DNA of 64,000 nucleotides from Flavobacteriaceae bacterium PS02334 (GTDB lineage: Bacteria > Bacteroidota > Bacteroidia > Flavobacteriales > Flavobacteriaceae). The DNA lies in NCBI GenBank assembly GCA_029959295.1, contig JASCOH010000001.1, positions 62,001 through 126,000 of the forward strand, given 5' to 3'. The notes below the pieces were generated by a model. The model saw nothing but the letters and a program-made list of their open reading frames with translations, did not search any database and had not been told where the DNA came from. A program made the translations under genes and the position numbers. Within the stretch, counting starts at the first letter, position 1; each line of letters opens with the position of its first letter. Positions 1 to 64,000 of this stretch are shown one piece after another.

Positions 1-582
1 GCCGCCAAGCTGAATTCCTCTGCCATAAAAAGTGTCGCCCGTATCTTCTGAGTCTTTTTCAAAATTTGAACCCGCATAAGAATTTACTAAAAATCCTGAA
101 TTGGCTGGCTTTTTCGTAATAATATTGATTGCGCCAGTCAAGCTGTTGATTCCATAGATTCTTGCCGCTGGTCCGCGAATTATTTCAATTCTCTCAATCA
201 GTTCCACAGGAATCGGAAGGTTCAGCATGTTGTGAGCCGTTTGCGAATCAATGATTTTCGTTCCGTTTAAAAGAACAACCGTTTGCTCAAAGCTTCCTCC
301 GTCGATACTTATATCTGCTTGGCTTCCAAAAGGCCCTCTCTGTCTTAAATCTACTCCGTTAGCATATTGCAGCAGTTCTTGAATAGTTCTTCCTGGTAGT
401 TTTTTAATCGTTTCCTTGTCAATTACATATACATTTCTATTTTGCTTAGAAATGGGCGTGCTAAACTGGTTTTCATTGATAATTATTTCAGTAAGGCCGA
501 CGATGCTATCCTTTTTTGTCTGAGCACATACAGCAGCCGTAATCAATAGTAGCATTAAAATAGTAAAATAAATCTTTTTCAT
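1..582 (-). CDS. TonB-dependent receptor, N-terminal part (cut by window edge)
   Basis: The reading frame is open from the ATG at 582 to the left edge (194 codons), so only the N-terminus is seen. A signal peptide ends near an Ala-Gln site (VCAQT). There follows a plug domain with typical receptor phrases: residues reading TIKKLPGRTIQELLQYANGV, IDGGSFEQTVVLLNGTK, VELIERIEIIRGPAARIYG and GAINIITKKP. This resembles BtuB/FepA-type receptors rather than SusC, because the carboxypeptidase-like N-terminal domain is absent. Receptors of this class import scarce ligands across the outer membrane using TonB energy; the substrate cannot be read from this fragment. The gene diverges from a MocR-type regulator, which suggests regulation by that neighbour. 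Confidence 0.88.
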   Translation of the reverse strand, partial: MKKIYFTILMLLLITAAVCAQTKKDSIVGLTEIIINENQFSTPISKQNRNVYVIDKETIKKLPGRTIQELLQYANGVDLRQRGPFGSQADISIDGGSFEQTVVLLNGTKIIDSQTAHNMLNLPIPVELIERIEIIRGPAARIYGINSLTGAINIITKKPANSGFLVNSYAGSNFEKDSEDTGDTFYGRGIQLGG

Positions 583-598
583 TTGTTTTAATTTTTGC

Positions 599-606
599 CA
601 AATGTA
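599..606 (-). promoter_or_regulatory. -7 promoter element of the TonB receptor gene
   Basis: On the minus strand this reads TACATTTG, a perfect match to the Bacteroidota -7 consensus TAnnTTTG, 16 bases before the receptor ATG. A weak -33 element (TTTA) lies about 17 bases further upstream. Confidence 0.55.
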
Positions 607-623
607 GTATCTTGCCGTACTAC
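604..623. promoter_or_regulatory. palindromic operator candidate between TonB receptor and MocR regulator
   Basis: GTAGTA-N8-TACTAC is a perfect 6-bp inverted repeat. It overlaps the -7 element of the receptor promoter and fills its spacer, and lies 23 bases before the regulator ATG. That is where a divergently encoded regulator would act on both genes. Binding by the MocR protein is inferred. Confidence 0.45.
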
Positions 624-646
624 TAAAGTATACCAGTTTTATAAAA

Positions 647-2140
647 ATGGATGGTCCGGTTCAAATTCCTTTCAAAAGCTTCATTCTGCTCAAGCCAGAA
701 GAAACTACAGCACTTTACCTTCAAATAGTTTTTGAATTTATTAAAGCCATACAAATTGGACTGCTTCCCGAAGGCACAAAACTTCCTGGCACTAGAATAT
801 TATGCAAATTACTGTCAGTCAATAGAAATACGCTTATCAAGGCTTTTCATGATCTGGAATTGCAAGGCTGGATTGAAATTCTGCCCAACAAGGGAACTTT
901 TATATTATCGGAACAAAAAAATAAGAATAAGAAAGAATTTGCCCCTGCCAAAAGCAAAAACCTGCAAGATGCCAATGCTGGTTTTTCATATAAGCGTTCT
1001 GCTATTCTTGAAAATCCTAAGGAAGTAAGCACTCTGCCTTACCAATTTAATGACGGCCAGCCTGATTTGCGCCTCGTTCAAACCGATGTTTTGGCAAGAC
1101 TATATGTTTCAAAATTAAAAAGTCAAAAAAGCACGAAAACCTGGGAACAGATTCAAACGGAATCACATTCGAATTTTAAGATGCATTTTGCTAATTTTTT
1201 GAATCTGACGCGCGGCATACGCATTTCTACCTCCAATCTTCTTACGACAAGCAGCCATGAAATCAGCCTCTATTTGGTTGCGAAACTGCTTATTTCTCCT
1301 GGCGATAAAGTTGTTGTAGGTTCTCCTGGCTATTATATGTCAAATATGACTTTGTCTGATAGCGGTGCGCAGATTATCTCCATCCCCGTTGACAAGGACG
1401 GAATCAATACAAAACAATTGAAAAAGATTTGCGAAGAGCATCAAATCAGGATATTGTACCTTACTTCTACTTATCATTATCCAACCACAATTTCCTTGAG
1501 CGCCAAAAGAAGAATGGAAGTGCTCGAATTGGCGAATCAATATGGATTTGTCATTTTAGAGGACGATTATGATTTTGATTTCCATTATGATAACAATCCG
1601 ATATTGCCTTTAGCTGCTTTTGATTCAAATGAAAGAGTGATTTATATAGGCTCCTTCGGAAGATCTTTGCCATCCGGTTTTGGATACGGTTTCATTGCAG
1701 CTCCTTCCGAATTTATAAAAGAATTGGAAAAACATCAAAACATTTTGGAACCCGGAATTGACGCTATTAAAGAACAAGTTCTTGCAGATTGGATCAGCGA
1801 GGGTGAAGTTCACCGCCTTTCGAAAAAAAATAAAAAAATCTACAAAGAGCGCAGGGATTATTTTGCCTCCTTATTAAAGGAAAAATTGAAGGGGAAAATT
1901 AAATTTCAAATTCCGCCCCGCGGATTGGCTGTCTGGGTAGAATGGCTGGATAATTTTAACTTGGTTAAGCTGCAAAAAGAATGTGCCAAGAATGGACTGT
2001 TTCTGCCAAAAACTATTTTATACCAAACTAAAAACCTTACTGCCACACGTTTAGGATTCGGACATTTGAATAAAACTGAAATAGAAAATGCAGTACTTAT
2101 TTTAAGCAAATCTTTGGAAGCGACAAATAGTGCAGATTAG
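647..2140 (+). CDS. MocR-type (GntR/aminotransferase-fold) transcription regulator lacking the PLP lysine
   Basis: 497 residues, the normal MocR/GabR length. Residues about 13-88 form a GntR winged helix (ALYLQIVFEFIKAIQ, GTKLPGTRILCKLLSVNRNT, GWIEILPNKGTFI). A linker follows, and residues about 130-490 have the aminotransferase class I fold. EDDYD at 305-309 keeps the cofactor-contacting Asp and Tyr. The Schiff-base motif, usually S-K-[ST]-L, reads GSFGRSLPSGFGYG, so the lysine is replaced by Arg339 and the phosphate-binding Arg by Gly346. The protein probably cannot hold PLP as an internal aldimine and may sense another ligand or bind PLP weakly. It diverges from a TonB-dependent receptor, the likely target. 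Confidence 0.88.
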   Translation: MDGPVQIPFKSFILLKPEETTALYLQIVFEFIKAIQIGLLPEGTKLPGTRILCKLLSVNRNTLIKAFHDLELQGWIEILPNKGTFILSEQKNKNKKEFAPAKSKNLQDANAGFSYKRSAILENPKEVSTLPYQFNDGQPDLRLVQTDVLARLYVSKLKSQKSTKTWEQIQTESHSNFKMHFANFLNLTRGIRISTSNLLTTSSHEISLYLVAKLLISPGDKVVVGSPGYYMSNMTLSDSGAQIISIPVDKDGINTKQLKKICEEHQIRILYLTSTYHYPTTISLSAKRRMEVLELANQYGFVILEDDYDFDFHYDNNPILPLAAFDSNERVIYIGSFGRSLPSGFGYGFIAAPSEFIKELEKHQNILEPGIDAIKEQVLADWISEGEVHRLSKKNKKIYKERRDYFASLLKEKLKGKIKFQIPPRGLAVWVEWLDNFNLVKLQKECAKNGLFLPKTILYQTKNLTATRLGFGHLNKTEIENAVLILSKSLEATNSAD

Positions 2141-2212
2141 AAATTTACAATAAGATGTCCTTTAAAAAACATTGCCTTAAATTTAGTTTAAGCATTTTTG
2201 TAATAAAAATAG

Positions 2213-4123
2213 ATGAGACAATCTTTCAACATTCTTTATGTTTTTCTCCTCTTTCTGTCACTAAATCTTAAAGCGCAAACATCGGAAGCAATTCAGATTG
2301 CTTTTCTAGCCGACGTTCATTTGCAAGATCTTTATGGAAATCTAGAAGACAATAATTATAAAGGAATCGTTAATCCAAAAAATGGCAAACCTACGATTTT
2401 GCGAACGATGGAATCGCAATTGCATTCCACCAGAATTTTCAATGAAAATTATTTTGCGTTTTTGGCGGCGCTTGAAGACATTGCAAAACGTGGTATTCAT
2501 TATGTTGCACTTCCAGGAGATTATAGTGATGACGGACAGCCGATCCACATCCGAGGATTGCAAAAAATACTGGATGACTATTCAAAAAAGTATACTATTC
2601 AATTTTTCATAACTACAGGAAACCATGATCCTGTTGGTCCTTTTGCACAAGAATCGGGAAAAGATGACTTTTTGGGAAGCAATGGAAAACGCCAGCCGAT
2701 TTACAGCAAAGAAGGAATTTATGCTTCCGATGAAAAAGAACTGCCACCAATTATAACAAAAGATATCGCCAAAATGGGCTATCTCGGCATTACTTCTTAC
2801 TTAAAAGATTACGGCTTTTTTCCGAAAGAAAATTATACCTTTTGGGCGACTCCATTTAGTACTTATACTTCTGAAAACTATGATTTTGCAAAAGCGCAAA
2901 AGGAAGCCTTTTTAGAAAATAGGACTTATGAAATTCAAAAAGGATTTACAATTCCTGATGTGAGTTATGTAGTTGAACCAGTCGATGGAATTTGGTTGCT
3001 TGCTATTGACGGCAACGTTTATATTCCAAAATCTAATAGCAATTCTGTAGATCCTGAAAATTATTCTGGAGCAGATTTGGGCTATAATAACGTGCTTTCT
3101 CATAAAAAACATCTCATCAACTGGGTTCATAAAATTACAGAAGAAGCCAAGAAAAAAGGAAAAACCGTGATTGCTTTCAGCCATTATCCGATGGTGGAAT
3201 TTAATGATGACGCTTCCGCGGAAATTGAATCGCTTATGGGAAAAGGCAAATGGCAATTGAACCGAATTCCGAAGGAAGAAGTCGCGCAAACCTTTGCAGA
3301 TGCTGGATTGAAAATACATTTTGGCGGTCACATGCACATTAACGATACCGGAATACGCATAAGCGAAAAAGGAAATACTTTGGTCAATATCCAGACGCCT
3401 TCGCTTGCTGCTTATATTCCTGCGTATAAATTACTGACGATAAAACCCAATGCAGTCGCTGAAGTTGAAACAATAATTATTGGAGAAGTTCCCCGTTTTG
3501 ATGAACTTTTTGACCTTTATAAAATGGAACACGATTATTTGAAGAGTCAAAATGAGCCAACTTTATGGAATGATCAAATTCTAAAAACAAAAACCTACCA
3601 CGAATTCACTGATTTTCATCTTAAAGAATTGGTCAGATTGCGCTTTTTGCCAGAGGATTGGCCTGAAGATTTCAGCAATTTTCTTTCCAACATTTCAGGA
3701 GAAAATTTGCTTATTCTTTCAAATCTAAATACAGATATTTCTTTCGACGAATTGCTAAAAAATAAAGAAATTTTTAAGCAAGATTGGAAAAAAGCTACAA
3801 CGGAAACCAAGAAACAATTAAAACTTCGCAATTTGAAATTATCCAGTTTTCAAGAATGGAAAGGAATCAACATGATAATTGATTTCTACAGAATTCGAAG
3901 TGCCGATAAACTTGCAATCGTGGATATTGGAGAAGAAAAAATTTCGCAATATAAATTGATTTCAGAATGCTTTTTTAAAAATTATTCAGAAACTCAAAAT
4001 GCAAAGACACAAAAACAACTATCCCTTTTCCTTACAATCTTAAACAAATTTTTAAGCGGAGCTCCAGCAGATCATTTCAGTGTGGACTTAAAATCTGGTA
4101 AAGTTTTAGAAATTAAACAGTAA
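2213..4123 (+). CDS. secreted calcineurin-like metallophosphoesterase
   Basis: 636 residues with a signal peptide (hydrophobic core, cleavage around LKAQ-TS at residue 22). The metallophosphoesterase motifs appear in order: ADVH (33-36), GDYSDDG (102-108), GNHDP (136-140), FSHYP (about 322) and GGHMH (about 372). These are the residues that bind the dinuclear metal centre of calcineurin-fold phosphatases. About 220 C-terminal residues follow the catalytic domain and are not recognised. The substrate is unknown. Convergence with a PI-PLC-like gene and proximity to a SusC/SusD pair suggest hydrolysis of an organic phosphate ester at the cell surface or in the periplasm. Confidence 0.85.
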   Translation: MRQSFNILYVFLLFLSLNLKAQTSEAIQIAFLADVHLQDLYGNLEDNNYKGIVNPKNGKPTILRTMESQLHSTRIFNENYFAFLAALEDIAKRGIHYVALPGDYSDDGQPIHIRGLQKILDDYSKKYTIQFFITTGNHDPVGPFAQESGKDDFLGSNGKRQPIYSKEGIYASDEKELPPIITKDIAKMGYLGITSYLKDYGFFPKENYTFWATPFSTYTSENYDFAKAQKEAFLENRTYEIQKGFTIPDVSYVVEPVDGIWLLAIDGNVYIPKSNSNSVDPENYSGADLGYNNVLSHKKHLINWVHKITEEAKKKGKTVIAFSHYPMVEFNDDASAEIESLMGKGKWQLNRIPKEEVAQTFADAGLKIHFGGHMHINDTGIRISEKGNTLVNIQTPSLAAYIPAYKLLTIKPNAVAEVETIIIGEVPRFDELFDLYKMEHDYLKSQNEPTLWNDQILKTKTYHEFTDFHLKELVRLRFLPEDWPEDFSNFLSNISGENLLILSNLNTDISFDELLKNKEIFKQDWKKATTETKKQLKLRNLKLSSFQEWKGINMIIDFYRIRSADKLAIVDIGEEKISQYKLISECFFKNYSETQNAKTQKQLSLFLTILNKFLSGAPADHFSVDLKSGKVLEIKQ

Positions 4124-4129
4124 AAACAT

Positions 4130-4178
4130 GCTGTGAATTATACGAATCGATTTTTAAAAAATTCGCATAATTCACAGC
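4130..4178. terminator. bidirectional terminator between convergent genes
   Basis: 18-bp arms (4130-4147 and 4161-4178) pair with one G-U, around a 13-base A/T loop. T-rich or A-rich stretches lie on both sides. It sits exactly between two converging stop codons. Confidence 0.75.
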
Positions 4179-4185
4179 CAAAATT

Positions 4186-5256
4186 TTATTTTCCATTTAC
4201 TGGATTCGTTCTCACATAAGTTCCGTCATCAAATTTAATATGATAAGGAGAATCAAAAAATGTACTCGGTTTGTAATAATCTGTAGTGATAATTTGTGCT
4301 CCAGAATTCTTTGCATCGTTGAAATGTTTGTAGTCATTTTTGCGTGCTTCAACCGTGCTGTTATCAGCTCTAGTTCTAATAATATATCCTTTTTTCACCA
4401 AATCTGCTATGGATTTATCTTCAGGATCATTTCTGAACATTGCCGCTGCTTCGGGACTTCCAGGCTGTGCATTCACAAAAACGACGCGACCTTTTAAAGA
4501 CGGATGATTTTCTACATATAATTTCATCTTCTTATTGCTGTCATCCAAAAGAAACAAAAATTTGCCTCTTGCCTGTTTTAATTCTGGCCAATTTCCTTTT
4601 AAGACCGCTTCTTCCAAAGTTTTATATTTTCCTCTTACTAAATCTGGCGTAATCAATTTTTCTGCAGTCAGATTGGTTTTGATTACTTCATCCATTTCGT
4701 CAAATAATTTTGGCGTAAACAATTCTGGTGAAGTTCCGAAGCGATTTTTTTCACCGTCTTTTGGTTCCAGCGTAATAAAAATCGGCGTGTGATTTGGATT
4801 TGCATCTGACCATTTTTTAAGCGTTTGAAGCATTTCCTCAAAAGTCAAGATCGAACTTCTGAAATCAATATCCGGAATATGCAAAACCTTAAAACCCGGC
4901 CTTTTCATTTTCCCTTCGGGATCATATGCTTTTTCCGCTTTTGCCAATTCCAAGCCTTTTGGATTCGCAAACTTCCCTCCTTTGCTGTCCGCATAAATAT
5001 CGATTTCAAGATTTCGAAGTCCCATATTTAATTGGTCAGTAATCGCAATGTGTTCATATTGCAGGCTATTCAATGAATTGGTAGAATCTTTGGCTTGCAA
5101 AACCTTGTAAAGTGCCGGTTCAATTGCATTTTTATAGCTGTTGTGCGAGCCTATAACTTGCAATTTATTAATTTTTAAATGGTCTTCCTGAGCTTTTGAT
5201 TGATAAAATACTGCGCTTGAAAGAAATAGCGCAAGTGCTGGAATAATTGGTTTCAT
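4186..5256 (-). CDS. secreted Ca2+-dependent phosphoinositide-specific phospholipase C-like phosphodiesterase
   Basis: 356 residues with a signal peptide ending at SKAQ (about residue 23). The TIM-barrel PLC signature is present: GSHNSY with His38, LEIDIYAD with acidic Glu84 and Asp86, and a second His126 in KVLHIPDIDF, followed by a LTFEEMLQTLKKW helix. This matches the bacterial Ca2+-dependent PI-PLC-C1 group, which cleaves phosphodiester head groups by acid-base catalysis with two histidines. It diverges from the SusC gene at 5525 and converges on a metallophosphoesterase. Together these suggest release, dephosphorylation and uptake of phospholipid head groups such as glycerophosphoinositol. 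The exact substrate is inferred. Confidence 0.82.
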   Translation of the reverse strand: MKPIIPALALFLSSAVFYQSKAQEDHLKINKLQVIGSHNSYKNAIEPALYKVLQAKDSTNSLNSLQYEHIAITDQLNMGLRNLEIDIYADSKGGKFANPKGLELAKAEKAYDPEGKMKRPGFKVLHIPDIDFRSSILTFEEMLQTLKKWSDANPNHTPIFITLEPKDGEKNRFGTSPELFTPKLFDEMDEVIKTNLTAEKLITPDLVRGKYKTLEEAVLKGNWPELKQARGKFLFLLDDSNKKMKLYVENHPSLKGRVVFVNAQPGSPEAAAMFRNDPEDKSIADLVKKGYIIRTRADNSTVEARKNDYKHFNDAKNSGAQIITTDYYKPSTFFDSPYHIKFDDGTYVRTNPVNGK

Positions 5257-5297
5257 AATAAATTTTTGAAGTGATTTTAATAACAGTTTTTTGCTAT

Positions 5298-5328
5298 CAA
5301 ATAAACGCTAGTAAAAGTAAAATCACAA
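5298..5328 (-). promoter_or_regulatory. candidate promoter of the PI-PLC-like gene
   Basis: On the minus strand a TTG (5326-5328) is separated by 20 bases from TTTATTTG (5298-5305), a 7/8 match to TAnnTTTG, 41 bases before the ATG. Confidence 0.4.
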
Positions 5329-5524
5329 GGTTAAGATTTTGTTACTGTAAGAAAAAAAAATCAGAAACTAATCGTGATTTTTAAGTAAACAAATCTTCCG
5401 AAACCGTTGTAGTTATTGGCTTCCAATTAATTTAAAGATAATCTTTAGGAAAAATACTTTGGTGGAACATTCGCTTATTTCGCAGTCAAAATTGATCAAA
5501 CACACAACTTATTAATTTCAACCA

Positions 5525-8500
5525 ATGTATTTAAAAACTACTTTTTCAAGTCTAAAAAGTTCGAGCTTTTTAGTAATTACATTGCTATCTCTTCATTCGG
5601 GATATGGCAAAAACACGGGAAATGAGCCTCCAAAAATCAGCCCTGAAAGTCATTTTTCAAAACTTATCAAGCAATCTATAAAAGGTAAAGTTCTTGATGA
5701 AAACGGAATTCCGCTTCCCGGTGCCACTGTTGTTGAAACGGGGACTGCGAATAGTACGGCTACCAACATTGACGGTGAATTTGAAATCACTGTCGCTGAC
5801 GGAAATACTATTGAAGTATATTTCATAGGCTACAAAAAACAAATTTTACCAGCTGGCGCTTCCATGACAATTCGGTTAGAACCAGATTCTTCTCAACTTG
5901 AAGAAGTAATGGTCGTAGGTTATGGAAAACAATCCAAAAAAGATGTTACAGGTGCTGTTTCTCAATTGAATGCAGAACAATTTAAGCAAGGTATCAATAT
6001 TTCTGTAGACAATCTTTTACAAGGAAAAGTGGCAGGAGTCCGTGTGGTTCCTACAAGTGGCGAACCTGGAGCTGGCGTAAATGTTTCGATTCGTGGTGTT
6101 GGTTCGATCAGAAGCGGCAGTACGCCTTTGTTCGTTGTCGACGGAGTTCCATTGTCAAATGATGATGTAAGTCCCGGCGCTGCGAATGTTGGTTTTGGAG
6201 CTTCTGCTCCTAAAAATCCTTTGAACTTTTTGAATACGAGCGATATTGAATCGATTACGGTTTTAAAAGATGCTTCTGCAGCGGCAATTTATGGTGCCAG
6301 AGGTTCGAACGGTGTCGTGATTGTGACCACGAAAAAAGGAAGCAAAGGAAAAGCAAGCTTCACTATCGATAGCTATTTAGGAATGTCAAAAGTGGCTAAC
6401 AAACTAGATGTTCTTTCTGCAACTCAATACAGAAGAGCGATCAAAGATCCGGCTTTTGACCACGGCGGCAACACCGATTGGCAGGATGTAATTTATAGAG
6501 AAGCGGTGACAAAAAACAATTCGCTGTCTTTCTCAAAAGCAACTGATTCAGGAAATTACTACGTTTCCTTATCACAAATGGATCAGGAAGGGATTATCAA
6601 CCAAAGCAATTTCAAGCGTACTTCAGGAAGAATCAACGCAGCCGAATCTTTTTTAGATGACAAGCGCTTGAAGATCAAAATGAATCTTACGGCAAGTGAA
6701 ACTACTGACAATGGTGTTCCGACAAGTGATGACGGTGGTTCAAACGGACAATTGATCGTTCATACTTTGATGGCAAATCCGACAAGGCCTGTATTTGATG
6801 AAAACGGAGAATATTCTAATTTCAACATGAATGCGCACTACAATCCTGCTTATCTTCTAAGTATTTACGAAGACGAAACACGCACTTTGAGAGTTTTAGG
6901 AAATCTTGAAACTTCGTTTAGAATCGTGAAAGGCTTGGAATACAAATTAAATCTTGGTATTGACCGTTCGATTGCAGAAAGAAATACGACGATTTATCCA
7001 AATATTACCGACCTGAATCCAAAAGGAAGATATGTGCAGAACAATATGGAATCATTAAGTTCATTAATCGAGCATTATTTAACCTACGAATTTACTGCTT
7101 CAAAACACAAATTTGAAGTTTTAGGCGGATTCTCTTACCAGAAATTCGAAAGATCAGGCACAACCTTCAGCCTTGACGGAATCGCTGATCGCAGTGTCGG
7201 CGTATCTCCTGGAAATAATCCTGGCTTGAAAGGAACACAAACTGGCGTTGCCGGATTTGCGCAAGAAAATGAACTGCAGTCTTACTTTGGAAGAGCCAAT
7301 TATGCTTTCGACGGAAAATATCTTTTAACGGCTTCATTGAGGGCTGACGGATCGACTCGTTTTGGAGAAAATAACAAATATGGCTACTTCCCTTCTTTTG
7401 CCCTTGGATGGAATATTTCACAAGAAAATTTCTTGAAAGAATCAAAAATTGTTGACAACTTGAAATTAAGAACAAGCTGGGGACAAACTGGTAATCAAGA
7501 AGTTCAAAACAAACTTACAAAGGCGAGTTATGCCTTATCGGGCGCAGAAGGATACTATCTTTATGACGATCTTGAATTGGTAAACGGAATTTCAGTTACC
7601 AGAACTCCAAATCCAGACTTGAAATGGGAAGTCGTGACGCAATACAACGCTGGTCTTGATTTTAGCTTCTTAAACGAGAAAATTTATGGTTCTGTAGATT
7701 ATTTCAACAAAACTACTACCGATGCGATTTTATTTATTCCTTCCCAAGTTTTAAGCCCAACACCTTCAGTTTGGGTAAATATGGATGGAGAAATCGTGAA
7801 CAAAGGTTTTGAATTCATGCTGGGATCAAAAATTGTTGACAACGACGATTTTTCATGGTCAGTAGATGTAAATGGAGCTACTTTAAAGAATGAAATTAAA
7901 GATCTTCCAGTATCTGAAATCTTATCAGGAACCATTTCTGGTCCGGGACAATCTGGAGTTTTGGCTAATATCTACAGAAGTGGCTATGAAGCTGGCTCTT
8001 TCTATTTGCTAGAGCACCTTGGTTTTGATGAAAATGGAAAAAATATTTACAAAGACAAAAACGGCGACGGTTCAATTAGCAGTGCTGACAGGCAAATTTT
8101 TGAAGGTGCGCTTCCTAATCTGACTTATGGATTGAACAGCCAGATGCGTTATAAAAACTTTGATTTTTCTTTTTCTTTTATAGGCCAAAGCGGTGGTTAT
8201 TTATTGAATAATACTGGCTTGAACGCTTTAAATATCAACAATCTTGCTTCAGATAGAAACGTAGCGACAGGTTATTTTGATTCGGGAGCAAATCCTACAA
8301 ATGCGCCACAACTTTCTACTTTATATTTAGAAAAATCAGATTTTATTCGCTTAAATACGGTTCGTCTTGGCTATACTTTTAAAACTGATAAACTGCAGTG
8401 GATGCAAGGAATCAATCTTTATATAACCGGCCAAAACTTATTCACGATTACTGATTACACAGGTTACGATCCGTTAATCAACAGTCCAAAATCTAGCGGT

Positions 8501-8581
8501 GGAAACCAATCTTTAGGTATTGATTATGCCAGTTATCCGACGTCCAAAACATTCATTCTTGGTGCAACATTAAAACTATAA
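5525..8581 (+). CDS. SusC/RagA-type TonB-linked outer-membrane transporter
   Basis: 1018 residues. The N-terminal export signal is followed by a carboxypeptidase-D regulatory-like domain (about 52-130; KGKVLDENGIPLPGATVVE and NIDGEFEI). A TonB-box-like stretch (LEEVMVVGYG) and the plug domain (about 145-270; PLFVVDGVPL, LKDASAAAIYGARGSNGVV) come next, then a long beta barrel ending in an aromatic-rich terminus. SusC proteins form the barrel of a pedal-bin importer with a SusD lid, encoded three bases downstream. The neighbours are a PI-PLC-like enzyme and a phosphoesterase rather than glycosidases, so the cargo may be a phosphorylated compound. That is inference from context. Confidence 0.92.
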   Translation: MYLKTTFSSLKSSSFLVITLLSLHSGYGKNTGNEPPKISPESHFSKLIKQSIKGKVLDENGIPLPGATVVETGTANSTATNIDGEFEITVADGNTIEVYFIGYKKQILPAGASMTIRLEPDSSQLEEVMVVGYGKQSKKDVTGAVSQLNAEQFKQGINISVDNLLQGKVAGVRVVPTSGEPGAGVNVSIRGVGSIRSGSTPLFVVDGVPLSNDDVSPGAANVGFGASAPKNPLNFLNTSDIESITVLKDASAAAIYGARGSNGVVIVTTKKGSKGKASFTIDSYLGMSKVANKLDVLSATQYRRAIKDPAFDHGGNTDWQDVIYREAVTKNNSLSFSKATDSGNYYVSLSQMDQEGIINQSNFKRTSGRINAAESFLDDKRLKIKMNLTASETTDNGVPTSDDGGSNGQLIVHTLMANPTRPVFDENGEYSNFNMNAHYNPAYLLSIYEDETRTLRVLGNLETSFRIVKGLEYKLNLGIDRSIAERNTTIYPNITDLNPKGRYVQNNMESLSSLIEHYLTYEFTASKHKFEVLGGFSYQKFERSGTTFSLDGIADRSVGVSPGNNPGLKGTQTGVAGFAQENELQSYFGRANYAFDGKYLLTASLRADGSTRFGENNKYGYFPSFALGWNISQENFLKESKIVDNLKLRTSWGQTGNQEVQNKLTKASYALSGAEGYYLYDDLELVNGISVTRTPNPDLKWEVVTQYNAGLDFSFLNEKIYGSVDYFNKTTTDAILFIPSQVLSPTPSVWVNMDGEIVNKGFEFMLGSKIVDNDDFSWSVDVNGATLKNEIKDLPVSEILSGTISGPGQSGVLANIYRSGYEAGSFYLLEHLGFDENGKNIYKDKNGDGSISSADRQIFEGALPNLTYGLNSQMRYKNFDFSFSFIGQSGGYLLNNTGLNALNINNLASDRNVATGYFDSGANPTNAPQLSTLYLEKSDFIRLNTVRLGYTFKTDKLQWMQGINLYITGQNLFTITDYTGYDPLINSPKSSGGNQSLGIDYASYPTSKTFILGATLKL

Positions 8582-8584
8582 ATC

Positions 8585-10363
8585 ATGCAATTAAATAAAT
8601 TATTCAATATAAAAAATATAACCGTAGCCTGCATTGCTGTTGCGTTTGTAGGATGTACAGATCTTGACGAAAAAGTGATTGACGAAGTTTTAGGAGATGC
8701 TGCGGCAAATGCTCCTGGAGCGCTCGCTGCCGCATATGACAGGCTTGGCGACAGAACTTTCGTCGACAACGGAGGAATGTTTGCCATGCAAGAATACACC
8801 AGCGACATCGCCATTCTGCCAACACGAGGAAGCGACTGGGGCGATGGCGGAAAATGGCGCGCCATGCACGAATTCACTTGGAGTCCTGATAATGCAATTG
8901 TTACTGATAACTGGAATTTGCTTACCAACGGAATCACGCGTTCGCTTACAGCAATGAAATCGATCAATGCGAGTACTATTCCTGAAAAGCAATTGTTTCT
9001 TGCAGAAGCTCGCGGCTTGCTTGCTTTTTACACTTACACGACTTTAGATTTGTATGCGCAGGCTCCTTACCGCAATCCTTACGTAGAAAATGCGCCTTTG
9101 GAAATTTTGAAAGCTGATACTGCAATTGATGATTTAATCCTGGAAGTAGAAGAAATTCTTCCTGATCTTGCTGAATTGGGAACAAATTCTACGCACAATG
9201 GAAGATTTACAAGAGAAGCCGGTTATGCTTTATTGGCCCAAATGTATTTGAACCGTGCAGTTTACAAAGACCGTTACAATACAAGTTCTACTTTTAATTT
9301 CAATGAAGCGGCTGTTAACGGAAACGGTACTGACATGGATAAAGTAATCTACTATTCTTCGCTATTGATCGATTCAGGAAAATTTAGCCTGGAAAGCAAT
9401 TATTTCAAGAACTTTTCTTTAGGAAATGAAGCAGGAAAAGAATTAATTTTTGTGGTAACTCAAAAAATTGACAATATCAGAAACGGTGATAACGACTTGG
9501 CTTACACTTCAATGGAACGCAACCAAAGGGTTTCTGCAGCAAACAGAGGAACAAATGCTTCTTGCCTGACGCCTGAATTTTACGCTAGCTGGCAAGGAAA
9601 TCATGATGACCCGAGGTTTCACAGATATGTGCAATATAGAGACGGAACTTGGTTCATGAACGACGGAACTACGCCAAGCGTTCCTGCGACAGACATCGTT
9701 CCTGGAACATCAAATCCGTGGTTTCATTTTAACTTCGGAATCATGGCCGGACAGCAATATGGTCCAAAATTAACACCAGCGGGAGCTTTTGAAATGACTC
9801 CAGACGGACGCATAAAAGTTTCACAATTATTCATGGAAAAAAGCACAGCAACGCCAATGGATTTTACGCCAGCGCTTAATTTTGACAATGCAAATCAGGC
9901 TGTTTTTGCCCAAAACCAAATCAATCGCGGGGCACGCTGTTTTAAGTTTGAATTTGATCCAGAAGAAGGAAATGGCTCGAGCAATGTTGACATTCCGTTA
10001 TTCAGATTGGGAGGTATTTACACGATGAGAGCAGAAGCTTATTTCAGAAAAAGCCAATTAGCAAGCGCTTTAGATGATATAAACAAATTGCGAACAAGCA
10101 GAACTCGTGAAGCACTTTTCGGAAATGTTCCTGGAACGCCTATTGCTTCTATCGATGCTGCAACTTTATACAAAGAATTAGGTTTTGAAATGTACTGGGA
10201 AATGTGGCGCCGTCCGCAAATGGTAAGATTTGGAAAACTAGATCTTGCACAGCCAGGATCAGCTAAACCAGCCACGCCACCTTTCAGAAGAGTTTTCCCA
10301 ATTCCTCAAGAGACGATGGATGTGACAAGAGGATTCACCCAAAATTTTGGTTATATCAACTAA
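8585..10363 (+). CDS. SusD/RagB-type surface lipoprotein
   Basis: 592 residues. The lipoprotein signal ends at AVAFVGC, followed by the typical TDLDEKV start. The N-terminal TPR-like helices and the C-terminal RagB/SusD region (RLGGIYTMRAEAYFRKSQ, DINKLRTSR, YWEMWRRPQMVRFG, FRRVFPIPQETMD) are clear. It starts three bases after the SusC stop, so the two are co-transcribed and form one importer complex at the cell surface. The ligand is not determined from sequence; the locus context suggests an organic phosphate. Confidence 0.92.
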   Translation: MQLNKLFNIKNITVACIAVAFVGCTDLDEKVIDEVLGDAAANAPGALAAAYDRLGDRTFVDNGGMFAMQEYTSDIAILPTRGSDWGDGGKWRAMHEFTWSPDNAIVTDNWNLLTNGITRSLTAMKSINASTIPEKQLFLAEARGLLAFYTYTTLDLYAQAPYRNPYVENAPLEILKADTAIDDLILEVEEILPDLAELGTNSTHNGRFTREAGYALLAQMYLNRAVYKDRYNTSSTFNFNEAAVNGNGTDMDKVIYYSSLLIDSGKFSLESNYFKNFSLGNEAGKELIFVVTQKIDNIRNGDNDLAYTSMERNQRVSAANRGTNASCLTPEFYASWQGNHDDPRFHRYVQYRDGTWFMNDGTTPSVPATDIVPGTSNPWFHFNFGIMAGQQYGPKLTPAGAFEMTPDGRIKVSQLFMEKSTATPMDFTPALNFDNANQAVFAQNQINRGARCFKFEFDPEEGNGSSNVDIPLFRLGGIYTMRAEAYFRKSQLASALDDINKLRTSRTREALFGNVPGTPIASIDAATLYKELGFEMYWEMWRRPQMVRFGKLDLAQPGSAKPATPPFRRVFPIPQETMDVTRGFTQNFGYIN

Positions 10364-10383
10364 AGATTAGAAAATTTACAATA

Positions 10384-10418
10384 AAAAAAGACAGTGGTGA
10401 TTTGCCACTGTCTTTTTT
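10384..10418. terminator. bidirectional terminator
   Basis: A perfect 14-bp stem (A6-GACAGTGG / CCACTGTC-T6) with a 7-base loop sits between the SusD stop and the end of the oppositely oriented flavin oxidoreductase gene. Confidence 0.85.
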
Positions 10419-10420
10419 AT

Positions 10421-11443
10421 TTAAACTGTTTTAGTTTCGTTCAGCTCATTCATGATTTCTGCAAATAATTGATAGGATTTCACTCTTTCATCGTGTCCGA
10501 AAATATTGGTTACCACCATCAATTCATCAACGCCAGTTTGTTCTAAGAATCGCTGTGTCTGCTTTTTGACGGCTTCTTTTCGGCCTACAAATGAATAGCG
10601 CAACATGTCTTTTATCGACGGATTGTGCTGCAGCATCATCAAGTCGCCCGTCATTTCCATCGGTGGCTGAAGATAATCTCTTTTTCCTGTCAATATGCCT
10701 AGAAACATACGAAGAAGCGATGTAAAATTGCTTTCTGCTTCTTCATCGGTGTCGGCAGCGATGACGTTTATTCCGGCAATCGTGTAAGGCTTGTCAAGAA
10801 ATTCTGAAGGCTGAAATTCATTTCTATAAATTTCTAGCGCATCAAAAAGCTGCGAGGTTGCAAAATGGCTCGCAAAAGCATAAGGCAAGCCCATTTTTGC
10901 CGCCAAATGCGCACTGTCAGTACTTGATCCGAGAATATAAATTGGCACCTTCACTCCTTCTGACATAGTCGCCCTTACAGGAGAATGGGCATTGTCAGTA
11001 GAAAAATATTGCTGAATTTTAGCAATCTCGCCAGGGAAATTATTTACCGACTGCATCCTGTCAGAACGAATCGCATGCGCTGTAGCTTGGTCTGTTCCCG
11101 GAGCTCTTCCAAGTCCTAAATCAATACGATTTGGATATATAGTTCCCAATGTGCCGAATTCTTCTGCTACTATTAGCGGTGAATGGTTTGGCAGCATAAT
11201 TCCTCCTGATCCTACTTTTATAGTTTTCGTACCTCCAGCAATATGCCCGATCAAGACTGCCGTCGCTGAACTGGCAATGCTGATCGAATTGTGATGCTCG
11301 GCAAGCCAAAAACGGCTGTAGCCAAGATCTTCGGCTTTTTGCGCAAGATCAACACTGTTTTTAAACGATTGGGCAACAGAACTGCCCTCTGATATAAACG
11401 CCAATTCTAAGATAGAATAAGCTGTTGCATTTTTTGAATTCAT
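10421..11443 (-). CDS. LLM-class flavin-dependent oxidoreductase (luciferase-like)
   Basis: 340 residues, a typical length for single-subunit luciferase-like monooxygenases. Features seen are YSILELAFISEG at the start, AEDLGYSRFWLAEHHN (about 37-52), the TIKVGSGGIMLPNHSPL strand-turn, and RIDLGLGRAPGTD, which is characteristic of the YhbW/MsnO8-like subgroup. These enzymes use reduced flavin as a substrate; the natural substrate of this group is generally unknown. It lies downstream of an HxlR-type regulator in the same orientation (52-base gap), so a small redox- or electrophile-responsive operon is likely. Confidence 0.85.
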   Translation of the reverse strand: MNSKNATAYSILELAFISEGSSVAQSFKNSVDLAQKAEDLGYSRFWLAEHHNSISIASSATAVLIGHIAGGTKTIKVGSGGIMLPNHSPLIVAEEFGTLGTIYPNRIDLGLGRAPGTDQATAHAIRSDRMQSVNNFPGEIAKIQQYFSTDNAHSPVRATMSEGVKVPIYILGSSTDSAHLAAKMGLPYAFASHFATSQLFDALEIYRNEFQPSEFLDKPYTIAGINVIAADTDEEAESNFTSLLRMFLGILTGKRDYLQPPMEMTGDLMMLQHNPSIKDMLRYSFVGRKEAVKKQTQRFLEQTGVDELMVVTNIFGHDERVKSYQLFAEIMNELNETKTV

Positions 11444-11495
11444 AAGATTTCTATGGCTATGTCGAATACAGACTATTGCGTAATTTGAAAAAGAA

Positions 11496-11873
11496 TTATT
11501 CCTCTGTTTTGGGCTTGCATTCCATAGTGGTTGAATGCACTTTTTCGCCCCAATTATTTAAGTGGTCCAAAATGGGTTCTAGCAGTTTGCCGGTTTCGCT
11601 CAAATAATATTCAACATGCGGCGGCACTGTCTGAAAATCTTTTCTGATAATCAATCCTTCGCTTTCTAGATAACGCAGGCGCTCAGTAAGCATTTTCTCA
11701 GAGATCCCCTTAATTTGAGACTTCAATTTTCCATAACGGTTCACGCCATTCTTCAGCATCCAAAGAATGTTCACTTTCCATCTTCCGGAAAGCAGGCTCA
11801 TGGCAAAAGTCAGGCCGCAATGTACTTCGACTGCTTCCTGATTTTGAATATTGGCTGTGATTTCTTTTTCCAT
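11496..11873 (-). CDS. HxlR-family winged-helix regulator
   Basis: 125 residues. The HxlR fold is recognisable: HCGLTFAMSLLSGRWKVNILW (a Cys at about 19 then the first helix), KLKSQIKGISEKMLTERLRYLE (recognition helix region), and IIRKDFQTVPPHVEYYLSETG (the wing). The conserved N-terminal Cys is the one used for thiol-based sensing in several HxlR proteins. The upstream region carries an ATAC-N10-GTAT inverted repeat (11879-11896) that could be an autoregulatory site. The downstream flavin oxidoreductase gene is the probable target. Confidence 0.88.
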   Translation of the reverse strand: MEKEITANIQNQEAVEVHCGLTFAMSLLSGRWKVNILWMLKNGVNRYGKLKSQIKGISEKMLTERLRYLESEGLIIRKDFQTVPPHVEYYLSETGKLLEPILDHLNNWGEKVHSTTMECKPKTEE

Positions 11874-12007
11874 AAATTATACGCACTAAAAAGTATGTAC
11901 CCTCCTTTTATTATTGTACAAATGTAACTAAAACTTTTAAGCTTGGCCAAAATCTACCAACCCATTAACAAACATTTAATAGCTGTTAAAAGCACTTGAA
12001 ATTTTTA

Positions 12008-12039
12008 TTTGCAAGAAAACCTTTACTCACTTATATTTA
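12008..12039 (+). promoter_or_regulatory. candidate promoter of the carbamoyltransferase gene
   Basis: TTTG (12008-12011), 20-base spacer, TATATTTA (12032-12039; 7/8 of TAnnTTTG), 57 bases before the ATG. Confidence 0.45.
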
Positions 12040-12096
12040 CAAAAAGTTAGCCACCACCAAATCTTCAGAAAACAAACCTAATCCCCAATCTTTCAA

Positions 12097-13794
12097 ATGA
12101 ATTCACCAATTTATATTCTCGGAACCGGCCTTTCCCACAATGGCTCTGCTGTTTTATTAAAAGACGGTCGCGTTTGCGTCGGAATTGAAAAAGAGCGCCT
12201 GAGCCGCATAAAGCATGACGGCGGCAATGATACTTTGGCCATCCAATATTGCTTAGATGCTGAAGGAATTACCTTAAAAGATATCTCGCTCGTCGTGCAA
12301 TGCGCCAATTTTGACATTCCAGATCGGGAACAATTTAAAGGGAAAAGAATCTTCGCTGATTCTGACGAACCAAAGATTGTCAATATTTCTCACCATCTGG
12401 CGCATGCTTACAGTGCCGTCGGAACTTCTCCTTTTTCAGAATGCGCGGTGATGGTCATCGACGGCTGCGGGAGTCCGATAGAGCAGTTTTTAGCCCTGCA
12501 TCCTGAACAGAAAGAATACATTTCTCCAGCAATTTTGGAACAAATCCAGATGGTTTGCGAGAAAGACAGCTTTTATCATTTTGACGGAAAACAGCTTACG
12601 CCTCTCGTAAAAGATTTTAGTGAAATGGCCCAATCGGGAAACAATTTATTTTCGCTTCCGACGACACAGCATTCCATTGGGGGATTTTACGCAGCAGTCA
12701 GCAACTACGTTTTCGGCGACATGGATGACGTCGGAAAATTAATGGGACTCGCACCATTCGGGAATTCAGGCATATTTGACTACGAAGCTTTTGAATTCAA
12801 GTCAGGGAATTTATTTGTAAAAGAAGGCTGGAAAAACCAATTTGAAAATCCGTCGCAAGGCTATGACTATTTCAAAAGCAATTTTGAGTATTATGCCAAT
12901 GTAGCGCGCTGGGCGCAAGAGCAGGTCGAAAAAGCAGTACTCCAGTGCATTGCAAACCGTTTGGAAAAATTTCCTCATGAAAATTTATGCTACACCGGCG
13001 GCGTTGCGCTGAATGCGGTCGCGAATGCAAAGCTGGAAGACAGCGGCATCGCAAAAAACATTTATTTTGAACCTGCAGCAGGCGACAACGGACTGGCACT
13101 AGGCTGTGCTTTTTACGGATGGCTTGAATACCTAAAAATGTCGAAAGTTGCTCATGACGGAAGCACTTGCTTTGGAAAAAAATATACTTCTGAAGATATC
13201 AATGCCGCTTTTGAAAAAGAAGAAAATAAAAAGCATTTGCCAAAGGTATTTTCTACGGAAGACGAACTTGTCCATTTCTGCGCCCAAAAATTAGCCGAAG
13301 GAAAAACAATCGGCTGGTTTCAATCCGGATCAGAATTTGGCCCGCGCTCTCTAGGGAGACGAAGCATTTTGGCACACCCCGGCATGGAAAACAGGAAAGA
13401 CCATATCAACAGAAATATTAAATTCAGGGAAGACTTCCGCCCTTTTGCGCCTGCCGTCTTAAAAGAAAAAGTGAAGGACTATTTTGTGGCCGGCAGAAAC
13501 AGCCCTTACATGATTTTGGTAGATAAAACGCGTCCTGAATACCAAAAAGAGCTTAACAATGTCACCCACAAAGACGGTTCTGCGCGCGTGCAGACTGTGG
13601 AAGAAAGCTGGAATCCGAGGTTTGCGAAATTGCTGGCTGCATTTTACAACCTCAGCGGTATTGCCGTTTTATTGAATACCAGCCTCAACAAAAAAGGTAT
13701 GCCGATTGTGGAAACTCCCGAAGAAGCCATCCACCTCTTTGAAATCACCGCTTTAGATTTGATGGTAATCGAAAATTATGTGCTTGAAAAATAG
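12097..13794 (+). CDS. NodU/CmcH-type O-carbamoyltransferase
   Basis: 565 residues. The N-terminal Kae1-like domain shows GLSHNGSAVLL (His14), the metal-binding HHLAHA motif (99-104) and VMVIDGCG. The C-terminal carbamoyltransferase domain contains GWFQSGSEFGPRSLGRRSIL (about 408-427) and REDFRPFAPAVL. This family transfers carbamoyl from carbamoyl phosphate, through carbamoyl-AMP, to a hydroxyl group of a sugar or natural product. The gene faces an Asp/Asn beta-hydroxylase with only two bases between stop codons, beyond which lies an acidic peptide gene. No antibiotic or nodulation genes are nearby, so the acceptor is unknown; a hydroxylated peptide is one possibility. Confidence 0.88.
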   Translation: MNSPIYILGTGLSHNGSAVLLKDGRVCVGIEKERLSRIKHDGGNDTLAIQYCLDAEGITLKDISLVVQCANFDIPDREQFKGKRIFADSDEPKIVNISHHLAHAYSAVGTSPFSECAVMVIDGCGSPIEQFLALHPEQKEYISPAILEQIQMVCEKDSFYHFDGKQLTPLVKDFSEMAQSGNNLFSLPTTQHSIGGFYAAVSNYVFGDMDDVGKLMGLAPFGNSGIFDYEAFEFKSGNLFVKEGWKNQFENPSQGYDYFKSNFEYYANVARWAQEQVEKAVLQCIANRLEKFPHENLCYTGGVALNAVANAKLEDSGIAKNIYFEPAAGDNGLALGCAFYGWLEYLKMSKVAHDGSTCFGKKYTSEDINAAFEKEENKKHLPKVFSTEDELVHFCAQKLAEGKTIGWFQSGSEFGPRSLGRRSILAHPGMENRKDHINRNIKFREDFRPFAPAVLKEKVKDYFVAGRNSPYMILVDKTRPEYQKELNNVTHKDGSARVQTVEESWNPRFAKLLAAFYNLSGIAVLLNTSLNKKGMPIVETPEEAIHLFEITALDLMVIENYVLEK

Positions 13795-13796
13795 CC

Positions 13797-14489
13797 TTAC
13801 TGCTTTAAATCTTCCATGATTTTGTTTGCAGCCGGCGTGTTCATGCGGCTTAATTCGGCCATGATGAGCTGTTTTTCTGCGTCGCTGATTACTTTTGGAG
13901 GCTTCACAAATTGGTCTTCGCTGGCTTGGCTATAAAATAGCGCATCTGTCCAATCATTTCTGAGGCCGTCGATTACCAGGTGAATTCGGTCGTGCTGTCC
14001 GCGATTGGCAACAGAATGCGTAAAATTTGCATCGATATACCAGCATTCGCCTTCGTTCATGATGAGGCGCTTTCCGTCTAAGATAAATTCAACCTCGCTG
14101 TTGGTGATTATCGGAATGTGCAGCCTGAAACAGCCGTCTTCATACCCCAAAGAATGGTCGCTGTGTGGCTTGATTTCAGAACCGACAGCCAATTGCAGCA
14201 AACGCACGGCGGTTTTTTCAAATAAAAAACCATCGAGAATCTCCTTAAAATAAGTGCAGGAATCTAAGATTTCTGTGGCCACGAGCTTTTCATCGGTATT
14301 CATCGCCGCAAAAATTTCATCAGATTTGCCGTTTTGCGACATCAGGGCAACCGATGTCCATTTGCCCGAATAGCCTTCGCTGTTGTAATGGTTGATCCAG
14401 TTGGTGTTGATGATTTTGGCGAGATCGCCTTGCAGTTTTGCGGTATCAAAAGTGATTGGGAATTTAATAGAGCGCACTAAGTTATCCAT
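13797..14489 (-). CDS. aspartyl/asparaginyl beta-hydroxylase-type Fe(II)/2-oxoglutarate oxygenase
   Basis: 230 residues. The double-stranded beta-helix signature is present: His109-x-Asp111 (KPHSDHS), distal His158 (FTHSVANRG) and Arg168 (HDRIHLVID), which would bind Fe(II) and 2-oxoglutarate as in the Asp_Arg_Hydrox family. These enzymes hydroxylate Asp, Asn or Arg side chains in peptides or free amino acids. The gene converges on a carbamoyltransferase and lies downstream, in the same orientation, of a 67-residue Asp/Glu-rich peptide gene. The peptide's terminator-like hairpin lies between the two, so the hydroxylase probably has its own promoter. A role as peptide modifier is inference. 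Confidence 0.85.
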   Translation of the reverse strand: MDNLVRSIKFPITFDTAKLQGDLAKIINTNWINHYNSEGYSGKWTSVALMSQNGKSDEIFAAMNTDEKLVATEILDSCTYFKEILDGFLFEKTAVRLLQLAVGSEIKPHSDHSLGYEDGCFRLHIPIITNSEVEFILDGKRLIMNEGECWYIDANFTHSVANRGQHDRIHLVIDGLRNDWTDALFYSQASEDQFVKPPKVISDAEKQLIMAELSRMNTPAANKIMEDLKQ

Positions 14490-14625
14490 ATTGAAATAAT
14501 TGAATTTGTTATCTAATTAAGCTTCCCCTGTAGCGCTAAATTAGTAAAATTCTTCCATAAAACAGAACAAAAATTAAAGCGCGATTTCAAATTTCAATGC
14601 TAGCCCGCTGCTAAAAATACATCCT

Positions 14626-14650
14626 AAAAAAAGCCACCCTGAGGCAGCTT
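14626..14650 (-). terminator. terminator after the acidic peptide gene
   Basis: On the minus strand an 8-bp GC-rich stem (AAGCTGCC / GGTGGCTT, two G-U pairs) with a short loop runs into seven T. It lies 22 bases after the peptide stop codon. Confidence 0.65.
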
Positions 14651-14672
14651 CTACTAAAAAAGAATTACGGAT

Positions 14673-14876
14673 TTAAACCGCACTTCCCGGACTTGTCGGT
14701 GCCGGACCTCCCGCAGGATCCACGTCGCCCCAGTCGCCGTCTTCTTCTAGATCGTCTTCCTCTTCTTCCTCACGGTCGTCGTCTTCGTCGTCATCGCGGT
14801 CAGAAGCATACATTTTAAAATTGCTGGAAAGATCAGTGTATTCGTTCACCTCATCTTCGTTTTGGTCCTTTTTCAT
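14673..14876 (-). CDS. highly acidic 67-residue peptide of unknown function
   Basis: The sequence splits in three: a polar head (MKKDQNEDEVNEYTDLSSNF, 1-20), an acidic block (about 27-50) made almost only of Asp and Glu with one Trp (DGDWGD), and a Pro/Gly/Ala/Ser tail (PAGGPAPTSPGSAV, 54-67). There is no signal peptide or membrane segment. The gene has its own terminator and a 173-base upstream region, so it is a discrete unit and not a chance frame. I do not recognise a family. Short length, extreme composition and a nearby beta-hydroxylase and carbamoyltransferase allow the idea of a ribosomal peptide substrate. A free-standing acidic protein is equally possible. Confidence 0.65.
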   Translation of the reverse strand: MKKDQNEDEVNEYTDLSSNFKMYASDRDDDEDDDREEEEEDDLEEDGDWGDVDPAGGPAPTSPGSAV

Positions 14877-15009
14877 AGTAGTTTTTTTTAGCTGGGATTG
14901 CTCCCTTGGTTTTACTTAAAGGTACTGCTGAAGGTAAAAAAGCGGCTTATGTAATTTTAGAAAAAAGTTGCGGAATTTGCAAAGTGATTGGTGATTTTTG
15001 GCGCACATA

Positions 15010-15042
15010 AAAAATAAGCCCTCCGAGGAGGAAATGAGGGCT
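15010..15042 (-). terminator. terminator after the 311-residue orphan gene
   Basis: On the minus strand AGCCCTC / GAGGGCT forms a perfect 7-bp stem followed by TATTTTTT, directly downstream of the stop codon. Confidence 0.8.
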
Positions 15043-15049
15043 GTTTTAA

Positions 15050-15985
15050 CTATTCTACCCAAATTTTCACATTGCTTTGCGTAGCGCCCGGATTTCTGAC
15101 AATCAAGAAAGTTCCAAAAGGAGCCAGATTTTCAGCCAATCTTGAACGGGTTTCCCCTGCATTCAGCAAAACTTCTTCACTTCCGGCCGTATTTTCAAGC
15201 GCAGAAAGGCTGAAGAAAACCGTTTCTGTGCCTAAATTTTGCACGGTATAAAAAGTATCTGGATTGTAATTGGCAGCAGTGTGCACGGTTTTTAAAGTCG
15301 CTGGCGGCAGCTCGCTGACCACCGTCGGTTTCATGACAGAACCGTTAATATCAATAGCCCTTGCCGAAAGATAAAGCGAATAAAGACTCGGATTGTTGAC
15401 TTCAAAACTGCGCATCAGCACGTCTAGCTTTTCAGTCAAAATCGTTCTGATTTCATCTAAAATCACCACTACCCTTTGGTTGTCATTCTTGCGCTGGTCC
15501 ATGGCCAGGCTTGGGTTTGAGATAATGTCGGTAAAAGAATTCAGGGTAGTTCCGATGGCGGTAATATCTGCTGCCGTGGCACCAAACACAGCCAGATTCG
15601 CACTCAAGGGAACAGCCAAATTTTTCACGATTGTGGCCTGCGTCACCAATTCTTCTTCTGAAAATTTATACCAGGCACTTGTAGGGAAATCGGCTTTTTT
15701 TTGAAGCACATAATCATTGTTGACCAAAGCGTAAGATGCCAAGGCGTTGCTGATTTTCAGTGCCAGCCCCTCTAAGGTTTCGCGCATTCTGGTTTTGGCA
15801 ATAGCATGACCCGAAACATCAGACCGCCCACCGGCATCAGCCAGAATCAAGTCGGTAATTTTAGTTTTTACAGTTGCAAAATAAGGTACGACTGCTGGCA
15901 CAACTGCCAATGCTGTTGCATTTTTTTCATTAAAGTTTCGCACTTTCAAGTTCATCGCGAAACTGCTTTCTTGCTCTTTGTTCAT
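15050..15985 (-). CDS. conserved-looking protein of unknown function (311 aa)
   Basis: No family recognised. The first about 210 residues look alpha-helical and Ala/Leu-rich, with a regular helix-loop pattern (for example KTRMRETLEGLALKISNALA, DNQRVVVILDEIRTILTEKL). The last about 80 residues look like a small beta-sandwich (NYNPDTFYTVQNLGTETVFF, then FGTFLIVRNPGATQSNVKIW). There is no signal peptide, lipobox or membrane segment, so it is probably cytoplasmic or exported by a non-Sec route. It has its own terminator. It lies upstream of the acidic peptide gene in the same orientation and next to the 21-bp repeat array. Confidence 0.7.
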   Translation of the reverse strand: MNKEQESSFAMNLKVRNFNEKNATALAVVPAVVPYFATVKTKITDLILADAGGRSDVSGHAIAKTRMRETLEGLALKISNALASYALVNNDYVLQKKADFPTSAWYKFSEEELVTQATIVKNLAVPLSANLAVFGATAADITAIGTTLNSFTDIISNPSLAMDQRKNDNQRVVVILDEIRTILTEKLDVLMRSFEVNNPSLYSLYLSARAIDINGSVMKPTVVSELPPATLKTVHTAANYNPDTFYTVQNLGTETVFFSLSALENTAGSEEVLLNAGETRSRLAENLAPFGTFLIVRNPGATQSNVKIWVE

Positions 15986-16100
15986 TTTGTATAGATTTTA
16001 AAAATTTCAATAAATATATTTTTATTGTGATACTTACCTAAAAAAATATTCCCTTTTTTGTAGGAATATCAATAAATTAATTACATTTAACAAAAATATC

Positions 16101-16288
16101 TCTAGAGATTGAATATAGGTGTATAGAGAATAAACATACCTGTCTAGAGATTGAATCTAGGTGTCTAGAGAATGAATAAAAGTGTCTAGAGAATAGACAT
16201 ACCTCTCTAGAGAATGAACCTAGGTGTCTAGAGAATAGCGCAAGTAGCCTAGAGAATAGTCTGCCATGTCTAGAGAACAGACAAAAAG
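16101..16288 (+). repeat. 21-bp tandem repeat array 1 (nine units)
   Basis: Nine consecutive units of exactly 21 bp, beginning at 16101, 16122, 16143, 16164, 16185, 16206, 16227, 16248 and 16269 (the last is incomplete). Each has the form TCTAGAGAAT-N5-TAGGTG, where the TCTAGAGA part is nearly invariant and the middle varies. Because 21 is a multiple of three and about two helical turns, frames stay open and the TCTAGA cores fall on one face of the helix. A second array of the same unit lies at 30340 in the opposite orientation. The array fills the gap between the 311-residue orphan gene and a small HTH gene that starts 37 bases beyond it. Confidence 0.95.
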
Positions 16289-16325
16289 AAGTAAAAATTA
16301 ATACAAACGCCAAAAAACCAGTACC

Positions 16326-16697
16326 ATGTTAAAGCACAAAAGATCATCGATCGAAATGAAAGAATCCAGCATCGTTTTAGACTTGATGCCTGTATTCAAA
16401 TCAAGAAACATCAAGTTTCCCGCACAGTTTTTAAAACGCTTCGGCATCTGCAGCGCTTCGGCCAGCAAGATGATTAAGGGCAAAGCCGTGCAAATCAATT
16501 TTACCCAGCTGACCGCCATCTGCCTGAATCTTAACTGCACGCCAAACGACATCATGGCGCTGCGCTATCTCCCGCTTCCAGAAAATCATGCCCTGAAAGT
16601 GATTCGCAAATTAGAGTCTCATGAGGAGTTTAAGAGTATTGACGAATGGGCTATGGGTAAGAGTTTTGAGGAAGTAAGGGAGATTATGAGGAAGTAG
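16326..16697 (+). CDS. small XRE/Cro-like helix-turn-helix protein
   Basis: 123 residues. Residues about 32-80 carry a five-helix Cro/CI-like domain (PAQFLKRFGICSASASKMIK with the turn at about 42-46, then FTQLTAICLNLNCTPNDIMAL). A basic N-terminal stretch and a charged C-terminal helix (ESHEEFKSIDEWAMGKSFEE) flank it. The start could also be Met11 (16356). It is a predicted DNA-binding protein, without a recognisable ligand or protease domain and without an obvious toxin partner. It lies immediately downstream of the 21-bp repeat array, which is therefore a conceivable binding target; this is speculation from position. Confidence 0.7.
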   Translation: MLKHKRSSIEMKESSIVLDLMPVFKSRNIKFPAQFLKRFGICSASASKMIKGKAVQINFTQLTAICLNLNCTPNDIMALRYLPLPENHALKVIRKLESHEEFKSIDEWAMGKSFEEVREIMRK

Positions 16698-16828
16698 GGA
16701 GATTATAGTGGATATATATTTCAATTGGCAAATATGTGCCATAATTTATCGACAATATGTAAGTTACCGGAAATTGCTTTAACAACAAATAGATTTCTTA
16801 ATAAACAATTTTAAATAACCTTTGAATT

Positions 16829-17194
16829 ATGAAACCATCCGTACAATACAATGACAGAATTGGTCACGCTTCAGCAGACATTGCAGGAATTGACTATGAT
16901 GCAATCGCAAGACGTTGTAATCTTGGAGAGAGATATACAATAATTGGAATTTCCCTTTCTGGAACTAGAGATATTAGTGTATCACTTTTATGCAGAGATA
17001 ATGATGAGAGCACTCCCTATAATGAAGTTTTAGTGAATGTTTATCCAAGTATTGATCTGTCAATTAACAATGTTATTGAACGTCTTAATGTGACTATAAA
17101 CATTACAAATGACCGAAAATATGATGACCCAGAATTGGATACAGTTCGAGAAGTTAATATTGAAGTAGAAGACGAAGACGATAATGAAGATTAA
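16829..17194 (+). CDS. hypothetical protein with acidic C-terminus (121 aa)
   Basis: Not recognised. The translated product is beta-rich in its middle (YTIIGISLSGTRDISVSLL, NEVLVNVYPSIDLSI) and ends in a run of acidic residues (EVNIEVEDEDDNED). There is no signal peptide or membrane segment. It is followed 16 bases downstream by a REP-like hairpin. The AT-rich composition and orphan neighbours suggest accessory DNA. The frame is long enough and its codon use regular enough to be believed, but no function can be proposed. Confidence 0.55.
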   Translation: MKPSVQYNDRIGHASADIAGIDYDAIARRCNLGERYTIIGISLSGTRDISVSLLCRDNDESTPYNEVLVNVYPSIDLSINNVIERLNVTINITNDRKYDDPELDTVREVNIEVEDEDDNED

Positions 17195-17209
17195 TAAATA
17201 ACAATGTCT

Positions 17210-17279
17210 GCTAGCGCGAGCGTCCCGCTCGTGAGGTTAACAGTATTTTTGTAGACACGAGCGAGACGTTCGCGCCAGC
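17210..17279. repeat. REP-like hairpin, copy A
   Basis: Two 24-base arms (17210-17233 and 17256-17279) pair with three mismatches across a 22-base AT-rich loop. The arm core is GCGAGCGTCCCGCTCGTG, far more GC-rich than the surroundings. The same arm occurs at 17707 and 18167. Confidence 0.85.
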
Positions 17280-17338
17280 GAGGAAGCTAATTCTGATGGA
17301 AATAAATTGAAAAACAATCTAATATAACATAAATAATT

Positions 17339-17695
17339 TTGACATTTACTCAATTTATAGTTTCATTCTTAATAATTCTTATACTTAGTCTGAATTATAT
17401 AAAAGAGCGCAATCGTAGAAAACACTTTCGTACAATTCGTGTAATTCCAAGAGTAAAATTCACACAGAGAAAATCAATTATATGTCAATCCAATTTAAAA
17501 GAAATTGTGAGATGTTCATTCATAAGTATAGGAATTTTTATATTTTTAACTGGTCCATTTATACTAGTTTATAGCATTTACGGATGGTTTTATTATTCTA
17601 AATATGATTTAAAATTAGTAATTAGCTCTATATTAATGATTGTAATAGGTTTATTTTTAATTTTAAAAACCGATAAGATTTTTTCTAAATTTTAA
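17339..17695 (+). CDS. small multi-pass membrane protein, TTG start (118 aa)
   Basis: The only in-frame start able to give a complete product is TTG at 17339; no ATG lies near the N-terminus. Three hydrophobic segments are visible: residues about 4-19 (FIVSFLIILILSLNY), about 60-83 (FISIGIFIFLTGPFILVYSIY) and about 94-112 (LVISSILMIVIGLFLIL). A basic loop (KERNRRKHFRTIR) lies between the first two, so that loop is predicted to be cytoplasmic. No family recognised. The gene is bracketed by REP-like hairpins A and B. Confidence 0.5.
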   Translation: MTFTQFIVSFLIILILSLNYIKERNRRKHFRTIRVIPRVKFTQRKSIICQSNLKEIVRCSFISIGIFIFLTGPFILVYSIYGWFYYSKYDLKLVISSILMIVIGLFLILKTDKIFSKF

Positions 17696-17706
17696 ATTTT
17701 ACAAAT

Positions 17707-17779
17707 GCTGGGGCGAGCGTCCCGCTCGTGCCAATTAACAAATAATCCGTGTGTTCACGAGCGGCACGCTCTCGCCAGC
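17707..17779. repeat. REP-like hairpin, copy B
   Basis: Arms 17707-17730 and 17756-17779 pair with about three mismatches across 25 bases. The same GCGAGCGTCCCGCTCGTG core as copies A and C is present. The following stretch, 17780-17989, holds nothing I can identify. Confidence 0.85.
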
Positions 17780-17989
17780 GAGGGAAGTTGGTTTTGTGTT
17801 TAGGATGATTTGGCCAATCTGAAAATAGGGCTTAATTTAGTCCCAAACTACTTGCAGTGCGCGAAACGTTAGCAATCACCGTGAGCAACTTGTTGAAAGT
17901 AGGAGTAGTTTTGAGTTACTATTGAAAAAAATAACGAACTTTGATTGACTAAGAAAACTAAAGTTTTTTAATTTCAAAAAATATTGAAT

Positions 17990-18154
17990 ATGAGACTATT
18001 TATACCAATCGTATTGACTGTTATATTTCTTTTTTACATTCTTTATCTAGCATTTGTAAAGAAAAACCTGAAAGCTAATACTACTAAAATTCTTTATCCT
18101 GGATTGTTTTTTATTTTAGTGTGGGGAATTATATATTTTGAATTTCTCAAATAA
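17990..18154 (+). CDS. 54-residue two-helix membrane peptide
   Basis: ATG at 17990 to TAA at 18154. The product is almost entirely two hydrophobic helices (about 3-23, LFIPIVLTVIFLFYILYLAF, and about 35-52, LYPGLFFILVWGIIYFEF) joined by a basic loop (KKNLKANTTK). That gives a hairpin topology with the loop inside. There is no known family and no partner antitoxin evident. It is bracketed by REP-like copies B and C, like the other small membrane protein just upstream. Confidence 0.45.
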   Translation: MRLFIPIVLTVIFLFYILYLAFVKKNLKANTTKILYPGLFFILVWGIIYFEFLK

Positions 18155-18166
18155 TTAAAGCCCCCC

Positions 18167-18190
18167 GCTGGCGCGAGCGTCCCGCTCGTG
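18167..18190 (+). repeat. REP-like element, copy C (single arm)
   Basis: One 24-base arm identical in its core (GGCGCGAGCGTCCCGCTCGT) to copies A and B; the pairing arm is missing. Confidence 0.8.
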
Positions 18191-18271
18191 AACATGTAAA
18201 TTATCGGGTTACTAGCGGAATAATTAGCATCTGACAACTAAGTATAGTTAATGACAGAAAAATAACAAACC

Positions 18272-18715
18272 ATGATTATAAGAGAAGCTAAAACTAACGA
18301 CATCAAACAAATTCAAATCGTAAGAAATTCGGTAACAGAAAACACTCTGTCTAATCCTAACCTAGTGACAGACGAAGATTGTGAAGAATTTATTACGGAA
18401 AGAGGGAAAGGCTGGGTGTGCGAAATCGACAGCCAGATTGTAGGCTTTGCAATTGCTGACTTGAAAGAAAATAACATCTGGGCATTATTTTTAGACCCTA
18501 AGTTTGAGAAAAAAGGCATCGGGCAACAGCTCCACAAGACAATGCTCGACTGGTATTTTACGCAAACAAAAGACACCGTATGGCTAGGAACTGCTTTTAA
18601 CACAAGAGCAGAGCTGTTTTACAGAAAGGCTGGCTGGAAAGAAGCCGGAACCCACGGAACAAAAGAAATTAAATTTGAAATGACATATAACGACTGGGTT
18701 GGCCTGAATCGTTAA
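18272..18715 (+). CDS. GNAT-family N-acetyltransferase
   Basis: 147 residues. The GNAT fold is visible: MIIREAKTNDIKQIQIVRNS (beta1-alpha1), WVCEIDSQIVGFAIADLKEN (beta2-3), and motif A, WALFLDPKFEKKGIGQQLH, with the acetyl-CoA pyrophosphate loop K-K-G-I-G at about 76-82. The C-terminal part (WLGTAFNTRAELFYRKAGWK) is the usual beta5-alpha4 region. It would transfer acetyl from acetyl-CoA to an unidentified amine. The gene stands alone after REP-like copy C and just before a small membrane protein gene. Confidence 0.82.
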   Translation: MIIREAKTNDIKQIQIVRNSVTENTLSNPNLVTDEDCEEFITERGKGWVCEIDSQIVGFAIADLKENNIWALFLDPKFEKKGIGQQLHKTMLDWYFTQTKDTVWLGTAFNTRAELFYRKAGWKEAGTHGTKEIKFEMTYNDWVGLNR

Positions 18716-18737
18716 TATCAGTTTATTATAAAATACT

Positions 18738-18920
18738 ATGAACAATAAAAAAGGACTATCATTTCCCTTACTAATTATAGCAATCGTTATTGGAGCTACT
18801 ATTTTTAAACAATTCGATTTTAAAAATCTACGATTTGAAGAGCCTGCCATGGCTGTCATCTATATTTTGACTTTTCTTATGACGGTTTATTTTATTTTTA
18901 AGAATAGTAAGGAAAAGTAG
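18738..18920 (+). CDS. 60-residue two-helix membrane protein
   Basis: Two hydrophobic segments, about 8-22 (SFPLLIIAIVIGATIF) and about 37-55 (MAVIYILTFLMTVYFIF), are joined by a charged loop (KQFDFKNLRFEE); the peptide ends in Lys-rich NSKEK. It starts 22 bases after the GNAT stop codon, so co-transcription is plausible. No family recognised. Confidence 0.5.
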   Translation: MNNKKGLSFPLLIIAIVIGATIFKQFDFKNLRFEEPAMAVIYILTFLMTVYFIFKNSKEK

Positions 18921-19002
18921 CAATAGTAAACAAGGATTGTGCTTGCGGGATGCAACCTCTAAACTGCGTAAAAGTACTAACAGAAATAAAGCAAAATTGA
19001 CA

Positions 19003-20097
19003 ATGGCAAAATTCAAAAATCCAATCTTCTCTTTACTGCTGGTATCTTTATTTTTCACCTCTTGTAATGGACAGAAAAAAACAGAACAGCCAACTGAAAG
19101 CGCAGCTGAACAGCTGTCATTTACAAGCAAAAACACAAAACTGACCAAAACACAAGGCACAAACGAATATCAAAATGTGCATTGCATTATTCAAGACAAA
19201 AAAGGCAACTTTTGGTTTGGGACAACCGGCGAAGGCGTTTACCGATATGACGGAAAAGAATTTACCCAGTTTACAGAAAAAGATGGTTTGAGTAATAATA
19301 AAGTCTGGTCTGTTTTAGAAGATACCGCTGGAAATATTTGGTTTGGAACAGATGATGGCATTAGTCAATATAATGGAAAAACTATTTCTAAAGTTCCATA
19401 TACTAAGGGCACAAGCAGTTTAGGAACAGTCGCATCAGGTAGAAATGCAGTATATAGCATGATGCAGGACAAAAGCAGCATAATTTGGTTTGGAACAGAC
19501 AGCGGTATGTATTGCTATAATGGTAAAACATTTTCTAACTTTTTAGACAATGCAGCCATCGCAAACAAAAGCAATCTAACGCTAAAGAGCGTGCAATGTA
19601 TATTTGAGGATAAGGATGGAAACTTTTGGTTTGGATCAGGACCAATGGCATTTGAAGGCATTGGTTTCTATGATGGAAAATCTTTAACCAACTTCAAACC
19701 GCAAAACGAAGGATGGATAAGAACAATAACTGAAGATAAGGATGGAACTTTATTATTTGCCACCAGACATATCGGCATGATTACTTATGATGGAGAAAAC
19801 TTCACTGGTTTTTCTGAACCACAAAAGATAAGAAAAGATTTGATGAATACTGTTTTAGCAGATAGCAAAGGAAACATCTGGTATGGTTCTGATTATACGA
19901 ATGATAAGGATATAACCACAGGCGGTCTTTGGAAATTTGACGGAAAATCATTTGTTGAGTTTACAAAGAAAGATGGGTTGGGCAACACATCCATCTATTC
20001 TTTGACAGAAGACAAAGCAGGCAACATTTGGATTGGAACACGAAACTATGGACTGTATCGCTACGATGGACAAACATTTGAAACTTTTTCAGAATAA
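19003..20097 (+). CDS. lipoprotein with two-component-regulator-type propeller repeats
   Basis: I chose ATG 19003 because it places a lipoprotein signal at the N-terminus (MAKFKNPIFSLLLVSLFFTSC, Cys at about 21); upstream codons would bury it. The rest is a chain of Reg_prop blades with the recurring pattern D-x-x-GNxWFGT-x-G-x-YxYDGK (first GNFWFGTTGEGVYRYDGKEF, last GNIWIGTRNYGLYRYDGQTF). About seven blades are visible, enough for one beta propeller. In hybrid two-component sensors such blades form the periplasmic sensor, but here no membrane helix, kinase or regulator domain follows. The protein is a free lipid-anchored propeller of 364 residues. Confidence 0.82.
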   Translation: MAKFKNPIFSLLLVSLFFTSCNGQKKTEQPTESAAEQLSFTSKNTKLTKTQGTNEYQNVHCIIQDKKGNFWFGTTGEGVYRYDGKEFTQFTEKDGLSNNKVWSVLEDTAGNIWFGTDDGISQYNGKTISKVPYTKGTSSLGTVASGRNAVYSMMQDKSSIIWFGTDSGMYCYNGKTFSNFLDNAAIANKSNLTLKSVQCIFEDKDGNFWFGSGPMAFEGIGFYDGKSLTNFKPQNEGWIRTITEDKDGTLLFATRHIGMITYDGENFTGFSEPQKIRKDLMNTVLADSKGNIWYGSDYTNDKDITTGGLWKFDGKSFVEFTKKDGLGNTSIYSLTEDKAGNIWIGTRNYGLYRYDGQTFETFSE

Positions 20098-20260
20098 CCA
20101 GACAAATTGTAAATTTGGCAACAGATAACCATGTATAATAGACACAGGCGAGATGCGGCAGTAATTTTTTTAGAACCAAATAGTAAAACTTATTACAAAA
20201 TTCGACTTTGCATCATTAAATGATTGCTATTTGATAAATTACAGTATCTTTAAAAAAAAC

Positions 20261-20686
20261 ATGAATAAAAAAGGCCCCATAATTTTTATTGAAGACGATC
20301 AAGACGACCAAGATGTTTTAGCTGCTGTTTTTGAAAGTCTTGATTATAAAAATGAAATCATATTTTTTACCGAAGCTGAAAAGGCTTTGGAATTCTTAAC
20401 CGCTACTAAAATTAAGCCCTTTATTATTTTTTCTGATATCAACATGCCAAAACTCAATGGGATGGAATTAAGAGAGAAGGTTTATGAAAACAAGCAACTG
20501 GAGATAAAGTCTATTCCTTATTTGTTTTTTTCGACGACCGCTGAACAGAAACACGTCATTGATGCCTATTCAAAATCAATTCAAGGATTTTTCATAAAAC
20601 CGTCCAACTATAACGAAATTAAGGAGGTCATGAAAATTATAATTGAATATTGGCAAAAGTGCGTTTCTCCAGAATATACCGGATAG
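20261..20686 (+). CDS. single-domain response regulator (receiver only)
   Basis: 141 residues from ATG 20261, preferred over a TTG 30 bases upstream because the protein then begins directly at the first beta strand (GPIIFIEDDQDDQDVL). Receiver residues are all present: acidic pair Asp12/Asp13, phosphoacceptor Asp59 (FSDINMPKLNGMEL), Ser/Thr at 91-92 (FFSTT) and Lys113 (FFIKPSNY). There is no output domain. This is the CheY-like form common in Flavobacteria, where it relays phosphate from hybrid or histidine kinases. No kinase is encoded next to it. Confidence 0.85.
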   Translation: MNKKGPIIFIEDDQDDQDVLAAVFESLDYKNEIIFFTEAEKALEFLTATKIKPFIIFSDINMPKLNGMELREKVYENKQLEIKSIPYLFFSTTAEQKHVIDAYSKSIQGFFIKPSNYNEIKEVMKIIIEYWQKCVSPEYTG

Positions 20687-20790
20687 CGCTAAAAAAGATT
20701 TTTTTTTAAGTTTGATAAGCTTATTTTCAAGTTTGGAGAACTTAATAATACCGTTGGCAAAATTTCCAACCGAACGATACTAAATTTACA

Positions 20791-21105
20791 ATGAACCCAA
20801 AACCACATTTTATTGCCCTTCTCACCTATCTTCCTTCTCAAAAAGGCAAGCGAACCACGCCTGTTTCTTCTGGTTATCGGCCTTCCATAAAATTTCCTTT
20901 TGATCAAGGCCAATTTACTGGTGTCCAAAATTTTGTTGATACTGACTTGGTTTTTCCTGGCGATACTGTTACTGCAGAAATAACTATGCTCAATAAAGAA
21001 TATTTCGAAGGAAAAATTTATAAAGGATTGGATTTTGATTTTTTTGAAGGACCGAATTTGATTGGCCATGGGATAATTACCAAGGTTCTTGAGGCCGATA
21101 AGTAG
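20791..21105 (+). CDS. free-standing EF-Tu C-terminal-domain-like protein (104 aa)
   Basis: The protein resembles the third, beta-barrel domain of elongation factor Tu: FIALLTYLPSQKGKRTTPV corresponds to the EF-Tu strand ending in GGR-TP, and SGYRPSIKF (27-35) to SGYRPQFYF. VFPGDTVTAEITML then matches the PGD strand. The GTPase domain and domain II are absent, and the length fits one barrel. What such a solitary domain does is unknown; binding of RNA or another translation factor is conceivable. The gene stands alone. Confidence 0.65.
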   Translation: MNPKPHFIALLTYLPSQKGKRTTPVSSGYRPSIKFPFDQGQFTGVQNFVDTDLVFPGDTVTAEITMLNKEYFEGKIYKGLDFDFFEGPNLIGHGIITKVLEADK

Positions 21106-21156
21106 CAACTCCAATTTTTATTTCAAGTATATAAAAAGTAATTACCAATTTTACAT

Positions 21157-21190
21157 AAAAAATTATGCTGACTTTTGGAGAGTCAGTTTA
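21157..21190 (-). terminator. terminator of the pectin esterase/lyase operon
   Basis: On the minus strand CTGACT / AGTCAG forms a 6-bp stem with a 7-base loop, followed by an AT stretch ending in TTTTTT, just after the CE12 stop codon. Confidence 0.5.
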
Positions 21191-21196
21191 ATGATT

Positions 21197-21958
21197 TTAA
21201 TCGTTCTTCAAATACTTCGCCAAAGGATGTCCTTGCCTTTTCAATTCACCCACAAAAATCTTGGCAATTTCTGTAGCGCCCAAAACAGACAAATGTGTGT
21301 TGTCCTCGATTCCTTTTGGAATGTAAGCGTTTTCATCTGGAGCAAAATGCAGGTGCAATTTCTTTGAGCCTTCCACGCCATAAGATTCTTCTAAAAGCTC
21401 CGTAAAATATTGCATATCAAAAAACGGGACGTTCCTTTCTTGCGCCACCAAACGTGCCTGCAATGTATAATTTCCATGGGAATCTAATAAAACGCCCTGC
21501 TCGTTGAATTTTCTTCTGGCAATTGACGAGAACAAAATCGGGATGGCTCCTTTTGCCCTGGCTTCTTCTACATAACGAATCAAATTGTGTCGGTAAGAAG
21601 TCTGCGGATTGGTATATCTTGTAGGATCGGTTTCTTTTCCGTCGTTATGCCCGAATTGGATGAAGACATAATTTCCTAGTTTCAAGGAATCTAAAACCGT
21701 CTGCCAATGTTTCAAATCTCTGAAACTTCGCGTGCTTCTGCCGTTGACAGCGTGGTTTTTAATAGTCACTTTACCGTTAAAAAAAGGCGACAAGACTTGC
21801 ACCCAGCCTCTTTCTGGATTTTCATTCGGGTTTGGCTTGTTTGCCATCGTGGAATCTCCAATGGTATAAATTACAACAGGCGAATTCTCATCAGTCTGTG
21901 CACTTTTACAGCCGATTGCAAGAATTACTGCCAAAACTAAGATCTTATAAATTTTCAT
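21197..21958 (-). CDS. rhamnogalacturonan acetylesterase-like SGNH esterase (CE12)
   Basis: 253 residues. A lipoprotein-type signal (VLAVILAIGC) is followed by the SGNH blocks: block I GDSTMANK with catalytic Ser, block II GRSTRSF, block III FGHND (about 104), and block V DNTHLSVLGA with the Asp/His pair (about 217-225). This is the CE12 pattern, which removes acetyl groups from the rhamnogalacturonan backbone so that lyases and hydrolases can act. Its start overlaps the end of the PL10-CE8 gene by 14 bases, so it is the last gene of the five-gene operon starting at 27026. Confidence 0.88.
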   Translation of the reverse strand: MKIYKILVLAVILAIGCKSAQTDENSPVVIYTIGDSTMANKPNPNENPERGWVQVLSPFFNGKVTIKNHAVNGRSTRSFRDLKHWQTVLDSLKLGNYVFIQFGHNDGKETDPTRYTNPQTSYRHNLIRYVEEARAKGAIPILFSSIARRKFNEQGVLLDSHGNYTLQARLVAQERNVPFFDMQYFTELLEESYGVEGSKKLHLHFAPDENAYIPKGIEDNTHLSVLGATEIAKIFVGELKRQGHPLAKYLKND

Positions 21959-23939
21959 ACCATTGTATTTTTACATCTGGATTATTTTCGCCCAAGATAT
22001 TTTTAATAGTATATTTTTTTGCTTCTTTTTTAGCAAGCTGGTGCGACCATTTTACTCGAGAATCGGTTTTTGAGCCTTCGCCGTTATTTTGGAATTCTGC
22101 GTAAAAAGTGCCTTTTTCAGCTTCTGGTTTTGACCAATTATTCCAGCCTTCTGGCAAAATGTGCTTGCCTAAATTGCTGTTCATGAAAACGGTTTTTCCG
22201 TAAAAACGCCAAGGTCTTCCCAAATAAACTTTTGAAATCGAATCTTCTGAAGTCAGCTTGCAATTATTGAAAACAAATCCGAATTCTGTGCCTTTTGGCG
22301 TTGACGAAGCCGTTACAAACGAATCGCTTTTGCTATGAATTTCGCAGTTTTCAAAATAAGCCGTCGCACTTCCGAAGATAAAATCAGTCGTTCCGTCGAT
22401 GTAGCAATCTTTGTAATATTGCTTTCCAATTCCCGAAGCGTAAAGCGTATCTTGGTGTCCCAAAAGCTTGCAATTGACAACTGCAACATGCGTTGAAGTT
22501 ACTGACAGCGCAATCGCCTGCCTCACTTGTCCCGAAGAATTTTCAATGGTCAGGTTCTTCAAAAGGATATCGTTGGCTTCCACAAGCATTGTATAGGTAT
22601 AAAAAGTGCTGTTTCTCCCCACGCCAATTTTATCGAAATGATCGTTGAAAGTGATGATCGTATTTTCTTTGCTCTCGCCTATCAAATGCAAGTTCGTATT
22701 CCATTCATGGACTTTTATTTTTTCATTATAAATTCCGTTTTTGATAAAAATTACAATCGGCTCATAAGGATAAGCGTGGCTTTGGTTGATCGCTTCTTGA
22801 ATGGAAGTAAAATCTGCAGAACCGTCTAAAGCCACCGTAATTTTATTCGGATCTTTCGGCGTCGGCATTTTGTTTTCTTTCCTCCAAGTCGCAAATTTCA
22901 CGATCACTTTTTCAGGAGAATTTACGTACCAAGCGTAGCCATTTCTGCGTTCGTGGCCAATTTGAGAAAGCGAATCTTTCTTGATTCCGTCTCTGTCGCA
23001 AAAGAAAGGCTTGTTATTTTCCAATTCCATAAAACGAGCCCAGATTGGTTTTTCGTTTTTCGAAAGCACCATTTTTCGGTCAATCTGCTTTCCGTTTTCA
23101 TCATAGACTTTGACTTCCTTTAAATTGGTGATTTTCGTTTTTTCAAACCAAGTCACTGCATTATTTACTGCCGTAATAATTTCTTTCGAAGGATTTTTTA
23201 TAGACATCAATAAAGAAACGATTCCAGCAGATTCATGTCCGCTTAATGACTTCAACTCAAAACTTCTGGCATCGGCAGGCTGCAACGTAAATTCATCATG
23301 TTGCGCGCACCAAGCTGTCAGAACTCCGTTTTGCTTGTATTGCGTTTTTAAAATACAGTCGATTCCTTTATTAAATGCACTAATGGATTTTTGCCTGATT
23401 TCTTCGGATGGTTTTATCGAATAAAAATCAGTCTGCTCGTTAATTTCCTTTAAAACCTTGAGCACATTGACCATCGCATCATCATTGTACGTAATGTGGG
23501 AAGAATATTTTTTTTCCAAAGGATAAAATTGTGGCCAGCCACCGTTTTCATATTGCGCTAGCAGCAGATAATCCAAGCCTTTCAAAAAAGCAGTTTTGTG
23601 TTTTTCTTGCGGATTGTGCTTGTAGATTTTAGACAGAAAAAGCATTTCCATTGTGGTTGCCCCGTTGTCAATCGTGCATTCTTTTGTACTTGGTTTCAAG
23701 GCCAATAAATCAGCTTTTTGTTTGGCAGAAAGCGGTTCTTGCATCTGGATATTTTTTGGCCAGGCGCCGATATTCCGCTGATATAACAATACGTTCTCCC
23801 CTATTTCTTGAGCTTCCTTCGACTGAAACCAAGCTTCGTCTTTGCTATTTACAATTTCTTTCCAGGTGACTTTCGAATTTTGGGCTTGACCCTTTGAAAT
23901 TCCTAGAAATAGTACAAAAAGTATCGTTATTTTTTTCAT
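21945..23939 (-). CDS. fused pectate lyase (PL10) and pectin methylesterase (CE8)
   Basis: 664 residues with a signal peptide (cleavage near KGQAQ). Residues about 20-335 are a PL10 lyase (LLYQRNIGAWPKNIQM, DNGATTMEMLFLSKIYK, GGWPQFYP, HITYNDDAMVN, RNGYAWYVNSPEKV). Residues about 365-655 are a CE8 pectinesterase: ALDGSADFTSIQEAI, GHQDTLYA (about 493) and GTTDFIFGSATAYFENC (about 515) with the two catalytic Asp, and LGRPWRFYGKTVFMNS (about 575). The esterase removes methyl groups from homogalacturonan, producing the pectate that the lyase domain cleaves by beta-elimination. The start overlaps the GH105 stop. There is no sorting domain, so it is probably periplasmic. Confidence 0.93.
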   Translation of the reverse strand: MKKITILFVLFLGISKGQAQNSKVTWKEIVNSKDEAWFQSKEAQEIGENVLLYQRNIGAWPKNIQMQEPLSAKQKADLLALKPSTKECTIDNGATTMEMLFLSKIYKHNPQEKHKTAFLKGLDYLLLAQYENGGWPQFYPLEKKYSSHITYNDDAMVNVLKVLKEINEQTDFYSIKPSEEIRQKSISAFNKGIDCILKTQYKQNGVLTAWCAQHDEFTLQPADARSFELKSLSGHESAGIVSLLMSIKNPSKEIITAVNNAVTWFEKTKITNLKEVKVYDENGKQIDRKMVLSKNEKPIWARFMELENNKPFFCDRDGIKKDSLSQIGHERRNGYAWYVNSPEKVIVKFATWRKENKMPTPKDPNKITVALDGSADFTSIQEAINQSHAYPYEPIVIFIKNGIYNEKIKVHEWNTNLHLIGESKENTIITFNDHFDKIGVGRNSTFYTYTMLVEANDILLKNLTIENSSGQVRQAIALSVTSTHVAVVNCKLLGHQDTLYASGIGKQYYKDCYIDGTTDFIFGSATAYFENCEIHSKSDSFVTASSTPKGTEFGFVFNNCKLTSEDSISKVYLGRPWRFYGKTVFMNSNLGKHILPEGWNNWSKPEAEKGTFYAEFQNNGEGSKTDSRVKWSHQLAKKEAKKYTIKNILGENNPDVKIQWYENL

Positions 23940-25150
23940 TACTTATTTAGTTCTAAAGCCGCTAAAATGAACGGTCCAGTTGCTTTCGGGTCGTTGTCTT
24001 GCTTGCGTTCGTTGATGTAATATTCATAAGAACCGTCACGGTAAGGATTTCCTCCCAGGCCAGCGACAGCACAAGCTTCAGTAATAATTACGTAACCTTC
24101 TGGAGTCACTTTTACCAAATTTTTCGTCATTCCGTCGAAGGCTTTTTCGGCTACTTTTTTATATTCTTTTGGAAGATAGCCTTTGTTCGCACCTTTGGCA
24201 AAAGAATAGGCAAACATCGCCGATCCTGAAGCTTCTAGGTAATTTCCTTTTCTATCGCCTTGATCTGTAACTTGGTACCACAATCCGGAAGAATGCTGCT
24301 GTTTTTTTAAAGCGTCGGCCAATTGGTTGAAATAAGCTACCAATTCTTTATGTTTTGGATGATTTTCTGGCATAAAATCTAAAACTTCAACCAACGCCAT
24401 AGCGTACCAACCCAAGGATCTTGACCAAAAATTTGGCGAAGTTCCTGTTTCTTTATTTGCCCAGCCCATTTGCTTGCTTTCGTCCCAACCGTGGTATAAA
24501 AGTCCGGTTTTTGGATCGACTAAATGCTTTTGGATGACTTCAAATTGCTTTGCGATATCGTCAAAGTTTTTTCCGTTTTCAAATTTAGAAGTGTATTGTG
24601 CATAAAATGGCGAGCCCATGTACAATCCGTCGAGCCACATTTGATTTGGGTATACTTTTTTGTGCCAAAAGCCACCTTCGGAAGTACGAGGATGTTTTTC
24701 TAATTGGCTTCGAAGTGTCTGCAAAGCCTTTAAATACTTGTCTTCTTTGGTTTTATCGTAAATGAAGAAAAGCGCATTTCCTGCCGCCAACATATCGATA
24801 TTATAATTTTCTAATTTATAGCTTGGAATACTTCCGTCTTCATTAATTGTTGAATCGTAATAGCCTTTTATGTAGTCAAAATAAGCCTGATTGTTCGTTT
24901 TTTTATACAATTGCTCAAAAGACGACATCACCAAACCGTGAACATAATCCCACTTTGGTTCTTTTTTTTCATCAATCTGGTACGCATTCGGATGTTTTTT
25001 CATCAATGTCTGCGCCAATCTTTCTGACCACTTTAGTTTGTCGGAAACTTCCAAATTAGCGCTACTTTTTGCACTTTGAGATTTGCAATTCGTAAGCAAC
25101 ATAATAGCGAAAACTGCCAATAAAGTCTTCTGTAAAAAACTATTTTTCAT
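23939..25150 (-). CDS. unsaturated rhamnogalacturonyl hydrolase (GH105)
   Basis: 403 residues with a lipoprotein signal (FAIMLLTNC). The (alpha/alpha)6-barrel signatures of GH105 are present: YDSTINEDGSIPSYKLENYN, MWLDGLYMGSPFYAQY with the likely catalytic Asp, and HGWDESKQMGWANKETGTSP followed by FWSRSLGWYAMALVEVL. Near the end, GSAMFAYSFAKG and YRDGSYEYY complete the pattern. GH105 enzymes hydrolyse the unsaturated uronyl residue that lyases leave on rhamnogalacturonan or galacturonan oligomers, giving the 5-keto-4-deoxyuronate handled by KduI. It lies between the DUF4861 gene (one base away) and the PL10-CE8 gene. Confidence 0.92.
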   Translation of the reverse strand: MKNSFLQKTLLAVFAIMLLTNCKSQSAKSSANLEVSDKLKWSERLAQTLMKKHPNAYQIDEKKEPKWDYVHGLVMSSFEQLYKKTNNQAYFDYIKGYYDSTINEDGSIPSYKLENYNIDMLAAGNALFFIYDKTKEDKYLKALQTLRSQLEKHPRTSEGGFWHKKVYPNQMWLDGLYMGSPFYAQYTSKFENGKNFDDIAKQFEVIQKHLVDPKTGLLYHGWDESKQMGWANKETGTSPNFWSRSLGWYAMALVEVLDFMPENHPKHKELVAYFNQLADALKKQQHSSGLWYQVTDQGDRKGNYLEASGSAMFAYSFAKGANKGYLPKEYKKVAEKAFDGMTKNLVKVTPEGYVIITEACAVAGLGGNPYRDGSYEYYINERKQDNDPKATGPFILAALELNK

Positions 25151-25151
25151 A

Positions 25152-26129
25152 CTAGCCTAATTTATCGCTTTTGTTTAATTTGCTCAAATTGGCATCTAAA
25201 TATTGTATAAATTCTTCTTTCGATTTGATGCCGCCAACCTCTTTTTCCCAAGCGCCTAAAAAGTAAAATGTCACTTTTTCTTTCGAAGGTTTAAATTGGA
25301 TCAAATGATCGTGCGGGCCTTCAAATGGTTTTTCAGCTGTGGAAACTTCATAAAAAACGGCCATTCCCAGATTGTCATTGAAAAGCGTTTGGTTTCCGTA
25401 CGTCGCAATATAGCCCCATTTTTTGTTTTCGCTTAACTTTTCAATTACAGGAAGGTTGTTTAATTTAACAATTCCAGTACAAATTCCGTCCATTAATTCA
25501 GAAGATTGGATGGCATGTTTTGTATAACGCTCGTCTGGGAAAATAGTCAGCCAAGATTGCAGATTTGTTTTCTGATTGTTCGTTTTCCATCCAAAATAAT
25601 CTACTTTTATTTCAGATTTATCTTTGTCATTTGACGCTTTTGCAAAAGTCGAATCGACGTCTTTAAAATGATACATTTCATTGTTAATCACTCTTCCGAT
25701 AGAACCAACGCCCATTCCTTTGGCCACTTTTAAAATATCTGCGCCCCAATTGCTCATGTTGTGATAGGAATCAAATCCGTCTTGACCGACTTTTGAAAGC
25801 ACTAAAGTATCGGTCAATTTTCCATAAATATCGATGGCATTTCTCCAGTCTAAATACAATCTGTAGCCGACTTTATTGCTTTCCCAACCCGGACCTTCAT
25901 AGCGAATGTACCAAGAATGATCGGTGTGATTTGCAGGAACTTTCAAGCTTTCTACGTTTTTAAAACTGCCACCTTCGTATTTTCTTCCGTTCCATTTGCC
26001 ACCTTCTTTTACAGAAATTTCGGCATACGTTTTTTGATTTTTTGATTGCAGGCTAACTTCTTTTTTTGAACCGCAACTTGCTAGTAAACAAAGTGCCGCG
26101 CCTGCTAAAATTGATTTTGATAAATTCAT
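25152..26129 (-). CDS. DUF4861 family lipoprotein, pectin-locus associated
   Basis: 325 residues with a lipoprotein signal (AALCLLASCGS). The rest matches the DUF4861 pattern I know from pectin and alginate loci: NHTDHSWYIRYEGPGWESN, VGYRLYLDWRNAIDIYGK, GQDGFDSYHNMSNWGADILK and GPHDHLIQFKP. The fold suggests a polysaccharide lyase or sugar-binding role. It is encoded between an esterase and GH105 in one operon, so it probably works on pectin oligomers in the periplasm. Biochemical activity is not established here. Confidence 0.82.
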   Translation of the reverse strand: MNLSKSILAGAALCLLASCGSKKEVSLQSKNQKTYAEISVKEGGKWNGRKYEGGSFKNVESLKVPANHTDHSWYIRYEGPGWESNKVGYRLYLDWRNAIDIYGKLTDTLVLSKVGQDGFDSYHNMSNWGADILKVAKGMGVGSIGRVINNEMYHFKDVDSTFAKASNDKDKSEIKVDYFGWKTNNQKTNLQSWLTIFPDERYTKHAIQSSELMDGICTGIVKLNNLPVIEKLSENKKWGYIATYGNQTLFNDNLGMAVFYEVSTAEKPFEGPHDHLIQFKPSKEKVTFYFLGAWEKEVGGIKSKEEFIQYLDANLSKLNKSDKLG

Positions 26130-26132
26130 TTT

Positions 26133-27026
26133 TTAAGATTTTAATTTTTCGTCTAAGAAATTTATGGTATACTGTATTGTTTGTTCGAACCAAGGATGAA
26201 ACAGCCAGAACGTGTGCGGACTATCTGGAATTTGTTCCACTTTTGAATAAATTTTGTAGCTATCCAGTTTTTCAATCATGTCATTTCTGCCGGCGTGAAA
26301 ACGGTCGTGCTGGCTGTTTATGAATAAAATTGGTGGCGTATTTTTATCCACATGGGAAAGCGCCGAAGCGTCATTCCAAATTTCTGGAACTTCTTCATAC
26401 GTTCCTCCGAGCCATAATGCGGCATATTTTCCTTCGGCAGACTCTGGATGGTGGAAAGCTACAATTCCGTCGATATTTACGATTGCTTTTATATCTGTAT
26501 TAAATTTTGTTCCTATTAAAGAAGCCATCTGGCCTCCTGAAGAACGTCCTAAAATTGCGATTTTCTTTGTATCTATATTAAATTTTTCAGCATTATTTTT
26601 TATGTATTCTATTGCTTTCAAAACATCTTCAATTCCTGCCGGATATTTTGCTTCGTCTGACAATCGATATTCTATGGCAAAACATTGATACCATTTTAAT
26701 GCAATTGCTTCGGCAAAAGGCTGGAACATTGATTTATCACCCGATTTCCAACCGCCGTCGTGAAGCATGATTATTGCTGGAAGTTTTTTATTCGATTTAA
26801 AAATATAAGAATCAAGATGTAAATCTCTATTTCCAATAGAATGATAAACACTATTTTTTTGCTCGATTACTAAAGGATTTTGTTTTGGCTGTACAATTTC
26901 AATAGAAGGATATTTTTTAAGTTGCTTTTTATATTCCGAAGCTATTGTATATGAAGTATCTTTTGCAACTTGACAAAAGGCTACGTTTGTTGTTAACAGT
27001 ATAAAAAAGCAAATTAAATTACTCAT
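26133..27026 (-). CDS. secreted alpha/beta hydrolase, probable pectin esterase
   Basis: 297 residues from ATG 27026 (a TTG two codons earlier gives no benefit). A signal peptide ends near AFCQ. The oxyanion-hole motif HDGGW (about 89-93) replaces the usual HGGG. The nucleophile motif is GRSSGGQ (Ser at about 163). Later, FINSQHDRF and SPHTFWLFHP supply the Asp and His. The family includes BD-FAE and acetyl esterases of carbohydrate loci. As first gene of the operon with DUF4861, GH105, PL10-CE8 and CE12, it probably removes acetyl or feruloyl groups from pectin. A LacI operator lies 70 bases upstream. Confidence 0.85.
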   Translation of the reverse strand: MSNLICFFILLTTNVAFCQVAKDTSYTIASEYKKQLKKYPSIEIVQPKQNPLVIEQKNSVYHSIGNRDLHLDSYIFKSNKKLPAIIMLHDGGWKSGDKSMFQPFAEAIALKWYQCFAIEYRLSDEAKYPAGIEDVLKAIEYIKNNAEKFNIDTKKIAILGRSSGGQMASLIGTKFNTDIKAIVNIDGIVAFHHPESAEGKYAALWLGGTYEEVPEIWNDASALSHVDKNTPPILFINSQHDRFHAGRNDMIEKLDSYKIYSKVEQIPDSPHTFWLFHPWFEQTIQYTINFLDEKLKS

Positions 27027-27095
27027 TATCAATTAATTGAATTATAAAAATCTGATGTTATTACTACAAAACCACAAAATAATATGCTTTAAAAA

Positions 27096-27109
27096 AGTAA
27101 TCGATTACA
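27096..27109 (-). promoter_or_regulatory. LacI-type operator 1 (esterase/GH105/PL10-CE8/CE12 operon)
   Basis: The core GTAATCGATTAC (27097-27108) is a perfect palindrome. It directly follows, on the minus strand, a consensus -7 box. Confidence 0.85.
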
Positions 27110-27117
27110 CAAAAATA
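27110..27117 (-). promoter_or_regulatory. -7 promoter element of the esterase operon
   Basis: The minus strand reads TATTTTTG (perfect TAnnTTTG), directly upstream of operator 1. Transcription would start inside the operator. Confidence 0.65.
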
Positions 27118-27439
27118 CTAAAAATACTATATTAATAAAAATAATAGCTTAAAAATTAATATAGTATTATTTATAAAGGATTAAACAAGGATATTCTCAA
27201 AAATTTTATATCATTTATACTTAAAAACAGTAATGAAATTATTCAATTATTTAGCAAAAAATTATAATTCTAGAAGAAATTGCATTAAAACATATAAATC
27301 AAGCAAATATTATTTACTAAAAACTAAAAAATGAAGACTAAATACAAAGCCACAACAAGAACACTAATGCCAGTAAATTCAACTATAAGATAAACATTAC
27401 GCAAAAAAAAGCGAAAATAATTTTATTCTACATAAAAAA
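27118..27439. other. AT-rich intergenic stretch without gene
   Basis: This part of the divergent region between two pectin transcription units is extremely AT-rich. It has no frame, repeat or stable hairpin that I can support; a 20-codon frame at 27331 is too short to call. Confidence 0.5.
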
Positions 27440-27470
27440 TTTGGAATATAATTTTTATTTCCTAATTTCG
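27440..27470 (+). promoter_or_regulatory. promoter of the PL1 pectate lyase gene
   Basis: TTTG (27440-27443), 19-base spacer, TAATTTCG (27463-27470; 7/8 of TAnnTTTG), directly abutting operator 2. Confidence 0.7.
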
Positions 27471-27484
27471 TGTAATCCATTACA
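27471..27484 (+). promoter_or_regulatory. LacI-type operator 2 (PL1 pectate lyase)
   Basis: TGTAATCCATTACA, the shared palindrome with one central base changed (C for G), placed right after the -7 element and 36 bases before the ATG. Confidence 0.75.
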
Positions 27485-27520
27485 TAAAATAATTTAATAC
27501 TAATATTCAAAAACTTAAGC

Positions 27521-30025
27521 ATGATGAAAAGAATTTTATTCAATTTAATAATCTTACTGATTTCAGTGCATGTGAGCGCACAAACGATCAGTATTACGCA
27601 AGCTACCGGCTGGCTCGAGACCGCTTATATAAAGTGGACGCCAGTTGCTGGAGTTGACAGCTATAATGTATATTACACAGGAGGAGGTTTGACAGACCAA
27701 AGAATCGACACACAGCTTATTCGAAATTACGGAACTTACTTTCGTGCAGACGTTTTAGGACTTGCTGCAGGAACTTACACTATCAAAGTTGCTCCTGTAA
27801 CCGCAAATGTGGAAGGCACTGCAACTGTTTCAACTCCTGTGACAGTTTTAGCTCATGACAGAAATGGTTTTGCACATGAAGGAGGCAAGATTCCAGGTGC
27901 TTATAATCTTAATGGTACCCTAAAAAGCAACGCGGTAGTTTTGTATATAACTCAAAATACAAAGAACACAGTATCCATGACTGTGACTGGCGCTACGACA
28001 AATCCATGTGTTGGCTTGCAGACCATTTTAGACGGATTTAAAAAAGGACGCGACAGCCGTCCGTTGGCAGTTCGTTTGATTGGGAATATTACAGATCTTA
28101 GCTATATGTTAAGCGGCGATCTTGTTATTGAAAACAATAATTTAGCTACAAGTTCCATTACTTTTGAAGGCGTAGGATCTGATGCCGTTGCCAATGGCTG
28201 GGGACTTCGCATTAAAAAAGCGTCTAATGTAGAAGTTAGAAATATCGGTTTCATGCTTACCGATGCTGGCGAAGGCGACAATGTTAGCTTACAGCAAGAT
28301 AACGATCACATCTGGGTGCACAATTGCGATATGTTTTATGGCGCGCCAGGCGGAGATGCCGATCAAGCAAAAGGCGACGGAGCTTTAGACTGCAAAAAAT
28401 CTACAAACATAACTTTCTCTTACAACCACTTTTGGGATAGCGGCAAATGCAACCTTTTAGGCTTAAGCGAAGGCACAACGGCGGGATTATATATCACTTA
28501 CCACCATAACTGGTATGACCATTCTGATTCTCGCCATCCGCGTGTTCGCTATTATTCTGCGCACGTTTACAACAATTATTTTGATGGAAATTCTAAATAT
28601 GGCGCCGGATCTACTTTAGGTTCTTCTGTATTTATGGAAGGAAATTTCTTCCGCAATTGCAAATACCCGATGCTCACTTCTATGCAGGGAACAGATGTTT
28701 ACAATGGCGCCCAAGGTACATTTTCAGGAGAAGATGGAGGTACAATTAAAGCTTACAACAACACTATGAGCGGTCAGACGAGATTTATTGCTTATAACGC
28801 TACAAATTATCCGATTGAATTTGATGCTTATGTCGCAGCAACAAGAAGCGAAACGGTAAGCAGTACCATCAAGTCTAAGAGAGGCGCTAATACTTACAAT
28901 AATTTTGACACCAATCCAGCATTATACATCAATAGCTTGGTAATTGAAGAACCTTCAGTTGCAAAAGACAAAACGGTGCAATATGCTGGCCGTGTTTCTG
29001 GTGGCGATTTGATTTGGGCATTTACAAGCCCAGGCGATGACGCTTCTTCTTCAGTAAATACCGGATTGCTTGCGGCTTTAAATTCTTATACTTCTGGATT
29101 GGTTGCCGTTCAAGGCGAAGCTCCTACAGGCGTAAGCACGCAAACACTTGCAATTCCTAACAATAACGACCAAACGGTTGCAAATAATGCGCCGATCAGC
29201 AACATGGTTTTCACTTGGGGAGGAACTGCAACTGATGCTACCGTAACCGGATTGCCAGCTTCAGGAATTGTTTTTGTGAAAAATACTACTGCAAAAACCG
29301 TTACCGTTTCTGGAACACCGACTGCCGATGTAAGCTTCTCTATTACGACTGTTGGAGCTTCTGGCACGCCAGTTTCTGGGTCAGGAACAATCACTGTTAG
29401 CGATGAGCCGGGAGAACCTGCAGGAAATCAGATTCACAATTTCACGGTATCAGGCTTGACAAGCACATTTTATACTTTTACTTCAGCAAACATGAATGCT
29501 ACAGCGGGTTCTGCAACTTATGACGGCTTGGCTTTGACTGCCCGCTTGAAAATAGAATCGGCTACAAATATTTCTTACACGACGCCAGCAGTATCAACTT
29601 TGACCTTAGTTTTCGATCCTACTTTTGCCGGAACGATTAAACTTAACGGCACCAATTACACTGCTACTGCCGGATTGGTCGTTATACCTTCAGTTCCTGC
29701 AGGAACAAATACTATAACTAAAGGAGGAACGACAAATTTATACTACATCAAAACAGAATATCAGTCTGTGTTGGGCTTGCCAAACAATATTGTGGCACAA
29801 AAATTAGTGCTTTACCCAAATCCGGTTACCAATGAACTAAATATAGCTTCTCCAAATTCTAAAACTATAGAAAAGGTGAGTGTATATAATCTTGTTGGGC
29901 AATTGGTGAAAAATGTTGGAGGAAACCACAAAACGATTGACATGAGCGATCTTAGCAGCGGTACTTATTTAGTAAAAATCCAAACAAATGACGGTGTGAT
30001 TGACCAAAAAATCATCAAAAGATAA
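27521..30025 (+). CDS. secreted pectate lyase (PL1) with type IX sorting domain
   Basis: 834 residues with a signal peptide (cleavage at VSAQ, about residue 21). The order is: a fibronectin-III-like domain (about 24-105, VDSYNVYYTGGG); a PL1 beta-helix lyase (about 115-430) with HIWVHNCDMFYG, DGALDCKKSTNITFSYNHFW and the catalytic Arg region SRHPRVRYY (about 338); a Pro/Gly/Thr-rich adhesin-like segment; a WDFG-type module (about 635-745, NQIHNFTVSG to YYIKTEYQ); and a Por C-terminal sorting domain (LVLYPNPVTNELNIA, LSSGTYLVKI). It would be exported by the type IX system and cleave homogalacturonan outside the cell. It is monocistronic, under operator 2. Confidence 0.93.
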   Translation: MMKRILFNLIILLISVHVSAQTISITQATGWLETAYIKWTPVAGVDSYNVYYTGGGLTDQRIDTQLIRNYGTYFRADVLGLAAGTYTIKVAPVTANVEGTATVSTPVTVLAHDRNGFAHEGGKIPGAYNLNGTLKSNAVVLYITQNTKNTVSMTVTGATTNPCVGLQTILDGFKKGRDSRPLAVRLIGNITDLSYMLSGDLVIENNNLATSSITFEGVGSDAVANGWGLRIKKASNVEVRNIGFMLTDAGEGDNVSLQQDNDHIWVHNCDMFYGAPGGDADQAKGDGALDCKKSTNITFSYNHFWDSGKCNLLGLSEGTTAGLYITYHHNWYDHSDSRHPRVRYYSAHVYNNYFDGNSKYGAGSTLGSSVFMEGNFFRNCKYPMLTSMQGTDVYNGAQGTFSGEDGGTIKAYNNTMSGQTRFIAYNATNYPIEFDAYVAATRSETVSSTIKSKRGANTYNNFDTNPALYINSLVIEEPSVAKDKTVQYAGRVSGGDLIWAFTSPGDDASSSVNTGLLAALNSYTSGLVAVQGEAPTGVSTQTLAIPNNNDQTVANNAPISNMVFTWGGTATDATVTGLPASGIVFVKNTTAKTVTVSGTPTADVSFSITTVGASGTPVSGSGTITVSDEPGEPAGNQIHNFTVSGLTSTFYTFTSANMNATAGSATYDGLALTARLKIESATNISYTTPAVSTLTLVFDPTFAGTIKLNGTNYTATAGLVVIPSVPAGTNTITKGGTTNLYYIKTEYQSVLGLPNNIVAQKLVLYPNPVTNELNIASPNSKTIEKVSVYNLVGQLVKNVGGNHKTIDMSDLSSGTYLVKIQTNDGVIDQKIIKR

Positions 30026-30042
30026 TTAGCAAATAAAGCTTG

Positions 30043-30078
30043 AAAAAAACCTTCTCTTAATCGGGAAGGTTTTTTTTT
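30043..30078 (+). terminator. terminator of the PL1 gene
   Basis: A7-CCTTC / GAAGG-T9 stem with a 10-base loop, 18 bases after the stop codon. Confidence 0.85.
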
Positions 30079-30339
30079 GGCCTTTGCTTAGATTTATAAA
30101 ACAATAATTTGAGATTTATATTTTAGAAAAGTAATATTTATCAGTCTTTTAAAATACTTAGTGGCTGTTTTTATTTACTGCACAAACAGAAGCTAGTAAT
30201 CGATTGCCCAATTCACTATCCAAGACGTTTCATTTCTGCCACTCACCTATTCTTAAAACAATTTAAACAGAGCATCTTCTCTAATTAGATAAAGTGCTTG
30301 TCTTTCTTCATTTGCATTTGTTTTTTATTGATTTTATCT
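30079..30339. other. intergenic stretch with one weak operator-like site
   Basis: No gene seen. GTAATCGATTGC at 30196-30207 matches the LacI operator core in 11 of 12 positions, but no promoter or start follows it. The rest is featureless AT-rich DNA leading into repeat array 2. Confidence 0.4.
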
Positions 30340-30528
30340 TATCTCTAGACACCTAACTTCATTCTCTAGATATTTATGTCTATTCTCTAGACAGTTATAT
30401 ATATTCTCTAGACACCTATATGCATTCTCTAGATAGGTATGTTTATTCTCTAGACACCTAGCTACATTCTCTAGACACTTATGTCTATTCTCTAGAGGCT
30501 GAACTCTAATCTCTAGACATAATTCTGT
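30340..30528 (-). repeat. 21-bp tandem repeat array 2 (nine units, inverted relative to array 1)
   Basis: Nine exact 21-bp units begin at 30340, 30361, 30382, 30403, 30424, 30445, 30466, 30487 and 30508. On the plus strand each reads ATTCTCTAGA followed by a variable part, often CACCTA-N5. The reverse complement is the unit of array 1 (TCTAGAGAAT-N5-TAGGTG). The core TCTAGA is present in every unit. The array lies between the PL1 gene and the orphan sorting-domain protein, outside any supportable gene. Confidence 0.95.
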
Positions 30529-30580
30529 TAGTTGTAAAAACTTGGCAGGATGATATGAAATCTGGCTCATTTTATTGCAT

Positions 30581-30623
30581 AAAAAAAACAGCAGCAGACA
30601 AAAGTCTACTGCTGTTTTTTTTT
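30581..30623. terminator. bidirectional terminator after the WDFG-module gene
   Basis: AACAGCAG and CTGCTGTT arms extended by AGAC/GTCT around an AAAA loop, with A-run and T-run at the ends. Confidence 0.8.
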
Positions 30624-30678
30624 ATAAATCTTATCCTTTCTTCAGAATAGAATCATTTTTCGAAAGGGTATCAAATAA

Positions 30679-31479
30679 TTATTGCATTGCTATTTTAACT
30701 GCTTTTCTGCCTTCTTCAGACTGAACATTTACGATATAAAAACCTGCGTTTAAAGAGTCAAAGCTAGTGTCAACATTTGTTTTAAAAGATTTTACCAAAG
30801 CACCAGTGATGCTGTAAACATCTACTTGAGTGCTTGATTTTACATTTGAAATGTGAACTTGCTTTCCTGTAGAATGTACTTTTACAGATGATGCAGCTTT
30901 GAAATCATTAGTTCCCAAAGTAGTGGTTCCTAATGGGCCTGTAACCTTGATTCTATATAGATTACAAGCTTGGTCTCCATAAATATAAACATACCCGTTA
31001 ACAACAGTTGCTGTCGTTGTCAAAATTTGCATCGTAGCAGAATCTGTAGCGGTAAACGAACCAAGTACATTCGTACCGTCAGTTACATACATAGTACGTG
31101 AACCTGATCCTCCGCCAATGAACAATACTTCTACCGTAACTGAACCAGCTGCAGCAAAATATAAAAATCGTTGCGTTGGTAAAAAAGTTCCGGCTGCCGG
31201 ACTGCCGCCGCCATTCAACTGAAAACGATTTACAGAGGTATAAGCTGGCGTGGTAGCAAAGGTTTTAACACTCGCGTTAGTAGCACCAAAGTTAGCAGTA
31301 CCAGTTCCGCCCTGTATTTGCAGACCTAGATTATCTATAACCACATTAGAAGTATATGGAGAGTTAGCAGCTGTCCAAGGGGCAACACCGCCACCTAAAT
31401 CCCATATTTTAGTTTGGGCATTTGTGATACCTGAAGTAAGCACCATTGCAAAAATTAAAGAAAGTAATTTTGTTTTCAT
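30679..31479 (-). CDS. secreted stand-alone WDFG-type (probable pectin-binding) module with type IX sorting domain
   Basis: 266 residues. A signal peptide (cleavage at TNAQ, about 22) is followed by one module (about 23-180) starting KIWDLGGG and ending CNLYRIKVTG, then a Por sorting domain (about 195-266; VDVYSITGALVKSF, LNAGFYIVNVQ). No catalytic motif is visible. The module resembles the N-terminal part of the CE8 protein at 31714 (DVWDFGAT to SIYRVYR), and related stretches occur in the PL1 enzyme. A carbohydrate-binding role at the cell surface is inferred from this and from its own LacI operator. Confidence 0.75.
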   Translation of the reverse strand: MKTKLLSLIFAMVLTSGITNAQTKIWDLGGGVAPWTAANSPYTSNVVIDNLGLQIQGGTGTANFGATNASVKTFATTPAYTSVNRFQLNGGGSPAAGTFLPTQRFLYFAAAGSVTVEVLFIGGGSGSRTMYVTDGTNVLGSFTATDSATMQILTTTATVVNGYVYIYGDQACNLYRIKVTGPLGTTTLGTNDFKAASSVKVHSTGKQVHISNVKSSTQVDVYSITGALVKSFKTNVDTSFDSLNAGFYIVNVQSEEGRKAVKIAMQ

Positions 31480-31510
31480 AATAATATGTTTTTAGTTGAT
31501 TTAATTAATT

Positions 31511-31522
31511 GTAATCGATTAC
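31511..31522 (-). promoter_or_regulatory. LacI-type operator 3 (WDFG-module protein)
   Basis: A perfect GTAATCGATTAC palindrome, one base downstream of the -7 element on the minus strand and 31 bases before the ATG. Confidence 0.85.
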
Positions 31523-31523
31523 G

Positions 31524-31553
31524 TAAAATTAATACTTTTTTTCATATAACAAA
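31524..31553 (-). promoter_or_regulatory. promoter of the WDFG-module gene
   Basis: On the minus strand TTTG (31550-31553), 18-base spacer, TAATTTTA (31524-31531; 7/8 of TAnnTTTG). Confidence 0.6.
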
Positions 31554-31635
31554 ATATTTAGCATTTAATTTTCACATATCACAATTATTCTTTCTATAAA
31601 TTCAAGAATGTATAAATGCGAAATTCGCATTGGGC

Positions 31636-31676
31636 AAAAAAAATCCACAGCTTTCAGAAACTGATTGCTGTGGATT
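31636..31676 (-). terminator. terminator at the end of the GH28-SusCD-lyase operon
   Basis: AATCCACAGC (31642-31651) and GCTGTGGATT (31667-31676) form a perfect 10-bp stem; the minus strand continues into a T-run. Confidence 0.8.
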
Positions 31677-31713
31677 AATTGAAATTTAGGGGCTATTTTA
31701 AATGTACTGGGAA

Positions 31714-34700
31714 CTAATTTGTAATCACTTTTACTGATTTATTTCCGTCTTGTGCTTTGATAACTACAATCCAAAAACCAGCATTCATCTCAAATTTCAA
31801 ATCAGACTTGATGTCAAATGATTTTACTAACGAACCTGTAATACTATACACTTGAACAGCCGTTTTGTCTTTTATATTAGTAACCGAAATGGTATTTTTA
31901 TGAGCATAAACATTTACTGAAGATTGCGCATTAAAATGATTTGTTCCTAAGTCGCCTGAAATCAATGCTGGAAAAGGATCCCAATTATCAGTTCCTTTTG
32001 TAAAATTGAACGTAGTTATTGGCGATCCGTCATTCAACACTGGATTTGCCAAAGAAGTAGCCCAAGTCGCACGAACCGGAGTATTGTTTACGCCAGAAAG
32101 CTCGACAGTTCCATATTCTTGCATGCCCGCTGAATTGCCGCTTAAAGTATTCAGCCAGCCCAAAGGCATTATCAGCGAATTATCAATAAAACCTGGAGCA
32201 TTTGAAGTTTCAATAGTCGTATTATAAAAAACAGCTTCACTGGTATTTGCCTGCCACGGACGTCCAAAATAACCTGGTTTTGCTCGGTAAGTAGAAGCTG
32301 ATTCTACTAGCGGTTCTGCTGAAGTAATTTTACATTCATACATTAAAAATCCTCTTCCCGAAGCTTGCTGTGCGGCCGTGATGTAACACAGATCATTTGA
32401 CTGGTCGCTGATATTCATGCTTAAATTTGATTTGTAAAAAACAGCCGTCATTCCGCCAAAAATATAATCAACAGCGCCCATGATATCGCCCTTGTAAATG
32501 GCAACTCGCGCGCCAGTTCCTCCAAAGAAAGAATCTTGACGTCCCACTACCCTGCATTTATTCAAGATTACTTTGTCAATATTATTCGCTATCGCAATTG
32601 CTGCGGCTCTTTCCACAAAATTTTTATTTTGAACAGCAGTGTTTCCAGCATTTGTCGGTCTTGCTCCAGGGCTTCCTGATGTCCATGTTACCACTTGATC
32701 TTGTGATTCTTTCAGAGAAATATATTGGTTGAAAGAATTCTCAAAGATGATATTTTCAGCTTCAAAACCATTGGCGCTTACAACAACTGTTGCATTCCAA
32801 TAGGAACCGTTTGTTGTTCCCGAACCTGCATTTGGAGAAGAAAAATACCCATTTTGAAGATTCGTAGCCAAAGCTTCTTGGCTCCATTTTTGGTTTGCCA
32901 TGCTGTAATAATTATAGCCGTGACCATAATAAGAGGTAACTCTAACCGCGCCGTCAGTAATATTCACGCCACTATTTGCAAGATTGGTATTTGGAGTTGC
33001 AGAAGCATTTTTCAGCGTAACATTTGGCTGCGTAATCACGAGCATTTCTTCGTAATTTCCTGAATCTACAAGAATCGTCACTCTTTCAGAATTACTTCTC
33101 GTCATGTTTGAAACTGCTTTTAAAGCGTCATTAATTGTCTGGTAATTTTTGTTCACTCCCACCGTAATTGTCGGCGTGTAAGCTACATTTGGAACCACTT
33201 TTATTTCTGTAAAATAAGTTGTCAAAGTTGAAGCACCGCCTACTGTGATCGTTACATTTCCATCGGAAGTTCCTGTAAAAACGTATTCGGCATTTTCTAT
33301 AATTGAAGTGCTGTTTGTAGCAGTAGTAATCGCTGTACCACCTTCAATTGAGAAATTTCCTGTATAATAATAAGATACGATCACTTTTTTACCAGGACTA
33401 ATCGGAACTTGAATCGTCGAACCTGTTTTCGTAAGCAAATGACCTGATGCAGTCGCAGCTGTTACGCTTCCTGTCAACAGCATTCCTTTGTAATAAATGC
33501 TTGTCGTTGAAGTAAATGCTTTGTCTTCAAATGACCAAGTTGTTACTGGCTTGAATGTTAGCGACTTTGTTGCCGCAGTTCCGTTAATAGTGAGATTTGA
33601 AACTAATCCTAATTCTACCGGCTGGTTATCTAGACCGCTAAAAGAAATACTGTAAGTTCCATTTCGAAGGGAAATAGCGGTTAAATTAGTAAAGGTATAA
33701 TTATAGCCCGTTTCATTTAAATTTGTAAAAACCAATTGCAAATTACCTAACTGTGAAGCACTTAAACCGGAAACATTCACGGCCACAGGGAAAACAGGTT
33801 TTGCCGTGAAAGCTATATTTGCAGTAGAATTCGGAGTTGTTACAGTCAAAGTATTTGCTAAAATTTCATAATCATTTACGCCTTGGGCGCTAATTGTATA
33901 TTGTATATTTGGTTCTAATTGAACCGTATAAGTTGCATTTGCCGTATTAATTACAGGATTCGGAACATAAATACTGCCGCTAGAAGCATCTGGAGTAAAG
34001 CTCAATCCTAAACTTGAAATACTCGTTCCCAAACCAGAAATTGAACCTGTAACCGTAAATAAATCTACTCTCGAAATCGCTATATTGTGCGCAAAAGTTG
34101 GCGTATTGACAGTCGTAAGATCAAGAGAATCTCCTGAACTAATAATATAGCCGCTGGCATTTACCAAACTCGCTTCATAAGCATAACCAGCTGGAAGACT
34201 TACAGAATAAGCTCCAGAATTGATTTGTGCCGTCCAAGATTTTCCTGCAAGATTTGTAAAAACAATTGAATAACCGCTAGGAATTGTAGACGCCTGAGAA
34301 AGGTCAATATTTCCAGTAACTGATGTGTAAAAGGCATCTTTTCTATACACTCTATAAATACTTGCCTTTGCAGTTGCATCATAAAATCGGTAATTTCCAG
34401 CATATTTTGCTACGAAATTCACTTCAGTTACGCTTCCTGCTGCTGCAGTAGTTGCAAAAGTATTTGTCTGCAAGGAAGGATTCGATTCGTAGATGAAACT
34501 CAGCAATCCGGCAGTATCGCCACGTGCAATAATTTTCACTTCATCGTCTTCATCTAATGCTAAAGTGAAATAGCGCGACGTCGGCAGACCACTTACAATT
34601 GGCGCATTTGCATTGCAATAAACCCTTCCGTTGTGGGTGGTTACGCTTGCAATATTGTTATCGTATCTTGTAATTCCTGTGTTTGTTGTTCTCAATCGAT

Positions 34701-34950
34701 CGCTCGAACCGCCTGTCCAAGACAAAGCACCAGCCGTGAAAGTCAAAGGCATTGTGTTGGTCGTACCAGCGCTTCCGGGCGTAATCGTACTGCTGTACCA
34801 AGAGTTAATTACGGTTTCATTTAGCCTGTTATTGTATAAGGTGTTGTCTAATTGCGTCGCGCCAAAATCCCATACGTCAGTTGTCTGGGCATGCGTAATT
34901 GTCAAATTCAGCAGTAATCCTAATAGTAATAATTGTATTTTATTAATCAT
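31714..34950 (-). CDS. large secreted pectin methylesterase (CE8) with N-terminal modules and type IX sorting domain
   Basis: Start set at ATG 34950, which gives a clean signal peptide (MINKIQLLLLGLLLNLTITH, then AQ); earlier codons overlap the PL10 gene and precede it wrongly. 1078 residues. Order: a WDFG-type module (about 25-200), about 260 residues of Ser/Thr/Asn-rich beta repeats, a second WDFG-like module (TTWSFEDKAF to TEIKVVPN), the CE8 domain (about 610-960; GVNKNYQTINDALKAV, GRQDSFFGG, GAVDYIFGGMTAVFYKS, FGRPWQANTSEAVFYN), and a Por sorting domain. It demethylates pectin outside the cell. It follows the PL10 gene in the same transcription unit. Confidence 0.9.
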   Translation of the reverse strand: MINKIQLLLLGLLLNLTITHAQTTDVWDFGATQLDNTLYNNRLNETVINSWYSSTITPGSAGTTNTMPLTFTAGALSWTGGSSDRLRTTNTGITRYDNNIASVTTHNGRVYCNANAPIVSGLPTSRYFTLALDEDDEVKIIARGDTAGLLSFIYESNPSLQTNTFATTAAAGSVTEVNFVAKYAGNYRFYDATAKASIYRVYRKDAFYTSVTGNIDLSQASTIPSGYSIVFTNLAGKSWTAQINSGAYSVSLPAGYAYEASLVNASGYIISSGDSLDLTTVNTPTFAHNIAISRVDLFTVTGSISGLGTSISSLGLSFTPDASSGSIYVPNPVINTANATYTVQLEPNIQYTISAQGVNDYEILANTLTVTTPNSTANIAFTAKPVFPVAVNVSGLSASQLGNLQLVFTNLNETGYNYTFTNLTAISLRNGTYSISFSGLDNQPVELGLVSNLTINGTAATKSLTFKPVTTWSFEDKAFTSTTSIYYKGMLLTGSVTAATASGHLLTKTGSTIQVPISPGKKVIVSYYYTGNFSIEGGTAITTATNSTSIIENAEYVFTGTSDGNVTITVGGASTLTTYFTEIKVVPNVAYTPTITVGVNKNYQTINDALKAVSNMTRSNSERVTILVDSGNYEEMLVITQPNVTLKNASATPNTNLANSGVNITDGAVRVTSYYGHGYNYYSMANQKWSQEALATNLQNGYFSSPNAGSGTTNGSYWNATVVVSANGFEAENIIFENSFNQYISLKESQDQVVTWTSGSPGARPTNAGNTAVQNKNFVERAAAIAIANNIDKVILNKCRVVGRQDSFFGGTGARVAIYKGDIMGAVDYIFGGMTAVFYKSNLSMNISDQSNDLCYITAAQQASGRGFLMYECKITSAEPLVESASTYRAKPGYFGRPWQANTSEAVFYNTTIETSNAPGFIDNSLIMPLGWLNTLSGNSAGMQEYGTVELSGVNNTPVRATWATSLANPVLNDGSPITTFNFTKGTDNWDPFPALISGDLGTNHFNAQSSVNVYAHKNTISVTNIKDKTAVQVYSITGSLVKSFDIKSDLKFEMNAGFWIVVIKAQDGNKSVKVITN

Positions 34951-35003
34951 GATAATATAGGTTTTGGGTTTAACAATTAATTTTTGAAATGCACTTATAA
35001 ATA

Positions 35004-36065
35004 TTATTCTAAAGATTTTTTCCAAGATGGATATTTTTTCAATACTTCTTTAGGTTCGTTCGTATACCAAGCATATCCATTTCTTCTTTCGTGTCCAATT
35101 TCAGCCAAAGAATATTTTTTTATGCCGTCGCGATCGCAGAAAAATGGCCTGTTGTCTTTCAGTTCCATAAATCTTGCCCATAGCGGTTCGGCGTTTGGAT
35201 CTTGCACAACAACCCTGTCTTTATCAACAGTTTCAATCTTGATTCCTGTAATTTTTGTTTTTTCAAACCAAGCCGTAGAAGTTTCAACAGCATTTATTAC
35301 TTCTTTCGAAGGATTTTTTATAGACATCAAAAGCAAGGTGATTTTTGCAGATTCTTTGCCACTTAAGGAAGGTAATTCATAAGCTCTCGCTTTTGCCGGC
35401 TCTAAAGTTTCTCTGTCATGCTGCGCGCACCAGGCGGTAAGCACACCGTTTTGTTTGTATTGCGTTTTGATGATGCAATCGATTCCTTTATTGAAAGAAG
35501 CTTGCACCATTTTCGCAATTTCATCTGGAACTTCGATAGAATAAAATCCAGTTTTGTCTTTTAGTTCCTTAAACAAATTCAAAATGTTTACCATTGAATT
35601 GTCATTGTAAGTAATATTTGTATAATATCCTTCCTTAAATGGATAAAATTGTGGCCATCCACCATTTTTGTATTGTGCTGTAATCAAATACATTACGCCT
35701 CTTAAAAAAGCTGTTTTATATCTGTCGTCTGGCTGTTTTTTATAGATTTTAGAAAGGAAAAGCATTTCTTGGCAAGTAGCCCCGTTATCTGTCGTACAGC
35801 CAGTTGGATCTGCTTTTAATTTTACCAGATTTTGCTTTTCTGAAGAAGACAATTCTTTTTGCATTTCGATATTTTTTGGCCAGCCTCCGATATCACGCTG
35901 ATAGAGCAGAACATTTTCTGCAATATTTTTAGCTTCAGGAGTTTCAAAAAAGCTTTCGTCTTTGCTTTCTGCAATATCTTTCCACTTAATTTTCTTGTCT
36001 TGAGCCTTGATGCCGAATGACATCGTTAGTAAAAAAGCTACTAAGAACATTCTTAAATTTTTCAT
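35004..36065 (-). CDS. pectate lyase (PL10)
   Basis: Start set at ATG 36065 (MKNLRMFLVAFLLTMSFGIK, a proper signal peptide); the upstream in-frame codons precede it without purpose. 353 residues, the length of a single PL10 domain. Conserved stretches are LLYQRDIGGWPKNIEM, DNGATCQEMLFLSKIYKK, GGWPQFYPF, NITYNDNSMVNIL, TAWCAQHDRETLEPAKARAY and RRNGYAWYTNEP. It cleaves de-esterified homogalacturonan by beta-elimination. It is a close paralogue of the first half of the fused enzyme at 21945, and its neighbour is again a CE8 enzyme, but as a separate gene. Confidence 0.92.
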   Translation of the reverse strand: MKNLRMFLVAFLLTMSFGIKAQDKKIKWKDIAESKDESFFETPEAKNIAENVLLYQRDIGGWPKNIEMQKELSSSEKQNLVKLKADPTGCTTDNGATCQEMLFLSKIYKKQPDDRYKTAFLRGVMYLITAQYKNGGWPQFYPFKEGYYTNITYNDNSMVNILNLFKELKDKTGFYSIEVPDEIAKMVQASFNKGIDCIIKTQYKQNGVLTAWCAQHDRETLEPAKARAYELPSLSGKESAKITLLLMSIKNPSKEVINAVETSTAWFEKTKITGIKIETVDKDRVVVQDPNAEPLWARFMELKDNRPFFCDRDGIKKYSLAEIGHERRNGYAWYTNEPKEVLKKYPSWKKSLE

Positions 36066-36072
36066 AGTTATT

Positions 36073-36390
36073 CTATTTGTTAAATCGTATCCAATCAATT
36101 TTTATATTTCCTGCGTCATTTATAAAGCTTATTAATTTCCAATTGACTAAATCATCAGATTCCAAAATCGGCAAACCTGGAATACAATTGAAAGAAGAAG
36201 CGGTCATGTAAAATTTATTCTCGACTCTAATAGCATCAGGATCAGAATAATCGCTGTTGATGATGGGATTTGTATAAGTTCTGTTGCCGTTGTCAGAAGT
36301 TCGAATCTTGGGAAAAATAGTAGAATTTTCCTGTCCAAAGAGAAAAGAAGTCATCAGTACTACTAAAAAACAAATACTATTTTTTTCCAT
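36073..36390 (-). pseudogene. GH43-type glycosidase remnant with internal deletion
   Basis: 105 residues. The first about 88 are the N-terminus of a GH43 enzyme: a signal peptide, then the first blade YTNPIINSDYSDPDAIRVEN with the catalytic base Asp, and FYMTASSFNCIPGLPILESD, DLVNWKLI. Intact enzymes of this type have 500 or more residues. Here the frame passes directly to DAGNIKIDWIRFNK and stops, which looks like the last strand of a C-terminal beta-sandwich domain. Most of the gene therefore seems lost by an in-frame deletion. It lies eight bases before the PL10 gene, in its operon, so the remnant may persist for translational coupling. Confidence 0.75.
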
Positions 36391-36471
36391 TATACTATAA
36401 ATTACAAGACGTAAAAACTGACTTCGAAAGCCAATAAGATTATGGCTATCAAACTATTAAGAAGTAAAAAA

Positions 36472-36584
36472 GATTTACTTAAGGGAATTATTTATTGATC
36501 AAGACTTTATAATAAACAATTACCACAAAAATCTAATATAAAATCATTAATTATTGAAAAACAACTAATCCCTTTAAGTAAATC
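36472..36584 (-). other. long stem-loop between susD and downstream pectinase genes
   Basis: GATTTACTTAAGGGA (36472-36486) and TCCCTTTAAGTAAATC (36569-36584) are inverted repeats with one bulged base, separated by 82 AT-rich bases. On the transcribed strand the second arm runs into TTTTTT. It could act as a partial terminator or mRNA-stabilising structure that sets SusCD expression above that of the enzymes. Confidence 0.55.
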
Positions 36585-36609
36585 AAACTAACTAAACCAA
36601 AACTATTTT

Positions 36610-38397
36610 TTAATATCCGTAATCGTTAACCAATGTGTTGTTGCTGTTATCTATAAAGACTTGCCATATCGGCCAGAATTGTTTCGTATCTGGGTTTCCT
36701 CTATATAAAGAACTTATCTTAGAATCTGACAGTGCATTCCAAGCAAAAGAAGTATAACCAGTTCCTGGATTTGTGTTTTCTCCTCTGTTCAATCCATAAA
36801 TAACTAATGATATATTATCAGCCGCATACTTAAAATACAAAGTTGAAGGCACATCCTGATATTCGCCAGTACGATTTTTTAAATTGGTCATTTTATCTTT
36901 AGCCTGGCTTAATTTTGCGCCTAATAAATTCCAACGGATTAATGCTTGCTTACGCTCCATTTCACCTGTGAATTCAAATTTATGCTCTTCTACAATCGCA
37001 TTAAACATAGCCGTTTTGCTATTCAGGGCATTTACATAAGCATCAACTTTTAGAGCCTGATCTGCAGGTTTAAATGCTCTGGTTCTCAGTTCTTTTAAAT
37101 AAACGCCTGCTGAAGCTGGTCCTTCAAGTTCATTTGCAGTTTCAGCTGCGATCAGCAATACTTCTGCATAACGCATGTATATTTTATTAACGCCGTCATC
37201 ATTAGTAGAAATTACTTTACGTGTCATCCATTCATAACGATATTTACCAAAATACCATCTGTTAAAAGCTCCCAACTGCTGTTTTGCAATTCCTGCAACG
37301 GCTGCACCATATTTGTAAGGAACACAAGTCACATCTCTTCTAGTATCTAATTGGTCAAAGTCATAGAAAACTGTTGGTAATGGACCGGCTACACCTCCTC
37401 TATTTGAACCGTTAGAATGGTATTGATCATCACTTGTGTGATTTACTGCAAAAGTGAACAACATTCTTCCTCTTCCTGGTGAAAAAGGAATTTCCCAAAG
37501 TGATTCTCTACCAGCAGTAAGGATTTCTTGATTATAATTTCTCCATAATCCTTCAAATGTGGGCTCTAAATGAGCTTTTCCGCTTTCGATAACCAGCCTG
37601 CATTCTTTAAGTGCCAAATCATACATTTTAGCTACAGAAAGATCAGGATCATTGCTTCTTCTAATTCCGTCAGGATATTGCTGAAAACCACTAGCTGCTA
37701 ATGCCAAACGAGCGCGGAAACTTTTTACAAATGCTTTGTTAACTCTTTCAACACTTGATGTTGTCGCGCTTTCATTTGGCCAAGGAACCAAAGTTGCGGC
37801 TTCATCTAAATCTTGAAGAAGTTGTTTGTAGATTACATCTCTGCTTGATTTAGGGACATATAAATTCTCTGAATTCACAGGCTCAAAACGAGCTGGAACA
37901 TCACCCCAAGCTTTCACTAAATCTGCATAAAATATTGCTCTTAAAGTAAGCGCTTCGCCTAGCAAATATCCTAATTCAGAATTTGGAGTAGGATTTCCAT
38001 AAGTACGAAGCCCTCTGATACAAAGATTTGCACGTTCGATACCTATGTACATCATTGCCCAAGCATTCGTAACTTTATTCATTTCTGAATTTGTAGTTTT
38101 AGCATCATAAACTGCTAAATCTGCTTTGTCATTTGAAGTGCTTTCTGATGAATTATACCATTCAACATCAGTATTCATTCCGTACCACGGAAGAAAACGA
38201 CCTCTATAAGATTCCGTTTCTCCAAATGCCACTTTAATTCCGTTTACTGCCGCTTCTGCTAATCCAGGTGTAGAAAAAGTAGTTGCTTCATCCATGCTTG
38301 ATTCTGAATCAACATCTAGATAATCTTCTGCAAAATCATCACAAGAGAATAAAAATAATGCGATGAATAATCCTGAAAATAATAATTTATTTTTCAT
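36610..38397 (-). CDS. SusD/RagB-type surface lipoprotein of the pectin locus
   Basis: 595 residues. A lipoprotein signal (LFIALFLFSC) is followed by DDFAEDYLDVDSESSMDE. The N-terminal helical repeats (LGEALTLRAIFYADLVKAWG, WAMMYIGIERANLCIRGL) and the C-terminal RagB part (YMRYAEVLLIAAETANEL, EHKFEFTGEMERKQALIRWN, QFWPIWQVFIDNS) are clear. It is the lid of the importer formed with the SusC protein 21 bases upstream. The locus indicates pectic oligosaccharides as ligand, probably galacturonan or rhamnogalacturonan fragments. Confidence 0.93.
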   Translation of the reverse strand: MKNKLLFSGLFIALFLFSCDDFAEDYLDVDSESSMDEATTFSTPGLAEAAVNGIKVAFGETESYRGRFLPWYGMNTDVEWYNSSESTSNDKADLAVYDAKTTNSEMNKVTNAWAMMYIGIERANLCIRGLRTYGNPTPNSELGYLLGEALTLRAIFYADLVKAWGDVPARFEPVNSENLYVPKSSRDVIYKQLLQDLDEAATLVPWPNESATTSSVERVNKAFVKSFRARLALAASGFQQYPDGIRRSNDPDLSVAKMYDLALKECRLVIESGKAHLEPTFEGLWRNYNQEILTAGRESLWEIPFSPGRGRMLFTFAVNHTSDDQYHSNGSNRGGVAGPLPTVFYDFDQLDTRRDVTCVPYKYGAAVAGIAKQQLGAFNRWYFGKYRYEWMTRKVISTNDDGVNKIYMRYAEVLLIAAETANELEGPASAGVYLKELRTRAFKPADQALKVDAYVNALNSKTAMFNAIVEEHKFEFTGEMERKQALIRWNLLGAKLSQAKDKMTNLKNRTGEYQDVPSTLYFKYAADNISLVIYGLNRGENTNPGTGYTSFAWNALSDSKISSLYRGNPDTKQFWPIWQVFIDNSNNTLVNDYGY

Positions 38398-38418
38398 GTC
38401 AATAGTCTTTTTTTAAAA

Positions 38419-41400
38419 TTAAAAATTCAAGTTTATACCAAAAACGAACTGTCTGCTGCGTGGGTATGGAGAGTAATCAACACCTGGAGTCAGCGGTGTG
38501 GCTCTTCTGGTAGAAACTTCAGGATCTAAACCTGAATAATTGGTTATTACAAAAACATTCGTAGCAGTTCCATATAATCTAAATCTGCTAAGCCCTAATT
38601 TTTTTATGAAATTTTCTGGCATGCTATAACCCAGAGTAAGTGTATTAAGCCTTAAGAAAGAGCCGTCTTCAACAGCCCAATCGCTCATTACAAAACGAGA
38701 CATATATGGAGACCACATTGTAGTATTTGCATTCAACGCTTCTAAAGCAGAAGGATCAGTCACTAAACTGCCCGTTGCTGGATCAATATTTGTCCATCTT
38801 GTTCCATCAGCCATTTCAGTCATCAAATTTCTATACTGACCGTCAGGAGAAGAAGTAGTTGCTGTTGTATGCTCAATTTTACTAGCATTGTACACATCAT
38901 TTCCGAAGCTCCAGTTGAAGGCTGCTGACAAATCAAAATTATGCACTACCGCATTAAGCGTAATTCCCCCTGTATGTTTTGGATTAGCATTACCAATTAC
39001 AGAAAGATCTTTTGAATCTACGTTACCATCTCCGTTAATATCTTTCAATTTCATCGATCCTGGCACAACGGCACCTACAACTGTAGAACTATTTGCAACA
39101 CCATCTTTTAAAGTATAAACACCTCCTGAATAGTTGAAATCTGAAACTTCATATCGTCCATCATTTTGATATCCATACATTTGACCAATTGATCCGCCAA
39201 CATTTACCAAATAGTCATTACCGATTGCTGATGATGCCCAATTAGTTGGAGCTCCGAAATTCTCCATTATACCTAATGAATTGATTTTATTTTTATTAAA
39301 TGCAATATTGAAAGAAACATCTAAGCTATAATTGTCTTTTTTGATTGCCCCTACATTTAATGTTGCTTCAAAACCTTTGTTTTGAGTTTCTCCCATATTT
39401 CTATATTGATTTGTATAACCTCCAGATATAGGGAATAAGATTAGCAAATCTTTGGTTTCATTATCATATAATTCAAATGATCCAGAAACACGACCTTTAA
39501 TCAATTCATAATCTAAACCTAAATTTTTAGTTACAGTTGTTTCCCATTTCAAATCTGGATTGTATAAAGTAGTCGATGTTGATATATAATCTCTTACACC
39601 ATTTATCCAGCTTGTAGTATTTGGAAAGAAGCCTCGTTTAGTTTGACCACCGGCAATATTGTTATTACCTGCTTGCCCATAACTTGCTCTAAGTTTAAGC
39701 AAATTCAACCATGAAACATCTTTCAAAAAGCTTTCCTCTGAAATTTTCCAGCCTACAGCTGCTGATGGAAAATAACCCCAGTGGTTATCGCCTGCAAACA
39801 TGCTTGAACCGTCTGCACGGAAAGTAGCGGTAAAAAGATAGCGATTTTTATAATCATAATTTAATCTTCCAAAAAATGACAATAATTTATCATCTGGGTT
39901 AGTAAAATTATTTACTGAGAACGGAACACCTAGTGGCGTATAATTAATTGCATTGTCTAAAGAGAAAGCTTTAGGAAAACCGTGCAATGTATTTGTCAAA
40001 GTTGTTGATTTGTAAATAATCATCTCTTCCCCTAAAAGCAATTTCAATTGGTGGTCAGAACCTAATAAATTTTTAAAATCATAATTTATTGTGTTTGCAT
40101 TTCTAAAACGGGAATCATCACGAGAACTAAATATCATTGCAGGCATACCTTGATATTGTACTGCTGGGATATTGCTTACATAATAAGTAGAACGCCCATA
40201 AAAACGATAATCTTGATATCTGTAGTAGTCTAATCCAAAATCTGATTTAAACTGCAATCCTCTGCTGACTTTCCAATTCACTGCGCCAAGCATATTATAG
40301 TTTCTTCTGTCTTGTTTTCTGTCATTATCTGCAAGTGAAACAAAAGGATTTACAAGATAACCTGAAACTGCCTCGTCAGTATCATCAGTAGTTAAAGCAT
40401 CAATTGGCACTGGCGCATAACCAATTACGTGTCTCAAACGTGAATCTTGTGCTGAAAATTCTTTTTGATCATTAGCACCTCCTCCTGTAATTTTTGTTCT
40501 AGAATAACGCATTGTAAATGAAACATCTACTTTATCACTAAGCTTGCTTTTTAAATTAAGCGACAAGTTGTCTCTTTTGAAATTTGAACCGATCATAATC
40601 GCTTCTTCATCATAACGCACATAGTTAAAATTGTAACTCAGCTTATCTGAACCACCGCGAATTCCAAGATTATGGTTTTGAACAGCTCCTGTTCTTCCAT
40701 AAATTTCTCTTTGCCAATCTGTATTTGGAGCATTATCATATTGCCCAATTTCAGCATAACTTCCAAAATAGTCTTCATAAGATGGAATATCATTATTCAT
40801 CGCTGCAAATTCATACTGCCATTTGGCATAATCCGCTGGCTTAAGGACATCTATTGTTTTAGCAATCGATTTAAATCCAGTAAACATGTCATAAGAAACA
40901 CTTATTTTTTCACCATTCTTTCCACTTTTTGTAGTAATTAAAATTACTCCGTTTGCTCCTCTTGAACCATAAATTGCTGTAGACGAAGCATCTTTTAAAA
41001 CAGTAATTGTTTCCACATCAGATGGAGAAATATCATTCATGCTATTTACCGGAAAACCGTCAACGATAATCAATGGAGAACCGTCTTGTGTCAATGAACC
41101 GCCACCTCTAATTCTTATATTGATATCTGCATCAGGTGAACCCTCAGATGAAGTAACTTTCACACCTGCTATTCGTCCTGTCAATGCTTCGGCAACACTT
41201 GAAATCGGCTGTTTTTTTAATTCTCCGCCCGAAAGCGTTGCAACTGAACCTGTCAAATCTGATTTTTTAACAGTGCCATATCCTACTACAACTACTTCTT
41301 CCAATGCTTGTTGCGATTCTTCTAATTCTATCGTAAGCGAAGTTTTTCCTTTCAATTCCACTTGCTTTGTTTTATATCCCATAAAACTGACCACAATTGT

Positions 41401-41643
41401 AGCGTTGCTAGAATTAACATTAAACTTAAAATTACCATCTAAATCGGTCGAAGTTCCGTCTGAAGCTCCTTTTTGAACAATACTAACTCCCGGAAGAGGC
41501 ATTTTATCAGTAGCGCCAATCACTGTTCCAGATATTTGAACCGTATTTTGGGCATGCGTTTTTTGCGCTACCAATACAGAGAAAAATAAGAATAGCGCTA
41601 AAGTGTATTTAAACCTATTCAAGACTAACAAATTGATTTTCAT
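38419..41643 (-). CDS. SusC/RagA-type TonB-linked transporter of the pectin locus
   Basis: 1074 residues. After the export signal (LFLFFSVLVAQKTHAQ) comes the carboxypeptidase-like domain (about 35-115; VQISGTVIGATDKMPLPGVS, TDLDGNFKFNV), then LEEVVVVGYGTVKKSDLTGS, the plug domain (PLIIVDGFPVNSMNDISPSD, LKDASSTAIYGSRGANGVIL) and a long barrel ending RSRQFVFGINLNF. It imports pectin oligomers with the SusD lid encoded downstream. It follows the GH28 gene by 33 bases, so operator 4 controls it too. Confidence 0.94.
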   Translation of the reverse strand: MKINLLVLNRFKYTLALFLFFSVLVAQKTHAQNTVQISGTVIGATDKMPLPGVSIVQKGASDGTSTDLDGNFKFNVNSSNATIVVSFMGYKTKQVELKGKTSLTIELEESQQALEEVVVVGYGTVKKSDLTGSVATLSGGELKKQPISSVAEALTGRIAGVKVTSSEGSPDADINIRIRGGGSLTQDGSPLIIVDGFPVNSMNDISPSDVETITVLKDASSTAIYGSRGANGVILITTKSGKNGEKISVSYDMFTGFKSIAKTIDVLKPADYAKWQYEFAAMNNDIPSYEDYFGSYAEIGQYDNAPNTDWQREIYGRTGAVQNHNLGIRGGSDKLSYNFNYVRYDEEAIMIGSNFKRDNLSLNLKSKLSDKVDVSFTMRYSRTKITGGGANDQKEFSAQDSRLRHVIGYAPVPIDALTTDDTDEAVSGYLVNPFVSLADNDRKQDRRNYNMLGAVNWKVSRGLQFKSDFGLDYYRYQDYRFYGRSTYYVSNIPAVQYQGMPAMIFSSRDDSRFRNANTINYDFKNLLGSDHQLKLLLGEEMIIYKSTTLTNTLHGFPKAFSLDNAINYTPLGVPFSVNNFTNPDDKLLSFFGRLNYDYKNRYLFTATFRADGSSMFAGDNHWGYFPSAAVGWKISEESFLKDVSWLNLLKLRASYGQAGNNNIAGGQTKRGFFPNTTSWINGVRDYISTSTTLYNPDLKWETTVTKNLGLDYELIKGRVSGSFELYDNETKDLLILFPISGGYTNQYRNMGETQNKGFEATLNVGAIKKDNYSLDVSFNIAFNKNKINSLGIMENFGAPTNWASSAIGNDYLVNVGGSIGQMYGYQNDGRYEVSDFNYSGGVYTLKDGVANSSTVVGAVVPGSMKLKDINGDGNVDSKDLSVIGNANPKHTGGITLNAVVHNFDLSAAFNWSFGNDVYNASKIEHTTATTSSPDGQYRNLMTEMADGTRWTNIDPATGSLVTDPSALEALNANTTMWSPYMSRFVMSDWAVEDGSFLRLNTLTLGYSMPENFIKKLGLSRFRLYGTATNVFVITNYSGLDPEVSTRRATPLTPGVDYSPYPRSRQFVFGINLNF

Positions 41644-41676
41644 AATATGTTTGGTTAATTTAAAGGGGGTTGTTAT

Positions 41677-43134
41677 CTAATTTGGTTGATCAATTTTTTT
41701 ATTATTTATATAAGTATCAATTACTTGAAGATTTGTAATATGTTCTAAATTGAAAGGCTCTTTTACGGTTTCAATTTTTACATTTTTGAAAACCACATTA
41801 TCAATCTTAGAATTTTCTAAGCCGTCTGCATAAATCGCATACTTTCCTGCGTCTTTAACCGTAATGTTTTCCAAGTAAATATTGCTTATTTTTGGTATGA
41901 AATTGCCTGTTTGATTTCCATAAACTGAATAATGCATGTTTATTCTCAAAACAGCCTCTTTCACTTTTCCTACCTTTATATTGCGAACATAAACACCGTC
42001 TACAAAACCGCCTCTCTTCGTATTTGTCTTGATTCGTATAGCTCTGTCTAAGTTTGGGCTGTCCATAACACAATCTTCTACATATACATTTTTAACTCCG
42101 GCTGACATCTCGCTTCCGATTACGACACCACCGTGACCGTCAATCATGTTGCAACCTCTTACAATAATATTTTCACTTGAAATCCCAACTTTTCTACCTT
42201 CATTATCTCTTCCCGCTTTGATTGCAATGCAATCATCTCCTGTATTGAAAGTGCAATTTTTGATCAGTACATTTTTAGAATATTCTGGATCACAACCGTC
42301 GTTATTCGGACCATGGCTTTGGATATTTACTCCGTCAACAATAATATTTGTACATTTAATAGGATGCAAAATCCAAAACGGAGCATCAATAACTTTAACT
42401 CCTTGAATCAAAACATTTTCACAACCAAAAGGCTCGATAAAATTTGGTCTTAAATAATGTCCTTTTCCGAAAATTCTTTTTTCAATCGGCGTATCATTTT
42501 CAGCCATTTCCATCAATGCCGGAAGATTTAATTTGTCTTTTTGGGAAGGCATTCCTTCTTTAAAACCATATAAATGTCCTTCAGAATCGCTTCCTTTCCA
42601 TGGCCACCAATTAGTTTCATTTGCTTGGCCATTTAAAACACCTTTTCCTGTGATGGCAATATTTTTTTTCTTGTAAGCATATATTAAAGGAGAATAATTC
42701 ATCAATTCCATTCCTTCAAAAGAAGTATGAACCATCGGATAATTTTCCGGATTTGTGCTAAATCTTATTTCAGCTCCATCTTCAAGATGAAGATTTACAT
42801 TATCTTCCAAATGAATCGCGCCAGTCAAATAAATTCCTTTCGGAACTATAACTTTTCCGCCACCTTCTTTTGAACATGCTAAAATTGCTTTTTTGAAATT
42901 TTCAGTGCAAAATGTCTTCCCGTCCGGAACCGCTCCATAAGCTATAACGTTATAGTTAGCATCTCTAAAAAAAGGCTCATTTATAGCCTTCTCAATTTGT
43001 TTTAATTTCTCCCAGGGTTCCTTTAACTGCTTGGAAAGTGTGACGCTGTTCTCCGTTTTGCAGGAAGATAAAAAAAGAATTCCCATGAGAAGCAAGCTTC
43101 GATAATTAAAAATATTTTTTATTCGGTTTGACAT
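41677..43134 (-). CDS. polygalacturonase (GH28)
   Basis: 485 residues with a lipoprotein signal (LMGILFLSSCK). The GH28 beta-helix motifs are complete: GPNNDGCDPEYSKNVLI (first catalytic Asp), CTFNTGDDCIAIKAG (Asp-Asp pair), GHGGVVIGSEMSAGVKNV (catalytic His) and RAIRIKTNTKRGG (substrate-binding RIK). The length and the insert before the NDGCDPE motif suggest an exo-acting or oligomer-acting enzyme. It hydrolyses galacturonan to galacturonate, probably in the periplasm. It is the first gene of the operon that continues with susC, susD, the GH43 remnant, PL10 and CE8. Confidence 0.92.
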   Translation of the reverse strand: MSNRIKNIFNYRSLLLMGILFLSSCKTENSVTLSKQLKEPWEKLKQIEKAINEPFFRDANYNVIAYGAVPDGKTFCTENFKKAILACSKEGGGKVIVPKGIYLTGAIHLEDNVNLHLEDGAEIRFSTNPENYPMVHTSFEGMELMNYSPLIYAYKKKNIAITGKGVLNGQANETNWWPWKGSDSEGHLYGFKEGMPSQKDKLNLPALMEMAENDTPIEKRIFGKGHYLRPNFIEPFGCENVLIQGVKVIDAPFWILHPIKCTNIIVDGVNIQSHGPNNDGCDPEYSKNVLIKNCTFNTGDDCIAIKAGRDNEGRKVGISSENIIVRGCNMIDGHGGVVIGSEMSAGVKNVYVEDCVMDSPNLDRAIRIKTNTKRGGFVDGVYVRNIKVGKVKEAVLRINMHYSVYGNQTGNFIPKISNIYLENITVKDAGKYAIYADGLENSKIDNVVFKNVKIETVKEPFNLEHITNLQVIDTYINNKKIDQPN

Positions 43135-43153
43135 TTTAAATCATTTAATTAAT

Positions 43154-43165
43154 GTAATCGATTAC
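43154..43165 (-). promoter_or_regulatory. LacI-type operator 4 (GH28-SusCD operon)
   Basis: A perfect GTAATCGATTAC palindrome, 19 bases before the GH28 ATG and touching the -7 element. It is also the operator nearest to the regulator gene itself. Confidence 0.88.
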
Positions 43166-43196
43166 CAAAAATAATTAATCCTATAATAATAACAAA
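43166..43196 (-). promoter_or_regulatory. promoter of the GH28-SusCD operon
   Basis: On the minus strand TTTG (43193-43196), 19-base spacer, TATTTTTG (43166-43173): a full match to the Bacteroidota consensus, with the operator immediately after. Confidence 0.8.
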
Positions 43197-43323
43197 GTTT
43201 TTTTTTATAAACTTTAAAAAAAACTTAAAAAAAATACGCATACCGCAGAATAGCGTTAAAAATAGCCCAAAATGGAGTAAAAATACGGCTAAAAAAAGGA
43301 ATGATTATTTGTCTTTAAATACA

Positions 43324-43331
43324 TACATTTG
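43324..43331 (+). promoter_or_regulatory. -7 promoter element of the LacI regulator gene
   Basis: TACATTTG, perfect TAnnTTTG, 37 bases before the ATG. No clear -33 element and no operator palindrome next to it, so strong autorepression is not suggested. Confidence 0.45.
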
Positions 43332-43368
43332 TAAAACAATGCAGCTTTAGTAACAATCTAATGTTTTT

Positions 43369-44397
43369 ATGAGAAAAAAAGTAACCATTTATGATATTGC
43401 AACTGAATTGAATATCACCGCTGCTACAGTTTCAAGGGCACTAAATAACAATCCAAACATCAGCAGCGCCACAAAAGAATTAGTATTAAATGCGGCAGAA
43501 AAAATGGGTTATGAGCAAAACCGACTTGCTTTAGCCTTAAAAAGCGGAAAAAGCAGTAATGTGGGTGTAATCGTTCCCAGAATCGATAGTAACTTTTTCG
43601 GATCTGCAATTCGAGGCATTGAAGAAGAATTGAATAAATTCGGATATCATGTAATTATCTGCCAGACTTATAATGATGAAGCTAAGGAAATTGCAAATAT
43701 CGATGCGCTTTTAAATTCTCAAGTTGATGGCATTTTCATCTCTACTTCCAGCAAAGACGTGACTTCCTTTGAAAGAATCTTGCGAAAAGATGTTCCCTTG
43801 ATATTTTTTGATAGAAAGAAAACCATGGACAATGTGAGTTCTGTAACCATAAATGATTTTGATGGAGGCTACAAAGCAACGCAGCATTTAATTGATAACG
43901 GATGCAAAAGAATTGCTCATTTTGCTGGAGATTTCAATTTAGAAATTTTTAAAGAGCGTTTTTCTGGATATAAACAAGCTTTGAAAGACAACAATATCGA
44001 TTACATAGAAGACTATGTTTTTAAAACCCGAAGTAATGTAGAAGATGGAAAAAAGGCCGTGAAAAAGCTTTTAAAAATGAAAAATCCGCCAGATGCTATA
44101 TTTTCTGCTTCAGATTGGGATGCTTTGGGTGCGATTCAAGAACTGAAAGCCAAAAATTATAAAATTCCGGAAGATGTTTCTGTAATTGGATTCAGTAATG
44201 AGCCTTTTACAAAATTTATGGAACTGACAATCAGCACAATAGATCAATTTCCTTTAGAAATGGGAAAAATTGCTGCCAAAGTGTTTTTAGAGCAGGTCAA
44301 TAATTCAGAGAAAGTAAAAATCGAAAAGAAAGTAGTTCTGGAACCTGAACTAATTATAAGGAAATCAACCAAAAAGATTATTACAAAGAGTAAATAA
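43369..44397 (+). CDS. LacI-family repressor, probable regulator of pectin utilisation
   Basis: 342 residues, the typical LacI length. Residues about 4-50 form the helix-turn-helix (TIYDIATELNITAATVSRAL) and hinge helix (NRLALALKSGKSSNVGVIVP). The periplasmic-binding-protein-like effector domain follows (SNFFGSAIRGIEEELNKFGY, GCKRIAHFAGD, ISTIDQFPLEMGKIAAKVFL). It diverges from the GH28 operon and sits between that operon and the uronate catabolic operon. Both have GTAATCGATTAC in front, a palindrome of the kind LacI proteins bind. The inducer is likely galacturonate, KDG or a related uronate; that and the DNA target are inferred. Confidence 0.92.
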   Translation: MRKKVTIYDIATELNITAATVSRALNNNPNISSATKELVLNAAEKMGYEQNRLALALKSGKSSNVGVIVPRIDSNFFGSAIRGIEEELNKFGYHVIICQTYNDEAKEIANIDALLNSQVDGIFISTSSKDVTSFERILRKDVPLIFFDRKKTMDNVSSVTINDFDGGYKATQHLIDNGCKRIAHFAGDFNLEIFKERFSGYKQALKDNNIDYIEDYVFKTRSNVEDGKKAVKKLLKMKNPPDAIFSASDWDALGAIQELKAKNYKIPEDVSVIGFSNEPFTKFMELTISTIDQFPLEMGKIAAKVFLEQVNNSEKVKIEKKVVLEPELIIRKSTKKIITKSK

Positions 44398-44399
44398 AT

Positions 44400-44434
44400 A
44401 AAAAATCCGTTTAGAAATTCTAAACGGATTTTTT
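44400..44434. terminator. bidirectional terminator between the LacI gene and uxaA
   Basis: AAAAATCCGTTTAGA / TCTAAACGGATTTTTT forms a perfect stem with a tiny loop between the two converging genes. Confidence 0.88.
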
Positions 44435-44453
44435 ATTTATAAGAAACTATTTT

Positions 44454-46061
44454 TTATAAAGAAACCCCTCTTTTCCAAGGAATAAAGTCATCTTGCTGTA
44501 ATAAATCAGCTTTTGTAGTGATTCTTCCGCTGGCTACTTCTATAATGTAATCGATAATATCTTCACCGATTTCAGAAATGGTTTTGGTGCCACTGATCAC
44601 ATCTCCAGCATCAATGTCGATGATATCGCTCATTTTTTGTGCCAAATGCGTATTCGAAGAAATCTTCACAACCGGTGCAATCGGATTTCCCATCGGAGTT
44701 CCCAAACCTGTCGTAAATAAAACCATCGTGGCACCAGAACCAACCAAACCAGTCGTACATTCCGCATCATTTCCTGGTGTGTTCAATAAATTCAAGCCTG
44801 GTTTTGAAACATATTCGCCATAATCCAAAACATCAGAAACTGGCGCCGCGCCTCCTTTTTTAGAAGCTCCGGCAGATTTCATTGCATCTGTAATCAAACC
44901 GTCTTTAATGTTTCCTGGCGAAGGATTCATATCAAAACCTGAACCTGCGTCAACCACAGATTTCTCAAAAGCTTTCATCAAAGAAAGAAATTTATTTGCT
45001 TTTTCTTCATCAATACAACGATTCATCAACTCTTGTTCAACGCCACAAAGTTCTGGAAATTCAGCTAAAATTGTTTTTCCACCCAAAGCCACAAAAATAT
45101 CAGAAACTACGCCAAGTGCTGGATTTGCTGAGATTCCTGAGAAACCATCAGAACCGCCACATTCCAAACCGACAACCAATTTTGACAACGGAGCTGGTTT
45201 TCTTTCAATGGCATTTGCTTTCAAAATTGCCGCATACGAATCTTTAATAATCGTGCGTAGCATATGATCGACAGTTCCCATTTGCTGTTGCTCATAAATC
45301 AGAATCTCCTTGTTGAAATCTGGATTTATTTCTTTCAAGACATTTTTGAAAATATCAATCTGTAAATTTTGACAGCCTAAGCTCAAAACGGTCGCTCCAG
45401 CCACATTCGGATTATTTACATATCCTGCTAAAAGTTTTGCCAACACTTCAGAATCTTGGCGAATTCCGCCACAACCGCCTGCGTGCGTGATGAATTTTAC
45501 TTCAATATTATTTAACTCTGGCCTACCGTCAGTTGGTTTTGGAGTTTCTGCTTCTTCATTTCCCATCAACGAACGCAAAAGCATTTGATAATCGTCTTGC
45601 TTTTTAGGAAGCAACTCGTTTTCAAAAACCTCTTTCAGCTTTTCAATATTTTTGTTTTCACAAAAAACCAATGGAAAAAACAACCAGACATTTGCCGTTC
45701 CAACTTGTCCGTCTTCGCGGTGATAACCCATGAAAGTTTTATCTTCCCATTTTGAAATATTTGGAGCCGTCCAAGGAAGTGTCATAGTTTTATGCGTCAC
45801 TTTTTCGCTTTGGTGTCTGACATTTGCGGTCGTCAATACTGCTCCTTTTTGGATGAATTGCGTGGCTTTTCCAACCAAAACGCCATACATAAAAATGCTA
45901 TCTCCGATGTTAAAATCGTGTTCGGCAATTTTGTGTTTCGCCTTGACGTCTGTGGCAAGAATAACCGTATTTCCTTCGAATTCCACTCGATCGCCTTGCA
46001 CCAAATCGGTCAAAGCGACAATCACATTATCAGCAGGATTTACTTTTATTAATTTTTTCAT
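44454..46061 (-). CDS. uxaA: altronate dehydratase
   Basis: 535 residues. The N-terminal SAF domain (about 1-95; NPADNVIVALTDLVQGDRVE, KHKIAEHDFNIGD) is joined to the large catalytic domain with THAGGCGG (about 190), LSLGCQNLQID, LECGGSDGFSGISANPA, GSGFDMNPSPGN and TTGLGTPMGNPIAPV. The enzyme removes water from D-altronate to give 2-keto-3-deoxy-D-gluconate (KDG). It is the last gene of the uronate operon, 11 bases after uxaB. Confidence 0.94.
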   Translation of the reverse strand: MKKLIKVNPADNVIVALTDLVQGDRVEFEGNTVILATDVKAKHKIAEHDFNIGDSIFMYGVLVGKATQFIQKGAVLTTANVRHQSEKVTHKTMTLPWTAPNISKWEDKTFMGYHREDGQVGTANVWLFFPLVFCENKNIEKLKEVFENELLPKKQDDYQMLLRSLMGNEEAETPKPTDGRPELNNIEVKFITHAGGCGGIRQDSEVLAKLLAGYVNNPNVAGATVLSLGCQNLQIDIFKNVLKEINPDFNKEILIYEQQQMGTVDHMLRTIIKDSYAAILKANAIERKPAPLSKLVVGLECGGSDGFSGISANPALGVVSDIFVALGGKTILAEFPELCGVEQELMNRCIDEEKANKFLSLMKAFEKSVVDAGSGFDMNPSPGNIKDGLITDAMKSAGASKKGGAAPVSDVLDYGEYVSKPGLNLLNTPGNDAECTTGLVGSGATMVLFTTGLGTPMGNPIAPVVKISSNTHLAQKMSDIIDIDAGDVISGTKTISEIGEDIIDYIIEVASGRITTKADLLQQDDFIPWKRGVSL

Positions 46062-46072
46062 ATCAATTTTTA

Positions 46073-47533
46073 TTAAAATTGTCTTTTAAAATTCCTGAAA
46101 CCTTTTTCAATTCCGTTAGATTCTATTTCATTTAAAGCACGAATTACAGCTTCCGTCAAACCTTCAACTTGGTTCAAATCTTGATCCCAAAATTCTGTAT
46201 TTGCTAAAATTTCCTTCGTAACTTTTTCCGTATTATTCGAACTCCAAGCTTCTTTGAAGGTGTCTACAATTTCTTGCGTATCTTTTATAGGAAGCGCTTT
46301 TCCGTTCCATTCTCCTTGGTAAAAACGAATTGTGCAAGCCAAAGAAAATGTCAGATAAACTGGCAATTTTTGGTTTAATTCTACGTATTTCAACAAACTT
46401 GGCAACACGCGAACTTTGAATTTTGAAATTGAATTGAGCGCAATATCAGAAAGCTGGTGTTTGATAAACGGATTTCTGAAACGGTCTAAAACTTCTTCTG
46501 CAAACTGCTGCAATTCCGATTTATCCATATCCAAAGTCGGATTGATTTCGTCAAAAATTACTTTGTTTACAAAATCTCCCGTGAATTCATTATCAACACT
46601 TTGCTTCACGGTTTCATTTCCATATAAAATTGAAAACGGAACCAAAGCCGTATGCGCTCCATTTAAAATTCGCACTTTTCTAGTGCGATAAGGTTGCATG
46701 TCTGAAACGATTTTTACATCTAAATTCGTCTTTTCAAAAGGTAATTTCGCTTTCAATTTTTCATCGCCTTCAATTACCCAAAGGAAAAAAGGTTCAGCGG
46801 TCACAATCAGATTATCTTCAAAAACAATCTTGCTGTTGTATTCCTCAATTTCATTTCTCGGATAACCAGGAACGATTCTGTCTACCAATGTATTATGAAA
46901 AGTACAGGCATTTTCTAACCAATTTTTAAAGCCTTCTTCCAAGTTCCAAAGCGTGCAATATTGCAATAAAATGGCTTTCAAAGTATCGGCATTATGATTA
47001 ATCAATTCACACGGAATTATGGTCAGACCTTTAGAATTATCTCCATTGAAATGTAGGAAACGTTCATATAACAAAACCGTTAATCTTGCAGGAAAAGCCT
47101 TTGGTGGCGCCATATCCATCGTATCTGAATCTATAAACTCGATTCCGGCTTCTGTAGTATTTGAAATTACAAATTCCAATTCTTCTTCCTTAGCCAAATC
47201 TAGAAATTGATCAAATTCTGTATAGGGATTGATTCCTTTTACAATATTTTCTATGACTTCAATTTCTTGGATTTTCTCGCCCTTTTTTACACCATTTAAA
47301 AATAAAGTGTACAATCCGTCTTGGTCGTTAAGCATGTGCACCAAACCGTTCTCAAGTGGCTGTACAACGGCGATTCCGGCATTGAAATCTACTTTTTTAT
47401 TTAGTACTTGGAAAGCATAATCAACGAAAGCCCGCAAAAAATTTCCTTCTCCAAATTGAACCACTTTTATAGGAAGTTTTACTTCTGTTCCGATAGTTTC
47501 ACGGCTTAATTTTTGTTTTATCTGATTTTCCAT
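46073..47533 (-). CDS. uxaB: tagaturonate reductase (altronate oxidoreductase)
   Basis: 486 residues. The N-terminal Rossmann part (KVVQFGEGNFLRAFVDYAFQ) and the mannitol-dehydrogenase-type C-terminal domain with the catalytic stretch RTRKVRILNGAHTALVPFS (about 283-301) are clear. It reduces D-tagaturonate to D-altronate with NADH, between UxaC and UxaA in the galacturonate branch. Three bases separate it from the transporter gene and 11 from uxaA. Confidence 0.94.
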   Translation of the reverse strand: MENQIKQKLSRETIGTEVKLPIKVVQFGEGNFLRAFVDYAFQVLNKKVDFNAGIAVVQPLENGLVHMLNDQDGLYTLFLNGVKKGEKIQEIEVIENIVKGINPYTEFDQFLDLAKEEELEFVISNTTEAGIEFIDSDTMDMAPPKAFPARLTVLLYERFLHFNGDNSKGLTIIPCELINHNADTLKAILLQYCTLWNLEEGFKNWLENACTFHNTLVDRIVPGYPRNEIEEYNSKIVFEDNLIVTAEPFFLWVIEGDEKLKAKLPFEKTNLDVKIVSDMQPYRTRKVRILNGAHTALVPFSILYGNETVKQSVDNEFTGDFVNKVIFDEINPTLDMDKSELQQFAEEVLDRFRNPFIKHQLSDIALNSISKFKVRVLPSLLKYVELNQKLPVYLTFSLACTIRFYQGEWNGKALPIKDTQEIVDTFKEAWSSNNTEKVTKEILANTEFWDQDLNQVEGLTEAVIRALNEIESNGIEKGFRNFKRQF

Positions 47534-47536
47534 TTC

Positions 47537-49066
47537 TTAATTTTTGATAACTTTATAATTTGGGACCAACGATTTCATTACTGTCCAAGCGATTAAATAC
47601 GCCACGGCACAAATTGAAAAAATGATCATATATCCTTTGTCAATTCCATCAGAAACAACAGCTCCCGTTTTCTCTAATTCTTCGAAGAAATTTTCAGGAA
47701 GACGCTGCTCAACAAACTGGGGAAATTTCTCTAAAAACGGAACTCCGTCTACAGTTGTCCATGTTACATGCGCATAATCGAACAAAACGCCTGAACTTTT
47801 ATTGATGATGAAAGAACCGATTCCTCCAGCCATTCCGCCAATCCCTGTGATAGTTGCAATCGCTCTTTTTGGAAACATATCGCCAACTGTTGAGAAAATA
47901 TTCGCTGACCAAGCTTGATGTGCGGCGCCTGCAATTCCAATAATTACGATCGGAATCCAATAACTGATTTCGCCTCCAGGCTGTGCCAATAAAACCAGCA
48001 AAGGAAAAAAGGCAAAAATCAACATGGCGCGCATTCTTCCTGCATAAGGATTCATTCCTTTTTTATCTACAAAATATCTCGGCAACCAGCCTCCGATAAT
48101 CGCTAAAAGTGTAATCGTATACAAAACCACCAACGGAATTGAAGTTTGCGTGCCTGTCATTCCATAAACCGAACTCAAATAGGCCGGTGTCCAGAATAAA
48201 TAAAACCACCAAACGCCGTCTGTCATGAATTTTCCGAAAATGAACGCCCAAGTTTGTCTGTAGGTAAAACATTGTTTCAAAGTGAATTTTGTCTCCACTC
48301 CAGTAGTCGCATTTACAACAGAATCTTCTATATCTTGCTGGATATAAGCTAGTTCTTCGGGATTTACTTTTGGGTGAACTTCTGGTTTTTTGTAAATAAA
48401 TATCCATAATCCCATCCATAAAAATCCTAAACCGCCAATAATAATGAAGGCCATTTCCCAACCCATCGAATCTGCAATAAACGGAATCGTAAGTGGCGCT
48501 GCTAAAGCTCCAACGGTTGCTCCGGCATTAAAAATACTCGTTGACAAGGCTCTGTCTTTCTTCGGAAAATATTCTGCCGTCGCTTTGATTGACGCCGGAA
48601 AGTTGGCTGATTCTCCGACTGCCAATACAAATCGAGCAAAAATAAATAGCGTAACGCTTGTGCTGATTACTAAGGAAACATCGCTGATATTGCTGATGAT
48701 TTCTTTTGATTCTCCAAAACCGATGAACCAGTTTCCAGTCAAATAACCCGCAGTTGCAATACCGCAAAAAGCGTGTAGAATTGCTCCAATCGACCAAATG
48801 AAAATAGCCCATAGAAACCCTTTTTTAGTATCCATCCAATCCACAAATTTTCCTGCAAAAAGCATGCTTCCCGCGTAGAAAATTGAAAATAAAGCGGTTA
48901 TATTTCCATAATCATTATTATTCCAATGAAATTCAGGCTGGATATAATCTTTCCAAGTCAAGGAAAGCACTTGCCTGTCCAAATAATTGATGGTCGTCGC
49001 AATGAAGAGCAGTCCGCAGATGCTCCACCTGAAATTGGTTGCCTTTTTTGGTGTATCTAAATTCAT
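47537..49066 (-). CDS. MFS hexuronate transporter (ExuT-like)
   Basis: 509 residues with 12 predicted membrane helices. Signature stretches of the anion:cation symporter/ExuT group are WSICGLLFIATTINYLDRQV at the N-terminus, ARFVLAVGESANFPASIKAT, and IFNAGATVGALAAPLTIPFI. A hydrophilic insertion lies at about 115-135 (GNWFIGFGESKEIISN). It would carry galacturonate and similar monomers from periplasm to cytoplasm by proton symport. It sits between kdgA and uxaB in the uronate operon, so it supplies their pathway. Confidence 0.9.
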   Translation of the reverse strand: MNLDTPKKATNFRWSICGLLFIATTINYLDRQVLSLTWKDYIQPEFHWNNNDYGNITALFSIFYAGSMLFAGKFVDWMDTKKGFLWAIFIWSIGAILHAFCGIATAGYLTGNWFIGFGESKEIISNISDVSLVISTSVTLFIFARFVLAVGESANFPASIKATAEYFPKKDRALSTSIFNAGATVGALAAPLTIPFIADSMGWEMAFIIIGGLGFLWMGLWIFIYKKPEVHPKVNPEELAYIQQDIEDSVVNATTGVETKFTLKQCFTYRQTWAFIFGKFMTDGVWWFYLFWTPAYLSSVYGMTGTQTSIPLVVLYTITLLAIIGGWLPRYFVDKKGMNPYAGRMRAMLIFAFFPLLVLLAQPGGEISYWIPIVIIGIAGAAHQAWSANIFSTVGDMFPKRAIATITGIGGMAGGIGSFIINKSSGVLFDYAHVTWTTVDGVPFLEKFPQFVEQRLPENFFEELEKTGAVVSDGIDKGYMIIFSICAVAYLIAWTVMKSLVPNYKVIKN

Positions 49067-49113
49067 TATTCTGGAGGAATTTGGTCGGTTTTAGTTAATG
49101 AAATATTGAAATT

Positions 49114-49785
49114 TTACTGCTTTCTTATAGATTTTATTATGTTCAAGGCATTTTTTGTTGCCGTGGTTAATTCTGAAAAATTCTTTTCTGCAATCAGCTT
49201 TTCGCTGATCAATTTGCTTCCCATTCCAACACAGACAACTCCGGCATCGAACCATTGTTTTAAGCTTTCTTCTGTTGGAGAAACGCCTCCTGTTGGCATG
49301 ATTGACGTCCAAGGTTGTGGTGCCAAAACACCTTTTACAAACTGCGGTCCGTAAACATCGCCAGGAAATAATTTTACGATTTCACAGCCCAATTCTTCTG
49401 CTTTTGCAATTTCTGTCAAAGACCCGCAACCTGGCGACCAAAGCACTTTTCTGCGATTGCAAACGATTGCGATGTCTTCCCTGAAAACAGGCGTGACTAT
49501 AAAATTGGCTCCCATTTGCAAATACAATGAAGCGGTTGCAGCGTCAGTTACAGAACCTACGCCTAAAATCATTTCAGGCATCTCTTTGATAGAAAATTTC
49601 ATCAATTCTCTAAAAACTTCATGAGCAAAATCACCTCTTGCAGTAAATTCAAAAAGGCGTGCGCCTCCGTCATAACAAGCTTTTACGATGTTTTTACACA
49701 ATTCAACATCATGATTATAAAACAACGGAACCAATCCGGTTTCCTTCATTTTTTGAGCTACTTCTATTCTTGTAAATTGTGCCAT
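49114..49785 (-). CDS. kdgA: KDPG aldolase
   Basis: 223 residues, the normal size for the bifunctional KDPG/KHG aldolase family. FTARGDFAHEVF, GVGSVTDAATASLYLQMGAN and the Schiff-base segment CEIVKLFPGDVYGPQFVKGV (the Lys before LFPG) are present, then MPTGGVSP. It splits 2-keto-3-deoxy-6-phosphogluconate into pyruvate and glyceraldehyde-3-phosphate, the last step of uronate breakdown. It follows kdgK by nine bases. Confidence 0.93.
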   Translation of the reverse strand: MAQFTRIEVAQKMKETGLVPLFYNHDVELCKNIVKACYDGGARLFEFTARGDFAHEVFRELMKFSIKEMPEMILGVGSVTDAATASLYLQMGANFIVTPVFREDIAIVCNRRKVLWSPGCGSLTEIAKAEELGCEIVKLFPGDVYGPQFVKGVLAPQPWTSIMPTGGVSPTEESLKQWFDAGVVCVGMGSKLISEKLIAEKNFSELTTATKNALNIIKSIRKQ

Positions 49786-49794
49786 TTTTTTGTT

Positions 49795-50817
49795 TTATCG
49801 AGAAACTTTTCCTGAAGAATCTCCATTTACTATATTTTCAATTTCTTGTAAAGTCGCCAAATTATAATCGCCAACAATTGTATGTTTCAGGCAACAAGCG
49901 GCAACTGCAAAATCAATGTTTCGCTGTAAATTTTCTGGCGTTGCAATCAAGCTGTAAACTAAGCCACCCATGAAAGCATCGCCTGTTCCTACTCTATCTA
50001 CAACCGGAGTTACCTCCTTAACCGCCGCTTTATAAATTGATTTTCCATCGTATAAAATTCCGCCAATTCTTTGATGCGAAGCGCTTACCGAATAGCGCAA
50101 AGTCGTTGCTGCAATCTTTAAATTCGGACATTTTTCAAATATCTTGGAATAAAATCCTTTTAAAGCAATTTCATCTGTATAATCTGGATCTACTTTTTCC
50201 ATTCCCAACATGAAATTTGCCGTATCGATATCGCCTAAAATTACATTGCAATAGCTTAACATTTCAGGCATAACGTCGCTTGGCTGTTTTCCATATTTCC
50301 ATAATTTTGAACGGTAATTCAAATCGCAGGAAATCGTCAAACCTAATGTATGAGCAATTTTTATCGCAATCAAACATTCTTCTGCAGCATTTTCTGAAAT
50401 TGCTGCTGTAATGCCGCTAAAATGAAACCACGTTTTTCCTTCAAAGATTTTTTCCCAGTCAAACGCCCCTTTTTCAATGGATGCGATGGCGCTGTTGGAG
50501 CGGTCATAAACCACATTGCTTCCTCTATTTCCCGAACCAGTTTCTAAGAAATAAATACCTAAACGATCGCCTCCAAAAATCACGTTATTGGTATTGACTT
50601 TCATCTTTCGCATTTCTTTCAAAGCGCATTCACCGATTTCATTTTCCGGCAAACGCGTTACAAATTCAGCATCGATTCCGTAATTTGCAAGGGAAACGGC
50701 CACGTTAAATTCACCACCGCCATACGTTGCAGAAAAGTTTTTTGATTGCGAAAAACGCAGGTATTTTTCCGTCGAAAGACGCAGCATTATTTCTCCGAAA
50801 GTAACTACTTTACTCAT
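49795..50817 (-). CDS. kdgK: 2-keto-3-deoxygluconate kinase
   Basis: 340 residues of the PfkB/ribokinase fold. The first PfkB motif (YGGGEFNVAVSLANYGIDAE, about 32-51) and the second with catalytic Asp (VDRVGTGDAFMGGLVYSL, about 275-292) are both intact. It phosphorylates KDG at the 6-hydroxyl with ATP. KDG is where the galacturonate branch and the unsaturated uronate branch of this operon meet. It lies between uxaC and kdgA. Confidence 0.92.
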   Translation of the reverse strand: MSKVVTFGEIMLRLSTEKYLRFSQSKNFSATYGGGEFNVAVSLANYGIDAEFVTRLPENEIGECALKEMRKMKVNTNNVIFGGDRLGIYFLETGSGNRGSNVVYDRSNSAIASIEKGAFDWEKIFEGKTWFHFSGITAAISENAAEECLIAIKIAHTLGLTISCDLNYRSKLWKYGKQPSDVMPEMLSYCNVILGDIDTANFMLGMEKVDPDYTDEIALKGFYSKIFEKCPNLKIAATTLRYSVSASHQRIGGILYDGKSIYKAAVKEVTPVVDRVGTGDAFMGGLVYSLIATPENLQRNIDFAVAACCLKHTIVGDYNLATLQEIENIVNGDSSGKVSR

Positions 50818-50844
50818 TTTCTTATTCTTGTATTACTTTCAAAA

Positions 50845-52245
50845 TTAAAATTTGAAATATTCTTTTGCGTTGTTGTAGCTGATGTCAGAAACCATTTTAC
50901 CAATCCATTCCATATCGTTTGGCAATTCGCCACGCTTGATTTCATCTCCTAAAAGATTGCACAAAACGCGTCTGAAATATTCGTGTCTTGGAAAGGATAA
51001 AAAGCTTCTAGAATCCGTCAACATTCCGATGAAACAGCTGATCAATCCCATATTTGACAAGGCATTCATCTGTTTTGTCATTCCGTCTTTTTGGTCTAAA
51101 AACCACCAACCTGAGCCAAATTGTACTTTTCCTTTGATGCTTCCATCATTGAAATTCCCAATCATCGTCGCCATCACTTCGTTATCTGCAGGATTTAAAT
51201 TGTAAATGATTGTTTTTGTCAGTTTATCTTTGGTATCCAAAGCATTTAAAAACGCTGACAAATTCTTCGATTGAGAAAAATCTCCGATAGAATCCCAACC
51301 GGTATCTGGTCCTAAAATGCTGTGCATTCTGGCGTTATTGTTACGAAGAGCACCTAAGTGAAATTGCTGAATCCAACCATATTGATGATAAGATTCTGAT
51401 AAAAACAACAAAATCGCACTTTGAAACTTTAAAGCTTCTGATGATGTAATCGGTTGCATTTTTCTCTTTTTCTCAAAAATCGACTTGATTTCGGTTTCTG
51501 TAAAATCTTCGAAATAAATCTGGTCTAAACCGTGATCAGAAAGCTTACATCCATTTTCATTGAAATACGCAATTCTCTTTGAGAGCGCTTGGTGCAAATC
51601 ATCATACGTATTTATTTCAATATCAGCTATTTTTGCTAATGAATCGATATATTCGTTGTACGTTTCGCTAGAAATCAAAATTGCCTTGTCAGGACGGAAA
51701 GCAGTGCTAACTTTTACTGAAAAATCACTGTTTTTAAGTGCTTGGTGGTACTCTAAATTATCTGTTGGGTCTTCTGTCGTACAAACCACTTCGGCATTGG
51801 CTTTCTTCAATAAATTCTGGCAAGAATATTCTGCTGTGCTTAATTTTTGAGAAGTTTCTTCATAAATTCCTGAAGCCGATTTTTCATTCAATAACTCATG
51901 AATATCAAAATAACGAGCTAATTCTAGATGCGTCCAATGATACAAAGGATTTCGCATCGTGTACGGAACCGTTTTTCCCCATTGCAGAAATTTGTCTTTG
52001 TCAGAAGCATCGCCAGTGATAAATTTTTCATTTACGCCTAAAGTTCGCATCGCCCTCCATTTGTAATGGTCGCCGTTGATCCAAACATCGGTAATGTTCT
52101 TAAAGCTATAATTTTCAGCAATCAATTTTGGAGATAAATGATTGTGGTAATCTATAATTGGCTGATTTTTAGAATAGTTGTGATACAATTCTTCAGCATA
52201 TTTATTTTCTAATAAAAAATTGTCGTGAATAAATGTCGTACTCAT
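50845..52245 (-). CDS. uxaC: uronate isomerase
   Basis: Start set at ATG 52245 (MSTTFIHDNFLLENKYAEEL); the open frame extends upstream into kduD but without need. 466 residues. The amidohydrolase-fold metal site IDYHNHLSP (about 32-40) is present, then WRAMRTLGV, TTEDPTDNLEYH, FHLGALRNNNARMHSILGPD and FIGMLTDSRSFLSFPRHEYF, all typical of UxaC. It converts galacturonate to tagaturonate and glucuronate to fructuronate. Ten bases separate its start from the kduD stop codon. Confidence 0.94.
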   Translation of the reverse strand: MSTTFIHDNFLLENKYAEELYHNYSKNQPIIDYHNHLSPKLIAENYSFKNITDVWINGDHYKWRAMRTLGVNEKFITGDASDKDKFLQWGKTVPYTMRNPLYHWTHLELARYFDIHELLNEKSASGIYEETSQKLSTAEYSCQNLLKKANAEVVCTTEDPTDNLEYHQALKNSDFSVKVSTAFRPDKAILISSETYNEYIDSLAKIADIEINTYDDLHQALSKRIAYFNENGCKLSDHGLDQIYFEDFTETEIKSIFEKKRKMQPITSSEALKFQSAILLFLSESYHQYGWIQQFHLGALRNNNARMHSILGPDTGWDSIGDFSQSKNLSAFLNALDTKDKLTKTIIYNLNPADNEVMATMIGNFNDGSIKGKVQFGSGWWFLDQKDGMTKQMNALSNMGLISCFIGMLTDSRSFLSFPRHEYFRRVLCNLLGDEIKRGELPNDMEWIGKMVSDISYNNAKEYFKF

Positions 52246-52255
52246 TTTATAGTTT

Positions 52256-53041
52256 TTATTCTTCGTTTGAAGGTTTTCCGATGGTGGCCAAAATTCCTCC
52301 ATCGACATAAATTATTTGTCCGTTTACAAAATCGCTTGCTTTTGAAGCCAAGAAAACTGCGGTTCCAGCCAAATCTTCTGGGTCTCCCCAACGTGCAGCT
52401 GGAGTTCTGCTGATGATAAATTCATTGAAAGGATGACCGTCAACTCGGATGGGTTCTGTTTGAGAAGTTGCAAAATAGCCAGGCCCGATTCCGTTGACTT
52501 GGATGTTGTGTTTTGCCCATTCAGTTGCTAGATTTTTTGTCAGCATTTTCAAGCCGCCTTTTGCAGCAGCATAAGCCGACACACTGTTTCTGCCTAATTC
52601 GCTCATCATCGAACAGATGTTTATTATTTTGCCTTCCTTACGCTCAATCATTTGTTTAGCAACCAATTGCGACATAATAAAAGGCCCGACTAAATCAACG
52701 TCGATAACTTTTCTGAAATCTGCAACAGGCATTGTGATTGCCAATTCTCTTTTGATAATTCCAGCGTTGTTTACTAAAATGTGAATATCACCAACTTCTT
52801 GAGTAATTTTTTCTACGTTTTCTGCAGCTGCATTTTCATCAGTTACATCAAACAAATAACCTTTCGCTTGGTATCCTTTTGATTTATAGTAAGAAATTGC
52901 TTCCACCATTTTTGAAGACGTCGTTCCTGTAATGATTAACTGTGCCCCGGCGATTGCCAAACCTTCTGCGATTGCCATTCCCAAACCGTGCGTTCCGCCA
53001 GTAATCAGGGCATTTTTATTGGATAAATTGAATAATTTCAT
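52256..53041 (-). CDS. kduD: 2-dehydro-3-deoxy-D-gluconate 5-dehydrogenase
   Basis: Start set at ATG 53041 (MKLFNLSNKNALITGGTHGL), because upstream codons overlap kduI. 261 residues, a classical SDR. The cofactor motif TGGTHGLG (about 14-21), NNAG, the catalytic Ser, and YAAAKGG with Tyr/Lys (about 155-161) are present; the C-terminus VNGQIIYVDGGILATIG is typical. It reduces 2,5-diketo-3-deoxygluconate to KDG after KduI. Two bases separate its start from the kduI stop. Confidence 0.92.
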   Translation of the reverse strand: MKLFNLSNKNALITGGTHGLGMAIAEGLAIAGAQLIITGTTSSKMVEAISYYKSKGYQAKGYLFDVTDENAAAENVEKITQEVGDIHILVNNAGIIKRELAITMPVADFRKVIDVDLVGPFIMSQLVAKQMIERKEGKIINICSMMSELGRNSVSAYAAAKGGLKMLTKNLATEWAKHNIQVNGIGPGYFATSQTEPIRVDGHPFNEFIISRTPAARWGDPEDLAGTAVFLASKASDFVNGQIIYVDGGILATIGKPSNEE

Positions 53042-53043
53042 AG

Positions 53044-53880
53044 TTATCTTAATTCGTTTGGAGGACAAATATCCATGTCGCTATAATCTAAATTCTCACC
53101 TGCCATTCCCCAAATAAAGGAATAGTTTGAAGTTCCAGCACCCGAATGAATTGACCATTCTGGAGATAAAACGGCTTGGTGATTTTGCATAAAAATGTGT
53201 CTTGTATTTTGCGGTTCGCCCATGAAATGGCAAATCGTTTGTCCTTCTTCCAAATCAAAATAGAAATACGCTTCCATTCTTCTGTTATGCGTGTGTGCTG
53301 GCATTGTGTTCCAAACATTTCCTGTCAAAAGTTCTGTCAATCCCATTTGTAGTTGACAAGTTTCAACAACGCTGTTTACAATTAACTTATTTATAATACG
53401 TTTGTTAGCATATTTTTCTTCTCCCAAATGCACGATTTCAGCATTTTCCTTCGTCACTTTTTTATTAGGAAAATGTGAATGCGCCAGAGCCGAATTGATA
53501 TAAAACAAAGCAGGATTTTCTTCTGAACTTGAAAAAATCACTTCTTTTGCGCCACTTCCTACGTATAATGCTTCTTTTTTATTCAGTTCAAAAACTTCTC
53601 CGTCAACGCTCACTGTTCCTTTTCCGCCAACGTTTATGATTCCTAATTCTCTTCGGTGTAAGAAATTTTCTGACTTTAAATATGGAATTGTTTCTAACTT
53701 TAATTTTTCTTTCACAGGCATGATTCCACCAACGATATAGCGGTCATACATAGAATAAATCAAATTAATATCTTCTGGGCTGAATAGATTTTCAATTAAA
53801 AATTGCTCTCTAATCTTTTGTGTATCATACGATATAACGTCAAATGGATTTGTTGCGTAACGGAAACTAAAATTTATCAT
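53044..53880 (-). CDS. kduI: 5-keto-4-deoxyuronate isomerase
   Basis: Start set at ATG 53880 (MINFSFRYATNPFDVISYDT); the longer frame would begin at a TTG and include the operator. 278 residues, normal for KduI. The cupin metal-binding region MPAHTHNRRMEAYFYFDL (about 192-209) and FMGEPQNTRHIFMQNHQAVL, SPEWSIHSGAGTSNYSFIWG are conserved. It isomerises the open-chain product released from unsaturated galacturonides by lyases and GH105. It is the first gene of the eight-gene uronate operon. Confidence 0.93.
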   Translation of the reverse strand: MINFSFRYATNPFDVISYDTQKIREQFLIENLFSPEDINLIYSMYDRYIVGGIMPVKEKLKLETIPYLKSENFLHRRELGIINVGGKGTVSVDGEVFELNKKEALYVGSGAKEVIFSSSEENPALFYINSALAHSHFPNKKVTKENAEIVHLGEEKYANKRIINKLIVNSVVETCQLQMGLTELLTGNVWNTMPAHTHNRRMEAYFYFDLEEGQTICHFMGEPQNTRHIFMQNHQAVLSPEWSIHSGAGTSNYSFIWGMAGENLDYSDMDICPPNELR

Positions 53881-53893
53881 GATGTAATTAAAT

Positions 53894-53907
53894 TGTAATC
53901 GATTACA
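53894..53907 (-). promoter_or_regulatory. LacI-type operator 5 (uronate catabolic operon)
   Basis: TGTAATCGATTACA, a perfect 14-bp palindrome, the fullest of the five. It lies 13 bases before the kduI ATG and touches the -7 element. Confidence 0.88.
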
Positions 53908-53915
53908 CAAATGTA
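53908..53915 (-). promoter_or_regulatory. -7 promoter element of the uronate operon
   Basis: The minus strand reads TACATTTG (perfect TAnnTTTG), adjacent to operator 5. A clear TTTG -33 element is not visible. Confidence 0.65.
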
Positions 53916-54092
53916 ATATATTTTTTTTATAAAACTATATTATGCGTAATTTTTATAGCAAAAAAATAAAGAATATGGAAAAAAAGGATTTGAATTCGAT
54001 AAATAGTATCGTTATTAGTAAGATTATCGTAACATAAATATCAAAATAATCCAATTTTAATAATTATTCCGATTTAAATAATTTATCAAATC

Positions 54093-54136
54093 AAAAAATC
54101 CTGACCAAAAATATGTTGCAATTTTCTGATCAGGAT
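54093..54136 (-). terminator. terminator of the AraC-family gene
   Basis: ATCCTGACC (54098-54106) pairs with GATCAGGAT (54128-54136) with one wobble; the minus strand continues into TTTTTT. Confidence 0.65.
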
Positions 54137-54157
54137 AATAATATTTGTAGAAATCTT

Positions 54158-55045
54158 TTAATTAAGATTCATCCTCTTGAATTCAATTGGCGTAAATCCG
54201 GTTTGTTTTTTAAAAAGTCTTGTAAAGTAAGAAGTACTTTCAAAACCTAGACTGTAAGCTATTTGGGCAATATCACCTTCATTCAATTGTAACAGATTTT
54301 TGGCTTCTGAGATTAGCGACATATGTATCAGTTCAATTGCCGTTTTGCCAGTTTCTTGCTTTAGCAGGTCGCTCATATAGCGAGGAGAAAGAAATAGTTT
54401 TGTGGCCATTATGCTTACTGAAGGAAGTCCTTTTTGCAAACTTCCATCCTTAAAATAGGCTTGCAAAGCTTCATTAAATTTAGTCACCGTCTTTCCTGAA
54501 AGCTGGATGCGGTTGACAAACTGTCTTTTATAATAGCGCTGTGCATATTTCAGAATAGAAGCGATATGGCTCAGGATAATTTCCCTGCTATATTCATCTT
54601 GATTTGTATTGTATTCTGTTGCAATCTTATCATGCAATTCCCAAATAATATCTTCTTCTTTTGGCGAAAGATGCAATGCTTCATTCACTTCATAGTCAAA
54701 ATAGCCATAATTTTGAATAGTTTGGTGCAATTCATGGCCATTAAGATAATCTTCATGAATCAAAATCATAAAGCCTTTTTCTTCAAACTGCAATCCTTTC
54801 ATTTCAATGATCTGCCTTGGTTTTACAAATATCATCGAACCATTTGTGTGGTCATAAGGCGTGCGGCCATACATTACAACGCCCGATTTTAGTTTTTTAA
54901 AACCAATCATATAACAATCGCTAGTGAATTCGCGATCACCTAAAGGACAATCCGATTTACAACTAGCAATACTAAAAAGCGGATGTTCTGGCAATGGCCA
55001 ACCATTGCCAATATGCAGTTCGCTAAGTGTTTTATAATGTTTCAT
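54158..55045 (-). CDS. AraC-family transcription regulator
   Basis: 295 residues. The N-terminal about 170 residues form the sensing part with several His and Cys (ASCKSDCPLGDREF near residue 28). The C-terminal about 100 residues hold the two AraC helix-turn-helix units (PSVSIMATKLFLSPRYMSDL, KTAIELIHMSLISEAKNLL, then IAQIAYSLGFESTSYFTRLF and FKKQTGFTPIEFKR). It is encoded 60 bases downstream of an SDR gene in the same orientation, a common pairing in which the regulator controls the dehydrogenase. The effector is unknown. It is separate from the LacI regulon: no operator palindrome is near. Confidence 0.9.
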   Translation of the reverse strand: MKHYKTLSELHIGNGWPLPEHPLFSIASCKSDCPLGDREFTSDCYMIGFKKLKSGVVMYGRTPYDHTNGSMIFVKPRQIIEMKGLQFEEKGFMILIHEDYLNGHELHQTIQNYGYFDYEVNEALHLSPKEEDIIWELHDKIATEYNTNQDEYSREIILSHIASILKYAQRYYKRQFVNRIQLSGKTVTKFNEALQAYFKDGSLQKGLPSVSIMATKLFLSPRYMSDLLKQETGKTAIELIHMSLISEAKNLLQLNEGDIAQIAYSLGFESTSYFTRLFKKQTGFTPIEFKRMNLN

Positions 55046-55105
55046 AAAAATCTTTTGCTAAAATTAAGCTTACTTCACTAAATATACCACATTCTTAAGT
55101 TATTT

Positions 55106-55930
55106 TTAGTGACCGTGAGCCGCAATACTAACTTCTTTCCACTCTTCAATTTCTTTAAGACGCTTAGAATATACGTCTTGAATAGCATGATAGGCAATTT
55201 TTCCTAGTAGCAAACGCTGTGGCGGATTTTGACTATCAACAACCTTCAAAATAGCTTCTACTGTAGCTTCAGGCTTACCCCAAGTATCACTATTTTCGCC
55301 AGATTTAGCAAAAGCTTCACGAACAGAATTATAATCTGATATATCAGAAGTTGTTTGAATAGCTGAATTTCCAGCCCATTCTGTTGCAAAACCGTTTGGT
55401 TCAATCAAAGTAAATTTGATTCCCAAATGTGCTACTTCACTTGCGATAGTTTCGCTTAATCCTTCAACAGCAAACTTAGAAGCGTTATATAATCCTAACA
55501 TCGGCAGTGTAGTCAAGCCTAAGAAACTGGAAACCTGAATCACATGGCCACTTTTTTGTTCGCGCATTATTGGCAAAACGGCTTGCGTAACCCACAACAA
55601 TCCAAAAAAGTTAGTTTCCATTTGAGCCCTAGCTTCTTCTTCAGATGTTTCTTCAACAGTTCCGAAAAGTCCGTAACCTGCGTTATTGATCAAAATATCG
55701 ATATTCCCAAAATGCTGTTTTACACTTTGTGCAGCTTTTGCAACATCTTCTTTTTTAGTAACATCCAATTGAATAGGAAGTATATTATCTCCGTATTTTT
55801 CAACCAAATCATTCAATGCAGAAAGATTTCTTGCGGTAGCAGCCACTTTATCACCGCGTTTTAAAAAGGCTTCTGCCCATAATTTACCAAATCCTCTTGA
55901 TGCTCCTGTAATAAAAATTGTTCTTGACAT
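55106..55930 (-). CDS. short-chain dehydrogenase/reductase
   Basis: 274 residues, classical SDR. TGASRGFG (about 8-15) binds NADP, NNAGYG follows, then the catalytic Ser region VSSFLGL and YNASKFAVEG with Tyr and Lys (about 150-159). The extended C-terminus (RLLLGKIAYHAIQDVYSKRL) places it with oxidoreductases that are often paired with AraC-type regulators. Substrate unknown. It diverges from the alpha/beta hydrolase operon across a 273-base region that contains the palindrome at 56075. Confidence 0.88.
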   Translation of the reverse strand: MSRTIFITGASRGFGKLWAEAFLKRGDKVAATARNLSALNDLVEKYGDNILPIQLDVTKKEDVAKAAQSVKQHFGNIDILINNAGYGLFGTVEETSEEEARAQMETNFFGLLWVTQAVLPIMREQKSGHVIQVSSFLGLTTLPMLGLYNASKFAVEGLSETIASEVAHLGIKFTLIEPNGFATEWAGNSAIQTTSDISDYNSVREAFAKSGENSDTWGKPEATVEAILKVVDSQNPPQRLLLGKIAYHAIQDVYSKRLKEIEEWKEVSIAAHGH

Positions 55931-56074
55931 TTTTTTTTAGTTTAAGTATTATTATTTGTTTCAAATTGATAATACAAAGTTATTTCTGAAGCAACAAACT
56001 GGATAATCCAAATCAGCGAAAGAATAGCACAGAAATACGAAAATTACATATATCTCATAAACAGTTTAAATAAT

Positions 56075-56092
56075 TTTACGAAATATCGTAAA
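56075..56092. promoter_or_regulatory. palindromic operator candidate, copy 1
   Basis: TTTACG-AAATAT-CGTAAA: perfect 6-bp arms, 112 bases before the hydrolase ATG. The same palindrome recurs at 58676 before the next operon. Confidence 0.6.
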
Positions 56093-56203
56093 TAAAAAAA
56101 TATTTGAAATAAAAATAAATAACTAATAATCAATGATTTAGATTTTAAGGTACATTCTTTGGCTTTTGCTTTACACCAAAATATTAATTTAAAACATAAA
56201 AAC

Positions 56204-57193
56204 ATGAGCACAACACTTACCAAAGAAAAAGTATCTTTTTTAGAAGATCCCGCAATTTCAAAAGAAACAAAAAAATTTCTTACCGCATTAAATTCTGGAG
56301 GAGTTCCATTGGAAACCTTATCACCTGAAGCGGCGAGAGAAGTTTTAGTCGGAGCGCAAAAATCTGTAGAAGTAGATTATTCAGGAATTGACGAATCTGA
56401 AAAAACAATTACGCAAGACGGCTATACCATAAAATTAAATATTGTAAGGCCCGAAGGTTCAACTGAAAAACTTCCTGTATTTATCTTTATTCACGGCGGT
56501 GGATGGGTTTTGGGAGATTATCCAACGCACAAACGCATGGTTCGTGACTTGGTCGTTTTATCTGGAGCGGTGGGCGTTTTTGTAAACTATACTCCTTCCC
56601 CAGAAGCGCAATATCCAACAGCTGTGAACGAAATTTATGCTGCTACAAAATGGGTTGCTGAAAACGGAAAAGAAATCAACGTCGACGGAACAAAACTTTC
56701 TGTAGTCGGAAACAGCGTTGGCGGAAATATGACTGCCGTAACCGCTTTAAAAGCACTTGAAAACAACGGACCAAAAATTACTTCTCTAGTTATGTTTTGG
56801 CCGATCGTTGCTGCCAATTTTGAAACAGAAACCTACAAGCAATATGGCGAAGATCGTTTTCTTACTACTTCGTTAATGAAATGGATGTATGACAATTATG
56901 CAAAAGATTTGGCTCAAAGAGAAGAAATTTATGCTTCGCCGCTGAACGCTACTTTAGAACAGCTTAAAAATTTTCCTCCAACATTAATCCAAGTTGCTGA
57001 AGCCGATGTTCTTCGTGAAGAAGGCGAAGCTTTTGGTCGCAAATTAGACGAAGCTGGAGTTCAAGTTACCACAGTTCGCTACAACGGAATGATTCACGAT
57101 TTTGGATTGTTGAATCCTTTGGCGCACCTGCCTCAAGTAAAATCTTTGTTTGAATATGCTGCAGCTGACTTGAAGAAAAATCTGTTCTCTTAA
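56204..57193 (+). CDS. HSL-type alpha/beta hydrolase (esterase)
   Basis: Start set at ATG 56204; the frame upstream opens with TTG and adds nothing recognisable. 329 residues without signal peptide. The hormone-sensitive-lipase motif HGGGW (97-101) forms the oxyanion hole. The nucleophile motif is GNSVGG (Ser171). The other triad residues are in VAEADVLREEGE (Asp) and GMIHDFGLLN (His). Such enzymes hydrolyse short-chain esters or act on small aromatic or lactone substrates in the cytoplasm. It is the first of three genes behind the palindrome at 56075. Confidence 0.9.
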   Translation: MSTTLTKEKVSFLEDPAISKETKKFLTALNSGGVPLETLSPEAAREVLVGAQKSVEVDYSGIDESEKTITQDGYTIKLNIVRPEGSTEKLPVFIFIHGGGWVLGDYPTHKRMVRDLVVLSGAVGVFVNYTPSPEAQYPTAVNEIYAATKWVAENGKEINVDGTKLSVVGNSVGGNMTAVTALKALENNGPKITSLVMFWPIVAANFETETYKQYGEDRFLTTSLMKWMYDNYAKDLAQREEIYASPLNATLEQLKNFPPTLIQVAEADVLREEGEAFGRKLDEAGVQVTTVRYNGMIHDFGLLNPLAHLPQVKSLFEYAAADLKKNLFS

Positions 57194-57256
57194 TTATAAT
57201 TCAAATAACTTTTTTAAAATAAATCAGTTCAAAATCAACCTTTAAATTTAACTATC

Positions 57257-58192
57257 ATGAAAATAAAATCTAGTACCGGTGCCGTAATTCTACTTACAAC
57301 ACTATTTGTTTCTTGCAATACGGAAAATAAACCAACTGAGAAAACTTCTGAGAAAACAGAAAAATCAACAGAAGCAAGAGCAGAATATATTGAAGTGGAG
57401 TCCAACGTAAGACTTCACGTAACTGATCTTGGCGAAGGAAAACCAATCATTTTAATCCACGGATATCCGTTGAGCGATGCCTCTTGGGAATACCAATACC
57501 ATCCGCTTATCAAAGAAGGTTATCGCGTTATAGGAATCACTTTGAGAGGTTTCGGACAATCTGACAAGCCTTATGGAAAATATGATTATGATCAATTTGC
57601 TGACGATATCAAGGTGGTTTTAGACAAATTAGATATCAAAGACGCAACTTTGGGCGGCCATTCTATGGGAGGCGCGATTGCCTTGCATTATGTAGCAAAA
57701 TATGACAGCGCACACGTGAGCAAATTGGCCTTATTTTCTGCTGCAGCGCCTTGCCACACTAAAAAAGAAGATTATCCTTATCCGCTTTTTACCAAAGAAG
57801 ATATCAATAAGTGGATTGAATTAAACAATAATGACAGACCCGCTTTGTTGGCTGCCGTGGGCGAAAAATTTGTTTTTTCTCCAACTTCAATTTCTCCAGC
57901 AATTGGCGCCTGGCTTGGCAGTATTGAAATGCAATCTTCTCCTTATGCGATGGAACAAGCTTTGATTGCCTTGAGAGATGAAGATTTGAGAGGCGACCTT
58001 CCAAAAATTAAAATTCCGACTTTGATTTTGCACGCAAAGCAAGACAAGATCGTTTCTTTTGCTTTGGCAGAACAAATGAACAAGGCCATTGCTGGATCTC
58101 AATTAGTTCCTTTTGACAAAAGCGGACACGCTTCTTTTATCGAAGAAAAAGACAAATTCAATACAGAATTTATCAAATTCTTGAAACAATAA
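57257..58192 (+). CDS. lipoprotein alpha/beta hydrolase (haloperoxidase/epoxide-hydrolase-like)
   Basis: 311 residues. A lipoprotein signal (ILLTTLFVSC, Cys20) and a Lys/Thr/Glu-rich linker precede the catalytic domain. That domain has the HGYPLSDASWEY oxyanion loop, the nucleophile motif GGHSMGGA (Ser at about 136), LILHAKQDKIVSF (Asp) and SGHASFIEEK (His). The pattern is that of cofactor-free chloroperoxidase-like hydrolases. It is anchored in the periplasm or outer membrane. It follows the cytoplasmic hydrolase gene by 63 bases and ends at a strong hairpin. Confidence 0.88.
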   Translation: MKIKSSTGAVILLTTLFVSCNTENKPTEKTSEKTEKSTEARAEYIEVESNVRLHVTDLGEGKPIILIHGYPLSDASWEYQYHPLIKEGYRVIGITLRGFGQSDKPYGKYDYDQFADDIKVVLDKLDIKDATLGGHSMGGAIALHYVAKYDSAHVSKLALFSAAAPCHTKKEDYPYPLFTKEDINKWIELNNNDRPALLAAVGEKFVFSPTSISPAIGAWLGSIEMQSSPYAMEQALIALRDEDLRGDLPKIKIPTLILHAKQDKIVSFALAEQMNKAIAGSQLVPFDKSGHASFIEEKDKFNTEFIKFLKQ

Positions 58193-58201
58193 ATTATTCA
58201 C

Positions 58202-58240
58202 AACTGCCTATGGCAAAATGTTATAGGCAGTTTATTTTTT
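58202..58240 (+). terminator. hairpin terminator/attenuator before the 103-residue gene
   Basis: AACTGCCTAT (58202-58211) / ATAGGCAGTT (58223-58232) followed by TATTTTTT. The next start codon is only seven bases beyond, so read-through would be needed for that gene unless it has its own start site inside. Confidence 0.7.
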
Positions 58241-58246
58241 AAAATT

Positions 58247-58558
58247 ATGGACACACAACCTGCTTTTGATACCGTTACCGAAGCTTTGCAATGGCTCAAC
58301 CAAGAAGGATTTTCTGAAAACTTTAATCTTGATGAAAATTGCATCCGATACAACAATAACAAACTAGCAATGTCGCCTGAAGAATTTAAAATCGAATATG
58401 TATTTCGTTTTGAAGGCGATACCGATCCTGGCGATGAAGATATTGTCTACGGAATTATTTCTGATACTTACAATATAAAAGGAGTCTTGACAAGTGCTTT
58501 TGGAATTTATGCGGATGCGATTTCTACAGAAATGATACAAAAACTTTCGATTCATTAA
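58247..58558 (+). CDS. small conserved-type protein of unknown function (103 aa)
   Basis: Acidic cytoplasmic protein without signal or membrane segment. Recognisable stretches are FDTVTEALQWLNQEGFSENF, EEFKIEYVFRFEGDTDPGDE and DIVYGIISDTYNIKGVLTSA. I recall similar small proteins in Flavobacteria annotated as phosphoribosylpyrophosphate synthetase, but the length (about a third) and the absence of the PRPP loop make that name unreliable. The start lies seven bases after a terminator-like hairpin. Function unknown. Confidence 0.7.
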   Translation: MDTQPAFDTVTEALQWLNQEGFSENFNLDENCIRYNNNKLAMSPEEFKIEYVFRFEGDTDPGDEDIVYGIISDTYNIKGVLTSAFGIYADAISTEMIQKLSIH

Positions 58559-58675
58559 GATAAAATTACATACCGATTTCTTTCTTGTTCCAGTTCAATG
58601 TCTGTGAATTTTAAGAGAACTAGGTTTGTAAAAGAAAATATAGCACTATAAAATTTTAATAACGATTTAAATAAA

Positions 58676-58693
58676 TTTACGATATATCGTAAA
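58676..58693. promoter_or_regulatory. palindromic operator candidate, copy 2
   Basis: TTTACG-ATATAT-CGTAAA, perfect, extending to 8-bp arms (AATTTACG / CGTAAATT), 99 bases before the isochorismatase-like gene. Confidence 0.6.
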
Positions 58694-58792
58694 TTAAAAA
58701 AGCTTGCTAAAAACACAAAGAACAACATATCAATGAATTACAAATATGGCATTTCATTGGCTTACTAATAAATAATTTCTAAATCAATTTAT

Positions 58793-59425
58793 ATGAAACC
58801 CTCAGTAAAATTATTATCACCAGAAAATCACGCTTTAGTCCTAATCGATTTTGAAGGACAAATGGCTTTCGCAACAAGCAGCATTGCCTTGAGCGAATTG
58901 CGCAACAATGTAGCTATCATTTGTGGCGCTTCAAAAATTTTTAACGTACCAACAATCGTGACGACAGTTGCTGAAGAAAGCTTTTCAGGTCCTGTTTTTC
59001 CAGAAATTGAGGAATTTTATCCAGCGGCAACTTCGGGATATATTGATCGCACGTCAATGAATACTTGGGAAGACGAAGCGGCTTACAAAGCGATTACAGG
59101 AACTAAAAAACAGAAATTAGTTTTAGCCGGATTATGGACTGGCGTTTGCATCGTCGGACCAGCATTGTCAGCACTTGATGAAAATTATGATGTTTATGTA
59201 ATCACCGATGCTTGTGGCGACGTAAGCAATGAAGCGCACGAAAGAGCAATCCAGAGAATGGTTCATGCTGGCGTAAAACCGATTACTTCTATACAATATT
59301 TATTGGAACTTCAAAGAGATTGGGCACGTCAAGAAACGTATGTTCCAGTAACAAATTTGATGAAAAAATACGGTGGTTCTTATGGTTTGGGAATTCACTA
59401 CGCGCACAATATGTTGAAACACTAA
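58793..59425 (+). CDS. isochorismatase-like cysteine hydrolase (YcaC type)
   Basis: 210 residues. Catalytic Asp19 (LVLIDFEGQMAF) and Cys119 (LAGLWTGVCIVGPALSAL) are in their expected places; the cis-peptide segment before the Cys and VYVITDACGDVSNEAHERAI fit the YcaC-like group. These enzymes hydrolyse amide or imine-type bonds through a cysteine; the substrate of YcaC-like members is generally unknown. It is the first gene of a rightward operon with a porin, an M17-like protein, an amidohydrolase and DoxX, under the shared palindrome. Confidence 0.88.
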   Translation: MKPSVKLLSPENHALVLIDFEGQMAFATSSIALSELRNNVAIICGASKIFNVPTIVTTVAEESFSGPVFPEIEEFYPAATSGYIDRTSMNTWEDEAAYKAITGTKKQKLVLAGLWTGVCIVGPALSALDENYDVYVITDACGDVSNEAHERAIQRMVHAGVKPITSIQYLLELQRDWARQETYVPVTNLMKKYGGSYGLGIHYAHNMLKH

Positions 59426-59454
59426 ATTGTATTTTTAACTTCAACCACTTCATT

Positions 59455-60852
59455 ATGTTGAAATCTTCAAAATCCATATCGTTTAAAATCAAGACTTTAA
59501 TTTTTACAATACTGTCTTTTTATATCTTCGGAAATGCTTCTGCTCAAAATTTCAAGCTGTTGCGTTATGATGAAAATTATGAATTCTTAAAAGACTCATC
59601 GAGAAACTTTTATGAAAATATAAAATTTCTTCCGTTGAATGTTAAAAAAGATATTTATGTGTCTTTTGGAGGTGAAGCGCGCTATGAATATGTTGATTTC
59701 AACAATGAAGATTGGGGAAGATTAAATATTGGCCACAACAATTTTCTGCTACAACGATATGATATTCACGCCGATGTTCACTTCGGAAAAAATTTCAGGG
59801 TATTTGCCCAGCTCCGAAGCGCTTTGCAAGATGGAAGAACCAACGGTCCGCGAGGAATTGATGAAGACCAGTTGAATATCCAGAATTTCTTCATAGATAT
59901 TAATTTATGGGAAAATTTAGATAAACAATTGATTTTTAGAGGCGGAAAACAAGAATTGGATTATGGTTCTGGAAGATTGATTTCAGTTCGCGAAGGTCCG
60001 AATGCGCGTTTATATTTTACGGGAGGAAAAATTATGTATTCTTCTTCCAAATTTTCTATTGATGCTTTTGCAATGATGGCAGACACTATAAACACAGGAG
60101 TTTTTGATAATAAAAGTTCGAAACAAGTAAATCTCTACGGCGCATATTCTAAAATAATTTTTCCAAAAGCAGGAAACCTCGATTTATATTACATCGGAAT
60201 TAGAAGAGATGAATCTGCTTTTGAAGAAGGAATTGCCAAAGAAAGAAGACACACAATCGGAACAAGATTTTGGAAATATGGAGGCGGTTTTATTTATAAT
60301 TTAGAAGCCGCTTACCAATTTGGAAGCTTTGGAAACGGAAACATAAATGCCTGGACAGGCTCGATAGATTTGGGATATTCTTTTGAAAATATAAAATTCA
60401 AGCCGACGATTAATCTGCGAAATGATTACATCTCAGGAGACAAAAGAAGCGGTGACGGAAATTTACAGACTTTCAATCCTTTATATCCTAAAGGCGGTTA
60501 TTTCGGCTTCAGCCCGCAGGTCGGTCCCGTGAATCTCATCGACATTCATCCTTATGCAACAATGGATTTATTGTCCAATTTAAAGATGCAGGTCGATGTG
60601 GTTTTCAATTGGAGGTATTCGCTGGAAGACGGCGTCTACCGACCAAGTGGCTCGTTCAACCTCTCCGGAAGCGATTCAAAAGAAAAATATATCGGAACTG
60701 CTTATCTCGCTAATTTCACTTATAGTTTCAACAAACATATTTCTGTCGTAAGCGGAATCCAATATTTTAAAACTGGCGCTTTTATCAACGACATCATACC
60801 CGATTCAAAAGACGGCGTATTTTTCAACGCCAGACTTACATTCAAATTTTAA
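59455..60852 (+). CDS. alginate-export-family outer-membrane porin
   Basis: Start set at ATG 59455 (MLKSSKSISFKIKTLIFTIL, signal peptide to GNASAQ); the longer frame runs inside the preceding gene. 465 residues. The alginate-export domain is seen in YVSFGGEARYEYVDFNNEDW, FLLQRYDIHADVHFGKNFRV, FAQLRSALQDGRTNGPRGID and FRGGKQELDYGSGRLISVRE, followed by beta-hairpins to an aromatic C-terminus (FFNARLTFKF). It would form an 18-strand-type barrel for small anionic solutes. Its place among hydrolases suggests import of the operon's substrate, not alginate export. Confidence 0.88.
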   Translation: MLKSSKSISFKIKTLIFTILSFYIFGNASAQNFKLLRYDENYEFLKDSSRNFYENIKFLPLNVKKDIYVSFGGEARYEYVDFNNEDWGRLNIGHNNFLLQRYDIHADVHFGKNFRVFAQLRSALQDGRTNGPRGIDEDQLNIQNFFIDINLWENLDKQLIFRGGKQELDYGSGRLISVREGPNARLYFTGGKIMYSSSKFSIDAFAMMADTINTGVFDNKSSKQVNLYGAYSKIIFPKAGNLDLYYIGIRRDESAFEEGIAKERRHTIGTRFWKYGGGFIYNLEAAYQFGSFGNGNINAWTGSIDLGYSFENIKFKPTINLRNDYISGDKRSGDGNLQTFNPLYPKGGYFGFSPQVGPVNLIDIHPYATMDLLSNLKMQVDVVFNWRYSLEDGVYRPSGSFNLSGSDSKEKYIGTAYLANFTYSFNKHISVVSGIQYFKTGAFINDIIPDSKDGVFFNARLTFKF

Positions 60853-60872
60853 TAACTGCTAAATTTTATAAC

Positions 60873-61622
60873 ATGAAAAATACAATCTTAAAAAACTTTA
60901 GAATTACGCAAATAGTGCTTTTTGCATTTTTATTTGCAGGATCATTTTCAACCAAAATTAGTGCACAAACTGCAACAGAAACTAAAACAACAGCGCTTGG
61001 AACGACCACAACTTGGGGAAAAGTAGATGGCATTTCTATTGACGGATTGGTTCAAGGACCTTCTGCTGCAGTCGCTGATTTGCAAATTGCCTGCGTTTTT
61101 GAATATACCGAAGGTGATATTTTTAATCCGCCAGCGTTGCCTGCAAATCTAAACGGAATGGTACATTTAGACGACGCTTTAAAGGGAATAATTACCGATT
61201 TAAGAAAAAATGGAAAGTTCAAAGGTCATGCTTTGGAAACTTTATTAATTACACCACCAAAAGGAACTTTGGCATCCAAAAAATTATTACTGATCGGTTT
61301 GGGAGATCGAAATAAATTCACTCCAGAAGTAATGAAAAACGTGGGAAGCGTTGCTATGAGAGAAGCTTTACGTTTGGATGTTGCCACAGTTTCTTTTGCC
61401 AGCGATATTAAAGATGCAGGAATTGATTCGCCAACAGCATTGGTTGCGACAAATGTAGTCTTAGGATTTTTTGATGCCTATAGAACGCAAACCTATTTAG
61501 AAAACAAAAAATTATCAGGAAAAACATCGCTCAAGAAATTGATTCTGCTTGCCGGACCTGCATTTTACAATGTTGCAGGCGAAGGAATCAGGGAAGCAAT
61601 TGCCCAATTAAACGCTAAATAA
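60873..61622 (+). CDS. secreted M17-aminopeptidase N-terminal-domain protein without catalytic domain
   Basis: 249 residues with a signal peptide (ending TKISAQ). The body resembles the macro-type N-terminal domain of leucine aminopeptidases (M17): AVADLQIACVFEYTEGD, then LLITPPKGTLASKKLLLIGL, GDRNKFTPEVMKNVGSVAMR and ALVATNVVLGFFDAYRTQTY. The metal-binding catalytic half (with NTDAEGR) is absent and the gene stops normally. It may act as a periplasmic ligand-binding domain. It is followed six bases later by the amidohydrolase gene. Confidence 0.78.
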   Translation: MKNTILKNFRITQIVLFAFLFAGSFSTKISAQTATETKTTALGTTTTWGKVDGISIDGLVQGPSAAVADLQIACVFEYTEGDIFNPPALPANLNGMVHLDDALKGIITDLRKNGKFKGHALETLLITPPKGTLASKKLLLIGLGDRNKFTPEVMKNVGSVAMREALRLDVATVSFASDIKDAGIDSPTALVATNVVLGFFDAYRTQTYLENKKLSGKTSLKKLILLAGPAFYNVAGEGIREAIAQLNAK

Positions 61623-61628
61623 CCGAAT

Positions 61629-63518
61629 ATGAAAGCTGATTTAATTTTATACAACGGAAAAATCCATAGTTTCAATAAAGAAACTCCAGATATTACAGCA
61701 GTCGCAATAAAAGATGGAAAATTCATGGCTGTTGGAAGCGACAGCCAAATCATGGAATTTGCTTCTGAAACTACGAAAATCATCGATCTTCAGAAAAAAA
61801 GAGTCGTTCCCGGTATCAATGATTCGCACATTCACTTGATTCGTGGCGGCTTGAATTACAATCTAGAACTTCGCTGGGACGGTGTTCCTTCACTTTCAGA
61901 TGCGCTTCGAATGTTGAAAGAACAGGTTGACAGAACGCCTTCGCCACAATGGGTTCGCGTTGTAGGCGGTTGGTCTGAGTTTCAATTTGCGGAACGAAGA
62001 ATGCCGACTTTGGCAGAAATCAATGCGATTGCGCCAGAAACGCCTGTATTTATTTTGCATTTGTATGACAGAGCAATTATGAATCGTGCGGCTTTGAAAG
62101 CAGTCGGTTATACCAAAAATACGCCAGCGCCTCCAGGAGGTCAAATTGAAAGAGATTCCAATGGCGAACCAACCGGTTTAATTATCGCTACGCCAAATGC
62201 CATGATTTTGTATTCAACACTTGCAAAAGGTCCGACGCTTTCTTATGACCATCAAATCAATTCTACACGTCATTTTATGAAAGAATTGAATCGTTTCGGA
62301 ATCACGAGCGTTATTGATGCTGGTGGTGGTTTTCAGAATTTTCCAGATGATTATAAGGTCGTAAATGAGCTGAATGAGAAAAAGCAATTGACTGTCAGAA
62401 TTGCTTATAATTTATTTACCCAGAAGCCAAAAAATGAATTTGAGGATTTTAGCGAATGGATTGATTCGGTAAAATTATACCAAGGCGATGACATGTATCG
62501 TCACAATGGTGCTGGAGAAATGTTGGTTTTTTCTGCAGCTGATTTCGAAGATTTCTTGCAACCCCGACCAGATCTTCCTGAAAATATGGAAGCAGAATTG
62601 GAAAAAGTTGTTCGGTTGTTAGTAGAAAATCGTTGGCCGTTTCGACTTCATGCAACTTATAACGAAAGTATTTCTAGGTTTTTAAATGTATTCGAAAAAG
62701 TAAACCAAGATATTCCGTTTAACGGATTGCCGTGGATTTTTGACCATGCGGAAACTATCGACGAAAGGAATATTGAACGCGTAAAAAATTTAGGCGGCGG
62801 CATTGCCATACAAAGCAGAATGGCCTATCAAGGAGAATATTTTACAGATCGATATGGCGCAAAAGCAGCAGAAAATACGCCTCCTATAAAAAAAATGTTG
62901 GAAATGGAAGTTCCTGTTGGAGGCGGTTCCGATGCGACTCGCGTGAGCAGTTACAATCCGTGGGTTTCCATGTATTGGCTGACGGTTGGAAAAACTATTG
63001 GCGGATTGCAATTGTATAATGAATCAAGACTGAGCCGTGAAACTGCGTTGGAATTATATACCAGAGGAAGTGCTTGGTTTTCACAAGAACAGCAGAAAAA
63101 AGGCGATATCAAAGTTGGAATGTTTGCCGATTTGGCGGTTTTAAACCACGATTATTTCAATGTGGAAGACGAAGCTGTAAAAAGCATTGAAGCAGAAATG
63201 ACGGTTGTTGACGGAAAAATTGTCTATGCAAAAGGCGACTTTTCTTCCTTCTCTCCTCCTACTATTCCAATTTTGCCAGATTGGTCTCCGACAAATATTT
63301 ACAACGGATATTATCCTGCCGGAAGACATTTGCAAAGCGCTATAGAAAAAAATTCAAAAGACGCTGTAAAACCAAAATTAACTTCTCAGGTTCACAGTTG
63401 CAGTGGCAGTTGCGATGTGCATGTCCACAATCATGATGCGGCTCGATTGAGCAATGTTCCTGTCAATAATTACAATGCATTTTGGGGAGCGCTTGGCTGT
63501 TCTTGCTTTGCATTTTAA
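61629..63518 (+). CDS. YtcJ-like amidohydrolase with Cys/His-rich tail
   Basis: 629 residues without signal peptide. The amidohydrolase frame is complete: VVPGINDSHIHLIRGG with the HxH metal ligands (about 64-68), PFRLHATYNESISRFL, WIFDHAETID (His/Asp) and VPVGGGSDATRVSSYNPW (final Asp). YtcJ-type enzymes hydrolyse N-acyl or cyclic amides, with substrates mostly unknown. After the usual end (about residue 560) an unusual tail follows, with SCSGSCDVHVHNHD and a final GCSCFAF, suggesting extra metal binding. It is in the operon with the isochorismatase-like gene. Confidence 0.88.
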   Translation: MKADLILYNGKIHSFNKETPDITAVAIKDGKFMAVGSDSQIMEFASETTKIIDLQKKRVVPGINDSHIHLIRGGLNYNLELRWDGVPSLSDALRMLKEQVDRTPSPQWVRVVGGWSEFQFAERRMPTLAEINAIAPETPVFILHLYDRAIMNRAALKAVGYTKNTPAPPGGQIERDSNGEPTGLIIATPNAMILYSTLAKGPTLSYDHQINSTRHFMKELNRFGITSVIDAGGGFQNFPDDYKVVNELNEKKQLTVRIAYNLFTQKPKNEFEDFSEWIDSVKLYQGDDMYRHNGAGEMLVFSAADFEDFLQPRPDLPENMEAELEKVVRLLVENRWPFRLHATYNESISRFLNVFEKVNQDIPFNGLPWIFDHAETIDERNIERVKNLGGGIAIQSRMAYQGEYFTDRYGAKAAENTPPIKKMLEMEVPVGGGSDATRVSSYNPWVSMYWLTVGKTIGGLQLYNESRLSRETALELYTRGSAWFSQEQQKKGDIKVGMFADLAVLNHDYFNVEDEAVKSIEAEMTVVDGKIVYAKGDFSSFSPPTIPILPDWSPTNIYNGYYPAGRHLQSAIEKNSKDAVKPKLTSQVHSCSGSCDVHVHNHDAARLSNVPVNNYNAFWGALGCSCFAF

Positions 63519-63528
63519 ATTTTAAATT

Positions 63529-63954
63529 ATGGAAATCATAAAAACAATTTTAGCGACCGATGCGGGAAGCGAATTTAATAACTTCGGATTGCTTATGTTC
63601 AGAATTCTTTTTGCCGTAGAACTTTTTAGAGTCCACGGAATGAAAAAATTCAGGGTTCAGAACGGAGAGCGTGAAAAAGTGCCAAATCCGCTTGGGCTTC
63701 CAGAAAAGTTAAACGGTTTGGTTGCAACTTTCTCAGATACAGTTGTTCCGGTGTTATTAATATTAGGAATCGGAACAAGACTTGCCATTTTACCAACGCT
63801 TGGAGTAACTGCAATCGGCTATTTTGTAGTACATAAAAAAGATTCTCTTGAAGTCAGAGACGTTCCTTACATGTACACTTTGGACTTGCTATTGCTTCTT
63901 TTGTTAGGCGCTGGAACTTTTTCGCTTGACAATTATATCTTAAATCAATTATAA
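63529..63954 (+). CDS. DoxX-family membrane protein
   Basis: 141 residues with four predicted membrane helices: LLMFRILFAVELFRVHGM, LVATFSDTVVPVLLILGIGT, LAILPTLGVTAIGYFVV and YTLDLLLLLLLGAGTFSLDN. The charged loop after helix 1 (KKFRVQNGEREKVPNPLGLP) is typical of this DoxX group. Members are linked to quinone or sulfur redox and to stress resistance; the precise reaction is unknown. It follows the amidohydrolase gene by ten bases. Confidence 0.85.
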   Translation: MEIIKTILATDAGSEFNNFGLLMFRILFAVELFRVHGMKKFRVQNGEREKVPNPLGLPEKLNGLVATFSDTVVPVLLILGIGTRLAILPTLGVTAIGYFVVHKKDSLEVRDVPYMYTLDLLLLLLLGAGTFSLDNYILNQL

Positions 63955-63966
63955 AAAATAATTACA

Positions 63967-64000
63967 ATGGAACCAAAAATAGGAATTAAAGAAGAAAATT
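63967..64000 (+). CDS. start of a gene cut by the right edge
   Basis: ATG at 63967 follows the DoxX stop codon by 12 bases and the frame is open to the end (MEPKIGIKEEN...). Eleven residues are too few to name a family; the beginning is compatible with Dps-like ferritins, which is a guess. Confidence 0.45.
   Translation, partial: MEPKIGIKEEN

Follow-up and report, generated by a model that had tools for sequence, protein, structure and literature searches.

How do two tandem arrays of 21-bp units come to lie in the window (the whole 64,000-nucleotide stretch from Flavobacteriaceae bacterium PS02334 that was analysed), what reads them, and are they peculiar to this one genome? An earlier note on this DNA had described two arrays of nine 21-bp units. 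Both are real, with array 2 at 30329–30517, 11 bp away from the 30340–30528 first given. Four features of the window are needed for what follows:

16101–16289, plus strand: array 1, with nine units of 21 bp; it precedes the HTH gene and is co-oriented with it
16290–16325, plus strand: spacer of 36 nt from array 1 to the HTH start codon, presumed to be a leader or the end of a promoter
16326–16697, plus strand: gene for a small Cro/C1-type HTH protein of 123 aa (Pfam HTH_26, PF13443, 31.7 bits, residues 32–78)
30329–30517, minus strand: array 2, an orphan array of nine units of the same type as array 1

Every unit of both arrays measures exactly 21 bp, with no insertion or deletion. When the best place in the window was taken for each lag from 8 to 120, the top five lags were 21, 42, 63, 84 and 105, all of them at arrays 1 and 2. 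The lag-21 identity is 0.67 for array 1 and 0.71 for array 2, and the score of 0.714 for array 2 compares with a maximum of 0.446 in 60 first-order Markov resamples of 64 kb. The motif proposed earlier as common to all units, TCTAGAGAAT-N5-TAGGTG, survives only in part: the full form is exact in 4 of the 18 units (one in array 1, three in array 2), whereas the core TCTAGAGA, which is the part common to the units, is exact in 7/9 units of array 1 and 9/9 of array 2. The second half of the units alternates, giving a 63-bp higher-order repeat. Units 1–7 of array 1 align in register with units 3–9 of array 2 at 82% identity; the two arrays therefore look like copies of each other. Within columns 1–8 of this alignment there is a difference in 1 of 56 cells, against 25 of 91 in the other columns (Fisher p = 3e-5). 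Thus, the core has been kept while the remainder of the unit has drifted.

Array 2 lies between two convergent genes, for a pectate lyase (27521–30025, plus strand) and a secreted-type protein (30679–31479, minus strand). We considered several known kinds of element for the pair of arrays. A 14.4-kb transposon with the inverted arrays 1 and 2 as its ends was rejected: the enclosed genes include an ordinary pectin-degradation set, homology was seen only within the arrays themselves, and the two arrays of the paralog described below are on different contigs. A CRISPR array was rejected because the 21-bp units stand head to tail without spacers, and no Cas domain was found among the scanned window proteins next to arrays 1 and 2. 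The VNTRs of F. psychrophilum do not match either, their units being 4–9 bp in the available part of the source (PMC4501049).

Other parts of the window have features of their own. Several G+C-rich inverted repeats (GCTGGCGCGAGCGTCCCGCTCGTGA-like) occur at 17210–18194, shortly after the HTH gene in intergenic DNA that is otherwise A+T-rich; from their appearance we take these to be REP elements. Genes for a luciferase-like monooxygenase, an HxlR regulator, a carbamoyltransferase and an Asp/Asn beta-hydroxylase lie at 10421–14876, together with a very acidic ORF of 67 aa (14673–14876, minus strand), which ends in GGPAPTSPGSAV and has no Pfam match. These genes and the ORF possibly make up a small peptide-modification cluster.

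A search of the 4.59-Mb genome with a three-unit pattern (at most three mismatches) gave 58 matches, all within four arrays; the pattern read backwards gave 4 matches. Two of the arrays are outside the window:

contig C44, 426741–426929: array 3, nine units by inspection
contig C11, 428487–428675, minus strand: array 4, nine units by eye and eight by automatic calling

Columns 1–8 are near-invariant over the 36 units (T34 C32 T36 A36 G29/C7 A36 G35 A36). There are two unit types in the genome, one shared by arrays 1 and 2, and array 3 is most like array 4. Array 4 ends 37 nt before a paralogous HTH gene, which is co-oriented with it and 54% identical. A third relative, on contig C22, has 30% identity and also a 21-bp array upstream (0.59). 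No HTH gene is found beside either array 2 or array 3. The latter is flanked by convergent HmuY and HemS genes of a heme-uptake locus.

Strict searches with the TCTAGA unit had first suggested a one-genome oddity. As an array, this unit is found in its own genome only (1 of 299 genus genomes). In a larger set 8 of 398 genus genomes match, seven of them with a single one-mismatch match each, and a reversed-pattern control also matches in 7 genomes. When 150 relatives were searched with the DNA of array 1, the matches beyond its own genome were four short, weak ones (E 0.006–0.01). The earlier note had named confinement to one strain, as a recent slippage product, as an outcome that would speak against its reading. 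Confinement is literally the case for the TCTAGA letters; recent slippage does not follow from it, because the architecture and the period recur with other units. The idea of a one-genome oddity is wrong: what is species-bound is the letters, not the architecture.

This became apparent with the HTH protein as the query. Relatives were found in 21 of 299 genus genomes at 27 loci, 25 of which carry a 21-bp-period array (at least 0.58) with quite different letters. A family profile was built from 21 proteins of that set, picked irrespective of the array and including one without it. This profile matched 50 times, in 35 of the 398 genus genomes. Among 395 genomes drawn from the phylum it matched in 7, and five of these are outside the genus (one in another family of the order, one in another family of the class and three with a placement to phylum level only). 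The six loci of these five genomes all have a lag-21 signal, between 0.50 and 0.87. An open frame was required of every locus; 56 matches were entered, L306 was dropped for its broken frame, and the remaining 55 loci, including the six from outside the genus, fall into 40 clusters when grouped at 70% protein identity. Among them L275 and L190, from separate contigs of the same assembly, are identical, and L309–L311 are near-identical copies.

The lag-21 identity reaches at least 0.5 within 600 bp upstream in 53 of the 55 loci, and downstream in 1/55. Lag 21 is also the best of lags 15–30 in 53/55. The exceptions without a clear array are L285 (0.38) and L299 (0.47). As background we used 600-bp segments from 80 named loci, mostly Flavobacterium, of which 15/2686 reach 0.5; twelve of the 15 are 7-bp repeats, and the other three have no clear tandem units. 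The earlier note had overlooked the HTH gene beside array 1, the presence of four arrays in two unit types, and this HTH-family-wide architecture (53/55). The pairing of HTH gene and array is general in Bacteroidota, and the window holds one example of it. We found no description of an HTH-array pair in the open-licence literature searched, and the paired DNA-binding system seems to be undescribed.

The heptamer repeats form a separate class. Intergenic direct repeats such as TAACTGA, some of them long, are described for bacteria including some Bacteroidetes in the available part of that report (PMC4679880). The HTH arrays differ from these in having no signal at lag 7 or lag 14 (0.34 and 0.33), against 0.66 at lag 21. 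Long 7-bp intergenic repeats are present in the named Flavobacterium loci at L084:7050–7300 and 13560–13730, as well as in L065, L076, L077, L080, L095, L096, L115 and L128, and some lie directly between pectin-locus genes.

The window HTH protein scores above the curated cut-off of 22 bits for HTH_26 and has a C-terminal extension that is common to the family. With Pfam at E ≤ 0.01, HTH_26 was found in 21 of 21 family members and HTH_3 in one, and no MerR model was reported for these members at the same threshold. No relative was found in the PDB at E ≤ 0.01. The PADLOC anti-phage defence models gave one weak match in one of the 21 members (PDC-M69A, E 0.002). A tblastn search with the window HTH protein returned only five weak partial HTH matches from 72,556 plasmid records and only one from phages. 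Plasmid or phage origin was rejected, these matches being weak and partial and the HTH matches in 25 viral contigs all partial. A lag-21 score above 0.5 occurs in 1 of these 25 (L269); it is at L269:3280–3420, with an identity of 0.59, just downstream of the partial HTH match. All arrays of known context are on contigs with ordinary genes.

The spacing of the units is close to constant across the family. Among the 53 arrays, a junction of exactly 21 bp is found 489 times out of 495 (automatic calling, 5–21 units per array, several of the five-unit calls being doubtful), so the two-turn phasing proposed earlier is strict. The mean self-identity of these arrays is 0.66 at lag 21 and 0.65 at lag 42, and lies between 0.30 and 0.34 at all remaining lags between 3 and 41. 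The distance from array to gene varies widely. Slippage or unequal crossing over could give neutral satellite repeats, and the 63-bp higher-order repeats and the species-bound letters of the units are what such a process would leave. We hold this to be extremely unlikely, since the arrays are linked to one gene family (53/55), keep one constant period while otherwise diverged, and have kept the core between copies.

The units change together with the proteins. Protein identity correlates with unit similarity when the units are read on the gene strand (Mantel r 0.54, p 2e-4; 30 arrays, with L178, L187 and the duplicate L190 excluded), and the correlation is −0.08 for the other strand of the same arrays. 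Joint descent partly contributes to this covariation. For proteins below approximately 35% identity, the similarity of the units does not exceed that of column-shuffled controls. The units have no palindromic symmetry beyond chance, as one array in 30 exceeds its shuffles in this respect at the 0.05 level; they are thus asymmetric, and palindromic operator units were rejected for this reason.

An array could also work as RNA or as a peptide-coding repeat. With a period equal to seven codons, some arrays keep long open frames, and at L169 one such frame extends beyond the array into the HTH gene. In arrays 1 and 2, however, the open frames are on opposite strands of the unit, as the earlier note had described: antisense in array 1 (FSRHLxS) and sense in array 2 (CLENxxx). 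Across 24 arrays there is no coding signal, with 18 of 144 frames open against 13.5 expected when the unit columns are permuted, and no Rfam family is found in the window at the gathering score. Peptide repeats were rejected on the frame counts, which bear out the view that the DNA, not the peptide, is conserved. We regard a role as RNA or peptide as very unlikely.

The promoter region was inspected for the Bacteroidetes-type −7 box, whose consensus is TAnnTTTG. Of 31 loci, 11 have an exact box no more than 100 bp from the start, compared with 59 of 886 background segments; in 7 of the 11 loci the box lies between the array and the start. The window HTH gene has no exact TAnnTTTG box within 100 bp of its start.

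Seven orphan arrays were compared with the 53 HTH arrays, and for 5 of the 7 the best match of all is an HTH array of the genome that they come from: array 2 (0.94, to array 1), array 3 (0.89), the two orphans of G226 (0.89 and 0.77) and that of G205 (0.87). The G226 orphans were found with the G226 array as the query, and their match is partly due to selection. The G205 orphan came from the same search and prefers its own genome's array over the G226 query array. This search covered eight genomes and gave an orphan in 3 of them (G226 with two, G205 and G186). In G065, G232 and G149 it left the genome's own HTH array unmatched, and in G278 the match was not an array; the absence of orphans there is therefore uninformative. 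G285 was searched with one of its own arrays and showed no clear orphan.

The other two orphans behave differently. That of G186 (L233:9700–10120, approximately 20 units) resembles the arrays of other genomes (0.62), and its own HTH array ranks 35th of 53. The G013 orphan (L195:682–850) has eight units with a partly palindromic sequence, ACGCCAAATTTGGCAT, and lies approximately 9 kb from an HTH-array locus; it has no good match among the 53 HTH arrays (best 0.47). A profile search found no full-length family gene in the 20-kb surroundings of the G226, G205 and G186 orphans. A short HTH (29 bits) is located approximately 6.7 kb from one of the G226 orphans. Of six orphans whose neighbours were compared, three are between convergent genes and three between co-directed genes.

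Some of the array-gene pairs have been copied as a unit. G013 carries three copies (L309, L310 and L311, each at approximately 1200–1940 in the direction of the gene) of a cassette of approximately 735 bp, which is made of the array, the HTH gene and a conserved 3′ end with a hairpin fold. The copies are 92–94% identical, and their flanks are unrelated. A gene for an IS200-like Y1 transposase adjoins L308, a related copy. In one subgroup the same downstream neighbour gene is found in 8 loci of 7 genomes. Taken together, the cassette is capable of being copied, and inheritance in place occurs as well. If the pair were a small mobile or selfish cassette, with the array serving its copying or regulation and the orphans as remnants that lost the gene, this would account for the G013 copies and for the transposase gene. 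The constant neighbour of the subgroup indicates vertical descent instead, no transposase common to the family was found, and a dead remnant would not need the core that was kept between arrays 1 and 2. We consider the mobile cassette unlikely as the explanation of the family.

Iteron arrays of replicons and ParR/parC-type centromeres are known examples of tandem direct repeats that lie beside the gene of their binding protein; a replication initiator or motor protein normally accompanies them. In the family described here the protein is of the HTH_26 type, and there is no family-wide initiator gene, unlike in an iteron replicon. The closest likeness in arrangement is StbA of plasmid R388. In the available part of the report (PMC3098194), the stbDRs are 9-bp repeats with 2-nt spacing (an 11-bp period) in two sets of five around StbA's own promoter, the motif is also present in fewer copies in other promoters, and stbA is in a plasmid operon with stbB and stbC. 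StbA is proposed to pair or position loci through a complex on the stbDRs of R388. As far as that account goes, both systems have phased direct repeats beside the binder's own gene, here upstream of it in 53/55 loci, and further sites elsewhere. The HTH arrays differ in having a 21-bp period and 5–21 units, in being chromosomal and in having no family-wide operon partner.

This comparison raises the possibility of a one-protein centromere-like or DNA-tethering system, in which the HTH protein coats the array and pairs or positions loci and is not a regulator of transcription. An array preceding the gene of its binder, a large number of phased sites and further arrays elsewhere would be expected of it. 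The convergent genes around 3 of 6 orphans, the loose array-gene distance and the failure to find a partner gene common to the family point the same way. The arrays are, however, chromosomal; partition of the StbA type belongs to a plasmid, whereas the plasmid (5 records) and phage (1) matches of the HTH protein are weak and partial. The family is not essential to the genus, as it occurs in 35/398 genomes. In four places on single or large contigs the gene is at varied fractions of the contig, so that a common position is not evident, although the contig starts are arbitrary. On balance, tethering as the sole function is unlikely.

A second known system, BldC of Streptomyces, offers a likeness in the protein. 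BldC is a small MerR-like winged HTH protein, which binds direct repeats head to tail as cooperative, extendable multimers; its sites consist of few repeats of approximately 9 bp and occur at many promoters, as given in the available part of the source (PMC5859096). A small HTH protein and direct repeats are found in the array family as well. The Cro/C1-type HTH_26 domain and the long, strict 21-bp arrays next to the protein's own gene set the family apart from what is described for BldC. Neither StbA nor BldC is a membership match for the HTH-array family. Small DNA-binding proteins with arrays of binding sites are already known as a kind, and the HTH-array pairing would be a variant of it.

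The reading that we favour is that the array is probably a multi-site binding platform of the adjacent Cro/C1-type HTH protein, which would regulate its own gene and also act at the orphan arrays. One protein assembly would read one 21-bp unit, and the asymmetry of the unit would let the assembly sit directionally. As the spacing of the units corresponds to two helical turns, the copies would be on one face and could assemble cooperatively into one nucleoprotein complex. Cooperative binding of a protein at the arrays, which the earlier note had proposed, is plausible; the results speak neither for nor against nucleoid anchoring, its other suggestion. The adjacent array may autoregulate the HTH gene, as its position suggests, or may be a nucleation site. 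Orphan arrays would put other loci under the same protein, array 2 under the HTH protein of the window and array 3 under its paralog. What happens at the orphans is the least certain step of the mechanism. Half of those examined are at sites without an expected promoter; tethering or domain organisation is therefore as possible there as control of transcription.

More tentatively, and with somewhat less than an even chance of being right, the family may be a class of self-specific nucleoprotein elements across Bacteroidota. Each member would pair a small HTH protein with approximately 5–21 two-turn sites of its own, at an invariant period but with a recognised sequence that may diversify, so that orthogonal pairs could exist in one cell; the orphans would be docking sites far from the gene, through which distant chromosomal loci are silenced, tethered or organised.

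If this is true, sequences resembling junk satellite repeats belong to a system in which each array has a partner protein, and which occurs in several families and classes of Bacteroidota. The family would then offer a naturally occurring series of HTH protein–site pairs, from which the recognition code of Cro/C1-type HTHs might be read directly, and a ready-made set of orthogonal DNA-docking arrays. It would also raise the question of why a small regulator needs many phased sites plus distant copies of them.
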